Origin: Myrmaecium sp. VS I D KN 1
Lineage: Eukaryota; Ascomycota; Dothideomycetes; Valsariales; Valsariaceae
Direction: 5' to 3'
Length of the DNA: 64,000 nt
Assembly: GCA_019775845.1 (NCBI GenBank)
Contig: JADQAV010000051.1
Coordinates: forward strand, 1 to 64,000
Shown here: piece after piece, positions 1 to 64,000 of the stretch
How positions within the stretch are numbered: the stretch's first letter is position 1
Layout of the letters: the number at the start of each line of letters is the position of its first letter
The notes under the pieces: generated by a model
What the model was told of the DNA's origin: nothing
The model's database searches: none
The model's input: only the letters and a program-made list of their open reading frames with translations
Position numbers and translations under genes: made by a program

Positions 1-31
1 CTAACCCTAACCCTAACCCTAACCCTAACCC
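1..31. repeat. Telomere repeat tract
   Basis: Five uninterrupted CTAACC units open the window. This is the C-rich strand of a TTAGGG telomere running 5' to 3' into the chromosome, so position 1 is at or very near a physical chromosome end. Unique DNA follows directly at 32. The stretch 32-331 is G-rich and shows no gene. Confidence 0.97.
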
Positions 32-331
32 GCCGCGTTTCCACAGCAACCCCTTTAGCAGGCGTACGAGTTCGGCTTCAGGGATGAGGGCGGCGGTGAG
101 GAGGGCTGGGGCGGGGTTAGAAGGGGGGTGCCGAACGCGGCGCGAGGCGGATTGTAGGTGTGGGTAGATCCGTCGCAGGCAGTTGCGCAGGGTGGACTAG
201 TAGGTTTGGTAGGGGGTGGGGTTGAGGTCGGTGCCGGGTGTTGGGGGGGTGGTGGGGGAGGAGGAGGGGCTGGAGGGGCTGAGATCTGGAAGCCCGCCGT
301 AGGCGAACTAGTGGGCGATGATGGCGGGGAG

Positions 332-2137
332 TTAGAGGACGTAGAGGGCGTTTTCGAGCTCGGAGAGGCGGCGGGCGGATTCGGTGGTGGTGGTGGTGGG
401 GGTTGGTGGGGTGGGGGAGGTGGGACCGGTAGGGGATGAGGGGGCAGTTTCTGGTGAGGCGAAAGCGTCCTGGTAGCGGGTGAGCAGGGAGGCGTGGATC
501 TCCTGGACGTCGGTAAGGATCTCGTCGAAGGCCTGGTCGTCGGCGACTTTCTGGGCGTGCATGGCGGCGAGCTGGCCTTCTCGCTGCTGGAGAGTTGCTT
601 GCAGCGTCGCGAGCTGGGCGATGAGTTCCTGTAGCTTCTCCTCATACACCTCCTCGACCGCCTGACGGTGGCGGTTGGTGCTTCTCTCCTGCTCCGCCAG
701 CCTCGACTCCAGCGTGATCCGTTGCGCCTCTAGCTTCCCGCACCGAGCACGAAGAACATCGCCGTTCTTCTTCCAGTCGCGCTGCTCCTCCGCCAGCCGC
801 TCCTCCAGCCGCTGTACTTCCCACGTCAGGCTCGCGTTCTGAGCCTCGAGCTTCGCGGATTTGCTTTGAAAGAGCTCGAGGGTCTCCATGTACTCGTCTA
901 TGCATGCGTTGCACATCTCCCCGTCCAGCTCCTCGACGGCCTCCGCATGCGCTTTCTTCTCCCGCTCCAGCTGCGCCCGGAGGTCCTCCTCTTTTTTCTC
1001 CTGCCGCTTCGCCGCTGCCTGGTAACGGGCTTCGAGTTCGCGTTTCTCAGTCTCGCATGCTTCCAGCGCGTTTTCTGCCCGTTCGGCTCGTTCTCTGATT
1101 GTTCGGAGCATTGCCTGAGGAAGGGAAACCATCAGTTAGCGAAGTCTAGAAGAAGGAAGGAAGAAAGAACAGCGAAAACGACGAAACTAGAAACCGCCTA
1201 AACTCACCCCATCCCTCTCCCTCCCCACCCTCAACTCCTCCACCCTCTTCCGGCTACGCGCCAACTGATCCTGCGCCGCCGCCACCTGTCCCCTCATCAA
1301 CGACACCCTCCGCTCCTCCTCCTCCCCCCTCCCCTCCTCCAGCTCCCTCACCCGCTTTTCCAACTCCCGCTGTACCTGCGCCTGCTTCTCTTTCTCCCTC
1401 GCCCAACTCGCCGCCTGCGCCGCCATCTGCTCGTGCGCCTGCGCCCGTATCCGCTCCACCTCCCCCTGCATCCGCCGCCCCTCCTCCTGTAGCTGCCGGC
1501 GCTCGCGCATCCGCTTCTCCTCTTGCGCCTGCGCCTGCGCACGTATCCGCTCCATCTGCTTCTGCACCTCTGCTCTCTCCTGCGTATATCGGGCCTCCTG
1601 CGCCTTCCTCTCCTGCTTGTACCGTTCCAGCTGCTCCCTCACCTCCCTCTCCCTCTCCCTCGCCCTCACCCCCTCCTCCCCCCTCCTCCGTTCCTGATCC
1701 CTCATCAGCCGCTCCCTCTCCCTCTCCCTCTCCCTCAACAACCCCCCATTCAACCTCACCAACGCGCGTACGCGGCCGGGTAAGAACGCGAGATCCGCAA
1801 CTTGCTGGCGGAGCATCTGGATTTCTGCTTCGAGCGCGGGAGGAGCGGCGATGCTGGCGCTGCTGGCGCTGGGGTCGGGGCCCGGGGGCGCGGCGTGGTT
1901 GTTGTTGAGATTGGTGAGGGTGAGGTGGACGGTTGGTGCTGCTGTGGGAGGTAAGGGAGGTAAGGGGGGAGGCGCGAGGAGGAGGTACGTTGGTGTTGTT
2001 GTTGTTGTTTGTGGTGGTGGTGGTGGTGGTGGCGGTATGGCGGTGGCGACGGTGGTGTGTGGGTGGAGGATTAACGCGGTTTCGTGCGGGAGGGGCGTTT
2101 GCGGGTCGCGCATTTCGATGTCGGGGGTGGTGTCCAT
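332..2137 (-). CDS. Hypothetical two-exon coiled-coil protein, first gene from the telomere
   Basis: Exon 1 is 2137-1208 (310 codons) and exon 2 is 1114-332. The intron 1207-1115 (93 nt) has a GTGAGT donor and a CAG acceptor, is phase 0, and the exon 2 frame continues cleanly, giving about 570 aa. Residues 1-110 are rich in Pro and Thr, with homopolymer runs. Roughly residues 120-510 are dominated by Glu, Arg, Gln and Lys with heptad-like Leu/Ala spacing, that is a long coiled coil. A Pro/Ser/Thr linker lies near residues 530-555, before a short tail. No catalytic motif, signal peptide or membrane segment is visible. A structural or scaffolding role is only an inference from the coiled coil. 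If read without splicing, each half would still be a long open frame, so the joined model rests on the splice sites. I do not recognise the family. Confidence 0.72.
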
Positions 2138-2329
2138 GGGTGGATGGGTAGAGTACTGATGGATGGGATGGGGATTGAGATGGAGAGGTGAGGGAGGAGG
2201 GTGAGTTGGTGAATGGGGGAGTCGAGTTGGTTTGCTTACTTGGGGGTTGCTGAGTCAGGATGTCTTACTTTTTTTGCTCTTTTTTTTCTCTGGGCGGTGG
2301 GATGGGTGGGATTTGTCGGAGTGGGCAGG
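2138..2329. other. Short intergenic, promoter side of the coiled-coil gene
   Basis: G-rich upstream flank of the minus-strand gene, with an oligo-T stretch near 2270-2290. No ORF or distinct motif was seen. Confidence 0.4.
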
Positions 2330-3215
2330 ATTTATTCATAGGCTGGGATTAGGCAGATTCTGTCCGCCGTCGGGGAATGGGTAGGTTTTGTCCGCCGTCA
2401 GGGGAATAGGCAGGCTTAGCTAAGGTGAAGGGAATGGGCAGGTTCTCAGAAGTCCGCGGTGGTGGGAATAGGCAGGTTCTATCCGTGATACAGTGAAAGG
2501 ACAGGTTAGGAGCGAATGGGCAGGTTTTATCTAAGTCGGAGCGAATATTTATCCGTGGTGTAGCGGATAGGCAGGCTTTATCTAAGGCGAAGGGAATGGC
2601 CAGAGGACTGGGCAGGTTTTATCCGCAGCGGGGGACTGAGCAGGTTCTGTTTACGGTGGGGGGAATGGGAAGGTACTGTCCACGGAGGAAAGAATAGGCA
2701 GTCTTTATCCGCGGCGGAGGGAATGTGCAAGTTCTGTCCGGGGTGAAGGGAACGGGCAGTGTTTGTCCGCGGAGGAAGGAACAGGCAGGTTTTGTTCAAG
2801 GTGGAGGGAATGGGCAGGTTTGGTCCGAAGTATAAGGATTAGGCATGTTTTGTCCAAGGCGGAGGGAATGGGCAGATTCTGTCCGGGGGAGGAAATAGGT
2901 CGTTTATCCGCGGCGGAGGCAATGGCACAGGTTCTGTCCGGGGTAGAGGGATAGGCAGGTTTTATCTGCAGCGGAGTGAATGGGCAGGTTCTGTCTGAAG
3001 TAGAGCGACTTAGTACTTCTTATCCACGGCGGAGGGAATAGGTAGAGTCTGTTCGGGGGAGGGAATAGGTCGTTTATCCGCGGCAGAGGTAATAGGCAGG
3101 TTCTGTCCGGGGTGGAGGGATGGGTAGGTTCTGTCTATAGTAGAAGGAATGTAGCTGGTTCTGTCCGCGGTAGGTAGGAGGAATAGGCAGGCTCCGTCCG
3201 TAATAAAGCGAGCAT
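2330..3215. repeat. Degenerate subtelomeric minisatellite (about 30-35 bp units)
   Basis: About 25 imperfect head-to-tail copies of a unit built around GGCAGGTTCTGTCCG followed by a G/A-rich GGAGGGAAT linker. Units differ by point changes and small indels, so this is an old, not recently amplified, array. Isolated units recur near 3765-3825 beyond the inserted ABC fragment. Open frames across it are by-products of the repeat. Confidence 0.85.
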
Positions 3216-3990
3216 TACACTAGCAGTATTTCTACGGACGAACGGAGTGAAGACGGCGGTACACCGCTCAGCAGGGAGGTTATGTAAGACATCGCCCTGG
3301 TGCCGCAGGCGCCGGCGCTGTTCACAGGCAGTGCCGCGTTCAACGTGTCCCTAGGCGTACGGGACGGGGACGAGCCGAGCCGGGCGGAGATCCAGGAAGC
3401 GTGCCGGCTGGCGTCTATACACGACGTCATTGGCGCGCTGCCGGAAGGCTACGATACCGACCTAGGCCCGTCGGCGAGCGCGCTGTTAGGCGGTTAGCGG
3501 CAGCGGCTTAGCATCGCCCGGGCGTTAGTCCGGAAGCCCCGGGTGCTGGTGTTGGACGAGAGCACGAGCGCGTTGGATGCGGAGAGCGAGGGCCGGGTGA
3601 TGGAGGCGCTCGAGCGGGTGCGGAGCGAGTGGGGATATCTAGGGAAGTATACTACTCTCGCTGCTTATATATATATATATATACCTAGCTAGCAGCATCG
3701 AGAACGGCCTTGGTGGACGGTGTTGGAATCGAATGGGCAGCTTGTACCGAACTGTAGTAGACGAGGAACGGGCAGGTTTTAACCGCGGTGGGGGAATAGG
3801 CAGGTTCTGTCCGTGATAAAAGCGAGCATTCCACTGGCAGTATTCCGATGGACGAACGGAGTGAAGAAGGATATCTGGGGGAGTATGCTGCTGTTACTAC
3901 TTATATATATACGTAGCTAGCAGCACTGAGGAGCGCCTTGTAGACGGTAGTAGAATCGAAAGGGCAGCTCAAACCGAACTGTAGTAGTTA
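3195..3990. repeat. Duplicated subtelomeric block, one copy interrupted
   Basis: The segment at about 3195-3253 plus 3633-3765 is repeated as one uninterrupted piece at about 3803-3990. Shared landmarks are GACGAACGGAGTGAAGA, GGATATCT, the TATATATA stretch, CTAGCAGCA and CCGAACTGTAGTAG. In the left copy, 379 bp (3254-3632) lie between GTGAAGA and GGATATCT; in the right copy these two motifs are adjacent at 3867/3868. The right copy therefore looks like the empty-site version. Confidence 0.8.
3254..3632 (+). pseudogene. ABC transporter nucleotide-binding-domain fragment
   Basis: The frame around 3284-3630 reads as the middle of an ABC exporter ATPase. It holds a Q-loop (IALVPQAPALFTG), a signature region LLGG followed by [10 protein letters not shown], Walker B VLVLDE, and a D-loop SALD. 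The Walker A part and all transmembrane segments are absent, so only about 115 codons of an approximately 250-residue NBD survive. The Gln of the LSGGQ-type signature is a TAG stop at 3495-3497, and a TAA sits just before the Q-loop segment. Both are explained by C to T at CpA from Gln codons, which is the RIP signature. The fragment is inserted in one copy of a local duplication. It is clearly non-functional. The source gene would be a full-length ABCB- or ABCC-type exporter elsewhere in the genome. Confidence 0.85.
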
Positions 3991-4439
3991 AGGAGGTGCC
4001 TCGATATTTACTTCTCCCCCGGGAACTTATACTCTTCACGTCCGTCTCGCCTCCTAAGATCGAAGTGTTCTTCCCTCACCTACCTTAGCGGACGCAGCTA
4101 GGGAGGAAGCGACTATGCGGAGCGCGTTTGGGGGATTACCAGATCTGGAGAGTGACACTCGTCCTAGAGAGGTTAGAGCCGGGCCACTTTCTCAGAGGGA
4201 GGTGAAGAGGAATAGGAAGGAAAGAAGAAGAAAAGACGGAGAGCGGGAATGCGAGCTAATTCGACCTGGCCCGAGTTATCAAACACATCCTGCCTAACCC
4301 TCGAAACCTTACTTTCCCTCTTTCGATGAATATATCCGCGGTATGAGCAGAGGCAGCCTGGTTGGGAAATAGCAAGCAGCTGGCCCACACTGCCGTAGCC
4401 TGCCTCACGCCGTCGAGCTTGTGTTGCACCGTACAGGCG
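3991..4439. other. Intergenic, no gene recognised
   Basis: Mixed-composition DNA between the duplicated block and the charged-repeat region. A 60-codon open frame (4115-4297) is Arg/Glu-rich from purine bias and has no recognisable feature. Confidence 0.4.
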
Positions 4440-5500
4440 GGAGTCGAATTATTCTTATTAGAAGTACGGATCTCAGACGTATCATCCAGCGTTAGCGTAA
4501 GGAAGGGATGTGATACGAAATGGCACCAAGGAAGGCGAAAAGAGGAGGGAGAAGCTGGAGAGGAAGCTGAAAAAGAAGCTGCAGAAGAAGCTGAAGAAGA
4601 AGCTGAAGACGAAGCTAAGAAAAAGCTGAAGACGAAGCTGAAGAAGAGGCTGAAGAAGAGGCTGAAGAACCTCGTGAGGAAAGAAAGAGCGGCTAGTCCA
4701 AACAGGCATACCCTACTGAACGCCGTCCCAGCCATAGTAGATGGCATCATCAAGCGGAAGCAAGGCGGCAAGAAGGAAAGACAGAGTATAAGAGCAGATA
4801 TATCACATGTAGCCTGGTCTGCGCCCGGCCTGGTCTCTACCGCACCAGGGCGTCCGCGTATCTCGCACACATACTGCGCTTATGAGAATGCAGTGAATGA
4901 TGTTGCGCTTGGTTATAATATCTATGCGTGGAGATGCTTCGAAGGGAAGACTACGGCCCTCCCAGCCGTGTCGACTGGTATCGAGATCGCGCATCGGCAT
5001 GCCGTGCAGGCCCATCTAATTCGAGGCACAATTCCTATTGAACCTTTCACAGCGTCAGCGTCAGGAAGGGATGGGATGTGAATAGCGTACCGAGGAAGGG
5101 TAGAAGAAGAAGAGGAAGAGGAAGAGGAAGAAGCCGAAGAAGAACTCCGTAAGGAAAGAAAGAGCAGCCAGTCCAAATAGCCATGACCTGCTAAACGCTG
5201 GCACAGCCTCCGTCACGATACGAAGGCGGGATACTGCGCCATCAGGAGTCTAATTAAGAATCATATACCGTCAGCATTAGTAAGAGATTGGACAGGAAAA
5301 GGACAGCGAGAGAGGGGAGGTGAATCCGAAGAAGAAGCTGAGGAAGTTAAAGAAGAACAGGCAAATAAATGAAGGGAGAGAAAAGAAAAAAAAGGAGAAG
5401 GAGGAAGAAGAAGAAGAGGAGGAGGAGGAGGAGGAGGAGGAGAAAAAGGTGCCAGAGAAAGAGGACGACGAAGAGAAGAAATAGCGAAAGGAAGAAGAAG
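4440..5500. repeat. Degenerate tandem block with GAAGCTGAAGAA-type microsatellites
   Basis: Related segments recur in order. A leader (CAGCGTTAGCGTAAGGAAGGG near 4479, similar at 5050, weaker at 5270) is followed by purine-rich GAA/GCT repeats (4540-4665, 5100-5140, 5395-5520). A trailer (GGAAAGAAAGAGC, then AGTCCAAA) follows at about 4677-4700 and 5152-5176. The plus-strand frame 4362-5081 encodes Glu/Ala/Lys-rich repeats that simply translate the microsatellite. I do not call a gene. Confidence 0.6.
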
Positions 5501-6140
5501 AGGAAGAAGCGGAAGAAAGGGGACTTATTACCGTGGACTCCCTTATCTCCGCCGTCCATACCGCCGCCTTCCCTCCTAGGATAAAGGTTACTGCTACTCC
5601 CGCCGCGATTCCGGCTGGATCGCACCTTCCCTCCGCGCCGCGGCGCAGCACAACCGCCACCGCCTCGCCCTCGCCGGTGTCCGCCTACACGATGACTAAG
5701 ATCGGTGGTTTTAAACGGTGCCTATGGTGGAGCATCATCCACCTCGCCTGGTAGAGAGGGAGGTCCAAGCCGTGACCTCGGGGGAGTCGGTTGATGTAGG
5801 GGACGGCGTGCTTAGGGAGTTAGAGGAGAAGGACTAAGATGGAGAGGGACTCTTTTAAGGTGTAACTACGCCTATACCTGATAGTATGGCCGCCTTCTTT
5901 CACCGGTCCAGTTTAGAGGTGCCTGAAGCTACTATTACTGATGTCTCTTCTCTATATCAGATAATAAACGGGAGTAGGTACGAACTAGGAGAAGGTAATA
6001 CTAGAGAAGCCTTCTGGAATTTAGGAATCCGCTTTGCCACCTCCGGACGAGCCTGCCAGGTTGTACTTACCGCTTTTTCCTACCCAGCTACCTTTAGGTT
6101 TACTCTCTGCTTCCCCTCCACGGCGGATATTACCTGTTAA
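5501..6140. other. Unassigned transition DNA with small ORFs
   Basis: Codon-like, GC-balanced DNA leading up to the AT-rich block. Small plus-strand frames (5533-5754 and 5886-6140, 73 and 84 codons) show no motif, signal peptide or family resemblance that I recognise. They may be decayed gene pieces. CpA and TpG are still normal here, so the RIP boundary lies at about 6140. Confidence 0.35.
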
Positions 6141-6306
6141 ACAAGCTTCATCTTAATAAGGGGAGTTAGGAGCCGGAAACTAGGAGCGACGGGCTCCCTC
6201 TTATCTAGCGGCTGCTAGTACTACTTATTAATAGCGAGAATAGTTACCTAGTACTTATAAGGTCCTTCTACTCTCTCTATATCTTCCTCCTTATTACTAA
6301 CGCCTA

Positions 6307-6324
6307 ATCGTAACCCTAACCCTA
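6307..6324. repeat. Interstitial telomere-like motif
   Basis: Two and a half CCCTAA-type units, in the same orientation as the terminal tract, lie 6.3 kb inside the chromosome at the very start of the RIP block. They are too short to act as a telomere. The motif may mark an old end or junction, or be chance. Confidence 0.5.
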
Positions 6325-7204
6325 GCTTTAAAATTTATAAAGGGCGTTACTATAAGACTAGTAAAGGAGTAAATTACTCCGGCTATCTAGTAGCTAACTC
6401 CTTAGTTTTAATATACTTTTAATACTAACTTAACTATTAACCCTAGAATTAGTAGATTGGTAATTTAAAAGTACTTAGATAGTAATATAGTATAAAGAGT
6501 ACTAAGTAGTATTAAAGGATATTTAATACTAGTATATACTTATATAACTTAGTAAGTATTATTACGATATTAAAGAGGTCTAAAATATAAATAAAAAGAG
6601 TTTATTTTCTAAAAGAAGGAGTATAGGAAACGCTTTAATTATTAAGATATATTTATTCGAGTGGTACTACCCGGGTTATATTATAGTATGTAATAGAAAG
6701 GAGGGTAAGGAATAGTAATAATTTTAGTTAGATTTTAGAGAAGGCTAGTTATTAGCTAATAGTAAAAAATAAACTAAATACTAGATCTTTATACTTATAT
6801 TATTAAACCTTATATATTAATTCTAGATTAAGTAACTACCTCTTAATTATTTCTAGATATAGATTAAGATAATAAAGCGTTAAAGACTAGGTATAATTAA
6901 GGTTTCCTATCTTACTAAAAATAGGATTAGTAATACTTTAATAAGTATAAAGCTACTAGAAGGGCCCTTTTTACTAGAAGTTATAAGCGAGGACGAACTT
7001 AAATAGATAAACTCTAATAATTACCTTTAGTTACTTAACCGAGTAGATATAAGAGGCTTATAAGAAGTATAGAGTAATATTTAAAAAAAAATAAAAAGAC
7101 TACTCTAGGGAAGGCTAGGATATATAAAGAGTTTAGTAGGGTTTTAGTAGTAGATATCTGCTAATACTCTTACCTTATATAGTAGGATACTAAGCCCCTA
7201 TATA

Positions 7205-7790
7205 AAAAAAACCGGCTTATAGTATTAGCCGGGTTATACTATATATTAGTATTAAATTAGCTAGATCTGCTATAAACTAACTTAATATATATTAAATCGG
7301 CTCGATAAGTATTAAACCGGCTAGATATATATTAAACCGGCTTAATAAGTATTAAACTAGCTAAACGCGTATTAAACTAACTTAATAAAAGTTAAATTAG
7401 CTAGTTATTAATCGCGACTATTAAATTAGCTTAATATATATTAAACCGGCTTAATATAGACCCCGACTATTAAATTAGCTAGATTTACTATAAATTAGCT
7501 AAATATATATTAGACTAGTTAGATATATATTAGACTAGCTAGATATTAACTATAATTATTAAATTAGCTAAAGATATATTAAATTAGCTAAAGATATATT
7601 AAATTAGCTAGATATTAATCGCGACTATTAAATCGGCTAGATATATATTAAACTAGCTAGACTTTAGTTAGAATTAGCTAGATAGTATATTAAATAGGCT
7701 GGACTTTAGTTATAACTAGCTATATACTTTATATTAATAAATTTACATATAATTACCGACTTATAAACCAGCTAGATCTAAATTAAAATC
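7205..7790. repeat. AT-rich minisatellite (about 20-24 bp units)
   Basis: More than twenty imperfect units of the type ATTAAACTAGCTAGATATAT, some retaining ATTAAACCGGCT. The CCGG-containing units are the less mutated ones; the others fit C to T and G to A decay. Confidence 0.75.
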
Positions 7791-7829
7791 TACTAGTTAC
7801 TAGCTAATTTACGTTAATAAGCTCGTAAA

Positions 7830-8200
7830 ATATTCTTTTTAATATTTTTTATATTTTTTTAGTATAAATTCGGATGGATTTAGCAGGATATATACTTAGG
7901 CTTTTTTAACTTTAGTATACTCCCTAAATATTAGTAAGTATTCTACTATTTTTATTTTATTTTTATTTATTTTATTTAAAAAGTTACCTTTTTTATCTAA
8001 GTTCTTTAGAAAGTATCTTACTTTCTATTTTAGAATCCTTTAATTTTTTATTTACTTAATAAAAAAATTTAAAAGAGTTCCTAGAGATACCTATATATAT
8101 CCTTACTATAAGCTAAGAATATATAGTCTATATAATAAGTATAGATTTTATAATTAACTTATTTAGTCTAAAAATCCGAAAAATTAGAAGAAAAATAAAA
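7830..8200. repeat. Dispersed repeat, copy 1 (second copy at 55940-56330)
   Basis: Shares with 55940-56330, in the same orientation, a T-rich leader, ACTTTATTTAAAAAGTTA-like and TTTAGAAAGT motifs, AGATACCT, and AGTCTATATAATA followed by GTATAGATT and AATTTATTTAGT. The two copies sit in different RIP blocks, which shows both were seeded by the same element family. The family is not identified. Confidence 0.6.
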
Positions 8201-8229
8201 AGAAAGAGAAAAAAATAAAAAAAATAAGT

Positions 8230-8575
8230 CTATAAAGAGGTCTATAAGAAAGTCTATAAAAAGGTTTATAGGGAGCTTATAAAAGGACCTATAAAGCTAC
8301 GAGGAAGGCTATAAGGGAGGCTGTAAGGGAGGCTATAAGGAGGGCTATAAGGGAGGCTATAAGGGAGGCTATAAGGTAATTAATTTTAGCTCCCTAAGGG
8401 TATTAAAATCCGAGAGTCTTAGTAGGGTCTTAGCGTAAGGAATACTAAAATTCTAAGGCTAAAATCTAAGAGTCTTAGCAGGGCCTCGGTAGGGTCTTAG
8501 TATAAGGAATATTAGAACTTAGGTAAGAGGTTAAAATCTAAGAGGGTCTTAGTATAAGGAATACTAAACTTCCTT
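8230..8575. repeat. Two short tandem arrays
   Basis: Positions 8230-8378 hold about ten units of a 12-13 bp GGCTATAAGGGA-type repeat. Directly after it, 8385-8570 holds three longer units containing AGAGTCTTAGTAGGGTCTTA and TAAGGAATACTAAA. Both are degenerate. Confidence 0.7.
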
Positions 8576-9139
8576 AGAAACTTTAAATATATATTATAAA
8601 ATAACTACGCGTTTAATCCGGGCGGTAAGTATAGCGTTTTACTTATACTAGTAAGGAGAATTTCTTACTAATTTTCTTATATTTTTATAATTTTTCTATA
8701 CTAAATAGCTTATACTTAAAGTTAAAAGCTAGCTAATACTCTTATCTTATATAGTAGAGTACTAAGCCCCGATATAAAAAAAACCGGCTGTAAGTATTAG
8801 CTAGGTTATACTATATATTAGAGCTTAGGAAGGAATATAAGTAGTAGTATATTAAATAGGAAAGTTAAGCTAAAAGTATAATTAAAATAAGAATATTACT
8901 AATATAATATTAAGGATAGTTAACCGCAGGGTAGATTATATAGTAGACGGACGAGTAGAAGAAGCTAGTTATTAGTAAAACTAATAATAATATATACTAG
9001 CTTAGTTTAATAAATACTTAAATAATTACTTAAGTAGTCCTTAATAAGTCTCGCGATATAGAACTATAACCTAATATAAAGTTTTAAAAAGATTAATAAC
9101 TTAATAACTCTTTAAGCGATACTAGGATAGCTCTATAAG

Positions 9140-9420
9140 ATATAACTATAATTATATATAGAGTTTTACTAGTACTAGTAGTTAGATAGTAAATAATATA
9201 GTATATAAATAGTCCCGCTATATATAGCTATAACTTTATATAGAGTTTTAGTTATATTAGTAGCTAGGTAGTAAATAGAACAGTCTATTAATAGCCTCTT
9301 AATATATAACTATAATTCTATATAGAGTTTTAGTTATATTAGTAGTTAGGCGGCGAATTAAGCAGTCTGCTAATAGTACTATAATATAGAGTTATAGTTA
9401 TCTATTAATTATATAGTAAA
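9140..9420. repeat. Tandem repeat, about 82 bp period, over three copies
   Basis: The phrase CTATAACT, then TATATAGAGTTTTA and AGTAGTTAG/AGTAGCTAG, recurs near 9145, 9227 and 9308 with a partial unit after. The units are RIP-mutated. Confidence 0.65.
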
Positions 9421-10469
9421 CTTAATAGTATATATATATCCGGTTAATTTATAACTATAATTCTACGTATAGTTATAGTTAGTAGGGGGGTTAGTTCGTA
9501 GTAAAGAGGGGTTAATTAGTAGTAGATAGGGGTCGATTAATAGTAGATAGGAGTTAGTAGATAGTAGATATAAGTTAGTTAGGTTTTCTTTTTTAGTAGT
9601 AGTAGGGGGGTTTAGTAGATAGAATAGGGAGGTCTTTTTTTTAAAAGCTTATATAGGATTCTAAGAGGGATCCTATTCTACGCTAAGACCCCTAAAAACT
9701 AACTTAATTCTAATAGGAATTAGGACCCGAATCCCTAATCTAGAGCTAATAAATATAATATATACGCGGATAGGAAAGGGAATTTCTTACTAATCCTCTC
9801 TTTAAGTAAGTCTATTCTTTACTATAGTATAGTAAATACGTTTTTTAATATTACGGAAGGCTAGTAAGGTTAGAAATAAGTAGTTAGAGCTTTAAGAAGA
9901 AGTAGTAGTCTAGTCTATAGTTTAGGTTAAATACTAATAAAGAGAGTATAATAACTAGTATATATAAGGATATTAATCTCCGCAAGGTAGGGAGGTAGGG
10001 ATATAGTATCGGAACGTTAGTTAAAATAATAGTAAATTAGTAAAGTACCTAAGTAGTAGTAGTAATAATATAGTAGTAACGCTCGGTAACTCTTAAACGT
10101 TAAGGTATTAAGATACTTATAGTAAGCTACGTAAGAAGGATTAATTTACACGGTATAATTAATCTAAAAAAGCTTAAATATAGTATATTAATATAATTAA
10201 GGCTGTTAGGTAGCTTAAGACGTATTAAAGTCTTACTTACTACTTATAGCTAGAGCTTTTACCTAGGTACTATAGTATAACGAACCTCTAACTATACTAT
10301 AATTTAATAGCTAAATTAAATACGGAGAAGACTAGGTTATATTTTATAAAAGACTTAAATAACCTTAAGTAGTTAGTAAATACTCTATAGAAGATTAAGT
10401 TTAAGTTAGTACCTAAGGTACTTATCCCGGTAAAGCTGTAGTAGCAGGGTAATTAAATAAATAATCTTA

Positions 10470-10993
10470 AGGTTATATATTCTTACTTATAAGTAATTAC
10501 GGAATTTAGCGGATTTTACCGTAACTTAAGAAAAACTAGTTTAGTAGGGGAATAGCTAGAAGATCTATATAAAAGAACTACGTAGCGCCGCCGTATAACG
10601 ATATAAATCTATAATATATATAGCTTAAAGTATATAATAAGAAAAGGCATATCTTATAATATAGAATTTATATATAAAAAAGTAGAAGTTATAATAATAC
10701 TCTTAAAAAAGGAGTTTTTTCTTATTCTTTACCTCTTAAAATCTTAAGATTCTTAGATACCCCTTTTCTTTATAATAATAAGAGGAGAACCTTTATAAAA
10801 TCTATATTAAAATAAACGGCTTTTCTTATTCTATACTTTAAGCTATATATTTTATAGATTAACGTTATTACGCGGCGGTACTGCGTGGTTCTTTTATATC
10901 GATCTTCTGGCTGTTCCCCTGCCTAACCTTTTTTTCGAGTTACGATAAAATCCGCTAAAATCCGCGATCACTTGCAAGCAAGAATATACACCC
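10470..10993. mobile_element. Inverted-repeat (MITE-like) element at the edge of RIP block 1
   Basis: About 520 bp with terminal inverted repeats of roughly 120-130 bp. The left arm (10470-10600) is the reverse complement of the right arm (10866-10993) apart from C to T and G to A type differences: right-arm CTTGCAAG and TTTAGCGG correspond to left-arm CTTATAAG and TTTAGCGG. The right arm keeps CpA/TpG and normal GC content; the left arm has lost them. No transposase lies between the arms, so it is non-autonomous. Superfamily is not known and no clear target duplication was seen. Confidence 0.75.
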
Positions 10994-12378
10994 TATGTAT
11001 GGAAAGGCTGAGTATTGGAAAGATTTGCGCACCCAGTGTTCAAGCGCAGCATGTACTTACACCTGTCATCACTGCTCAAACGCCAATCAATTCTATATAT
11101 AAAGGGCTTGCGAAGTGCGAGATGCAGAGCGGAAATTCGAGCCAAACATATGCATACCCACCTCACGGTAAGAGCGGTGTATATAGGAAGGAGCTCCGCA
11201 CCGAGCGTCCAGGCGGAGCTACCGCTTGAGACCCTTATTGGGTAGGTATTACGTTCGTCGTAGTTCGACCTGTAAGTATGCAGAGAGAGCTCGAGGCCGG
11301 CGGACTGAGAAAGGATAGGTAACGTCAGCAGCTGTATAGTGAAAAGCCCGAGTCCAGCCCAGCCCAGCCCATGCACGTACCTGGAACGTGTTCTGGTCAG
11401 CTTCCATCCACAGGCTGTCCAAGATTGAGCTGATGCGATCGGAGAGATAACGGGGAGGATGAGAGAGGTGCCGTCAGCAGAGGTATAGTGAATATTCCAA
11501 GACCAGCCCATACACGTACTAAGGATGCTCTTTCTACGCGGTCTATATTAAGCCGCTGCTAGAGTGTGGTCTGCGCTTCGATATAGAGTCAGTAGAGGAT
11601 AGACAACTGGAGAAGGATGGGCAGTAGTCAGCGAACGCACGGTTAAATATTCTTTCTAAGTATATGTATATATACATACTTGCCGTGACAACTCTCTGCC
11701 TACGACATCGGCGAAGTGGAGAACATCTGTGTCACTATATAATGTCCCAGTTCAACGCATTTGCAAGGGCGTGTGAGTGGCAAACCTATGTGGTCCCAAG
11801 TTCTGCTCGAAGATATTGTAAGCCGCGCGTGCATCCAAGAAACCGAATTGGTAGACCGTGTGGAATAGTGACCGGTACACCTCGCCTTGCCAAAGCTGGC
11901 AATGTTGAGGTGCAGTGCCTGAAGTGCTGCAGCCGATTCCGCGAGAGCGATTACGAATGCTCACAGGTCGGTTTCAGCGGGGGAAGACGATTGTGACAGT
12001 CATGCGGAAGATGCGGCGGTTTCTGCGAAAACGTGGGGAGGTGTAATGTCGCTGGGGTGGGAGGGGGTAGGGGAACTGTATACCGCTTGTTGACCTGGAG
12101 TCTATGCTACTGAGGGAGAAGGTGGAATGCTTCGCTTGGAAATAGTAGTATAGTAGCTATCAGCTCCATCCCCTTGTCTTTCTGCCTGCCTCCTCGCATT
12201 ACGTCCATTCCCATTCTATTCAGCCCCATCCCACAACTCAAAACATCACTGAACCTTGCTATCCATCCCGCTGTTTACGTAGCGAAGGCACGGGGATCGC
12301 TCATTTTCCCTACCTAGTCTGCCCGATTGCGTAGAGAACCATGGTAAAATCCTTCGACTGAGAGTCATATGGAGGTGT
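10994..12378. other. GC-balanced intergenic DNA with degenerate repeats
   Basis: Non-RIPed DNA. A unit of about 150 bp, containing GTCAGCAG, GTATAGTGAA and CAGCCCA followed by CACGTAC, occurs at about 11320-11380 and 11470-11520, with a weaker copy at 11605-11655. Two short related phrases occur near 11020 and 11185. Open frames here (for example 11664-11996) have no recognisable content. No gene is called. Confidence 0.5.
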
Positions 12379-13320
12379 TCAGCTTTCAAGTCCCTCTATG
12401 CCCTTTCTTTTCTGTTTCCGTGCCCATAACACCATCGCCTGGAAGCGCCGCGTCCATTCCCTGTGAAATGGTACTCTCCCCTTCTGATGGTCGATAGTAA
12501 CATCACCGACGTCAACAAGATGCCCATTGACCCAGCTGCTAGGATTGAATCCTCGAAGCAGAAAGTCAAGCCTGTACAGCATCCACATGCTATTCGCCAT
12601 GGTCTCCATATGTAGGATAGACCAATCCATCGGAGAGTGGTACGGCTTCATGATACCAACGACGTTCCGACCAATGAAGTAGAAGACCTCCCAATCGGAT
12701 GTGAGCCGTCGAATCTGCTGCATGATCTTCGCGACGTCGAAACTTATCCAACCTTGCACTCGACAGAGGTTTTCAAGAATCTGAAGTGATTTAGTGTCTT
12801 TGACTGGAGATTGCGATCCGGACAATAGTCTTCTGATCTCCTTTGACACACTGTCGCAAACCACTCCGTCCTGCACCCGAAGATCCAGCCAAGATGAGAT
12901 TGGGTAGGAAGGAGGAGACGGGAGCGTAAGCGTCTTGTCTTTGACGGACTTCAGAGTTGCCGCCATTTCGGTATAAAAGACTGCTTCTTCTCTCAAGGGC
13001 CACGGTATGTAAGGATCATCATGTTGCGAGGCGTAAAACTGCTGCGCCGTTAGATGTAGTTGTAGGAGGCCGCAGGCTGTGGACGTAACCAGTTCCTGCG
13101 CATAATGCGCATCTCGATGAGGGATTCGGCACTTTAAGACAAGGCCTTCTTCCCCTTTACCGATGTAGGATTCAAAGATGATTTCATCAAACCAGTCTAG
13201 ATGGGGCAGCTTCGGCGTTGATGAAGACGGCTGTTCCGCTTGAGGGCAGGGTGATAAGAATCGGGAAAGCTGATGATTACGGATCCAGTCAGGGGTCAGC
13301 GGTTCGATGCGGTCAGACAT
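12379..13320 (-). CDS. Protein-kinase-like (Fta2/pseudokinase-type) fungal protein
   Basis: A 313-codon frame. An in-frame 48 nt stretch at 13089-13042 has a GT start, a CTAAC branch-like motif and a CAG end, and is probably an intron. Its removal gives 297 aa and brings HYAQEL next to QFYASQHDD, as in fungal kinase-like families. Visible features are a glycine-rich loop-like GKGEEGLVLKCRI near residues 54-66, a PLREEAVFYTEM segment resembling the ECRAF-type helix of Fta2/fungal kinase-like proteins, and LVDVGD near residue 270, where kinases have DFG. No intact HRD catalytic motif and no clear VAIK lysine are seen, so catalysis is doubtful. It has no signal peptide. It lies 145 bp downstream of a PD-(D/E)XK gene on the same strand. 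Family placement is by eye and moderate. Confidence 0.7.
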   Translation of the reverse strand: MSDRIEPLTPDWIRNHQLSRFLSPCPQAEQPSSSTPKLPHLDWFDEIIFESYIGKGEEGLVLKCRIPHRDAHYAQELVTSTACGLLQLHLTAQQFYASQHDDPYIPWPLREEAVFYTEMAATLKSVKDKTLTLPSPPSYPISSWLDLRVQDGVVCDSVSKEIRRLLSGSQSPVKDTKSLQILENLCRVQGWISFDVAKIMQQIRRLTSDWEVFYFIGRNVVGIMKPYHSPMDWSILHMETMANSMWMLYRLDFLLRGFNPSSWVNGHLVDVGDVTIDHQKGRVPFHREWTRRFQAMVLWARKQKRKGIEGLES

Positions 13321-13465
13321 TACGTGGGCTGGTGGGTGAGCACCTGCGTGAATAGATGGGTCGGGATGGGCGCGTTGGGAGAGCGCGATGACATTGCTTA
13401 CTCAGCAAATACGTAAGCTTAGATAGACGAGTTGCAGTTTCCCTCCTTCATCATCCCTCACTTTC

Positions 13466-14564
13466 TCAGCCCGAGTTCGTTGTTGACATGATTGGTTCAA
13501 GCTGCTCCTCATCACTGTCGTCTAGGCTTGCTTTCATCATTCCGCTTGCGGTATGCCGATAACCACCTTCGTCTTGCTTCCAGGAATTCAAGCTAGGGTA
13601 GTCATGCGCAACATTCTTCAGCGTGCCTGGTGCGGTGCTCAACATACAGATGAACCAGAGTGCTAGCATCCCCTTGAGCCGACGTTGGGTGTTCCAAGGG
13701 ATTATCTTGACCTGCAACGGTTTGTCTTCTCCTGCCTCACCAGGATTCGAAACAAGGGAAAGACTCTGGAACACAGAACTTATTTCAGTGTCCCCTGATG
13801 AAGTGCGCACATGGCTTGATATAATGCCGTCTTTCGCTTTCCCGCGGAGCCGTCGGCCTTGCGCTAATCCAGGTCCAATAACATCCCGCCGTGTACGAAC
13901 TGCAAGGACAGCCTGATCTGTGATGATCCACGCATACCGTGTACCCCAAAGATGCGCATAGTGTAGGATCTGTCGCAATGGTGAACGCAGGTCATCGTCG
14001 GCCTGGCTCTGGGGCTGGACAGCCTCTTCCATGTCCCATTTCTTGGAAAGTTTAGTTTCCCCGGGCGCCATGTTTTGGTAGACAAAGCCTGGAGGCTTGG
14101 ACGTTTCGATTGCATGGGCTTTTGAAATAACTGCCCAATCGGGACGGAATCGAGAATCGTTAGGCTGATTCTTCGCTCTGGCTTTTGTGCCACGCACAAT
14201 CTCCGGAGCAATAGCGAAGCCTCTATGCTCCTTTGATAATAAGTCAAAGGCGATTTTCAAACCGCAGTTGATTTTTGCAAGGCTTGTTCTATTCAGAACC
14301 ATGTCAAGCTCTTCTTCGGCAAATATGGCTTGCTCTATTTCAGAGAGGTTGTGTGGCTCGACGAACAAGTCGACATCAATTGTCCTCCGTCAAGATCGGG
14401 CCATATATTCCCAGGATTGTATTCATGTTGAACTCACTCCATGTCTCACAACCCTCGACGGCCCCCTGCCCATTGGGTCCAAGTGTATTTGGTCCGTCAT
14501 CGGCGAAGATTTCAAGAGTGGGGACGTCCGAGGAGAGGTATTGTAGCAATGTCCGGCATTCCAT
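13466..14564 (-). CDS. PD-(D/E)XK nuclease-like fungal protein
   Basis: Two possible models exist. The simple one starts at 14368 (300 aa). The preferred one adds exon 1 14564-14438, an intron 14437-14335 (GTGAGT to TAG, 103 nt, phase 1) and exon 2 14334-13466, giving 331 aa. In the 300-aa numbering the nuclease-fold signature is Asp77 in RPDWAVI, then Glu104 and Lys106 in PGETKLSKKW, followed by QILHYAHLWGTRYAWIITD, a helix-strand pair typical of the fungal PD-(D/E)XK superfamily. The C-terminal 60 residues are acidic and low-complexity. Such proteins are expanded in many Pezizomycotina, with mostly unknown roles. The acid and lysine are intact, so activity is possible. The adjacent kinase-like gene on the same strand suggests a paired or co-inherited unit, but that is inference. 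Confidence 0.75.
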
Positions 14565-14646
14565 CTTGACAATATAAAAAATCGGTGATGATGCGTACTG
14601 ATCAACATGGTCAAGAGGGATTTACTTTGGATCTCGAGTCTAGTTT

Positions 14647-14824
14647 AAATGCCTAAATATCACACCATACTGATCTTTATAATAGCGCATAGCAAGCGAC
14701 CGCGTATCAGAGCTGCATGGCGATCAATTAAGCTAAAATGCCTAAATATCACACCATACTGATCTCTCTAATAGCGTATAGCAAACGACCGCGTATTAGA
14801 GCTGCATGGCGATCAATCAAGCCA
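14647..14824. repeat. Two tandem copies of an 89 bp unit
   Basis: AAATGCCTAAATATCACACC starts at 14647 and again at 14736. The copies differ at about ten positions, nearly all transitions. The unit lies just upstream of the PD-(D/E)XK gene. Confidence 0.9.
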
Positions 14825-15419
14825 AAAGGCAATGTGAATTCCTGAAACAACTCACCAGGCGCCCGTGGATGCATGGAATCCATTGCTTTGGTCTCGAGCC
14901 CCTGGCTATTTTTCTGTGAAATCAACTTGATTCAGCCTAAGCTATATGTGGTATGAAATCATTCGTCACTATTTATGATCGGTTGATAAGCTGCTGAGAA
15001 AAACTCTAGCGACACCACGTAGCCTTCAGGGAGATTTAGGAGCTAGTGCTGAGTCTTGGACCTTGGTGAGAGTACTTTATTAGGTAGTAAAGTTACTGCG
15101 GGGTATTAGTCTTCCGCGGGATCAGCGGGAGTTTCAATGCAATAAATCATTTATTCGGTATGGGTAACAATATCAACTAACAAAGCGCCGAGTATGCTCC
15201 CTTATAGAGTTCCTTCAAAAGGTCTAGTTCTTCAGTTAATGTTATAATTAGTGATAGACTAGAATACTTTCTATAGTTATGTGGTAAGCTGAACCTCACC
15301 GGTATAACTGGAATAGTGCTTGGTGTTGTTATATATCAGGTCTAAAACCCTCAGAGGGATTGAGGAATGGAACTTGCTAGGCCTACAACCCTCCTCCAAC
15401 CCCCTTCTGATTGCACAGA
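14825..15419. other. Intergenic, no gene recognised
   Basis: AT-leaning single-copy-looking DNA. No ORF over 62 codons and no motif worth naming. Confidence 0.4.
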
Positions 15420-15566
15420 CATTTAGGCATGCACGCAGGCAGGCTCTCACGCCGCAGGCTCTCACGCAGCAAGGGGCCCTCGCTGGCGCTCGCAGCGTCC
15501 CCTGATATATTTACTCGCAGGCCCTCGCGAGTATACAGCGTGGACGTTGTATGCCTAGCAAATTCC
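15420..15566. repeat. GC-rich minisatellite island, related to 50225-50530
   Basis: Contains GCACGCAGGCAGGCTCTCAC and CCCTCGCTGGCGCTCGCAGC, then TATATTTACTCGCAGGCCCT. The same order of phrases is found inside the foldback element at 50.2-50.5 kb. ATTTAGGCATGCA at the left and the inverse of ATTTGCTAGGCATACAA at the right form a rough inverted repeat, so this may be a small mobile unit. Confidence 0.6.
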
Positions 15567-16071
15567 GTCCACTAAGTATTGACCTGATGCGCGCTCGAAG
15601 GGGACTCCAGCCTATATGACCTGCAGCTTAACATATATATACTTGTGATTTGCTGTGTGGTCCTGATTCATTCACTCTTTTATCTCATGCGTGTGGAGTA
15701 GAAATCTTTTTCTCTTTTCGGGTGGAAAGGGGGATATCTCAGAGGAGGAAGAGGAAGAAGAAGTAAAGGCTCAACATCAACAGCCATGCGGGTGGAAAAA
15801 GAGGCGAGAAGACCGGAGTACGAGAGATGAGCAAAGTTGTATTCCTTTCCATCATGAAACGCCCCTTGATTGCCATTTTCCTTCCGACCCGAGCCATACC
15901 CAGTACAGCACAGCACAGCAACGCACCACTCCCCTAAACAGATCCCAAAACGCCACGCTAGGTATTTCCTAACCTCACACGGAACAAAACCCACACATCG
16001 CCAAGTTGTTGCCGCATGCAGACTCTCTCTCCTTCTTTCTCTCTCACTCACACTCTCTTACTTTCTCACTC
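15567..16071. other. Intergenic, downstream of the Slx8-like gene
   Basis: Pyrimidine-rich on the plus strand near 16016-16080 (TCTCTCTC-like). This is the 3' flank of the minus-strand RING gene. No gene is seen. Confidence 0.4.
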
Positions 16072-17308
16072 TCATCCAACCTTCCCATCCACCTTCCGCG
16101 TCGTTCCCCGGAGCACGCTGCTCTTCGCGCGGCCCGCGGGCCGCATCATGAGCAAGGGGATGATGTCGCCGGGCTTGGAGCGGGAGAGGGTCTTACGGCA
16201 GACGGGGCAGTGGCTGCGGCGGGGTTCGCCGGGCGGGGTGCGGGCCTCGCCCGCCAGCAGGGCTTCCAGGAGGCAGGTGTGGCAGAAGAGGTGGCCTGTT
16301 TGTTTTCCATCAGTAAAAAGGAAGGATGGAGGAAGGGAAGGGGTGGGAAATGCCCCCACGCCCCGGGTTGTTGCGGATGGACTTGGACCTGGACTTACCG
16401 CAGCTCGTTGCTGTCAGGTCGGTTGGGGTGTCCATGCAGATCACGCAGGTCAGAGTCGAGAGGCGGGTGGGCTTCTCTGGGACGGGGGCGGAGGTGGAGG
16501 TGGTGTTGGTGGGCGCTGCTTGCCGCTGGATGGCGTCGGCGCGCTGGGCGGAGAGGGTGGCGTCGAGGGCGTCGGTGGAGGGGGACGACGACGCGGAAAC
16601 GGTGGCTGCGGCGGCGGTGGTTTTTTGGCGTTTGGCAGAGCGTTCATGGCGGTCGGGTGGGCTGGTCATGGTTGTAGGGTTGGTGTTGGTGTGGTGTGAG
16701 GGAGAATGTGGGCGCCGACGGGAGTGATGTGTTGCCTGCGGTTGTGACGGCGGCGGCGGCGGAGAGGAGGGAGCGGTAAGATCGACGTAGGGTTGGGTGC
16801 TTGTTTGGCTGCTGGAGGAGGCCGCTGAGGACCGGCTGGGTGGCGGCATGGAGGGAATGTTGGTGTTTGTGGTTGTGGTTGTGATTGGAGGTGGGGATGG
16901 AGTGTTCGACACGAGGATACTGCGAACGAAGGCGGAGATGCGAGGTGGACCGGTTGCTCGGATTGTTTCTGGGCGGTGTCGAGCGCGTTGGTGGACCGCT
17001 CGGTCGGCTTGATCGTCGTCGGCGGCGGGTTCCGGTGTTGATATCCGGGAGGAAGAGGAGGAGGAGGAAGCGGAGGCGCCGGCGGAGGCAGAGTATGAGG
17101 CTTCACTCGCGGTCGTGTCGTCGATGATGTCGTCAGGACGGAAGGCCGGGCGGCGGCAGCGGCGGCGGCAGCGGCGGCGAGGCGGATCGCGAGGCGGATC
17201 GCGAGAGCTGTGGTCACGACGGACAGAGGTGGAGCGAGAGGAAGGTCGGATCAAGGGGCGGCGGTGGTATGCGGGATAGGGCCGGCCGCGGAGGTGGTCG
17301 TCGGCCAT
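16072..17308 (-). CDS. slx8: Slx8-like RING E3 ligase (candidate SUMO-targeted ubiquitin ligase)
   Basis: Exon 1 is 17308-16399 and exon 2 is 16295-16072. The intron 16398-16296 (103 nt, GTAAGT to CAG, phase 1) splits the RING exactly at Cys-Gly, and splicing restores CGHLFC. The product is about 377 aa. Residues 1-270 are low-complexity (Ser, Pro, Arg, Thr). The C-terminal RING has Cys288, Cys291, Cys303, His305, Cys308, Cys311, Cys333 and Cys336. The spacing, with a basic insert before CPVCRKTL and the tail IIPLLMM, resembles fungal Slx8. In yeasts Slx8 acts with a partner to ubiquitinate SUMO-conjugated nuclear proteins in genome maintenance. SUMO-interacting motifs were not firmly identified, although PYVDLTAP near residue 180 is a VDLT-type candidate. 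Divergent from mip1 across about 670 bp. Confidence 0.85.
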
Positions 17309-17977
17309 GACGGAGCGGTACGGTCGCCGGTGAGTGGCAGTGAGTGGGTCAAGCCTGGATAGCGGGCCCGAACCTCAGGCCACAAACATGGATCGACCGG
17401 AGACGGGAACGGCCGGGCGGACGACGGATCGTGGAGATGATGGGATGACCTCAGGAAGTGAAAGCGGCGGTGGATGGGAGGAGGAGGAGAGGCGGAAGAT
17501 GAAGGTGAAGGAAGGCGGAAGGTGGATGGTGGATGTGCAGCAGCGGTGAAGGAGAGCTGAGCTGCAATGGCTGCCTGGGGAATGGATGATGGATGCCTAG
17601 GAGTATGGATGTCTCAGGCCAACAGTTCGACGATAAGTCAGTCGATCGGTGGCTAGTGCGTGTGGCTCATGCACTACTGTGCCACCACCACCACCACGAG
17701 AGAAATCAAAAAAAAGTTCCAGTCCGGCGTAGGGCTGGAGAGGTCTTGGCGGGCCAGAGCGAGCTACTTCGAACTGAGCTTTCCATGACGCTTCTTCTTT
17801 GCCGTCCGTCCCTCCCGCCTCTGTCCTCCCCTCCACCCACTCCGTCACACTCTCCTCTGCTCTCTTTTTGCTCTACTTCTTGCTCTACCATCCGTGTCCA
17901 CCGAGAGCATGCGCCGGTAGCCAGTCGACTCACTTCTTTCACTTCTTTCACTCCCTTCGCTGCCTCACTCACACCAA
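17309..17977. promoter_or_regulatory. Divergent promoter between slx8-like and mip1
   Basis: 669 bp separate the two start codons. The mip1 side has the pyrimidine-rich tracts common in fungal promoters (17800-17960, CTTTCACTTCTTTCACT). A CCACCACCACCACCA run lies at 17682-17697. No TATA box is obvious. Confidence 0.6.
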
Positions 17978-20900
17978 ATGCGCCGAAGCACCCCGGCGGG
18001 CTCTCGCGCGATCCGGGTCGCCTCCCGCCCTCGATGCGCCTTCCGTCCCGACCACGAGCCTCCGTTCCGTTGCGTGCACCGGCGCTGCTATGCCGCTGAA
18101 GCCAACGCTGAAGCCAACGCTGAAGCCACCGCCCCCCGACCGCAGGCCGACCATAAGCCCCAGTCATTGCGAAGTGCGTACGCCGCGGTGGGGTTGTTGT
18201 TGAACGCAGGCCGCGCTCGAGAAGACCTCGCTGACATTGATTGATTCCCACCACAGTCCCCTCCGAAGCCCGCTTCAACGAGATCGGCATCCAACATCTT
18301 TCCTCCTACGTTCACGCCCAGATCTTCCCCGGCGACTCCGAACCCGTGCCCCCCGAGCTCATCGAGCTTTCCAAGGACCATCTCAACCGTCATGACCTGC
18401 TCGGCAAGAACACCGGCGGCACCGCCCCGGTCGCCTTCGATCTCCCCCCGCTCCACGGCCACACCCTCGACGAACACTTCTACAAGCTGGGCATGGATTC
18501 CGCGGAACCCTGGCTGACGCTGGCGAAGAACTACGTCCGTGCCAACGCGCCGCCCAAACCGCGGAAGTGGGTGCGCCGCGCCGGCTGGACCAAGTACCAC
18601 GCCGATGGCACCACCGAGCCGGTGCACGCGCCGGAGGAGGCCGCCCTGACCTTCGACACCGAGGTCATGTACAAGGAGACCAGCTTCGCGTGCATGGCCT
18701 GCGCCGTGAGTCCGACGGCGTGGTATGGATGGCTGTCGCCCTGGTTGCTCGGGGAATCCGAGAGCGACCGCCACCTCATCCCGCTCGGCGCCCCCACGAC
18801 GCCGCGCATCGTCGTCGGACACAACATCGGCTACGATCGGGCGCGGATCGCGGAGGAATACAGTTTGGAGCAGAGCAAGAACTACTTCGTCGACACCATG
18901 AGTCTGCACGTCGCCGCCAACGGCATGTGCTCGAGGCAGCGGCCAAAGTGGGTGAAACACCGCAAGGACCGGGAGCTGCGAGACAAGCTGGCATCGTCGG
19001 ATGAGGGAGCGGATTTGGCGGCGCTGTTGGAGAGCGGGAGGCTGAGCGACGAGGAGGAGGATCTGTGGATCGGGCGATCCTCGGTCAATTCGCTGCGGGA
19101 CGTGGCACAATTCCATTGCAACATCACGATCGACAAGGCGAGACGGGAATACTTCGGCGAGTTGGATCGCGCGGGGATCTGCGAGCGGTTGGATGAGCTC
19201 CTGGACTACTGCGCGGCGGACGTGGAGATCACGCATCGGGTGTACCAGAAGGTGTTCCCGCTCTTCCTGGACACGTGCCCGCATCCGGTGAGCTTTGCCG
19301 CGTTGCGGTTTCTTTCCACGGAAATCCTGCCGGTGAACGAGACGTGGGAGTCCTACATTCGCAATGCCGAAGCGACCTACCAGAAGCTGTCGGACGGGGT
19401 GCAACAGCGACTGGTGGATCTGGCCGAGCGAGCGTTGGAGATCAAGAACCAACCGGAGAAGTACCGCGACGATCCGTGGTTCAGCCAGCTGGACTGGACG
19501 ATCCAGGAACTCCGGATGGTGAAGCCGAAGAAGAAGGGTGAGGAGCCGCGGCCGGCGAAAAACCAGAGGATGCCGGGATTTCCCGCCTGGTACAAGAACA
19601 TGTTTCCCAAGGTGAACGGGCCGATCAATCTGACGGTGCGCACGCGAGCGGCTCCCATCCTGCTGCGGCTTTGCTGGGACGGTCATCCGCTGGTGTGGTC
19701 TGACATCCACGGCTGGACGTACAAGGTCCCCAACGACGAAGCGTGGGTCTACGACAAACCCGGCATGCAATGCGACATGTCGGATGAAGAGAATCTCGCC
19801 CTTCGAGACGACCGCATGCACAAATACTTCAAGCTGCCTCACAAGGATGGCCCCACGGCACGCTGCGTCAACCCTCTCGCCAAGGGGTACCTGCAGTACT
19901 TTGAGCAGGGAAAGCTCACGTCGGAGTTCACGTACGCCAAAGAGGCTTTGCAGATGAACGCGTCATGCTCCTATTGGATCAGCGCGCGGGACCGCATCAT
20001 GTCGCAGATGGTTGTCTATCCCTCCGAGACTGCGAATAAGGATCAAGTGCTGAAGCCGGTCGACGAGGAGGCTGTGAGCGCGGCACCCTCCAGACTCGGC
20101 ATCATCCTCCCGCAGCTCATCCCGATGGGCACCATCACTCGGCGCGCCGTCGAGAACACGTGGCTCACGGCGTCTAATGCCAAAGCTAACCGGGTCGGCT
20201 CGGAGCTCAAATCGATGATCCGGGCACCCCCCGGGTACACGTTCGTGGGCGCAGACGTGGACAGCCAAGAACTCTGGATCGCGTCGCTGGTGGGGGACGC
20301 GCAGTTCCGGCTGCACGGGGGCAACGCGATCGGGTTCATGACGCTGGAGGGCACCAAGGCCGCGGGGACGGACATGCACTCCCGCACGGCCTCGATCCTG
20401 GGCATCTCGCGCAACGACGCGAAGATCTTCAACTACGGCCGCATCTACGGGGCGGGCCTCTCGTTCGCGGCGCAGCTGCTGCGGCAGTTCAACCCGACGC
20501 TGTCGGAGCCGGAGACGGCGCGGATCGCGCAGGAGCTGTACCTGGCGACGAAGGGCAAGAAGATGACGCGGCGGCCGCTGCACCCGCGGGCGTTCTGGCG
20601 GGGCGGGACGGAGTCGCTGGTGTTCAACGCGCTCGAGACGTTCGCGGAGCAGGAGAAGCCGCGGACGCCGGTGCTGGGGGCGGGGATCACGGAGGCGCTG
20701 ATGCGGCGCTTCCTCAGCAAGGGCGGCTTCATGACCTCGCGCATCAACTGGGCGATCCAGTCGTCCGGGGTGGACTACCTGCACCTCCTCATCGTCTCGA
20801 TGGACTACCTCTGCCGGGCGTTCGGGATCCCGGCCCGGCTGGCGCTGACGGTGCACGACGAGATCCGCTACCTGGTCCGGGAGGAGGCCCGGTACCGGTG

Positions 20901-21606
20901 CGCGCTCGCCCTCCAGGTCGCCAACCTCTGGACGCGGGCCATGTTCGCCGAGCAGATGGGCATCCGCGGCCTGCCCGAGAGCTGCGCCTGGTTCTCCGCC
21001 GTGGACGTGGACGGCGTGCTGCGCAAGGAGGTCGACATGCCCTGCGTCACCCCCAGCAACCCGGATCCCATCCCGCCTGGCGAGAGCCTGGACATCCACG
21101 CGCTGCTGGACAAGGGGCACGAGGCGGCGTTGGGCGAGCGGCGGCGGGTCGTCGCCGACGGCAGCGAGGAGCCCATTCCACAGCCGGACCGGTTTGAGTA
21201 CCAACCTCGCGTTCCCGTCATGCGGGGCTTGCGGGAGGCGTTGGTTAGCGAGGGCGATGCGGCGACCGGGGGCGCGGGCGAGCAGCGTGCGCTGTTGTAT
21301 TTGAAGGCGCAGGTCAGCACGGAGGATGCGGAGTTGAGGGAGGTGGTCCGGGAGGCGATGAGTTTGGGGATGCGGCAGCGTCTGAAGCAGCAACAGCAGC
21401 AACCGCAGCAGCAGCAAGGCAGGCGGGGTGGTGGCGGTGGGTCGGAAGGACGGGATGTCGGGACAACTGGTGTTTCGTCTTCGTCTTCGTCTTCCTCTTC
21501 ATCCTCGAAGGCGAAGGCGAAGAAGAGTGCAAGCACCACGACGACAACCGAAAGAAGCCGAAGCAAAAAAGGGCCATCCGCAACACCCTCATCATCCTCC
21601 TCCTTC

Positions 21607-21639
<33 letters not shown>

Positions 21640-22065
21640 GAAAACAAACCCAACACCACCCAGGAGCCTTTTCCTACCCCTGCTTCCGCCTCGCCTTCCG
21701 CTTCCCCTTCCGCATTCGCATCACCAAACCGACCCGCCTCCAACCTCCCCCAGATGGCCCGGCTCCGGGACGTGGGCGAGGTGCGCCAGCACGACTTCCA
21801 GCCTTGGAGCGGACGGGGCTTGGAGCGACGGTATGGGAGTCAACATGGCGGTTCCTTCTCCGGAGGAGCGGGAAGAGCAGGAGGAGGAGGAGGAGGAGGC
21901 CCTGGGACGTCGAGCCGACCGCCGCCGCCGCCGCCGCCGCAGCAGCAGCAGCAGCATCAGCATCATTGGACGGGACCGGTGGGGCCTTCGCCACCGTCGT
22001 CGGGTGGCTCGGGGGTGGCGTCGTGGAGGGGGTATGATGATGGGAGGGTGGTTTGGAGGGTTTGA
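17978..22065 (+). CDS. mip1: Mitochondrial DNA polymerase gamma catalytic subunit
   Basis: Replicates mitochondrial DNA. Exon 1 is 17978-18173 (196 nt) and exon 2 is 18257-22065, with an 83 nt intron (GTGCGT to CAG, phase 1), giving about 1334 aa. The first 40 residues are Arg-rich with few acids, a mitochondrial presequence. The large downstream frame has no ATG at its head, which supports the upstream exon. The proofreading exonuclease shows Asp199/Glu201 (FDTEVMY), VVGHNIGYDR, and YCAADV with Asp387. Family A polymerase motif A is GADVDSQE with Asp732, motif B is RNDAKIFNYGRIYG from 784, and motif C is VHDE with Asp933. All key residues are present. Beyond about residue 1010 lies an extension of roughly 320 residues with Gln-, Ser-, Pro- and His-rich tracts, as seen in several fungal homologues but here very repetitive. 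It is housekeeping and high in GC, with no sign of RIP. Confidence 0.95.
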
Positions 22066-23161
22066 TGTTTAGTTTTTTTTTTTTTTTCAAGAAACTTTTC
22101 TGCATTCCTTTTTTGTTGGTAAGTTCTTGCTGCGTTGGGTGTTTTGGTCTGATTGCATCGCTGGATCTCTTTTCTTCTTTTCTTCATTTTTTCTTTCAAT
22201 CTGGTCTTCTTTTACTTTTTTTCTTTCTCATTTTCTGGAGTGTTGCTGGTTGGTTCGGTTTTAATGGTGAAAGGGAAAATCAAAAATGCATCCGGTGGGC
22301 TGGGCGGGGGGGTTCTTTGGGACAGGAGCGGGAAAACGGTGGTGGACGGTTATACGATCCGCGAGCGCATGTGTATGTGTATGTGTTATGTGTATGCTAG
22401 CCATGTATGTTTGTTTGTTTGTACGGTATGATAATCGGAGTAATAAAAATATATGTATCACCACTATAGTCACAGCGCATTTCAGTTTTAGGGCATTAGT
22501 ATTCCTAACTGAGGTCGATATCTTTATATATATATATATATAGAAAAAGAGTTAACCTGGCAGCCCTTCTCCCTTCCCATGCTGTTGTCAATTCCCCTTT
22601 ATGAAGGGTATTCAGTTGGGTGATGCCCATATGTAGATATGTATATTCGTATGAATTTACCTATACAGAGACAGGAGAAAGAAAGCACTTGAAATCAAAA
22701 GCGTTGGAACACTTCCGCTCCCCCGCTCTCCATCCAGCTCTCTCCACCCCTCCGGCCCCAGCCCCACCTGCCCCACTTGCGTCTTCCCGGCATCTCGGCC
22801 GACTGGTTGTCTTCCCTCTCACTCTTTCCCCCTCTCACCCCACTCTTCAACATTCACACGGGTATATATAGTATATGCATATATGGGTGGATGCTGGATG
22901 GATGTCACACGACACGGGTGCTTGCATTACTTTGGAACTCTTTTTATGGTCGCAACCCATTCGCTTTTTTCCATCTTTTGGTTTTCGATATCCTCGTTGA
23001 CGAGAGAGAGAGAGAGAGAGAGGAAGAGGAACTCCTACTACCTACCGTCGTTACTTATCTACTAATATATCATCCCACCACCCACCACCTCCACTCTTCA
23101 TCCCCAGCCAGACATACAAAAGAGAAAAAAAAAAAAGAACGAAAAACAAAGAAAAACCAAA
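22066..23161. other. Intergenic with microsatellites; promoter of the FAD monooxygenase
   Basis: A run of T follows the mip1 stop (22072-22087). A TA microsatellite lies at 22524-22542 and a GA run at 23001-23022. The last 100 bp before 23162 are rich in CCACC and then in A, typical of a fungal 5' leader. No gene was found. Confidence 0.55.
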
Positions 23162-24583
23162 ATGAGTTCTTCCACCACTAATCCCCTCGACCACCACCAC
23201 CCCTCCTCACCACCACCACCATCACCATCAAAACGCGTCCTCATCGCCGGCGGCTCCCTCACCGGCCTCACCCTCGCCCTCGCCCTCCACCGCGCCCACA
23301 TCCCCTTCCTCCTCCTCGAAGCCGGGCCCACCATCGCGCCCCAAGTCGGGGCGTCCCTGGGCCTACACCCACACGGGGCCTTCCTGCTCGACCAGCTGGG
23401 CGGCGGGGCGTGGTCGCGGATCGCGGCGGAAACCGTGGCGCTGCGGGCGGGCACGCACGTGGACGGGCATTCCACCGTTCCATTCTGGCGGACGGATCTG
23501 CCGGCGCGCGTCCATCGGGCGCTGGGCTACCCGAACGCGTTTCATCAGCGGCGGGCGGTGTTGGGGCATCTGCGGATGGCGCTAAGGGAGGTGGGGGTCC
23601 CGGATGCGTGGGTTGTGACGGGGAAGAGGGTGGTGGGGTTTGAGGAGGGGCAAGGGGGGGTGAGGGTGTGGACGCAGGATGGGGAGGTGTTTGAGGGGGT
23701 GGTGTTGGTGGGGGCGGATGGGGTGAGGAGTGGGGTGAGGGGGTTGATGGGGAGGAAGGGGATGATGGAGGACAAGGAGGAGGAGGAGGAGGATGATTGG
23801 ATCGCGAAGGATGCGTTCACGTCGACGTATACGTGTTTGTTTGGGATCAGCCGGATGGAGGACGGAGGGGGGGTCTGCCAGATGATGCCGATGGGCGAGA
23901 TCGTGGTCAGCTACGGGGACGGGGTGAGCTGCACGATGGCGGCGGGCGTGCCGGGCGAGGTGACCTGGTTCGTCTTCGTGCGGCACGACCGGATGGGCCG
24001 GATGGGCATCATCCCCACCGCCTCCACTGCCACCAAGACGGTCGGCTGGGCGGATTTCCCCCGCTACGACGACGCCGACGTCGAGGCGATGGTCCACCGC
24101 TTCGCCGCGCTGCCCTTCGGCCACACAGGCATCACCGTCCGCCAGGCGTGGGAGGCGCGGGTCAAGTCGGCGATGGTCCCGCTGGAAGAAGGCGTGGTGG
24201 GCCGGGGCCGGTGGAGCGCGGGTCGGGTCGTCCTCGTCGGCGACGCGGTGCACAAGAGCATGCCGCACACGGGGCTGGCGGGGAACTGCTGCATCGAGGG
24301 CGCCATCCGGCTCGTCAACGGTCTGGCGAGCGTGTGGGGAGCGGAGGACGAGGGCGTGGAGGTGGAGGAGTTGCGGCGGGTGTTTGCCGCGTACGAGGCG
24401 GAGCAGCATCCGCGCGCCCTCACCACCTTGTCCGTCAGCGCGGTCGTCGCCCGCATGGAGGCCCGCGAGACGTGGTGGCATTGGATGCTGGCGCGCTATG
24501 TGCTTCCGTACCTGCCCGTGCGGCTGCTCGTCTGGTTGTATGCTCGGTACTGCCGAGGGGCGCCGACCATCACGTTTTGCTGA
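23162..24583 (+). CDS. FAD-dependent monooxygenase, PaxM-like
   Basis: Intronless, 473 aa. Group A flavin monooxygenase fold: a Rossmann FAD-binding motif at residues 25-36 (VLIAGGSLTGL, a GxGxxG variant with Gly30 replacing the usual spacing) with Glu53 at the end of beta 2; a DG-type motif VVLVGADGVRSGVR near 180; and a GD motif VVLVGDAVHKSMPHTG with Asp361. The GD-motif context and hydrophobic C-terminus (YLPVRLLVWLY) resemble the PaxM/meroterpenoid epoxidase group, which oxidises prenylated aromatic or indole substrates. The actual substrate is unknown. The first 23 residues are Ser/His/Pro low-complexity. The middle is biased to G/T-rich codons (23640-23760), unlike the C-rich ends. It heads the run of oxidative genes and is 845 bp from the MFS gene on the same strand. 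Confidence 0.88.
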   Translation: MSSSTTNPLDHHHPSSPPPPSPSKRVLIAGGSLTGLTLALALHRAHIPFLLLEAGPTIAPQVGASLGLHPHGAFLLDQLGGGAWSRIAAETVALRAGTHVDGHSTVPFWRTDLPARVHRALGYPNAFHQRRAVLGHLRMALREVGVPDAWVVTGKRVVGFEEGQGGVRVWTQDGEVFEGVVLVGADGVRSGVRGLMGRKGMMEDKEEEEEDDWIAKDAFTSTYTCLFGISRMEDGGGVCQMMPMGEIVVSYGDGVSCTMAAGVPGEVTWFVFVRHDRMGRMGIIPTASTATKTVGWADFPRYDDADVEAMVHRFAALPFGHTGITVRQAWEARVKSAMVPLEEGVVGRGRWSAGRVVLVGDAVHKSMPHTGLAGNCCIEGAIRLVNGLASVWGAEDEGVEVEELRRVFAAYEAEQHPRALTTLSVSAVVARMEARETWWHWMLARYVLPYLPVRLLVWLYARYCRGAPTITFC

Positions 24584-25427
24584 CAGAGCATCAAGCATCA
24601 TACATATGTACATCTGCACTGTGAGTTTTGATTGGAGTCATATATAGATTACCATAGTACCCTACTCCCCTTATCAACTCGGCTACCTCTGTGTTGCGCT
24701 CGCGTACTAAACTGAGTTTATGGAGTGTCTTCGTTCTGATACGGTAGAGATCTGATGGCGGAATATACAGTATATATATGGATGAAAGAGAGAGAGAGAG
24801 AAATCGATCATCTTCGGCCTCCTCATCGGCAATTGACCCCTGCTACTCCTACTTCATAGTCCGTTGCCGATCGGTGGAGAGTTGGCCCGAGTACGGTCGG
24901 ACGCCACAACCGATCACACACGCAGATGCCGGGAGATCTCCGAGAACAAGTGGAGGAACGAGGAGATGCCGCGAGTTTTCATTCAGTAAACGGGGATGGA
25001 TGGTGATCTATGTCCAATTTCTCCATGCCTTTGATTTTTTTTTTCTCTTGGTGCCGCAGAGGAAGTGGGAGTTCGGCGGATGAGGCTGGCCCGCAGAAGA
25101 TGATTCCAGTTACTCCTACTGGCATTGCTGTTATCGGCCCGGAACACAATTTGAACGCGGTGGGGGTCTGATGGTTGTGGCGGTGTGCTTTCGCATCAGT
25201 TATCACTCCATCTCGCTGCAGCTTGTCTATATCTTTCTACCATGCCATCGTCCTCTTCTTCTCCTTCTTCGTCGTCACTCGTTCATCAGTAACCCCCATA
25301 CCATTCTCTTCTCACTTTGGCTAATTATACTGCTTGAGGACTCGATGAGCAGAAAAAGAAAGAAAAGAATCAATCCTCTTTAACGGAATAGACATCTTGA
25401 TCCTTATGTTACCTACCGTACTGTAGA
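24584..25427. other. Intergenic, promoter of the MFS transporter
   Basis: Contains a short TA run and a GA run near 24770-24800. No gene was recognised. Confidence 0.45.
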
Positions 25428-27107
25428 ATGCCTGATTTATCATCTTTTGAGGCACAGGATGCTGCACCCACCGCTTCCGATTGTGGAGGAATTGTCGCCG
25501 ACGTGAACGAATCACGACCAACTCTCGATGACCTCCCGCCCAGCCGCGGCAGCGATAGCAGCCTCACTATCCACGACGACGACCGGAACCACACTCCGCA
25601 TCCGGAGAAGGACGAGCGGGAGGACGAGCGGGAGAATGATGCCGGCGAATCCTCCGCTCCTGATTCTCATCCTCCTCCACCACCACCACCACCACCACCA
25701 CCTCCCTCCGTCAATCCCAACCCCCTCACCCGAACCTCCACCGTCCTCTCCCGGATCTCAACCCAGCTCTCCGCCCAGCTCACCACCCGATCATACCCGC
25801 CTCCACCACCGCCCCCAGACGGCGGCCTGCACGCCTGGCTCCAAGTCGTCGCCGGCTGGCTCACCATCTTCACCACCTGGGGGATGACCAACTCCTTCGG
25901 CGCCTTCGAAACGCACTACCTGACCGCGCTGGCGCCCCTCCCATCCGGCACCATCTCCTGGATCGGCTCGGTGCAAGTGCTCGCCCTCTTCCTGCTCTCC
26001 CTGCCGGCGGGGCGGGCCCTCGACGCCGGGCTCTCCCGCCCGACCTTCCTCCTCGGCGCCACCCTGCACCTCCTCGGCATCTTCCTCATGAGCGTCGCGG
26101 GGACGCGGTACTGGGCGCTGCTGCTGACGCAGGGCCTGCTCGCCGGCGCCGGCGCCGGCATCCTCTTCTGCCCCGCCATCGCCGTCGTGAACAGCTGGTT
26201 CGACCGGCGGCGCGCGCTCGCCGTCGGCCTGGCCACCACCGGCAACAGCGCCGGCGGGATCGTGTACCCGCTGCTCGTGCGCGCGCTGCTGCCGCGCCTC
26301 GGCTTCGGCTGGACGGCGCGCGTCCTCGGCCTGCTCAACCTGAGCCTGCTCGCGGGCGTGGGCGCGCTGCTGCGGCCGCGGCTCCCGCCCCGGCGGTCCG
26401 GCGCCCTGGTCGACGTCGGCGCCGCGCGGGAGCCCATCTACGTGTGCGTGGTCGTGGGGTTGTGCTTCGTGTTCGCGCCGCTGTACTTCGTGTTCGACTT
26501 CCTGGCGCCGTTCGCCCGGGACGCGGCCGCCGGCGTCGGCTTCTCCTTCGACGCCAGCCTCGACCTGATTACCATCTACAACGGCGTGGGCATGCCCGTG
26601 CGGGTGCTGGCGCCCGTCGTGAGCGACCGCGGGCCCGGCCCCTTGCCCACCTTCACCCCGCTCCTCGTCGCCAACGCGGTCGTCTGCCTGGCCTGGCTCG
26701 GCGTTCGCTCCGGTCCCGGCCTCTATGCCTGGACGGTCGTCGAGGGGATGGTGTTCGCGGGCTGGCAGAGCTTGATGCCGACGACGCTGGCGAGCTTGGG
26801 CGGCGAGGCGGATAAGGTGGGCACCCGTCTCGGCATGGCCTTTGCCGTCATTGGGCTCGCTGCGTTCGTCGGTCCCCCGCTTGGCGGCGCCATTCAGTCC
26901 GTGGGCGATGGATGGATGGCCGTGCGGGCTTGGGTGGGTGCGAGTTCGGTGGTTGGCGCGGCTTTGGTTGCGTTGGCGTTGTGGTGTCGGATGGCTTGTG
27001 GGACGGAGGCGCGGTGGGGGGATGTTTTTGGGAAAAGAAAAGGAAGGAGGAGGAGGGAAGGGAAGAGTGAGAAGAATCAAGGGGAAGATGAAGGGGGGAG
27101 CGATTAG
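25428..27107 (+). CDS. MFS transporter, monocarboxylate-transporter-like
   Basis: Intronless, 559 aa. A cytosolic N-terminus of about 125 residues ends in a poly-Pro stretch. The family-typical PPDGGLHAWLQVVAGWL then opens TM1 near residue 130. Twelve hydrophobic segments can be counted, with a central loop near residue 325 (RPRLPPRRSG) and a basic C-terminal tail (KRKGRRRR). The NSWFDRRRALAVGLA segment is the usual loop 4-5 of fungal MCT-like proteins. Such proteins move carboxylates or, in biosynthetic clusters, metabolites across the plasma membrane. The position between monooxygenase, SDR and P450 genes makes export of a cluster product plausible but unproven. Confidence 0.9.
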   Translation: MPDLSSFEAQDAAPTASDCGGIVADVNESRPTLDDLPPSRGSDSSLTIHDDDRNHTPHPEKDEREDERENDAGESSAPDSHPPPPPPPPPPPPSVNPNPLTRTSTVLSRISTQLSAQLTTRSYPPPPPPPDGGLHAWLQVVAGWLTIFTTWGMTNSFGAFETHYLTALAPLPSGTISWIGSVQVLALFLLSLPAGRALDAGLSRPTFLLGATLHLLGIFLMSVAGTRYWALLLTQGLLAGAGAGILFCPAIAVVNSWFDRRRALAVGLATTGNSAGGIVYPLLVRALLPRLGFGWTARVLGLLNLSLLAGVGALLRPRLPPRRSGALVDVGAAREPIYVCVVVGLCFVFAPLYFVFDFLAPFARDAAAGVGFSFDASLDLITIYNGVGMPVRVLAPVVSDRGPGPLPTFTPLLVANAVVCLAWLGVRSGPGLYAWTVVEGMVFAGWQSLMPTTLASLGGEADKVGTRLGMAFAVIGLAAFVGPPLGGAIQSVGDGWMAVRAWVGASSVVGAALVALALWCRMACGTEARWGDVFGKRKGRRRREGKSEKNQGEDEGGSD

Positions 27108-27594
27108 TGAATCGTGCATACTTCTTTGGTCGGGGGTAGATTATGGTTTGTGAGGTTTTTGGCGCGATGATACCTGGTATGATTCAAACAAATTGAAGGT
27201 AATGGTTTGATAGGAGTTAAAGTGCTTCGGAATAGTCTGGATTATCAGGGACTTTCTGTCTTTGCTGTCAAAAGGAGGCTTTGGTATGAGATGGAGATAT
27301 ACTAGTGCTCATGTTAAGGTAAGCCTCTCATATGCTGCTATTCTTACATATTCTGCCATCGCTGTCTTTCTACGCTGTTGCTCTCATTCTTTGCTATTAC
27401 TCTCTTTTGTCGCTCCTGTTCTCTCTCTCTCTTCCCTATTGTTCGCTCTTGCTGTCTTTCTTCTACACTCACTCATATTGACCAGTTCCATCTCTCCTCA
27501 GCCTCCGTGATACCCATCACTGTCAGTCACGATATGCTCCGCTCGTCCTGTGGCCATTGTCGCTTACAGTACTATTCGAAACTAAACCCAAGAT
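27108..27594. other. Convergent intergenic (3' to 3')
   Basis: Space between the plus-strand MFS and the minus-strand RING-H2 gene. CT-rich around 27360-27480. No gene. Confidence 0.45.
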
Positions 27595-28731
27595 TCAATC
27601 CGTAAACGTGCTCGGCAAGCAGTTGCGGTACTGGCCATCCTCACAGCCCTCGAACCAGCTGTTCAGACAGTTGACAAACACCGAGCTGACGCAGCGCCGG
27701 AACTCACAGTCGTGACAGTCGTGGAAGACGGCATTGCGCGCATCCTCGAAGATGCATCCAGGGCGACTCACCACCTCCACACCCATGCGGAGCATGATCC
27801 GGGTCCGCTGGTCCAAGTCGGCCTCCAGACCGCCGGGGCGACCCGTGCCGTCCTCCACAAACATCGCCAGCGTCTCGAACTCCTCCGCCAGGCAGTCCAG
27901 CTCGTTCGCCGCCGGCCGCAGCTCCACCGCGCCCATCCGCTGCAGGAGCACCCGCCGGATCGCCCAGCCTGTCGACGAGCAGCACGAGCCCGCCAGCATG
28001 GCGAGCATCGTCGCCTCGCTGTGCGTCGCCTGCGGTCCGACGCCCCGGTACCGCGCGAAGAAGCGTTCGCGCTCGCCTCCTTCCTGGCCCATCAACTCGT
28101 CCCACGCCGCCCGCCGCAAGCTGTCCCACACCCGCCACAGCGCCCGGCTCAGCCGCAGACACCGCTCCGGCACCTGTGCCAGCAGCGTGCGGACCTCCTC
28201 ATCCAGGCCCTCTTCATCCCGAACCCTCAGCTCCTCTTGCAGCTGCAAGGCACCCAGCGCCTGCAGCGCGCCCGTCAGCTCATCCCGCAGCTCGCGCAAG
28301 ACGGCCGCTTCGTCCGCGTCGTCAACGACGTCGTCGTCGACATCATTATCATCATAGTCGGCACTGGCGTCGAAGATGCCGTTGACTCCATCGTCATCAT
28401 CCGCCTCCGCTGCCTCGAACCCTTCGGGATGACAGATCACCCGCCGACACATCGGGCAGGTTCCCTGGGCGGCCAGCCAGGGTGCGATGCAGCCGCGATG
28501 GAAGCCGTGGTGGCATGGCAGATAGTGGAATGCCAGTTCAAGATCGTCAGTGGTGCCGCTCATGGATGTGTCCTCGTCATCCTTGACACTCTCCTCCATG
28601 CAGATGGCGCAGGGATCGTGTTCGGAGCGGTATTGCGGAGTTGATTGGCTGATGCCATCTGTGTTCAGGAGGTTCACGTACTCGGCGAAGGTTGGCAGGG
28701 AGTTGGTGGTGGTGGAGGAAACGGAAGTCAT
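27595..28731 (-). CDS. RING-H2 E3 ligase-like protein with a cysteine-rich C-terminal repeat
   Basis: Intronless, 378 aa. The RING-H2 has Cys41, Cys44, Cys73, His75, His78, Cys81, Cys92 and Cys95 (CHHGFHRGC, CPMC), a complete two-zinc set expected to recruit an E2 enzyme. An acidic region follows at about 105-145 (D/E runs). A helical middle with Leu/Arg/Glu patterning spans 145-320. The last 45 residues hold seven Cys spaced about every three to eight residues, with a repeating aromatic-x-x-Cys pattern (AVFHDC, CEFRRC, SVFVNC, SWFEGC, QYRNC), like rungs of a small beta-helix. No signal peptide or membrane segment. Substrate unknown. Confidence 0.82.
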   Translation of the reverse strand: MTSVSSTTTNSLPTFAEYVNLLNTDGISQSTPQYRSEHDPCAICMEESVKDDEDTSMSGTTDDLELAFHYLPCHHGFHRGCIAPWLAAQGTCPMCRRVICHPEGFEAAEADDDDGVNGIFDASADYDDNDVDDDVVDDADEAAVLRELRDELTGALQALGALQLQEELRVRDEEGLDEEVRTLLAQVPERCLRLSRALWRVWDSLRRAAWDELMGQEGGERERFFARYRGVGPQATHSEATMLAMLAGSCCSSTGWAIRRVLLQRMGAVELRPAANELDCLAEEFETLAMFVEDGTGRPGGLEADLDQRTRIMLRMGVEVVSRPGCIFEDARNAVFHDCHDCEFRRCVSSVFVNCLNSWFEGCEDGQYRNCLPSTFTD

Positions 28732-30546
28732 GGTGGGTAGGTGGAAGTTTTCGTTGTTAAGTCGAGTGTGGTTTGGTTTAGAGTGTGTGTGTGATGAGCG
28801 GTGATCGAGTATGGTTGTTAGAAGTTAGTTGGCTGAGTGGGAAGCTGGTGGTATATGAGTGTGAACTCAGAAGTAATATGCGTGATGGATTCGATAAGCT
28901 TAGTGTGCTGGTGAAGTACTTATACACTTGCCATCCAGCCGCAGCCTCTCCCAGAAGAAGTTACTCCCCCACATTGTCACTTCACTCGATCCTTCAAGAG
29001 ACAGAGTGACTGGGTATAAAGTTGGTAACAAGGTTGATGTCGCTCTGTTCACACCCCATATTGACATGCACCAATCGCACATTGTCACCTTCAGATGGCC
29101 ACGGAGCGTGGTTCCAGAGTAATAATGTTCTGTCACCACTGCTGTTGCCCGGTAAATAAACAATGTCAGGTTGGGATAGGACCATGGATTGTTCACGCGA
29201 GTAGAATCATCCATCGTATGGAGATCTAAGAGACAACCGTGACTCGCAAGTGTACTGGGAAAAGCATAAGGGCTGTTCAGCCTGAGGCGAAGTCTCTCAG
29301 TCACATGTGTGACAATACATCTCTCCGTATCTGCAAGTGCGATAGCAAGGATCGTCATGAGACTGTTCCTAAAGATTGCAATGATGTCCACCGCGCGAAG
29401 GAAAACTGCCACAATCTCACCCTCCGCCAGGGCCTCTACTCGTCGTCCACCTTTTCCACTATTCCCTTCTCCTCCCTTCACCTACCTCATCATCAAACAC
29501 CGCCGAACCCCCCTTCCCAGCTCATCCTCCACAGTGCAGCTGTTGTTCAGCGTCATCGTCATGATTGGTACATAGATCGACGCTTCATCTGCTGAGGTTT
29601 GAAGCATCCCACTCGGGGATGTAGTACGCTGTGATGTGGTACTCGAGAGTACGTGAGGAGAGTTGAGGGGGCGTCCTGGTTTGGCGGCTCAACTACCTTT
29701 ACGCTATTTGTTTCTTCTGCATATTGCTCCTTGGTAGCCGTTAGAGTCGCTGTCCTTGGAAATTGATGTCCTCCCGTGCCTCCGGAGTGGCTGACGGCTG
29801 AGATTGGAACTAGACAAGATTTCAACCGTGAACCGTGAAATCGCAACACATTAGCTAGCGATGTATCATGAGGAGGATTTCTGTGTTCCATATTACAGAA
29901 GCTACGCACGTGCATTGCAAACGCAGTGAACCTTGTCTAGCTTCTTCTCGATCCAGATACTTATGTTGCGCAGGTAACCCTAGGTTGGTACGATTCTCTC
30001 TCCGCTCGAGGATGTATACATAATTTTTTTTAGTCAGATTGATCATATCTGCTGTATCAAGATCAACTTCGAGCTTTCGGACAGACATGGCTTGATTCAT
30101 TCGTCCAAATTATTCTTTCGAGATCGAGTTGGACGGTGGGACAGCCTTGGAATTCAGTTAGCGGAGGACGCACTAGCCGAGCCTGATTTGCTGCTCCTTC
30201 ACCACCACGTTGCCGACTCTGATGAATGCTAGTACTTCACCCGCGCTGCTCTCACCGTACCAAAGCATCCCCGCTTCACCCTGCTTCAGGACCAAGCATC
30301 TGCATCGTTGGCAACTCGACACGACACGGCCAAGCGGAGATAACCTCGAGCTCATTATTAACCCCTTAACGCCGCGCCTAAGTCCGGCAAGGGGTTCGCC
30401 CATCAATACGTATTCATGTACTCAATGGAAATACTTAAATGGGTACTGTAAGCCTTTGAACTGAACCTCCTCGAGTTCTCCATTCTTGCCTTCACTACCA
30501 CCATCCATCCTCTCTTCGGTTGATCAATCACAGACCCCCCTTCCCA
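28732..30546. other. Long intergenic, weak ORFs only
   Basis: 1.8 kb between divergent genes. A minus-strand open frame of 193 codons (29481-28900) has one hydrophobic stretch and two VTM-Trp/Cys phrases, but no family resemblance, and overlaps what should be the RING promoter. I regard it as doubtful. A second minus frame (29915-29559, 118 codons) is equally featureless. The last 60 bp before 30547 are a pyrimidine-rich fungal leader. Confidence 0.4.
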
Positions 30547-31772
30547 ATGGCACCTGCATCTCCCTACGACGCCAGCACTGCTGCTTCCGACCTTGCCCGC
30601 GACCTGGCCGACCAGATCAAAGGCAAGGTCGTCCTCACCACCGGCGTCTCCACCCAGACGTTGGGTTCCGCCTTCGTGTCCGCCATCGCAGCCAGCAAGC
30701 CGGGCCTCCTAATCCTCGCCGGTCGCAACCCGACCAAAGTGCAGCAAACAGCCGACGCCATCACGACGCAGCACCCGGACGTGGCGGTGCGGACGCTGCA
30801 GCTGGACCTGGGCTCGCTGGCGGCGGTGCGGGCGGCGGCGGCGGTGGTGAACGGCTGGGCCGACGTGCCGCACCTCGACGTCCTCGTCAATAACGCCGGC
30901 ATCATGGCGACCGAGTTCGCGCTCACGGAGGACGGGTACGAGCGCCAGTTCGCGACCAACCACCTCGGCCACTTCCTCTTCACCAACCTGGTCATGCCCA
31001 AGCTCCTCGCTTCCCCCAGCGGCTCCCCGCGCGTCGTCGCCGTGAGCAGCAGCGGCCATCGACTCCATCACATCCGCTGGGGGGACTGGAATTTCCAGGT
31101 AACTCCGTGCCATCCTCACGGCTGTCCCGAATTGACTGGCTTACCGTTGGGCTCCCTTTCCAGAACGGTGAGACGTACCAGAAGTGGTACGCATACGGGC
31201 AGGCCAAGACGGCCAACATGCTCATGGCTCTCTCCCTGGCCGAGACGTTGGGCGCGCGCGGCCTGCGCGCCTACAGCCTGCACCCGGGAGTCATCTTCGG
31301 CACCTCTCTGGGCAACCACCTGGATTGGGCGGTGGACCTGCCGAACCTGAGTACGTGGCTTCTTTTGATTCCTTTCCTCTGTTCCTTTCTCCCCCTTCCT
31401 GACCTTTGCTAACCACTGGCACTTTTCCCACGAACGGTACAGAGGCGACGGACCGCATCCTCGGCAATCCAGAAGGCTGGAGCGAGTCCCCCACCAAGAC
31501 GTTGGACCAGGGCGCCGCCACGCATGTATACGCCGCCTTCGCACCGGGTTTAGATGGTATGTTTTCTTTCCCTCCTCGTCCGGAGTCATGACGGGATTGA
31601 CTTACTAACGCCCCGAGTCGACATTGCAGAGCACAACGGCAAGTATCTGACGGACTGCCACGTCGCCGATCCCTGGACGGAGACCGTGAGGCCTTGGGCG
31701 ACCGACCGCGTGGAGGCGGCGAGGCTGTGGAAGTTGAGTGAGGAGCTGGTCGGTCAGAAATTCGAGTACTAA
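30547..31772 (+). CDS. Short-chain dehydrogenase/reductase, retinol-dehydrogenase-like
   Basis: Four exons: 30547-31098, 31164-31350, 31443-31556 and 31630-31772. The introns are 65, 92 and 73 nt, all GT-AG, and frames join exactly to about 331 aa. NAD(P)-binding TTGVSTQTLG at 31-40 is a variant of TGxxxGxG. The structural motif is NNAG at 115-118, the catalytic Ser lies in SSSG at 167-169, and catalytic Tyr195 and Lys199 lie in YGQAK. No signal peptide is seen. An in-frame ATG at 30520 is possible; 30547 has the better context (CCCAATGG). It would reduce or oxidise a carbonyl/alcohol on a hydrophobic substrate. Substrate unknown. It follows the RING gene in divergent orientation and precedes the GH76-like gene on the same strand. 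Confidence 0.88.
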
Positions 31773-32136
31773 ATGGGTTGGAAAGAGGAAAGGGATATGT
31801 GGATGAATGGAATAAATACATGATATATCCGGAACAGTGTTGTTGTGCGTGAAGGAACCTGTCGCATGCACTCAGTTGTCCTCGAACAAAGAGGATCCTC
31901 GATCTTTCTTTACCGCCAATATGTTGAAGGACGGTGCTGTGGATACGATCAGCAGCAACTACTCCTACACCAGGACGAAGATCGAGTGAGGTGGATCAAA
32001 GCCGGACCTTACGTAAGTCAACGTGTCAGCTTCACCCGGACCACACCGTAGTATACCTTCCTCCGCCCCCCCGCAATCTGACCTCACCTCTCTCCATCTT
32101 CAACACTTCGACAGTTGTGCCCTCTCTTGCAGGAAA
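31773..32136. other. Intergenic, possible 5' leader of the GH76-like gene
   Basis: 364 bp. A GTAAGT at about 32013 and a TTGCAG at about 32127-32132, just before the chosen ATG, could bound a 5' UTR intron. In-frame ATGs from 32023 would add 38 residues without recognisable content. Confidence 0.45.
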
Positions 32137-33426
32137 ATGGCAAGTTTGCAGGAATGCGTCCAAGCGGCATACTCCCAATGTCCCTCCGACATACCCGGAT
32201 GGATGATTGAGTCGCCGCCGCCCGTCGCTCCGCCGTCGCGGGAGGAGCTCCGCCGGATCACGCAGCGCGCGATCGACATCTACATGCTCTCCAAACAGGC
32301 CAACGGCGAGATGGGCGGCATCGGATGGTGGCAGTCCGCCAACGGCTATACGGCCATGGCCCTGCACGACCTTTGGTCCGCCCCGGCCGCCCCCACCGCC
32401 GGAGAGAAGTCCCGCAACTACCCGGCGCTCGCCTTGGCGTTGCGGCAATGCGAAAGCAGGCACCCGAACTTCGTTAACGTCTTCAACGACGACACGCTGT
32501 GGTGGGCGCTGTGCTGCGTGCACGTCTACCGTCTCGGCGGGGACGACTGGTTCCTAGAGCGGGCGCGGGCGGTGTGGCGCCATGTGCGCCGCTTCGTCTG
32601 TCGGCCGGGCCAGGCGAGCTTCCGGGGAGTCGACATGGAAGGCGGGTGCTTCTGGAAGAGTGACGGACATCCCCAGATCAACGCCATCTCGACGGGGCTG
32701 TTTGCCGAGTTGAGCGTCCGGCTCGCGCTACTGTCGCGGGGGGATGGGCACGGGGACCTGCTGGCCGAGCGACTTCATCTGGCTCAGCATCCTCATCTGT
32801 CTGCTCTGCTAGGACATCAAATGAATGCGACGCGTGAGTACCTGGAGGCGGCGCGGCGCTCGCTGGGCTGGCTCTTGCGCTGTCGTTACTGGCCGCATGA
32901 AGGGATCGTGTTGGATCACATCGACATCCAACGCCAGGAGGCCGTCGACTGGACGTTTACCTACAACACCGGCGTGGTGATGGGAGTCTGTGCTCTGCTC
33001 TACGAAGCCACGAACGAGGAGCCGTACCTCGCGCTGGCCTGCTTCATGGCCAACAAAGCGATGCGTCGAAAGGGATGGGTGGAAGAGAACGGCGTGCTCA
33101 CCGAACACGGCGCGTATGGTAGAGGCAACCATGATCCTTGGAAGAACGACGACGCTGTTGGGTTCAAAGCGGTTCTGTTGCGCCATCTCGGCACGCTCTA
33201 CGATGTCATTCACAGAACTGGTGTTGCCAGCGATATGGCCAGAGGAACTGCCGCATTGATCAAACGCTTCATCATTACCAATTTCCGCAGCTTGCAGGAG
33301 CGCGGCACGAATGGCAATGGACAGTATGGGCCGTGGTGGAACGGCCCTTTCGAAGCGCCGACGAGCCATAGTCAGTTGCCCGCTCTCGATGTCATGGCTG
33401 CCGTTATGCTTGTCAATCGGGAGTAG
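32137..33426 (+). CDS. GH76-type (six-hairpin) glycoside hydrolase-like protein, non-secreted form
   Basis: 429 aa from 32137 (467 from the ATG at 32023). Family GH76 comprises alpha-1,6-mannanases with an (alpha/alpha)6 barrel. Seen here are GGIGWWQSANGYTAMA near 62-77, the adjacent acidic pair Asp118-Asp119 in FNDDTLWWAL (the position of the GH76 catalytic DD), WKSDGHPQINAISTGLFAEL, and later TFTYNTGVVMGVCALLYEAT and HDPWKNDD repeats of helical-hairpin type. Length fits the family. Secreted GH76 enzymes have a signal peptide and often a GPI signal. Neither is visible at either candidate start, so this form may be cytosolic or the true first exon may be missed. It sits between the SDR and P450 genes. 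Confidence 0.82.
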   Translation: MASLQECVQAAYSQCPSDIPGWMIESPPPVAPPSREELRRITQRAIDIYMLSKQANGEMGGIGWWQSANGYTAMALHDLWSAPAAPTAGEKSRNYPALALALRQCESRHPNFVNVFNDDTLWWALCCVHVYRLGGDDWFLERARAVWRHVRRFVCRPGQASFRGVDMEGGCFWKSDGHPQINAISTGLFAELSVRLALLSRGDGHGDLLAERLHLAQHPHLSALLGHQMNATREYLEAARRSLGWLLRCRYWPHEGIVLDHIDIQRQEAVDWTFTYNTGVVMGVCALLYEATNEEPYLALACFMANKAMRRKGWVEENGVLTEHGAYGRGNHDPWKNDDAVGFKAVLLRHLGTLYDVIHRTGVASDMARGTAALIKRFIITNFRSLQERGTNGNGQYGPWWNGPFEAPTSHSQLPALDVMAAVMLVNRE

Positions 33427-33625
33427 GATGCCATGAGAGCAAACAACGCATTGAAAGGCCAAGAACATAAGTGTGAACATCACTAGGAGTAAAGTGACAG
33501 AGAACAAAAGGCAAAACAGGCGATGGTTTCTTCAACAAATTCAAAACTGGCCTCAGGCAACACGAGAGTTCATAATTCAAGAGTGCTCCATCTTCAACAA
33601 ACAACAACCCAGTACACAGATGTCA
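33427..33625. other. Convergent intergenic
   Basis: 199 bp between the 3' ends of the GH76-like and P450 genes. Nothing else seen. Confidence 0.5.
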
Positions 33626-35435
33626 CTACGTCGCGCCAACTACTTTCTTGACCTTTACCATCAGTGGCTTCTTCTCCCACAGCATGTACACGTCCTGATC
33701 GACCCAAGACTCAATCTCGATCGGATCGGCGGCCTCGAAGTCGAAGTGGCGCAGGATGATGGCCAAGATCAAACGCATCTCATGGTACGCGAGACTGTGG
33801 AAAGTGTCAGCCAGGCCTCACTGATCCCTCGGAAGAGCAAGTGAGACAAAGATATTACTCACTTCTTGCCCAGGCAGTTCCGTGGGCCGACGGAAAATGG
33901 TTGCAAGGCCAACCGGCCCTTCTCGTTTTCGCGGAATTCTCTGGTGCCCGGCACCCACCGCTCCGGCCGGAAGGCGTCGGCGTCCTTGAAGTTGAGCGGC
34001 GAGTGGTAGGTCGAGTACTGGTTCATGCAGATAGAGGTCTGTGTTGCGGAGCATGTCAACCCTCACCGTTCCTCGCCGGTCCTGTTTTGACAGTGATAAA
34101 GGCTTATCTTACCTTGCCAGGCACCCATTTACCCGCTACCATATTTCCGGGCATGGGGAGCACCCTCGGCAAGCCGGCTGGGACAGGAGGATACAAACGC
34201 AGTCCTTCCTCGATGCAAGCGTTCAACCACACCAACCCCTGGAGCGTGGTCAAGTTCACGTCTTCTTCCTTCAACGCCCGCACCTCCTCGACCAGCTTCC
34301 GCAGCCGGCCTTGCTCGCTCGGCCGCAGCAGGTACGAGAAGAGCCCGCTCATGGCGGTCGCCGTCGTCTCGGTGCCGGCGGTCATGAACAGCATCGCGTT
34401 GGTCTCCTGCTCGGTGCGGGAGAGGCCTTTTCCCTCGGGCGCGCGGAGGACGAGGGTCCACATGTCATCCAGGACTCCTCCGCCCCCTCCGCGGGCCTCC
34501 TTCTCCAGTCGACGGTCGACCATGGCCGCGCTCTCGGCCTCGTTGAGGGCCTTCATCTCGCGGCCGCGACGGGGCATGAGCCGGGTGCCCAACAACCAGC
34601 CGAGCCAGGGGTAAGTCCGGCCGAGGCGGAGCCAGGGCAAGACGCGGAGCCGCTGGAAGACGCTGGCGACCCAGGGGGTGTAGGCGTCGTTGGCGAGCAG
34701 GCCCATCGGGGCCGAGAAGGCCAGGTGGCTCATCGTGTCGAAGGTGGCGTAGTTGAGCGGCAGGACGAGGTCGAAGTCGACGCCCTCGCCCCGACGCCGC
34801 AGATTCTCGACCAGCATCTCGGCATATCGCCGGATGATCGGCTCCTGGCCGCGCAGGGCCCGCTCGGAGAAGGCGGGGCTGAACAGCCGGCGCGTGCGCG
34901 GGTGCGCCTCCTCGTCCGCGTTGATGATGCTGGCCACCTTGCCGCGCTCGGGGCCGTAGAAGATCGGGTCCTTGATCGGCTTGACTGCGACGCCGCTTCC
35001 TGGCTCCGCGGTGGTCGGGAAGCCGTAGATGTCCTTCCAGGCCTCTGGCTGGGTGTAGGAGACCTCGGTGGGGGAGAAACGGACGACGGGCCCGTAGCGG
35101 ACGTGCAGGCCGTGCAGCCAGCGGGTCTGCTGGCCGCGCAGGGTGTAGAAGTACTTGGGCAGGTACGTCAGGGAGGCCAGCGGCGGCGAGGGGTAGGCCG
35201 CGAGCGGGTCGTGTCGGGTGTGCTGGTGCAGGAGGTAGAGCAGGAGCTGGGGAGGGTAGTTCGATAGGTGGTTAGCTGGGGGGGAAGCGAGCGACGTGAC
35301 GGGGAGTGATTTGCTTACCGTGAAGGCGAGGACGAGAAGGGGAACAGTCCAGTGGATCGTGATGGTGCTGGCAGGGAGGATGCCATCGAGGGGATCGGCG
35401 GCAGTGTGATTGGAGAAGGATGCGTTGAGGGCCAT
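33626..35435 (-). CDS. Cytochrome P450, CYP65-like (isotrichodermin C-15 hydroxylase type)
   Basis: Four exons: 35435-35319, 35246-34113, 34038-33863 and 33794-33626. The introns are 72, 74 and 68 nt, all GT-AG, and all joins are in frame, giving about 531 aa. The N-terminal anchor is near residues 25-40 (HWTVPLLVLAFT). The I-helix oxygen-binding motif is AGTETT at 329-334, the K-helix ExxR is Glu386-Arg389 (EGLR), FRPERW is at 440-445, and the heme loop FSVGPRNCLG has Cys472 as ligand. All P450 hallmarks are intact. The fourth exon restores the L-helix after the heme Cys (GKNLAYHEMRLIL). ER membrane; needs a P450 reductase. Resemblance to the CYP65 family is by eye. Transcribed towards the GH76-like gene. 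Its promoter carries a CGGT repeat. Confidence 0.92.
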
Positions 35436-36868
35436 GTTGATCAGCGGGCAAGCGCAAGCGCAAGCATAAGCACAAGCACCGGGGTGGCTGGTCACCAGGG
35501 GTTCAAGGGAAAGAACGACGGCTAAAGTGTGTCGCTGAAAGGGCGCGGGGCGAGCAAGAGTGATGGCGAAGGGTGATGGCAATATATATATAGCCAGGAC
35601 GGCATCGACTGTGTATGCCGGAGAGCGGCTTTCGGGCTCTCGGTCGGTCGGTCGGTCGGTCGATGGAAGAGTCGGACGGACAGACGGTCACCTACTCGTT
35701 CCCGTCGTCATGGCCAAGATCCAAGAGATCATCATGGATGGCCCTCCCTCCCTCCCTCTCTCCCCTTTTCGGTTCGTGATACATACGGAACGTTCTGTGT
35801 GCGACAACCACCAACCGTTATCACCCACTCCCTCAACTCTCTCCTCCTTCTCCTCCTTCTCTCTCTCATTTTCACCACGTCCCGACCTCGCGGGTATGCG
35901 GACTGCGCAACAAGACGATATTCCCGATTGGCGGTTCCGTTGCCCGCCTTCAAGGAGACCCCCTGGTGCAACCCTCAGTCCGGTTCATCGTGGTGGGGAA
36001 ATGACCATCTCTGCCTGGCCTGGTGATCGACGACGAGGGAGAGGGCCCGGGGTTTGGGGTCGTCGTACTGGGGGGTTTCCTTGATGGGCGCTTGGACGAA
36101 GGGGATGGATGTTGAATGGATTGTTCGTCGTACGCATGCCCGTATGTACGTTGCGCAAAAGCATGTGAGGAGCCCTCTCTCCACTCACTCCCCCCTTCTC
36201 TCCTCGTTTCCCCGCTTCTCTCATCCGGCAGAGCGGTCGCAGTGCACTGCAAGGGGGCATATACATATATATATGCATATGCAGTTGCAGCCGTCGAGCT
36301 TCCAGCATCGGGTGGATATCAGAGCGCAGAAAGAAGCAGCCCATCTCCTCTCTTATAATTACCCTGTGCGACCTTCTCTCATGTCGGCTTTTCTTGGCTG
36401 TGCACCGCTGGACCTGCAACTTCGGCAAGCGGCAGTGACTCGGTTGGGTCGCGCGGCTGCTTTCGGACTCGGCCGTTGGTGGCGTTCCGGCCCGCTTTTG
36501 GCGCCCCCCGGCCCCCGCCGCGCGCGGGCATTCGGGCGCGGGGCTGGACCGGTTTGGCAACGGTCATTTTAGTTTCCGAGGATCACAAGGCCGTCAGGAG
36601 ACGAGGCTGCAAAGAAGTCAGGTCACGAGGAATCGGGGGAGGCTTCTTTGGACGTCTTCCAGGATATATGGATGGAATATCTGCTTCACCGTTGGAGGAA
36701 CTCATTGAGGGGTGGAGGAACTCATTGAGGGGTGAACGCGCGATTTCAGTTCTGTCTCACTCTATCAATCAATGCGGACAAATAAAAGAAACAAATATAT
36801 ATAAATCGCAAAATATCAAATAAATGAAAAAAGGTACAGCCAACAAATGACAACGGGAACAAGGATCT
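35436..36868. other. Intergenic, promoter of the P450; no gene
   Basis: 1.4 kb. Contains a CGGT microsatellite (listed separately), CT-rich tracts at 35740-35870, an ATAT run at 36262-36280, and a perfect 20 bp tandem duplication (TGGAGGAACTCATTGAGGGG at 36693 and 36713). 36420-36560 is a GC-rich pocket. Open frames present have no recognisable content. Confidence 0.5.
35641..35662. repeat. CGGT direct repeats upstream of the P450
   Basis: Five consecutive CGGT units about 210 bp upstream of the P450 start. CGG half-sites are what Zn(II)2Cys6 regulators bind, so this may be regulatory, or only a microsatellite. Confidence 0.5.
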
Positions 36869-38503
36869 CTATACCTCTTCAACCACGACTTGTTCTCCCA
36901 CCTCGGTTGCACCCAGGATGTGATAGGAGGCAAACTTGCGGCTGGGGATCTCCTGCTCGAACATGATGTCTAGCTCCTCGAGGGTGCGGCCCTTGGTTTC
37001 GGGCAGGCAGAAGTAGCACCAGACGGTGCAGAGGAAGGAGAGCCCGCCGAAGAGGAAGCCGAGCTTGCCGCGCCAGTTGGCGCCGCCGTCGTCGAGGGTG
37101 TAGGGGATGCCGACGGTGAAGACGACGGAGATAAGGGAGACGGCGACGTTGGCGATGCCGATGGTGACGCCGCGCACCTTGGCCGAGGCGACCTCGCACA
37201 GGTAGACGAAGCAGATGGGCCCGACGGTGACGTCGTAGACGAAGTTGCAGACGAGCATGAGGGCGGACTGCGCCCAGGCGGGCCCGGCGGTGTCGCGCGG
37301 CGCGAGGTCGATGAAGGCGATCAGCAGCACGAGCACCGTCAGGGCGGCGCAGCCCGCCATCTCGATCGTCCGCCGGCCCCAGTAGGACATCAGCGGCCAG
37401 GAGAGACAGGTGCCGAGGAAGCCCATGGCGGTGAGGCCCATGTTCATGGCGAAGGCGTCGGCGTCGCGCAGGCCGGCCAGCTCGAAGAAGTAGACGGCGT
37501 AGTTGATGAAGAAGATGTTGCCGACGAAGGCCTGGATGCAGTAGACCATGCAGGCGATGATGAGCCGGCGGCGGTGGGTGCCGCGGAAGCAGTCGACGGC
37601 CGAGCCTTGCGACTCCTTCATCACCTCCTCCAGCCGGAGCGTCTCGCGGACGTTGGCCAGGTTGAGGGAGAGGTCGACGGCGTCGGTGGCCAGGCGGCGC
37701 AGGTTCGCCTCCGCCTCGTCCGGCCGGCCCTTGCGGAGCAGCCAGTACGGCGGAGAGGGCATGAAGAAGCTGCCGACGAAGATGACGAGCGGCCAGAACC
37801 ACTCGACCGCGAACGCGATCCGGTACGACCACCGGTTCGGCAGGGTGTTGGCGCCCTCGAGCACGCCGCTGGAAATGAACTGGCCGATGACGAAGGAGAG
37901 GTTGACGAGCGAGCCGCTGACGCCGCGCAGGGCGAGCGGGCAGACCTCGGCGATGTACGCGCTCGCGATGACGGGGTAGGCGCCGATGATGGCCCCGTTC
38001 AGCAGCTCGCCGACGAAAAGCACGGCGGGCGTGGTGGTGAAGAAGTCCATGAAGATGGAGCCCATCGAGCCGGCCGAGCAGCCCATCAGGATCCACCGCG
38101 GGCCGACGAGGTCGTACAGGTAGCCGCAGATCACGTTGCCGATCACGCTGCCGATGAGGTAGGAGTAGTTGAAGGCGCCCAGCCAGGCCGGCGCGATCGA
38201 CCAGACCCCGTCCCCGTCCTCCTGTCCGAACGTCTCCTTGAACGGCTCCAGGCCGACGACGCTGCCAACGACGGCCCCGTCGATCCCGCAGCAGATCACC
38301 CCCGTGACGGCGAAGATGCACCAGAGAACGGCGGGGTAGTAGAGGGTGGTGGCCTGCCAGAAGCTATAGCTGTGCTCGAGCTTGGTGAACGCGAGTGATT
38401 TGGCCGCGTCCTCGCCATAGGAGGTCGTGGCGTCGTGGATGATGGCTTCGATGGTGCCGCCACCCTTGGTGTCTTGCCCACCATGCTCGTCCTTTGTACT
38501 CAT
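36869..38503 (-). CDS. MFS sugar-porter family transporter (maltose/hexose permease-like)
   Basis: Intronless, 544 aa. Cytosolic N-terminus of about 50 residues, then twelve membrane segments. Sugar-porter signatures: GYLYDLVGPRW between TM2 and TM3, the central loop with PPYWLLRKGRPDEAEANLRRL before the usual cytosolic helix bundle, YWGRRTIEMAG after TM8, and PETKGRTLEELDIMFE after TM12. The TM1 region ICCGIDGAVVGSV corresponds to the GYD-type segment. Plasma membrane proton-sugar symport is the family role. In metabolite clusters such porters may import precursors or glycosides. Shares a 1.3 kb divergent promoter with the dioxygenase gene. Confidence 0.92.
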   Translation of the reverse strand: MSTKDEHGGQDTKGGGTIEAIIHDATTSYGEDAAKSLAFTKLEHSYSFWQATTLYYPAVLWCIFAVTGVICCGIDGAVVGSVVGLEPFKETFGQEDGDGVWSIAPAWLGAFNYSYLIGSVIGNVICGYLYDLVGPRWILMGCSAGSMGSIFMDFFTTTPAVLFVGELLNGAIIGAYPVIASAYIAEVCPLALRGVSGSLVNLSFVIGQFISSGVLEGANTLPNRWSYRIAFAVEWFWPLVIFVGSFFMPSPPYWLLRKGRPDEAEANLRRLATDAVDLSLNLANVRETLRLEEVMKESQGSAVDCFRGTHRRRLIIACMVYCIQAFVGNIFFINYAVYFFELAGLRDADAFAMNMGLTAMGFLGTCLSWPLMSYWGRRTIEMAGCAALTVLVLLIAFIDLAPRDTAGPAWAQSALMLVCNFVYDVTVGPICFVYLCEVASAKVRGVTIGIANVAVSLISVVFTVGIPYTLDDGGANWRGKLGFLFGGLSFLCTVWCYFCLPETKGRTLEELDIMFEQEIPSRKFASYHILGATEVGEQVVVEEV

Positions 38504-39822
38504 CGCGGGGCGGTGGCAGTGGTTGTAAAGAGGTCGCTGGATTGTGGATGTGACGAGGACAAGAGACAGAACTGAGGGGGAGATAGAGTAGAAGTAGAAA
38601 GAGAGAGAGAGAGAGAGAACTGTGAAGTAAAGAGAGCAGTGAAGTTGTGAATAGACAAGAGCTTTGACATGTCAGGCATCATGGCTGGATAAATACTTCC
38701 TCCTCAACCCAACTCACAGCGTTCTTCATCCATGCAATCGATATCTCTCTCCCCGAACCTCTTCCCCTTATCAGCCACACTAAGTCCAGAGTAAGGTAGG
38801 CTGAACAATGACCCCCCTCCCCTCCCCTCCCCTTCCCTCTCCCCTCTTCTGTTCGATGATAAGTCGTCCCGAGTTAGTGCCCCCCGTCTGGGGTGTTACC
38901 GGTCGAGTGGGAGTGAATTCCAAACCCGAACGACCTGATTGGTCCCGACCAGAGCCTTGTCCGGATGGGGGAATTGCGCAGGCGAGGGAGCGAAGGAGCG
39001 AAGGAGCAACGCCGTCGTTATCGCCTTCCCCAAGCAGGAGGTGGAATAGCAGTATTTAGTGAGTCAGTCAGGGCTAACTCATGTGTTGCAATGTATGAGA
39101 GATGTAATGTATTGTACTGTACATACTACTTGCGGTGACATCCTTGGCTTATCCGGATGTCCGGGTTCACACTGCACCTAGCAACCTCAATGCAATCAGA
39201 TTGCTAAATAGCATCGATCCTACCACCGCCATGGAGGATTGAAGAAAAAAAGGTTCGCAGTGGCAATGATAGTCACCCGCTGGTAAGTAGATTCATCTGA
39301 CTCGTGCCATGTGTGAGATGTGTGAATGGCCTGATCGCAGCGCTCGCTTGGACCTATTTATTCCCTTATGGCCAGCCGACCATCTCAATCCTCTGGCTCC
39401 CATAGGAGGGAAACCTTCATAGGTACAAGAACCTGCCAGCTTCCCCACACCTTGCCGCCCCACTTCCCCTCCCCCTGATAAGCAGCACCCTGGCTCCGCT
39501 TCGACCTTCACCCCACTCGCCCGTCCTCACCTTCCATCTTTCCGCGGATCTGGAGAGGATTAGGGCAATTCGGACCTACTCCACTCCTTCAATCAGCCAA
39601 AAAGAAAATAATTACCGATGGCTTCTGAACTGTCATACAATATATATCCCCGTAAAGCCATGTCCGCTTCCCATTTCTGTACCGGCATCTGACCTCCTCC
39701 TCCTCCTCATCCTCCTCTCTTCCTTCTCCTCACATATACTCTTCCTCCCCACACTTCTTTCTTTCTACTCTTCCTCCTCACATTTACACCCTCCCTCCTT
39801 CCTCACAAAGCTGAAAACAACC
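38504..39822. promoter_or_regulatory. Divergent promoter of sugar porter and dioxygenase
   Basis: 1.3 kb between the two start codons. GA/TC tracts lie near 38598-38620 and 39690-39790 (CTCCTCCTC-rich leader of the dioxygenase), with a CCCTCCCC run at 38814-38845. AGCGAAGGAGCGAAGGAGC is a short tandem at about 38989-39007. No specific operator is recognised. Confidence 0.5.
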
Positions 39823-40707
39823 ATGGGCTCCGCCGCCGTCGATGCCGTTAAGCTCATCGAGCTGTCTCCGGAAGAGCTCGCCAGCAAGACGGTTGAATCT
39901 CACAACCTTCAGGCCGCCCTGGAAGCGCTGCACGAGGATGGGATGGTGGTGATCACGAACGGGGTGGACCCGGCCCACCTGGACAAGCTGAATGGCCGGA
40001 TGGTGCCCGAGGCGGAGTACCTCTACCGCCGGGCGGAGACGCATCACAACTTCGGGACGGGGACGGGCAACATCCAGCAGGAGCCGGTGCCGGAGCCGGA
40101 GTTCGTGTTCGACGACGTCGTGGCGAACCCGTGGGCGACGCAGATCATCGCGCACATGCTCGGCCCGCGCCCGCACCTCCGCTTCCTCAGCGCCAACACC
40201 GCCTTCCGGGCCGAGAAGCGGCAGCCGCCGCACATCGACGTCCACTTCGACTTCCCCCGCATCCCCTTCGGCTTCGCCGTCAATGTCAACCTCGTCGCCA
40301 CCTCGCCCGCCAACGGCGCCACCGAGGTCTGGCTCGGCACCCACACCGACCCGCTCACTCACATCCGCAACGTCGACCCCGTCACCGGCGGCCTCCAGCC
40401 AGACGTCGTCGAGGCCCGCCGCGCCGTCCGCCCGCCCCTGCAGCCCTCCCTCCCCAAGGGCGCCGTCATCATCCGTGACTTCCGCCTCTGGCACGCCGGC
40501 ATGCCCAACCGCACCGACGACCCCCGCGTCATGCTCGTCACCATCCAGTTCCCCCAGTGGTACCGCAGCGACCTGAAGATCACCTTGCCCAAAGCCCTGC
40601 AGAACACCGTCAACTGGGGTGACCTGGTTCCATGTGTGAACTGGGTCGATGACGTCTCGGATTACTTACAGGGACGACATGACCATGATTTCTCGCTGTT
40701 GCCGTAA
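39823..40707 (+). CDS. Phytanoyl-CoA dioxygenase-family Fe(II)/2-oxoglutarate oxygenase
   Basis: Intronless, 294 aa. The double-stranded beta-helix iron site is His137 and Asp139 (PHIDVHFD) with distal His224 (LWHAGMPN). The 2-oxoglutarate-binding Arg235 (DDPRVM) follows eleven residues after. The N-terminal DGMVVITNGVD is the family start. Length is typical of fungal PhyH-like enzymes, some of which perform hydroxylation, desaturation or endoperoxide formation in secondary metabolism. No targeting signal is seen, so cytosolic. Strong C-rich third-position bias (40200-40560). Divergent from the sugar porter. It is the last oxidative gene of the 23-41 kb group. Confidence 0.92.
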   Translation: MGSAAVDAVKLIELSPEELASKTVESHNLQAALEALHEDGMVVITNGVDPAHLDKLNGRMVPEAEYLYRRAETHHNFGTGTGNIQQEPVPEPEFVFDDVVANPWATQIIAHMLGPRPHLRFLSANTAFRAEKRQPPHIDVHFDFPRIPFGFAVNVNLVATSPANGATEVWLGTHTDPLTHIRNVDPVTGGLQPDVVEARRAVRPPLQPSLPKGAVIIRDFRLWHAGMPNRTDDPRVMLVTIQFPQWYRSDLKITLPKALQNTVNWGDLVPCVNWVDDVSDYLQGRHDHDFSLLP

Positions 40708-41803
40708 GAGGGAGTAGGTGGGGGAAGTGAGAGGAAGCGAGAGGGAGGTGAAATGAGAGGTGGGGGGGTTCGTTGGTGTGCTTTAGCAGACACATGTTAA
40801 GATAAATCGGAATGAAAAAGAGAGCGTGGTCCTCGCTTGATGACACAAATATTACATCGTTTCAATTCACCTTTTCTTCGGCCACACGAACTCGAAAAGG
40901 TCAAGTGAACGCAAAGTGATTCCCTTGCGCCCTAGCATAGATTTTGCGGTCAGTGGCTAGAACGAAGTCCCAGCAGTCCCCTGTTCGAGAGTGGGACAGT
41001 TCCTTGATCTGCGTTCAATGCTTACCGTTCAACAACAATGTTGGAAGGTTCTCCGTCCCACAGTCTTGCCGCTCCAACCCGCTGCGCCATCCCAGGAATA
41101 GAATCCCCCGGCCACACACAGCCTGACGCCTCGAGGTTGGCTCGTCCATACATTTTTCTGATCTATAGTTACTTCCCTGGAACCTCCCCATATATGAGGT
41201 CTCCGGTTATTCCGCCGCGGATGTTGGTTTGAGTCTCGAGCGGCCGTAGTACAGCAGTCCGTCGTCCGCCCCCGCTGCACCCAACTCCTCCTCCCCCCAC
41301 TGCTACTTCTCCTGGCCGCTCAGACGATGACAACGTACGCGTTACGAGGTCGGTCAGGTAGCGCTGGACTACTGCCCGCCAGTCTGACAGTACTCCCAAA
41401 CTTGTCCACTGATTAATCCATCTTAGGTGTCGAGGAAGGCGGATGCTGGCAGTCCGTGTCACGTAGTAAGGGCGCTGAGGTCTCAATATCTAAGTCGAGT
41501 AGTGTGAATCTAAGGTACCGGCAAGCTACCCCACGGGCTTCCATAGGTCCTACTTCAGTAGCGTTGATAACTAATACTTCTGTGAATTGCACGCCAGCCC
41601 TAATACTCCTATAGGACCCTACCTAGCTTCTCTTTTTCCTTAGGTAACTCCTTAATCAAAACGAGCGTCCTTTGCCTCCTTACTTTGCACCCTCACACAC
41701 TAACGATGAAGATGTTGAATCTCCAAAGGAAAGAGACAGCTAGGTAACAAACTCGATTCCCCTCCCGCCTTGCAAGAAAGAAACCACTGCCTCTCGAAAA
41801 AAA
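40708..41803. other. Intergenic, no confirmed gene
   Basis: 1.1 kb. Contains tRNA-box-like phrases near 40955-41100 that do not fold into a tRNA (see rejected items). Open frames are short and featureless. GC falls towards 41500-41700. Confidence 0.45.
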
Positions 41804-42127
41804 TTACTTGCCCCACACCCCGTCTTCCGCGCATTGGCCGCACTGCTGCTGAGCCTGCGTGAGGCAGTTATTCGTGCAGATGAGGCCGGCCGGGCCCGGC
41901 TCATCCAGGCAGCTGATCGGGCACAGGCTGTCGAAGAAGCTCTGGCACTCGTGGTAGTTGTGGCCCGGGCAGCCCGTCGCCCCTTCCTGACGTTTTTCGA
42001 TCTGCGCTGGGGACGCGAGGGCCAGGGGAAGGATCGTAACGAGGAGGAGCTAGTCGGACGTTCCGGTTAGGAGACTGGCTTTTAGTGGATGTATGGAGGG
42101 AGGCGTAGGTACAATGGATGGGTACAT
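41804..42127 (-). CDS. Small secreted cysteine-rich protein (effector-like)
   Basis: Two exons: 42127-42113 (five codons) and 42049-41804, joined over a 63 nt intron (GTACCT to TAG) with a CTAAC branch motif about 20 nt before the acceptor, phase 0. The start has a perfect GCCACC leader. The product is 86 aa. Residues 1-19 (MYPSILLLVTILPLALASP) form a signal peptide. A short propeptide ends in EKR, a Kex2-type dibasic site at residues 24-25. The mature part of about 61 aa has eight Cys (32, 40, 48, 52, 63, 67, 75, 78), enough for four disulfides, in a CPGHNYHEC...CPISC...C...C...CGQC pattern. No homologue is recalled. The size, signal and Cys content are those of fungal effector or antimicrobial-type secreted proteins. 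It is the last gene before the RIP block, about 700 bp away. Confidence 0.8.
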
Positions 42128-42830
42128 GGTGGCAATTTCAGGACAAGGGGTTTGACTGCGGGTGTTGGAGGTAAACTTTAATATAGCTATGCTGGCAGTG
42201 TAGAGACTCGAGATGATGTGCTGGAGAGAGAGCGAGAGATGGAGAGTGATGCTGAAAAGATCTGACTTTGGCAGTCTTCTTATCCTCTTCCTCCTTCCTT
42301 CAGTACGTCGTCGTATCCCGCCTCAACCTTGTTTGAATGCTGGCTATACTGCGTATAAACATCACATCTCCGTTTGTACGATCCGAGCGGCCAGCCATCG
42401 CTGACCGCAGATCATCTCCTGTACCCCGAGGCCGATCGATAAAGTGGAAGTCAAGCTCATCGAGGACCAGAGGCTACGTGGTACATAATGTTGCAGCTAT
42501 AATTAGCAATCAGTGGCGTACCTACCTTGCTCTTAAACTCAGATGACAAATGAGATGCATCGAGGGGCATACCGGTAGAGGAGAGAGTAGTAGTAATAGT
42601 GACTGAGACATGCGTTCTTTCGGCCCGACGAAGGCGTCTCATGAACAAACCTAACTCACCAAGCAAGTATGCTGTCTTGTGTTATGGGAACAGCCCGGAG
42701 TATTATAGGTACGAGGAGCGATGTTAGCAAGGTGCGCTAAGGTTCGTATGGATCTATCCCGTCTTGCTAAAGTCGGGTGCAGCCTGTAACTTAGCATCAC
42801 GGACGTAGTGATGAAAATAGCCTAGAAATG
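42128..42830. other. Promoter of the secreted protein and transition to AT-rich DNA
   Basis: Normal composition up to about 42800, then an abrupt fall in GC, CpA and TpG. A GAGAGAGAGCGAGAGA tract lies near 42222. No gene was recognised. Confidence 0.5.
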
Positions 42831-43387
42831 CCTATAAACCGGCTCCTGTATTTCAACCTTATAGATAACGCCGTTAAGTGGAGATCTTACTGTAATAGTA
42901 TATAGGCTTCTAATACTTACTAATTAATCTAGCCATACTAATAATCTAGCCCCTTGCTTTAATCTAGGTAATATCGAGCGATAGAGTTAGAGACTTACAT
43001 CTATAGCTTAGTAAAATAGCCTTAATATATAAAGACTAGTATTCTAGGCCTCGGCTATATAGATTATTCTATTATAAAGATATAATGTAAAGGGTATACC
43101 GATACTATTATATAAGCTGATCTTCTCCTTATGAATTAATAATAAATTACTTTTAATAAGTAGAGGAAACTAGGATATCTCTAGGCCTTAAGCCTTAAGT
43201 ATATACCTTCTTAAGGAGGCCCTAGAATAAGAATAATAGCTATATAAATAGAAATATCTATAAGAGCTATAGTACAGTAGCCAGACTATAAAATAGTAAG
43301 GTATTAATATATAGGTCCTTATAATAATTCCAGAATAGCTACTAGATTATACCCCTCTTTTAAGCTTAGGGATTATTAGTATATATT

Positions 43388-43875
43388 AAGTAGAATAGAG
43401 CTAACTAAGTATATAAGGAGTTATAAAAGGTTAGAGGAGTATTTTAAAGGTAATAAATCAGCCCTAGTCTACTTTATTATCTAAGTAGTTATCTAGATTA
43501 CTTAGATAGATTATCTAAATATAGATAGATGTATCTTTATTTATAGGCTTTATTATAGTAAAGCTAAGCTCCTAATATAAGGGGCTAGACTTCTAGTTTT
43601 TTATAATATTTTCTATTAATTTAAAATCAACTAGGCAGAGCTACTTAGCTGATTCTAGGCCTAATTCTAAGCCTAAATCTAGGCCTAAGTTACCTCTAAA
43701 TAATCTAATTCTAGGCCTTATTTAATTTTCAAATTATCCTTTTCTAGGCCCCGCTTAATTCCAGATTAGCTGGTTCCTTACCTCAGGTTCTGGCATATTA
43801 TAACCATGTTATAATGCCTTTATTTAGTCATCTTGATATATTATAACTATACTATAATACCTTAGCTTTAACACG
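43388..43875 (+). repeat. LTR-like repeat, copy 1
   Basis: About 490 bp, beginning near AGAATAGAGCTAACTAAGTA, with a TATAAGGAGTTATAAAA promoter-like stretch and ending after a GGCATATTATAACC palindrome-like region. Same family as the copies at 48567, 50905 (reverse), 53267, 56914 and 61568. It looks like a solo LTR of an old retroelement, RIP-degraded. Confidence 0.65.
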
Positions 43876-43904
43876 CCCCTTAAGGTTTATAATATTAGTT
43901 ATCC

Positions 43905-44050
43905 TAATTATAATAGTAATTATTTATCTATTATAATATTATAACAGTAATTATTTAATTATTATAGTCTTACAATAGTGATTATTTATCTCTTTATCTT
44001 ATAATAGCGATTATCTATCTATTCTAATCTTACAACAGTGATTATTTACG
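43905..44050. repeat. Tandem repeat, about 40-45 bp units
   Basis: Four imperfect units of the type TTATAATAGTAATTATTTAT. Least mutated units keep ACAGTGATTATTTA. Confidence 0.65.
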
Positions 44051-45769
44051 ATTATATTTATTCCCAGATAGTTTTTAAATCGTCTAATTCTTAATTTATG
44101 TAGCCCTTTTATCTAAAGAGAGACCTAGTTATCTAGTATTACCTTATTCCTTATACTTAATATATTATACGAGCGAGGCAGCTTAGATGTGAATAACTAG
44201 CAGCGGTCTTAAGGCCTACTCTTAAGATTATAATAGTAGGGTTCTAGATAGCTAGTAGTACTACTATACTATCCGACCTAAGTTAATTAATACTAGTAGG
44301 GCGTCTCTCTATTAAGAGAGGTATTATATAATAAATTAAGTATATCTAAGTTATTAGTTTAGTATATAATCTAATCTAGTTTAAATCCTTTAAGATTATA
44401 ATAGGTCTATATTAGGTATTACTTATTAGGAAGAGTAGAGAGGATAAGCTATTAATAAGGCTATTAATAATAATAACTTAATATTAGTAGCTTTATCCCC
44501 GTTAATAAGTATACTCTCTTCCTTAGCTTTATTTAGTACTAATTAGCTCTTAGAAACGCCGTATATATTAATTATAGGGGGTAGATAACCAGTGCAGGAT
44601 AATAGCTCTGGATTAGAAGTAAGACTAAAGCTACCGTTCCCTATTCCTCGCAGTCCTCCTTAAATACTATTATAGGTAGTGCTAAGGTTCTCGCTTAGGT
44701 AGCGTATGTAGTGCCTAAGGTATCCGCAGGTACGGCGCAAGTGTCTTACATTTACTTAGCTATATTAATCCTATTTATTACTTAAAGGTACGTCCTTACT
44801 GTAATACTAATAGAAATCAGGCTATTAAAGGAATAATAAATATAGTACTATTAATATATCCCTTTATTCCTAAGTTAGTAGTTCCTAGCTCTTTTTAGAA
44901 GTCTATCTTTATAGCTATCGTTAATATTTACCTATAGTAAACTAATTAGTTAGGAGCTTACCCCCTTCTTAATATTATATAGTAGTTAGTTACTAGGTCT
45001 ACTATTAATTATATAGCTTATTATTACTCTAATTAAATAAATACTAAGAAAAATTTTCTCTTTATAATTACTAGTATATTAGTCCCCTATAACCTTAAAT
45101 AGCTTTTAATAAGTTTAATAGAAGTTATTTAGTAGGGCTATCCTCTAACTTCTCTACCCTTTATTCTCTATGTTATTAAATTTCTATAATTATCCTAGGC
45201 TAGTAAGTCTACTATTAGTATAAGCTAGAAAGTACTATTAAAACTAAAAAAAAAAACCCTTTTAGAGAATATAAGGAAAAGATAGCTCTTATCTATCTCT
45301 TTTAATCCTATTCTATTTTTATTCCTATTTATTTATTCTTTTTAACTCCTCTTTAGAATTATTTAAGTATTAAAGAGTTTAAATTTAAACTTTTCTCCTA
45401 GATATTCTTTATCTAGAAATAATTCTCCTATTTAAGAAGGTATTCCTATTATCTATTAGTATTCTTCCTTATATCTTTAACTCTCTCTATTCTATAAATA
45501 TCCTTTCTATATCCTAATAGTCCTATTACTATATATTAGTCCGGGTATCTTAGTAACCTCTTTTAGGCCTATAATTCTAATAGTAATATATAGAAAACCA
45601 GATAGATATTCTTATAGCCTGATATAGATATTTTATAGGCTTATTTATATAGAGTTTTACTATTTACAGGCAGCGGAATTACTATTCGCAGGCTATCTTA
45701 TCTAATTAATCTTATTAATAAGAAGTTCAGGGTCTTACCCTACTAAAACCGTAATAATTTAAGTATAAA

Positions 45770-45958
45770 GGCACGTAGGCAGGCTCTTAAGGCACGTAGG
45801 TAGACTCTTAAGGTACGTAAGTAGGCTTTTAAGGTATATTAATATAGGCAGGCTCTTAAGGTTCGCAGGTAGTCTCTTAAGGTATATAGGTAGGCTCTTA
45901 TACGTAGGTAGGCCCTTATACGTAGGTATACTAGCCCTTATATATAGGTACGTCCTTA
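45770..45958. repeat. Minisatellite, about 20-22 bp units
   Basis: About nine units such as GCACGTAGGCAGGCTCTTAA, interrupted at its right end by the Tc1/mariner-type element. The array phrase resumes beyond the element near 48370 (TAGGTAGCTCCTTTCGCAGG). Confidence 0.7.
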
Positions 45959-48367
45959 TATACCCCCTTAGTATAGCTAGTAGTTAGCGCTCCTTTTATA
46001 AGCTACTATAAGTATTAGCTATTATTAAGCTCCTATTAAATCGTAGCTAGTTAGGCGCTTTAAAATATAACGGTATATATTAGAATGTATAGATATAGTA
46101 TTAAGGCCTATACAGGCTATTTTTTAGGTTTTTAATTATTTTTAGTATTATAGGCTATATATAACGAATTCGATAAACTAAAATAGTAATACTACTACTC
46201 TATAGATTTACTCCCCTAGTATTAACTAATTACTATCTAGTATTAATTAATTATTATCTAGTATTAATAAATTATTATCTAGTATTAATTAGTTACTATT
46301 ATATATAGCCGTTACTAGCTGTAATTACAGCTCTAAGGCGTTAAGAACTTAAGGTATACTTATTACTACCTCTACTAGAAGCGCTATATCTATATTATCC
46401 TATTCCTCCTAGATAGCCTATCTTATCTACTCTCTAGTAAATAGCTATAGTACTTACCTTAATAGCTATCGCTTAATATAGCTCTAGATAGTCTTAACTA
46501 AATTTAAGTTAAGTAAGTTAAGTAGCTATCTAAGTAGAGGAAGCTAGTAGCAGCTAAATTTAGTAATAAATACCTTTACTATATAATAGGGGGTATTATG
46601 TTATATAATAAAGCAGGCCCTATTAGACGGTAATATAGTATTAAGAAAGAACTAGTTAATTAGGGTAATAATATACTCCTAGTAAGACGCTAAATTAATA
46701 GTCCCCTACCCTAAATCCTAGAAGAGTAATAGCCCCTTTTTATAGCTACTAATAGCGCCTTATATTATAGTTAATAGCTATCTAGTAAAACGTAGATATT
46801 AGTAGTTATTAATTAAGTATTTATCGTTATAACGCTAAGGCCCTACTACTTAGGTAATAACCCCTCTAAAAAAGAGTAATATAATTTAGTAACTATGCTA
46901 GTATCACCCTAGGGACCCGTATATTAATACTTCGCTACCTTACTACCTCGCTGCCTACTATACTACCTTATAGCTATATATAGCCTAATAATTATATCTA
47001 CGCGTTATAAATAGATATATAAAGCCTCTATTATATATCGTACTTTTATCCGTCTAGATAATCTAGTATTAAGGTAGTAAGAGATACTAAGATAGGAAAA
47101 CTCCGGTACGGGCTCTAATTAACTAACTTTAGGCGGTTTAGTTTAGTAGTATCGCTAGGGTCTATTAATACTATAACTAAATAAAAATTACTTACTTAAT
47201 ACTAATTATTACCTATCTAACTATTAAAATATTAGGCGAACTACAGCCTATATTACTTATTAATAAGTATAAGATATAGCTTTATAACTACTATATATTA
47301 TTAATAGCCCTTAGTAGCTAGTATTTAGTATATTATTATTATACTATACTCTAGCTCTAATACGCTTCTTACTTCTATATAAGTTAACCGCCTATACTCG
47401 GCGCTCTAGGTAATTATTAGGCTGTATAAGCAGCGAGGTATTAATATACGGGTCCCTGCGGTGATTTATTATAGTTACTAAATTATATTACCCTTTTTAG
47501 AGGGGTTATTACCTAAGTAACAGGGCCTAAGCGCATTATAGTAATAAATTTAATAACGCCGCGTTTAATAGGTATATTATATTACCTTACTACTAAGGTA
47601 CGCCGCCTGTATATATCTTAATAGCTTAGTTAGTAGTATCCTCCGCGAATCGGCGTTATAAGCTTAGTAGCTACTTACTATACTATTATATATAGCTAGT
47701 TAAGTATTATAATAATCTAGTTAATAGGCTAGTAAGCGACTCTAAATAACGCTTTAATAAATAAGTATATACCGTACGGAAGAGCCTAACGGCGGCTCTA
47801 GTTAAAAGGACTAATAATAATACTACGCTATTTAATTAAACGAGGTATTACTAGCGGCGGTAGAAGCTAATATAGTTATCTATCTAATAGCGGAGATTAA
47901 CTAAGTTATTTAGGTTAACCTCGGTCGGAGAAATGATTTTAAATCTATTAAGGGTTATTATTTATATAGGAAATTAGGTAAAAGCTATAAAAATAACAGA
48001 TATTAAAGCTTCTAATTAGCCTTATATATTTTAATACTTATATACTTATTCGTCGGGCTCTAGAAGTATATAATAAAGGGTACTTTCAGAGCCTGTTAAT
48101 AGAGGAAATCGGAAGGATTTAATCCTTTAATTTATTAATTAATTAATACTATTATTAATATTCCTTCTTTATAATATCGACAGCTTTAAGATACTTTAAA
48201 GAAGTAAATATATAGCTAAATAGCCTTATTTTTAGGTACTTTTAAGTAGCTGAGGTATTCCTAAGCTAATAGTAATATTAAGTAGCGTTACAAGCTAATA
48301 TTAAGAGGCCCCGGCTACCCGCCTGTTAAAACGTAACGCTAAATACCGGCTGCGCTAAGGGGGTATA
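45959..48367 (-). mobile_element. Tc1/mariner-type DNA transposon, RIP-degraded, with a nested element
   Basis: About 2.4 kb bounded by inverted repeats whose least mutated form is TACACCCCCTTAGCGCAGCC (left end at 45959, right end at 48367), flanked by TA-rich target DNA consistent with a TA duplication. On the minus strand, roughly 46800-46330 retains a decayed transposase C-terminus: the phrase NLNLVKTI-stop-SYIKR, where the stop is TAG for TGG, and LLVEVVISIPQVLNA match the end of fungal Tc1/mariner transposases around the last catalytic acid. Many stops are present and none of the frame is open. A 731 bp inverted-repeat element is inserted in it (46819-47549). Confidence 0.7.
46819..47549. 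mobile_element. Inverted-repeat element nested in the Tc1/mariner-type element
   Basis: Arms of about 150 bp or more. GGCCCTGTTACTTAGGTAAT, then AACCCCTCTAAAAA, ACCCGTATATTAATAC and CTCGCTGC on the left arm (46838-46960) recur as the reverse complement on the right arm (47430-47535). The middle of about 430 bp has no coding trace. Non-autonomous; superfamily unknown. Confidence 0.75.
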
Positions 48368-48566
48368 TATAGGTAGCTCCTTTCGCAGGCGCTCTAGGCC
48401 CTCTCGCAGGCCCTTTAAGAATTTAGTAGGGTCTAAAGTAGAGTCTTAGCAGATTAATTAGATAAGATAGCCTGCGGATAGTAATTCCGCTGCCTGTAAG
48501 GCTGTAAATAGTAAAACTCTTTATCTATCCTCTCTTAGATTATTCCTAGGCAATAGTATTTATATT

Positions 48567-49052
48567 ATTATACAGGATAGAGCTAACTAAGTATATAAGG
48601 AGTTATAGAAGATTTTAGAGGAGTATTTTATAGGTAATAAATCAGCCCTAGTCTATTTTATTATCCTGGTAGTTATCTAGATTAATTAGATAGTCTATCT
48701 AGATATAGATAGGTAGGCCTTATTTATAGACTTTTTTAGGGTAACGCTAAGCTCCTAATATAAGGGCTAGGCTTCTAGTTTTTTATAGAGGTTTCTATTA
48801 GTTTGAAATTAACTTAGCAGAACTAGTTAGCTAGTTCTAGGCCTAAGTTTAGGCCTTAGTTAATTCTAAATCATCTAAGTTTAGGCCTTAGTTAATTCTA
48901 AATTATCTGAGTCTAGCCCTTAGTTAATTTTAAATCATCTAATTCTGGACCCCGCTTAATTCCAGATCAGCTGGTTCTTTACCTTAGTTTCTGGCACTAT
49001 AAGAATCTTATAATACCTTTATTTAGTGGTTCTGATATATTATAACTATATT
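48567..49052 (+). repeat. LTR-like repeat, copy 2
   Basis: Starts near ACAGGATAGAGCTAACTAAG and runs through the same TATAAGG motif, ATCAGCCCTAGTCTA, CTAGGCTTCTAG, the triplicated TCTAGGCCTTAGTTAATTC-like stretch, and the terminal TTATAATGCC region. Solo and degraded. Confidence 0.65.
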
Positions 49053-49149
49053 ATAATGCCTTTATTATATATATATATTATTAGTAGTAACTATAGTACT
49101 AATTATTATATTCTAGTCTATAATAGCTTCTTAGGTATTACTTAAGGGT

Positions 49150-49990
49150 CGAACTCTACGTATTTATTTATCTATCTATAAGTAGTAAGCTAATAAGAGT
49201 ATCTTCTTTAATTATAGGCCCTTATTAAAGTCTTCTAGTAAGCTACTTCTATAATAGGGCCTCTATCTAAAAGAATTACCTCTATAATCTTATATAGCCT
49301 AATTACTTCTCTTATATAGGCTTCTATTAGTTCTATTATATTTAGCTTCTTCTAGATTATAATATAGTAAGTTATCTTAGTAAATCTATTTATTAAACTA
49401 AGTAATATATTATATACTATTACTAATATCTTTAAAGGTAGTGGGTCTATAATAAAGTCTATTATAATATACTATTATACCCTTTCTAGTCTTTTTTTGT
49501 AGTTATAATAAGCTATATAGTTTATACCTGCGGGCCTTTAATATAGTATATATTTAGTAGTTCTAGATACACTCTTTTACTTCTTTATTTATTTCTTTCT
49601 AGATTATAATCCATTCAGCTTTTCTAAGTATCTTTATATAATAAAGGTATCCTCCTATTGGATTATTATAAGCTTCTTTAAGAGTTTTTCCTTTTATTTT
49701 AAATAGATAGGGTCTCCTAGCCTTATTTAGCTCTTTTTAGCTTCTTCTACCCCTCCTGAGGGCTCTAAGGCTATTTCCTAGTACTTAGTAATATAGATCT
49801 TAATATTTAATACTCTTTAGTACTATCCTACTATATTATTTAGTATTCTATCCTAATTTATCTTTATTATACTTCGCTATTCTTATAAGCCTTATAATAC
49901 TACCTTCTTATATTCTTCTAAGTCTATTATAATATCTACTATATAATCTAGTCTACTAGATAGAGTACTAGCCGGGTTTAACTTTCCTAA
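49150..49990 (-). mobile_element. Ty3/gypsy pol fossil (integrase region)
   Basis: On the minus strand the order of conserved blocks matches the end of RNase H followed by the N-terminal and core part of a Ty3/gypsy integrase. The element is partial and heavily broken by RIP, with dozens of disabling changes; it is clearly old. The foldback element at about 50.1-50.65 kb and a reverse LTR-like copy at 50.9 kb lie on its upstream side. Confidence 0.6.
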
Positions 49991-50103
49991 CTAGGATATA
50001 ATTTTAAAAAATAATTATATAGGCTTTCTGCCTATCCTACCTGCCTTCTATCTAAGGTCTTTATTTTTCTAAACTCTTATAAGTTATTATAATCTATAAT
50101 AAA

Positions 50104-50651
50104 CTTAGGGAATTACTAAGTGTATAACCTATAATTAGTCGGCATACAGCCCCTAATTACTCGGTTTATAACCCCTAATTACTCGGTGCACAACCCCCCC
50201 TTAGCGCCCCTTTTAATTAGTTAGAAGCCCTTGCGCAGGCCCTCGCGTAGGCCCTCAGGCAGCCTCTTAGGCAGGCACGCAGGTACGCAGGTACGCAGGT
50301 ATATAGGTAGGCCCTCGCAGCCTCTCTTACAGCCTTCCTCGCAAGCCCCCTTGCAGCCCCCTCGTAGGTCCCCTTACAGGCCCCCTCGCAGGTACCTCGC
50401 ACGCTCTAGTAGGCGGAAGCCTCGCTGGCGCTCGCAGCGCCCCCTAATATACTTCCTTATAGGCCCTCGCAGGCCCTCGCAGGCCCTTATAGACCCTCGC
50501 AGGTATTCAGCGTGGGCGTAATACGGGGTGAAAATTATATATTACTAGGCTATACCGCCTACTTCTGACTAATCGGAAGGGGGGTTATATATTAAGTAAT
50601 TAGGAGTTATATGCCGAGTAATCGGGGGTTATACACCTAGTAATTTCCTAA
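50104..50651. mobile_element. Inverted-repeat element carrying a GC-rich minisatellite
   Basis: Arms of about 100 bp: AATTACTAAGTGTATAAC, then TTAGTCGGCATA and TAATTACTCGG on the left (50104-50225), and the reverse complement on the right (50535-50651). Between them, 50225-50530 is a GC-rich array of GCAGGCCCTCGCAGGCCCT-like and ACGCAGGTACGCAGG units that kept many CpA/TpG sites. The array shares CCTCGCTGGCGCTCGCAGCG with 15470-15500. Confidence 0.75.
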
Positions 50652-50904
50652 ACTTAAAGGAATCTTTTAGCTCTTTTAGGTAGTATCTCTATTATCTATA
50701 ACTACTATTAATTATAGGTAACTCTTTATTATAGATATTATAGTTATACTTTATATTAATTATCTTCTATAAGTAGAATACTATTAGTCTCTATATCTTA
50801 CTTATATTTAGTTATTTAACTAATTAATAGTATATTCTAGCTACTACTCCTCTAAGGCGTTAACTTCTACTCTTACGGGCCTATTTAGGTTAAAGTATAC
50901 TAGG

Positions 50905-51308
50905 ATTAGTATTAAAACTAAGGTATTATAATATAGTTATAATATATTAGAAATCGAGGTAAAGAACCAGCTGATCTAGAATCGGGCTGGGCCCGGAGGT
51001 AGATAATTTAGAATTAACTAAACCCTAGACCTAGGCCTAGAACTAGTTAACTAGTTCTAATAAGTTAATTTTAAGTTAATAAAAAACTATATAGAAAACT
51101 AGAAGCCTAGCCCTTATACTAGGAGCTTAGTATTACCCTAGGAAAGTCTATAAATAAGGCCTACTAATCTATATCTATATAGACTATCTAATTAATCTAG
51201 ATAACTACTAGGATAATAAAGTAGACTAGGGCTAATTTATTACCTATAGAAATACGCCTCTAAAAACTTTTATAACCCCTTATATACTTAGTTAGCTCTA
51301 TTCTGTTT
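50905..51308 (-). repeat. LTR-like repeat, copy 3 (reverse orientation)
   Basis: Reverse complement of the family, from AAACTAAGGTATTATAATAT to TTAGCTCTATTCTGTTTAA. The only inverted member of the six. It could belong to the minus-strand gypsy fossil to its left, but no matching partner LTR is seen. Confidence 0.65.
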
Positions 51309-51629
51309 AATATTATCGCTACTATAACTATCCTAATACTTACCCTAATCCTTATAGACGCTTACTTACTAATAAATAGGCTAGATAGAAAAGTATCTAG
51401 AGAGATAATATACTAGGGGCTGATTAATTATATAGTAGTAGCTCACTATCGCGGCTAGTATTAATATTTATATAGTATTAGAATTAACAGTCTACTAATA
51501 AATAGAGGAGTTAAACTAATATAAATATACTACCTCCACATAATGTATTTACTGTTCGATCTTATTAATAAGATAATTAGATAAGATAGCCTCTGCCGCT
51601 AGTAGAACCCGCCTCTATAGATAGTAATT

Positions 51630-52170
51630 CTCTATAATAAAAGACGGAAGCTAAAATAAATAGCTAAAAGAGCTTATTTATAAGCTATATAGAGTATTAT
51701 ATAGCCTTAAACAATCAGCTAGATAGTAAGTAGTATAAGCACCTAGAAAAATTATTTAATAAACCAGCCTTTATAGGCTATACTATATAATCTAGTAATA
51801 TCTAGAGATCCTAAAACAAAAATGGTTATTACTTATTATATAGATAATTTATTAATATTCGGTCCCAATAAGGAAAAGATTACTAATTAAAAAAGTAGAA
51901 GTAAATAAATATTTATAGTAACTAAGCTAGGATCAGTTAAACGCTATCTAGGTATTAGAATATCTAGTATTAGAGATATAAAATATATAATAGAAATAAT
52001 TAATAGGTTTAAAGAAAAATACTAAATCTAGTTTCTATAGAAGTAAAGCTAGGAATCCAACTAGGAAAGTTAAATGTAAATATAATTACTAGGAATTATT
52101 ATATATACACTGCTATTATACTATTAGTATATAATCTAATCTTATTAATCTTATCGATAAGGGCTCCCGA
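51630..52170 (+). mobile_element. Ty1/copia pol fossil (reverse transcriptase region)
   Basis: Plus-strand traces of the copia-type reverse transcriptase C-terminal half in the usual block order. Partial, RIP-degraded and old, with many disabling changes. No LTRs could be assigned to it. Confidence 0.6.
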
Positions 52171-52344
52171 CTAAATACTAAATATCCGTCCAGGCCTATT
52201 AATAGTTGATTTAGTAACGTATATCAGCTTATAACTATTATCTAGAGGTATAAAAGAGCGCGTAAAATTCACTTCTATACCCTTAATACTATTATAATAG
52301 ACATACTACTTCTAGGAAGCTATCTAGGGTACTAGGAAGTAGTA

Positions 52345-52499
52345 TACATCCCCTTAGCATAGCCGGTAGTTAGCTTATACCATATATATAGCTTAAGATC
52401 CTGGTTTATACGAATTAAAAGCTGTCCCGAGGTCTTTTATTCCTTATAAGAAGACGTATATAAAGGAGCGCTAACTACCGGCTGCGTAAAGGGGGTGTA
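52345..52499. mobile_element. MITE related to the Tc1/mariner-type element
   Basis: 155 bp with ends TACAYCCCCTT and inverted repeats sharing GCCGGTAGTTAGCG with the 45959-48367 element. No coding capacity. A short internal deletion derivative is the simplest explanation. Confidence 0.75.
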
Positions 52500-53266
52500 A
52501 GTAGCTAAAGATTAAGCTAAGGTATATAGATATAGTATTATTATTAGAAGCTCTTAGAGAATACTATATCTAGACGGCAGTAAGGGGATAATAAATAAGA
52601 TATACCTCCTTGTCTGTAGTAAAGGTAAGATATATAAATTTAAAGGCGCTGAATAACAGTAGAGTAGTACTTATATTAATACTTAAGGTAATATTAAAAG
52701 TATTAATAGTCGCCCGGAGTATCTCTAGCTACCTAGAGCTGTAAAAGAGTTTTTTACTATTTTCGGAAGAGCTCTTATTTAATATTAGGTACTCTTTCCT
52801 TATATCTTTAAAACCGTATATAAATTATAATATTCGAATCGCTCTTTATGTCTAGACCTAATAGAGGGGAATAAGTATAAATAATATAAGATTACTACTA
52901 TTTACTTATCTAGAAATATTAATACTAGATAAAATAGAAGCCGGGATAGTAGAACTACCTTAACTATCTAATAATAAGATAGAAGGGATTTAACTATAGC
53001 CTAATAATAAGTTAGAGGATATCTTATAAGATTATAGTTAGATACCTAAATTATAAGGTTAAGAGCTTAGAAGTAGGTAGAAGATATACTAAGAAGGAGC
53101 TAGTAAACTTTACCCTCCTCTACTAGTAAGTAGAGGTAGGAGAGGAGATAATAATAGAAGAATTAATATAATAAATCTGAATCGGCTTAAAGAGATCGGA
53201 AAGATATTATAATAATTATATTTACCTAAACCTAAACCTCTACATATACTTACAGGTGTTAAATAG

Positions 53267-53706
53267 GATAGAGCTAACTAAGTATATAAGGAGTTATAAA
53301 AAAAATTAGAGGAGTATTTTACAGGTAATAAATCAGCCCTAGTTTATCCTAGTAATTATCTAGATTACTTAGATAGTTTTTCTAGATATAGATTTATAGA
53401 CCTTCCCTATAGTAATACCGAGCCCCTAGTATAGGTGCTAGGCCTCTAGATTTTTATAGAGTTTTCTATTAACTTAAGATTAACTTGGTGGAACTAGTTA
53501 GCCAGTTCTAGGCCTGAGTCTGGGCCTTAGCTGATTTCAAATCATCTGAGTCTAGGCTTTAGTTAATTCTAAATCATCTAATTCTGGGCCCCGCTTACCT
53601 CCTAATCAGCTGGTTCTTTGCCTCAGTTCCTGGCATTATAGGCATCTTATAATGCCTTTATTTAGTGGTTTTAATATATTATAACCATGTTATAATGTCT
53701 TAGTTT
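53267..53706 (+). repeat. LTR-like repeat, copy 4
   Basis: Starts at TGTTAAATAGGATAGAGCTA and ends near ACCATGTTATAATGTCTTAG. One of the least degraded copies. It lies directly before the plus-strand Ty3/gypsy internal region and could be its 5' LTR. Confidence 0.7.
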
Positions 53707-53712
53707 TAATAA

Positions 53713-56700
53713 AAGGAAAGAAGTAAGCTAGTTATAATTATTAGGTCTATAATTATAAAGAATATTATATATACTCTCTAGCCGACTTCTAAACAGAATA
53801 ATATAAGATAGATTCTAGAGTATACTACTTAGCTAGAGTATAAGGAATATAGTAAAATATATAAGTAGATCTAAAGAAAAAGCGAAATCTTACCTAGGAA
53901 CCTATATAAGAAGACATAGAAGTCTAAATACTAGTAGATATAGATTTAGTAGTAGAAAGAAAGTAAAAAGTAATAGATTAGCTTAAAAGAGTTATCTAAA
54001 GGGTTATATAAATAATATCTAATCTCTTAAGATATATATGGCTATTATAGGATAAGATTAAGTAAAGATTAAAACAATAGATAATCTTTAAGTTTATAAA
54101 TACCTTAAATCTAGTTATTAAGGAAAAGATATAAATAATCTACTATAATTTCTTTCGAATACTTCTAATAATAGAAAAGAAGGCTAATTAACTATTAAGA
54201 ACTATAAAACTAACTAGACTATCTAAATTTAATAAGTTTCAAAGGAAAAGGAAAGACTAACTATGTAAGGAAGAGAGAATAAGTAAAAAAGAGCTAGAAA
54301 AAGACTTTAATAAGACTAAAAGAAGGAATAGTGACTATTATAAGACTTTATTAAAGTTAAACACTATATATATAGTTATATTTATAGTAAGATAATTTAT
54401 CTTTTAAGGACCTATCTTAAAAAAAAGGACTATTAGAAATTAAAAATAGATAAGAGATATAAGGAACTAATTTATTCCTTATAATCTATATTAATCTCTA
54501 AGAAATATTGAGGAGGACTAAGAAAATAGGATATCCTATTAAAGGAGTAGTAACTAGACTACTTACTTTAATAGCTTAAGTTAGTCTAGTTGAAAAAGAA
54601 GTAGTAGTTAATAATAGGTCCTTCCTTAGTATTATTATAGTAATAGTTATCGAGTAATTAGATCTAAAGGATAAGCTAGTAATAGGCTTAGAAATAAAGT
54701 AAATAACTAGTATACTACTATCTATCTATAGCTGAATATACCTTAAAGAACCATAAGGGCCGTAAACTTAGATGGAAATTCTATCTTTTATTATTAAGAG
54801 TTAGGTGTATAATATAATCCTAAAGATACCCTAGATTGGAAGAATTAACCTAAGGATTAATTATAAAAGGAGAACTATCCCATTCTCTTTAAGATAGGTT
54901 AATAAAAGCCTATATAAGAAAGTATTAATAGTTAGTAGGGAAAAGCTTACTAAAATATTAAAGAATAGTAGTATAGATATAATTCTAGAAGAAGAAAGTA
55001 AGGAGTTACTAGCTAATATATAGTATAATCTAATATTTAAATTAATAGAAGAGAAGATACTACTATATAGTCCCTTATATAACTTATTAGCGGTAGAACT
55101 CACCGTATTAAGCTAATATTAAGAAGAATAGAACCTTAGTGGGTATACTAATCCTGTTTTATAAAAGATAAAAGTTTATAATTTTTTTCTAACTATAGGG
55201 GACTAAACGCGATTATAATTAAAAATCATTATTCTCTATCCCTGATTTAAAAATTATTAGATAGATAATAGGGGCTAAGATCTATACCCCCCTAGATTAT
55301 AAGGTTACCTACTATAGGATATAGATTAAGGAAGGAGATAAGTAGAGAACCACCTTTTATATTTAATATAGTTATTTTAAGTATAAAGTAGTTCCTTTAG
55401 CTTAGCTAATACCCTTATACCTATTCAGGCCCTAATTAATATGGCCCTAGTAGGATTAGTTAATATAATCTATATAGTATTTCTGGATAATATATTAATC
55501 TTCCTATAAGACTAAGAAGAGTATATAAAGTATATCTAATAGGTAATAGAGAAGCTAAAGGAATATAAGCTAATTATAAAGCTCCTAAAAAGCCGATTTA
55601 ATACTACTAAAATAGAGTTCCTAGGATATCATATTCCTAGAAGAGGTAGGGTAGCCTATTAGGTTCCGAAAGCTAACTAAACAGGGGTCTAGCTAACTAA
55701 AAAAAAGAAAAAAAACCCGAGCCGTAAATCTAGAGGCTCTACTAACCCGAAACTAAATAAAGTCGAACCTCGGAACGTATAAAAAACCCGAAAATTCCGA
55801 AAAATTCTATTTATAGAAGCTGGCTTTCTGGCCTTAAAAATCCTAAATATTCTAATTAATTATAACTTAGAAAAGCTAAATTAGTATAGCCTAGCCTTCT
55901 AGGTATTTATTTAGATTTATCTAGATTTTTCTGGATTATTTTAGATCCTTTTAGATTTTCTTTTTTAGGAAAAAAGTCTTTTTTATTTTTTTTATATTTA
56001 ATACTAATAGATACTAAGCTTTTTAACTTTTATAGACTATATAAGTACTAATAAGTATAATACTATTTTTTTAATTTTAACTACTTTATTTAAAAAGTTA
56101 GTTAAATTTTTTATATTTTTTAGAAAGTGACTAGTCTTACCTAAAGAAATTTTATAAAAGATAAGGTTATTAATTAAAAGTCTTCTAACTTCTTATTCCT
56201 CTAATAGAAAAAATTAAGAGGAATACTATAGATACCTCTAAGTATCCAGATTTAGCTTCTAAAATATAAAGTCTATATAATAGGTATAGATTCTTTTAAT
56301 TAATTTATTTAGTTTAAGAATCTGGGGTTTTCCCCTCCCTCGCTTAAAATCTAGGGGTAAAAATTTTAATAGTCTAATAACTTTAAAGCGCCGCGCTTAA
56401 ATTCTTTAAGAATTAAAATATAGATACTAGATTTTATTAATTATAATATATTAGATTTATATAACTGCCCCTTAAGTAGATTATTTATTATTAATTTTTT
56501 AGAATTAAAATTCGGGGTTTTCCCCACCTCTCGTTTAGGATTTAAGGGTCTAAGGGAACTGCTATTCCTATATATAGATTTTACTAAAAAATATAATCTT
56601 ATCAGATTGATCCTTCTTAGGTAAGACCCTAGATTTCTTATCGATAAGATTAATCTAATAAGATTAAATTTTTTTAATAAAACCTATATATATATATATA

Positions 56701-56913
56701 TTATAATTCCCTTTGTAAACTACTATAAATAATTTATAAAAGATTCTTAAAGATTTCCATACTACTACTAATTAAACTAACCTAAAAAGGGCTAAGGAGC
56801 GCTAAAGAAGGCTATAAGTAAAGAAAAAAAGAGTTAATACTATTAGATTATAAACTATCTAGGAGGAAAGCCTTTAAAGAGATAAAAGATACTTTAATAA
56901 AAGTACTAATTAT
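53713..56913 (+). mobile_element. Ty3/gypsy internal-region fossil with an insertion
   Basis: Plus-strand degraded internal region. A Ty3/gypsy reverse transcriptase region is recognisable at about 55120-55650 and an RNase H start at about 56840-56910. About 1.1 kb of unrelated DNA (about 55660-56760, containing the dispersed repeat at 55940-56330) is inserted between them. Integrase is not seen before the next LTR-like copy. Very many disabling changes; old. Confidence 0.6.
55940..56330. repeat. Dispersed repeat, copy 2 (first copy at 7830-8200)
   Basis: Same orientation and order of motifs as 7830-8200. Lies within the DNA inserted into the gypsy fossil. Confidence 0.6.
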
Positions 56914-57218
56914 TAAACAGGACAGAGCTAACTGAGTATATAAGGGGTTATAAAAGATTAAGAGGAGTATTCTATAGGTAATAAACTAGCCCTAGCTTAA
57001 ACTAGCCCTAGTTTATTTTATTATCCTAGTAGTTATCTGGATTATTTAGATAGTCTATCGCGATATAAATAGGTAATCCTTATTTATAGACTTTCCTATA
57101 GTAATACTAAGCTCTAAGTGTAGGGCCTAGGCTCCTAGCTTTTTATAGAGTTTTCTATTAATCTAAAGTTAACTAGGCAGAGCTAGTTAGCTAGTTCCAG
57201 GTCTAAGTCTAGGCCCCG
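56914..57218 (+). repeat. LTR-like repeat, copy 5 (3' truncated)
   Basis: Starts at AACAGGACAGAGCTAACTGA and is cut off after CTAAGTCTAGGCCC, where the minus-strand gypsy fossil begins. Confidence 0.65.
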
Positions 57219-59430
57219 GGAGCTTATTAGCTTCTCTTTTAGTAAAAAGAAGTAAAAGGTTATAGAATTACGGCGGAATAATTTCTTTAAGGCGTTACTA
57301 TTCCTCCTTAAGAGTTATAGAGGCGGCCTTTTTTCAGACTTTAATATATATCCTTATATTAGAGAGTAAAACTAAGTATATTTAAGCGCTATATTTCTTC
57401 GAGAGCTTATTTAAAGCTATAGCGGAAACGTAAGTAATAGATATATAAGTAGGGATAAAAGGTTTAAGAGTAATTTCTTCCCTTATAGGAAGATAATTAG
57501 CCTAATAAAATAGATAAGTAAAGGTAATCTTATTTTTTAACTAGTTTATAACCGGATTATGCTACTTTAGCTAGGAAGTTCCTAAGATAATAAGATATTC
57601 CGCTAAATAAGTAATATAGAGGGTTATAGTTTCTAAATACTAGTTAATACGAATTTCTAGGTCTATTTTATATATAATCCTCCCTATAGCAGATTTACGT
57701 CTATTTATAACTATAAGGGTTTCCGGATATTTTTTTAAATATAGTTAGAGGTTATTTATAGTAAGAAATTTAGAATTAACGAAGAGTAAGATAGCGCTAG
57801 AATTAATTATAATAAAGGTATTAATTAACCTATTAGTTTAATAGTTTAGAATTAAAGGGGGTTATTTCCTAAGTTTAAAGCGCGTTTTTTTAAAGGCTGC
57901 GAAGTAACTTAGGAAATTAAAAGTAAACTAAGTAAACTTAGGAGAGTTTCTAAGAGAGAGAACTAATTAGATAAAAATATTAAAAGTAAAGTAGCTTATA
58001 ATAGGCTAGCTAGAGGCTATAGATTAATTAGCCCGAGGCGTTATTTTTAAAATTAAGTAGAGAACCTAAGCGAGAGGCTTCTCTAAGGCTATAGAAGTAG
58101 ATACGGTAGGAACTACGGAAGTTATAAGACTAGAGGTAGAAATTATATTAATCTTTTTCTTCTTTATTTTTAACTTTAGATAGTTCTTAACCTAATATCT
58201 AGGGGCGCTATAATAAGTATAAAGGTTATTAACGTAGTAGTATTATTTCTAAGTAGTAGAATTAAGTACTATAAGTTCTCTAGGAGATAGTATAAGTATA
58301 GTAATAAGCTATAGTATAAGAAGCCTAGGAGTAGAGGATTAAGGGTATAAAACGGGCGAGGTTAAGTAAATAAGAATAAAAACTAGAAGTAGTAGATAGA
58401 GTAGGAACTATCCTACTTAAGCGCTTAAATTACTCTTTTAATAGTAGTATAAGTATTAAGGTCGGTAAAGGCAGCTTAAAAGGTAGAATAAAAATTAATC
58501 TAGGTTTTAAAATTAATAGAACTATTTTTCGTAGAAATATAAGGTTAGAACTAAGTATAAGCGGAATTTTAGAAGTATAAGCTAGCGTAATAAATTTTAG
58601 CCTAATTAGAGGAGAAAGTAAGGTTAGAGGTAAACTTTAACTAAAGCTATATAATAAAGTTCCGAAATTAAGATCTATCGCCTTTAAAAGGTTTAGGGTC
58701 GGCGATTTTTAGAATATAGAAGCGAGAAGCGGATTTAGATAAAAATAAAATAGAAATAGAAGTTAGAATAACTTAATAAGAGAGAGCTAAGAACTAGGAA
58801 TTATAAACGAGAGTTTTAATTACGTTATAAGTACCTAGATTAAAGTAAGATTAGATAATATCGAATTAGTTAGTAGTATAAATAGGCGGGAAATTCAGTG
58901 AAAAAATATTACTAATAATAATAAAAGAACGTTCTTAAGTATAAGCGGCGGCTAGAGTAGAGCGGATATTAAACGGGAGGTTAGGGACGAGAAACGGGGT
59001 TTAATAAGAGTTATTAAATACTTTAAAATTATCTAAAGTATAATAAACTTAAGCCTAATAATTAGGATAATCTATATTTATACTAGAAGATATAGTAGGT
59101 AAGACCGGAGGCGAAGATAGAAGTAGAAATAAATAAAAACTAGAAGAAGGAGGCTACTTAATAAAGTTTAAATAATACTATTACGGCTAATAGTACTATT
59201 CTCTTAAACTAAGATAGAAATAAAGGGAGATAATTCTAAATAAGGTCTAATCTTCTAATTTTATAAATTAAAGATAAGGGGGAAGAAAATAAGTAATAAA
59301 GAGTTAACCTAAGGAAGGTCTAAGGATTTAAAGATAAGAATAAAGCTAAGCGAATCCTTAAGAAGAACTTAAGAGGGAAAAACTAGAATTATTTAAACTA
59401 AGGATCTAAAACTATAAGAATAAAAGAGTT
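57219..59430 (-). mobile_element. Ty3/gypsy fossil (gag-protease to start of reverse transcriptase)
   Basis: On the minus strand the region around 57560-57800 matches a retropepsin-like protease leading into the start of a reverse transcriptase (57230-57450). The gag-like charged region lies at higher coordinates (about 58000-59400). Truncated at 57218 by, or against, LTR-like copy 5. Heavily broken and old. Confidence 0.5.
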
Positions 59431-59714
59431 TATATATACTTAAGGAGGGAGCGGTATAAAGTAAAGCTTTATTAAAATACTACCTAATTCTACGGGTCTT
59501 AAAGTAGGGTTTCTAATAAAGTATTAAACGAGTATAGGTTTAGAGTAACGTAGTAGTAATATATCCTAATAAGGGTAGGTTTATTAAGTAAAATATTAAG
59601 CGATAATAAAGTAGTAGTAATATAGTAAGAAGCGAGATTATAAGTATACTATATAGTAGCGATATCGCTAAATAGCGGCGATATTACTAAGTAGTAGTAA
59701 GGGTTAGATAGTAG

Positions 59715-59830
59715 GCTTATATACTAAGTAAGAGCTAAGATATATACTAAGTAGGAGCCCGTATACCGGGTAAGCGCGAGGAACGTATACTAAGTAAGTA
59801 TAAGAGATATATACTAGGTAATACCTATAG
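59715..59830. repeat. Short tandem array, about 25-28 bp units
   Basis: Four to five units of TATATACTAAGTAAGAGCTA type, one retaining CCCGTATACCGGGTAAGCGC. Confidence 0.65.
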
Positions 59831-61567
59831 GACTTAGGCGATCTTCGGATTTTAGGAGGTTCTTAGAAGTTTTATAATAAGGATACTTAGGAAAAGTACT
59901 ACTAATATTAAACTAGATTAATTATAAATAAAAAAGGAATATACTCCTAAATTATACTAATAATCTTCCTAGCTTTAGAGCGGATATTAAGCTCCTTTTT
60001 ATAAGGCCCGGAGGCCCTCTTAGTAGTAATTCTAGTAGGTTTAGAGTTAATTAACTATCTAAGCTCTAATATCTAAGTCTTAATAAGTTTAAGTACCTAT
60101 AAAAAAGCTAAGTTAGTAGTTTATAGATTAAATAGAGCTAAAGAGATATACTACGAGATAATCCTACCCTTATTTAATATAATATATATATTTTATACTT
60201 ATAGTTTTACCTAAGGATAAGATAAGGCGCTAAAAGTCCTTATTAGTACTAAACTTATAGATTTCGGTTTTTCTATCTCTATATCTATAGTAATTTTAAT
60301 CTATATATCTTATGTATAAATTCTTAGACTTTATTCTAGCTTTAGTATCTTATAGAGGTTATTTTACTAAGGATAGTATAGATTTAATAAATAAAGGCTA
60401 AATAGAGTTAGCTAGTATAACTATAGCCTAAAATAAGCCTAATAGGATTTAAAATTCGTAGGCTAGCTTATTAAATAGGAGATAGCGGTAGTAGTAGTAT
60501 AAAGATATAAGAAATAAAAAGTAAGCGACTTAAAATTTAGTATTATAGGTATAGTATATACTAACTCTAAAGCGGACGCCGAGCGAGCCGAGAACGGCTT
60601 AAGTCTTAGAGAGGGGATAGTATTAGAAACTAATATAACTAGCAGCTTTAGGTAGTACTAGGTAGCCTTAAATAGTACTAAATAGCGCTAAGCGGCGGCC
60701 CTTTAGGCCGATATAAGCTAGATAGTACTAAAGAATAGTAGAGTAGATAAGAACTTATACTAATAATAAGAGTAATAATAATATTATTAATAACTAATCC
60801 GAGGAGTTCTAGCTACTAAGAGATATAAGGGAGTTTTCTACTATTTAAGGAAGAGCTGAAGTTATTAGTAGGACTTTAGCGATTTATTTTATTTAATATT
60901 AGATACTCTCTACTTATATCCTAAAGACCCTGTATAACTCTTAACAGTTATCTAATAATATACTATTATTTACTTTTTATTAGGAAAATGTTATTTTGCG
61001 GGGCTAGGACTTTTCTAGTATAGGGTTAGTCTTAGCAGACCCTAAAAAAGATAGATCTAATAAGGTTATATTTCTTAGTAAAACCTATATATATAAATAG
61101 TAATTCTCTTATTTTTATAACCTTTATAGGTCTTATTCTTATAATTAATCCGCCTATAGTAAGGCTTTACCTAACCTTTTATAAATAATACTATTATAAG
61201 TATTATATATTCCTGATTCTTCTTAGGCTTGTAATAAGCAGGTACCTTTTTAGGATTCTTATTTTATACAGGTTGAATCTGTATACCTATTTTTTTATTA
61301 TAAAATAAGCAGATCTTTACCTTACTTTTATCTTCTTTAGATATTCTTCTATTCTTAACCTTAGATATAAAGACTATTAGTTTTTCTAGATTATTATAGA
61401 ATATCTCTAAAAGTTTGATTTTTTTACAGATTCCCCTTTTTTTAAATTTCTAAAGTCGATTTTATTCCGGCTATTTTTAGAGATTCCTCACTTGATTTTT
61501 CAGATCTCGGACTTTTTTAGGGTAAAGAATATACTTTTTCTGGCAGGCAGGGCTGGCGCATAATCTC

Positions 61568-61980
61568 TTAAGTAGGATAAAGCTGACTAAAAAGGATTTT
61601 AGAGGAGTATTTTATAAGTAATAAATTAGTACTAGTCTGTTTTAGTATCTAGTACTTATCTAAATTACTTAAATAGTCTATCTAGATCTAGATAGGCAGG
61701 CCTTATTTATAGACTTTACTATAGTAATACCGAGCTCCTAGTATAGGCCTATAGGCTTCTAGTTTTTATAGAGTTTTCTATTAATTTAAAGTTAACTAGG
61801 CAGAGCTAGTTAGCTAGTTCTAGGTCTAAGTCTAGGCCCTTCTAGGCCCCGCTTTAATTCCAGATCAGCTGGTTCCTTGCCTTAGTTTCTAGTATATTAT
61901 TATTATAACTATCTTATAATGCCTTTACTTAGTGGTTTTAATATATTATTACTATATTATAAATCTAATATCTTAGTTTA
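61568..61980 (+). repeat. LTR-like repeat, copy 6
   Basis: Starts near TAGGATAAAGCTGACTAAAA with a small internal deletion relative to copy 4, then follows the family through CCAGATCAGCTGGTTCCTTG to its end. Solo and degraded. Confidence 0.6.
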
Positions 61981-64000
61981 GACAAGGGCGCATATACCTT
62001 TCAGAAGAAGAAGTTCTATTACTAGTATTCTTCTAGTCTAGCTTCTTATAAGACTATATTATATAAATATTCCTTAAGAATAACTAGGATTTATCTCTAA
62101 CTTAGTATTCTAACCTAATAAAATAAAATGATATAGTTTAGGACTAAAGAAGTAATATAAGAGAAACTATAATTAAAAAAGGCCTATAGGCCTACTAATC
62201 AACACTAAGAAAGGACTATTAAATAATAATAAAGAAATTAATATAAATATTATAAAGAGCTAAAGGGAATAAAGAGATAGTATATAAGAAGATATAAGAG
62301 TAATATATACCTTATATGTATTTTAATCAAGCTAAAACTTAATAAGTATATTTTAGGAAAAGAGAAGAGAAGAAGGAATAAAAACTAGATAGATATACCC
62401 TCTTATAAGTAGCCTCTACTAAAGCGCGGATAGTAAGTATAATACTTAAGATATTAATACCTAATAATGTTATTTTAGTATATAGAGTGCGAGCCTTTAA
62501 TAATAGTAATATAATAACCTTATTAGTATTATAATAAATATATGTTAAATATATAACTTCTTCCTTCCTATAAGTACTTATACTATATATTATAGCTCCA
62601 AATATTTTATAGCCCTTTCCTAAAAAGCTTAAAGACCTTTAGTAAGAATATAGGCTATAATAAGACTTTTAGTAATAGATATAAACAACTAATATAACCT
62701 ATAGAAAATTAGTAGGAGCGATTAATATATAATATTTATATAAATATATTAAACTTCATAAAATATATAGATACTAATATCTACTATAATACCTACTAGT
62801 TACTTCTAGTATTTAAAATTAGAGAAGAGTAAGGCCTAGTTATCCCCTATATCACTTCTAAAGAGGCCTAGCAGGCTAGGTATCCCCTTATTAAATATAG
62901 TGATATAAGATCTAAATTCATAGTCTAGTATATAGGTAATTTATTTAATAAGAGTATTAATATAATATGCTAGGCTTTGTATAAAACTTAAGTTATATAT
63001 AAGTAGCTAATTTATTATAATTATTTAAGCTTTATAATTAAGGCAGTATTATACCAGCTTATATAGGATTATAAATTATATTACTATATTAAATAGTAAG
63101 TTCCCTTAATAGGGTACTAATAATACCTACTATATATATGCTCTACCTTTATAGTTACTAGATAAAAGTCTGAATAGGATCCTACTTCTCTACCTAAGTC
63201 TACTATTTTAACCAGTAATTTAACCGTACTAAAGATATTTTTATTAAATAGAGTTTAAAATATATAATCTAGATATCTAAAACTATTATATAAATAAGAG
63301 ATATAATGATAAATTTTAGTATTTATTTATTAGATTATCCTAACCTCCTAAGGATAAAAGTTACTATCTTAATAGCTAGTTTCTAATTTAGTAATTAAAT
63401 TACTTATATAAGTATTAAAAAGAATCCAGAAAAAAATATATTATAAAGGATATATTAAGGAAAATATATCTTTAGATACCAAGTCTATATCTACTTTATT
63501 TTTTTATTTTTTTATTATAGTTTAAACTTTAGCCTGACTATTCAGACTTTTAGCCTAGTACTATAAGTATAACTTATATAACCTTTACTATTACAGACTA
63601 GTTATATATAAATATAGAAGTAATTATTATAAATATTATACTTAATATTTCTTAGAAGACTAATTATTTAATCAAGGCCTATAACTATAAAGTAATATTA
63701 AGGTTACACAGAGTCTTAAGTAGAGAAATAGTATCTGATATTTAATAAGATAAATTACTGAAGTCTAGATACTAACTTTAGCTCTTTACCTTCCCTAGGA
63801 AGTAGAAAAACCCCTTATAGCTCCGGGTAGCTATAGCTAGTTTATTTAATACGTATAATTCTTATAAGGCCTTAATTATTAATATAAGTATATATTACTA
63901 CTAGTCCGCCGTTTTTAGTACTTAATAACTTATATTAGCGTATATAAATAACTGTATAGCGGGGCAGCTCATAATAAGAAATTCAGATATATACTATTTA

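What the first reader, a model, noticed from the sequence alone, without database searches (positions are those of the whole stretch)
41804..42127. Unannotated-looking two-exon secreted protein with eight cysteines beside the RIP block
A five-codon first exon with a perfect Kozak leader, a 63 nt intron with a CTAAC branch site, a clean signal peptide, a Kex2-type EKR site and eight cysteines in 61 mature residues all fit together. The first exon is too short for ORF callers. Being 0.7 kb from a transposon-rich RIP block fits the genomic niche of fungal effectors. Seen: all sequence features. Known: effector genes cluster near RIP blocks. Inference: effector or antimicrobial role.
Basis: partly seen in the sequence, partly recalled or inferred. 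Interest (0 to 1): 0.75.

Follow-up and report, generated by a model that had tools for sequence, protein, structure and literature searches.

The report
Secreted eight-cysteine fungal hairpin protein gene
A real but tiny two-exon fungal gene makes a small secreted protein, probably a two-helix hairpin held by stacked disulphides; it has one sister gene in the same genome and no relative that our searches could find elsewhere.

Summary
On the minus strand, 42127-41804, a five-codon exon, a 63-nt intron with CTAAC and a second exon encode an 86-residue protein with signal peptide, KR site and eight cysteines. The decisive support is a sister gene on contig C5 (50% identity) with all eight cysteines, the same five-codon first exon, phase-0 intron position and a signal peptide. 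Selection looks purifying (dN/dS about 0.29). No homologue was found in Pfam, NCBIfam, PDB, 5.8 billion proteins (which hold many fungi), GTDB or IMG/VR. The cysteine spacing is palindromic around CX3C-X10-CX3C, the core of plant alpha-hairpinins, and two single-sequence AlphaFold runs give a helical hairpin. I read it as a secreted, disulphide-laddered helical hairpin, probably acting outside the cell on hosts or competitors. It is not a member of the alpha-hairpinins: too many cysteines, too long, different precursor.

The parts
42113..42127 (-). exon 1, five codons (MYPSI), ATG in GCCACCATGT
   Evidence: same five-codon exon 1 in the sister gene
42050..42112 (-). intron, 63 nt, GTACCT...TAG, phase 0
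   Evidence: sister has a 61-nt phase-0 intron GTACTT...CAG at the same place
42066..42070 (-). branch-site-like CTAAC, 16 nt before the end of the intron
   Evidence: read from the sequence; sister has GCTGAC
41804..42049 (-). exon 2, 81 codons plus stop
42014..42049 (-). exon-2 part of the signal peptide (residues 6-17; likely cleavage ALA|SP, alternatively SPA|QI)
   Evidence: simple -3,-1 rule; SignalP not available
41990..42013 (-). short propeptide SPAQIEKR ending in a Kex2-type KR; the sister has no KR or RR
41807..41989 (-). mature peptide, 61 residues, eight Cys, predicted helix 12-26 and helix 33-56
42180..42185 (-). TATA-like TATATT 58 nt upstream of the ATG
   Evidence: sister has TATAAA at -140
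42800..64000 (.). AT-rich block with RIP signature, continuing to about 71 kb of the contig

Best explanation
[quoted passage not shown] The product enters the ER by its signal peptide. In this copy it is then trimmed after KR. It folds into a helix-loop-helix hairpin clamped by nested disulphides, mature numbering C27-C38, C23-C42, C15-C50, with C7-C53 tying down the N-terminus. The result is a protease-resistant extracellular protein whose conserved loop and second helix (GPxGLICxNNCLT) form the likely contact surface. The most likely use is contact with another organism outside the hypha (host or competitor), that is, effector-like. Shown: gene structure, conservation, no detected relatives. 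Predicted: the fold. Inferred: the disulphide pairs, secretion and the role.
Confidence: 0.6

Rival explanations
1. Secreted cysteine-rich protein used in the fungus's own biology (cell-wall or spore-surface protein, or self-signal), with no role towards another organism.
For: No AT-rich window within 10 kb of the sister; purifying rather than diversifying selection between copies, averaged over 54 codons; 1 cutinase gene and 2 pectate-lyase places in the genome search.
Against: No relatives found in other fungi at the tool's sensitivity, although many fungi are in that database; core wall proteins are usually more widely kept (inference).
Confidence: 0.25
2. Antimicrobial peptide of alpha-hairpinin type that acts on competing microbes.
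For: Shares the CX3C-Xn-CX3C core (motif from PMC11591084, passages), predicted hairpin.
Against: Mature net charge about -6.1 and pI 4.2; sister -1.1, whereas antimicrobial peptides share positive surface charge (PMC11591084, passage).
Confidence: 0.08
3. Protease inhibitor with the inhibitory loop between the helices.
For: Some plant alpha-hairpinins inhibit trypsin, and for VhTI the residue and loop were mapped (PMC10136942, passages); the loop GPxGLI is conserved between copies.
Against: Neither loop (LDEPGPAGLI, MTAAQGPGGLI) has Lys or Arg, and Arg is the critical residue in VhTI (passage); other specificities remain open.
Confidence: 0.06
4. Not a gene: a chance open frame with signal-like start.
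For: Very short first exon; no transcript data.
Against: Sister gene with the same architecture; 0 comparable models in 30 resamples.
Confidence: 0.01

Closest known systems
Plant alpha-hairpinins, 4C and 6C (e.g. nigellin-1.1, PDB 2nb2)
   Same: Core C-X3-C-Xn-C-X3-C with n in the 4-20 range (10 and 11 here); predicted antiparallel helix-loop-helix; precursor with signal peptide.
   Different: Eight cysteines, with CX7C arms and one further Cys at each end; 61 residues; one module per precursor; strongly acidic; fungal; no sequence similarity to any PDB chain at E 10 for the single sequence.
CFEM proteins (PF05730)
   Same: Eight cysteines in about 60 residues, secreted, fungal.
   Different: No Pfam match; not among the 11 CFEM places found in this genome; spacing does not fit the consensus printed in PMC8707630 (passage), which needs a CxC that is absent here.
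Fungal small secreted cysteine-rich effector candidates
   Same: Small, signal peptide, cysteine-rich, no relatives detected; this copy 0.6-0.8 kb from a RIP-affected block.
   Different: No host, expression or phenotype known; sister copy not near a RIP block.

Membership tests
alpha-hairpinin | C-X3-C-X4-20-C-X3-C core motif | tested here: met
   gaps 3,10,3 and 3,11,3; criterion read as a passage of PMC11591084
alpha-hairpinin | antiparallel helix-loop-helix fold | tested here: inconclusive
alpha-hairpinin | disulphides C1-C4 and C2-C3 of the core | not testable with these tools
   needs mass spectrometry or a structure; pairing inferred from symmetry only
alpha-hairpinin | not three or more extra cysteines outside the core motif (curation criterion) | tested here: not met
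   four extra cysteines; criterion in PMC11591084 (passage)
alpha-hairpinin | fewer than 50 residues, released from a multi-module or vicilin precursor | tested here: not met
   61 residues, single module; criterion in PMC10136942 (passage)
CFEM (PF05730) | match to the Pfam model | tested here: not met
   no CFEM match at E 10; the same model finds 11 places elsewhere in this genome
CFEM (PF05730) | Cys spacing PxC[A/G]x2Cx8-12C...CxC... | tested here: not met
   gaps 7,7,3,10,3,7,2 against the consensus in PMC8707630 (passage)
hydrophobin | eight Cys with two CC doublets (recalled) | tested here: not met
   no adjacent cysteines
fungal effector candidate | small, signal peptide, cysteine-rich | tested here: met
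   (signal peptide by simple rules only)
fungal effector candidate | gene in repeat- or RIP-rich compartment | tested here: inconclusive
   this copy yes, sister copy no
fungal effector candidate | host-induced expression and effect on a host | not testable with these tools
   no RNA-seq, species unnamed

The most novel reading that the evidence does not exclude
A fungal family that independently arrived at the cysteine-stabilised helical hairpin, a peptide family described as restricted to plants (with the same fold in some animal toxins), and extended it by a heptad into a four-rung disulphide ladder used as an acidic secreted interaction scaffold.
Probability: 0.35. Interest if true: 0.62.

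Novelty: new variant of a known kind. Interest (0 to 1): 0.42.

Why it matters
If right, it is a real secreted-protein gene whose five-codon first exon would be easy for gene callers to miss, with comparative proof from a sister gene. It also suggests that fungi use a disulphide-laddered helical hairpin, a peptide family that one review states is restricted to plants (PMC10136942, passage). That is directly testable with one recombinant protein and disulphide mapping.

Tried and rejected
Homologue searches: single sequence and two-row alignment gave 1 and 11 word-sharing candidates and none at E 10. A control with the window's mitochondrial DNA polymerase in the same database gave 2007 hits; of the 120 listed, those with an organism name are largely Dothideomycetes, so fungi are held there. 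The search needs shared 5-residue words, so remote relatives are not excluded. The search for related loci in IMG/VR and GTDB confirmed none of 98 and 76 pattern matches; neither is a fungal collection. PDB by sequence: no match for the single sequence; the two-row profile gave one chance match at E 1.7. Pfam: one weak match, HJURP_C at E 0.023, below its cut-off (14.9 against 22.7 bits) and gone when the exon-2 part alone was scanned, so rejected. NCBIfam: none. Viral structure library: nothing under E 0.74. Third paralogue: none with either sister as query; the genome search scores only its best candidates. Segmental duplication: none of 132 window frames of 100 aa or more matched the 40 kb fetched around the sister at E 1e-4. 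dS by YN00 failed, and the NG86 dS of 1.43 is near saturation, so dN/dS 0.29 is rough. Papers: in ten searches no listed title or abstract start names a fungal alpha-hairpinin. The listings were partial: one search shows 20 of 52,641 papers. 'Hairpinin' with 'fungal effector' gave 0 papers; 'hairpinin' with 'ascomycete' gave 8, 7 listed, of which I read passages of one, which means plant hairpinins. This does not prove absence from print.

Full report
What is there. The window is contig C42, bases 1-64000, of an unnamed 25.66-Mb assembly in 66 contigs. Its mitochondrial DNA polymerase (18241-22065) has 2007 matches; among the 120 listed the identity reaches 76% and the named organisms are largely Dothideomycetes. 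In a tree of the window with 56 of those 120 rows (28 named ones and further rows from the first 40) the highest identity was 78% over 703 columns. The window sat on a long branch (0.67) beside Botryosphaeriales and the Pleosporales-Glonium group at a weakly supported fork (87, drawn open) (order names recalled). So the organism is a Dothideomycete without a close relative among those rows.

The gene model. On the minus strand the first exon is 42127-42113, the intron 42112-42050 and the second exon 42049-41804. The product is MYPSI + LLLVTILPLALASPAQIEKR + QEGATGCPGHNYHECQSFFDSLCPISCLDEPGPAGLICTNNCLTQAQQQCGQCAEDGVWGK. The unspliced frame ends at the TAG that closes the intron, and exon 2 has no Met at all, so splicing is needed. 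A TATA-like TATATT lies 58 nt before the ATG.

The test that settles it. A six-frame search of the whole genome with the exon-2 protein found one other place, C5:1437693-1437875 (E 5.9e-16, 50% identity). Reading upstream there shows ATG CAG TTC ACC TGG, a 61-nt GTACTT...GCTGAC...CAG intron, and a second exon that begins in the signal peptide. Both genes have a five-codon first exon, a phase-0 intron at the same place, a hydrophobic start with ALA before a likely cleavage site, and all eight cysteines with gaps 7,7,3,10(11),3,7,2. Introns, leaders and trailers share only 9- and 11-nt matches, and none of 132 window frames of 100 aa or more matches the 40 kb around the sister. The copies therefore diverged long ago and the protein has been kept. 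dN is 0.41 and dS 1.43 by NG86 over the 54 codons from the first Cys on; 10 of 20 fourfold sites are identical over all 78 aligned codons. A reciprocal search with the sister returned the same two places only. A mechanical scan for this architecture, its criteria set with this gene in view, hit once in the window. It hit never in 30 first-order resamples of window 11001-42999, and in 123,182 further bases only at the sister.

What does not carry over. The KR of this copy lies in a stretch that the sister mostly lacks; the sister has no KR or RR, so Kex2 processing is not a family feature. The RIP-block setting is not one either. The 19 one-kb windows counted within 10 kb of the sister all have GC of 47% or more, and the nearest AT-rich window is about 15 kb off. 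One-kb windows under 40% GC number 25 of 64 in the window, 7 of 40 in four further stretches of contig C42, 1 of 39 around the sister, and 0 of 40 on contigs C1, C2 and C4. These samples are too few for a genome-wide rate.

How it probably works. A secreted, disulphide-laddered helical hairpin that survives outside the cell and presents the conserved loop and second helix. Its acidity (-6.1, pI 4.2; sister -1.1, pI 6.0) speaks against a membrane-active antimicrobial. The lack of Lys or Arg in the loop speaks against a trypsin inhibitor. The absence of detectable relatives, in a database that holds many Dothideomycetes, fits a lineage-specific interaction protein, within the limits of a word-based search. 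The genome's one cutinase gene and two pectate-lyase places (lower bounds, no fungal yardstick searched) give no support for a plant-pathogen life. I put about 0.6 on the reading with an effector-like or interaction role and 0.25 on a role in the fungus's own biology.

Known or new. It meets the core motif of alpha-hairpinins but fails stated criteria for extra cysteines, length and precursor type, so it is not filed as one. It is not a CFEM protein: no match, not among the 11 CFEM places of this genome, wrong spacing. It is a new variant of a known kind: a small secreted cysteine-rich fungal protein, with a predicted hairpin ladder that would be of interest if confirmed.

Noticed in passing
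window 6001-11000 and 42800-64000: Two AT-rich blocks with strong RIP indices (composite +1.67 for 6001-11000 and +1.42 for 43001-64000); the second continues to about 71 kb of contig C42.
   Followed up: partly
window 18241-22065 (+): Mitochondrial DNA polymerase gamma (MIP1) with a long Q/S/T-rich low-complexity C-terminus; places the fungus as an isolated Dothideomycete.
   Followed up: yes
window 23162-40707: A stretch with metabolic and transport genes: FAD-binding, MFS transporter, RING finger, short-chain dehydrogenase, GH76, P450, sugar transporter, PhyH dioxygenase (8 of 8 ORFs tested matched Pfam); possibly a secondary-metabolite cluster, not tested.
   Followed up: partly
window 11001-16000: GC about 49%, lower than the 60% of the neighbouring gene-rich DNA but without RIP signature; holds two ORFs (12379-13320, 13466-14368, minus strand) that may be parts of one gene.
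   Followed up: no
window 50000-50499: A 50% GC island inside the RIP block, yet with a high RIP composite index (+1.25).
   Followed up: no
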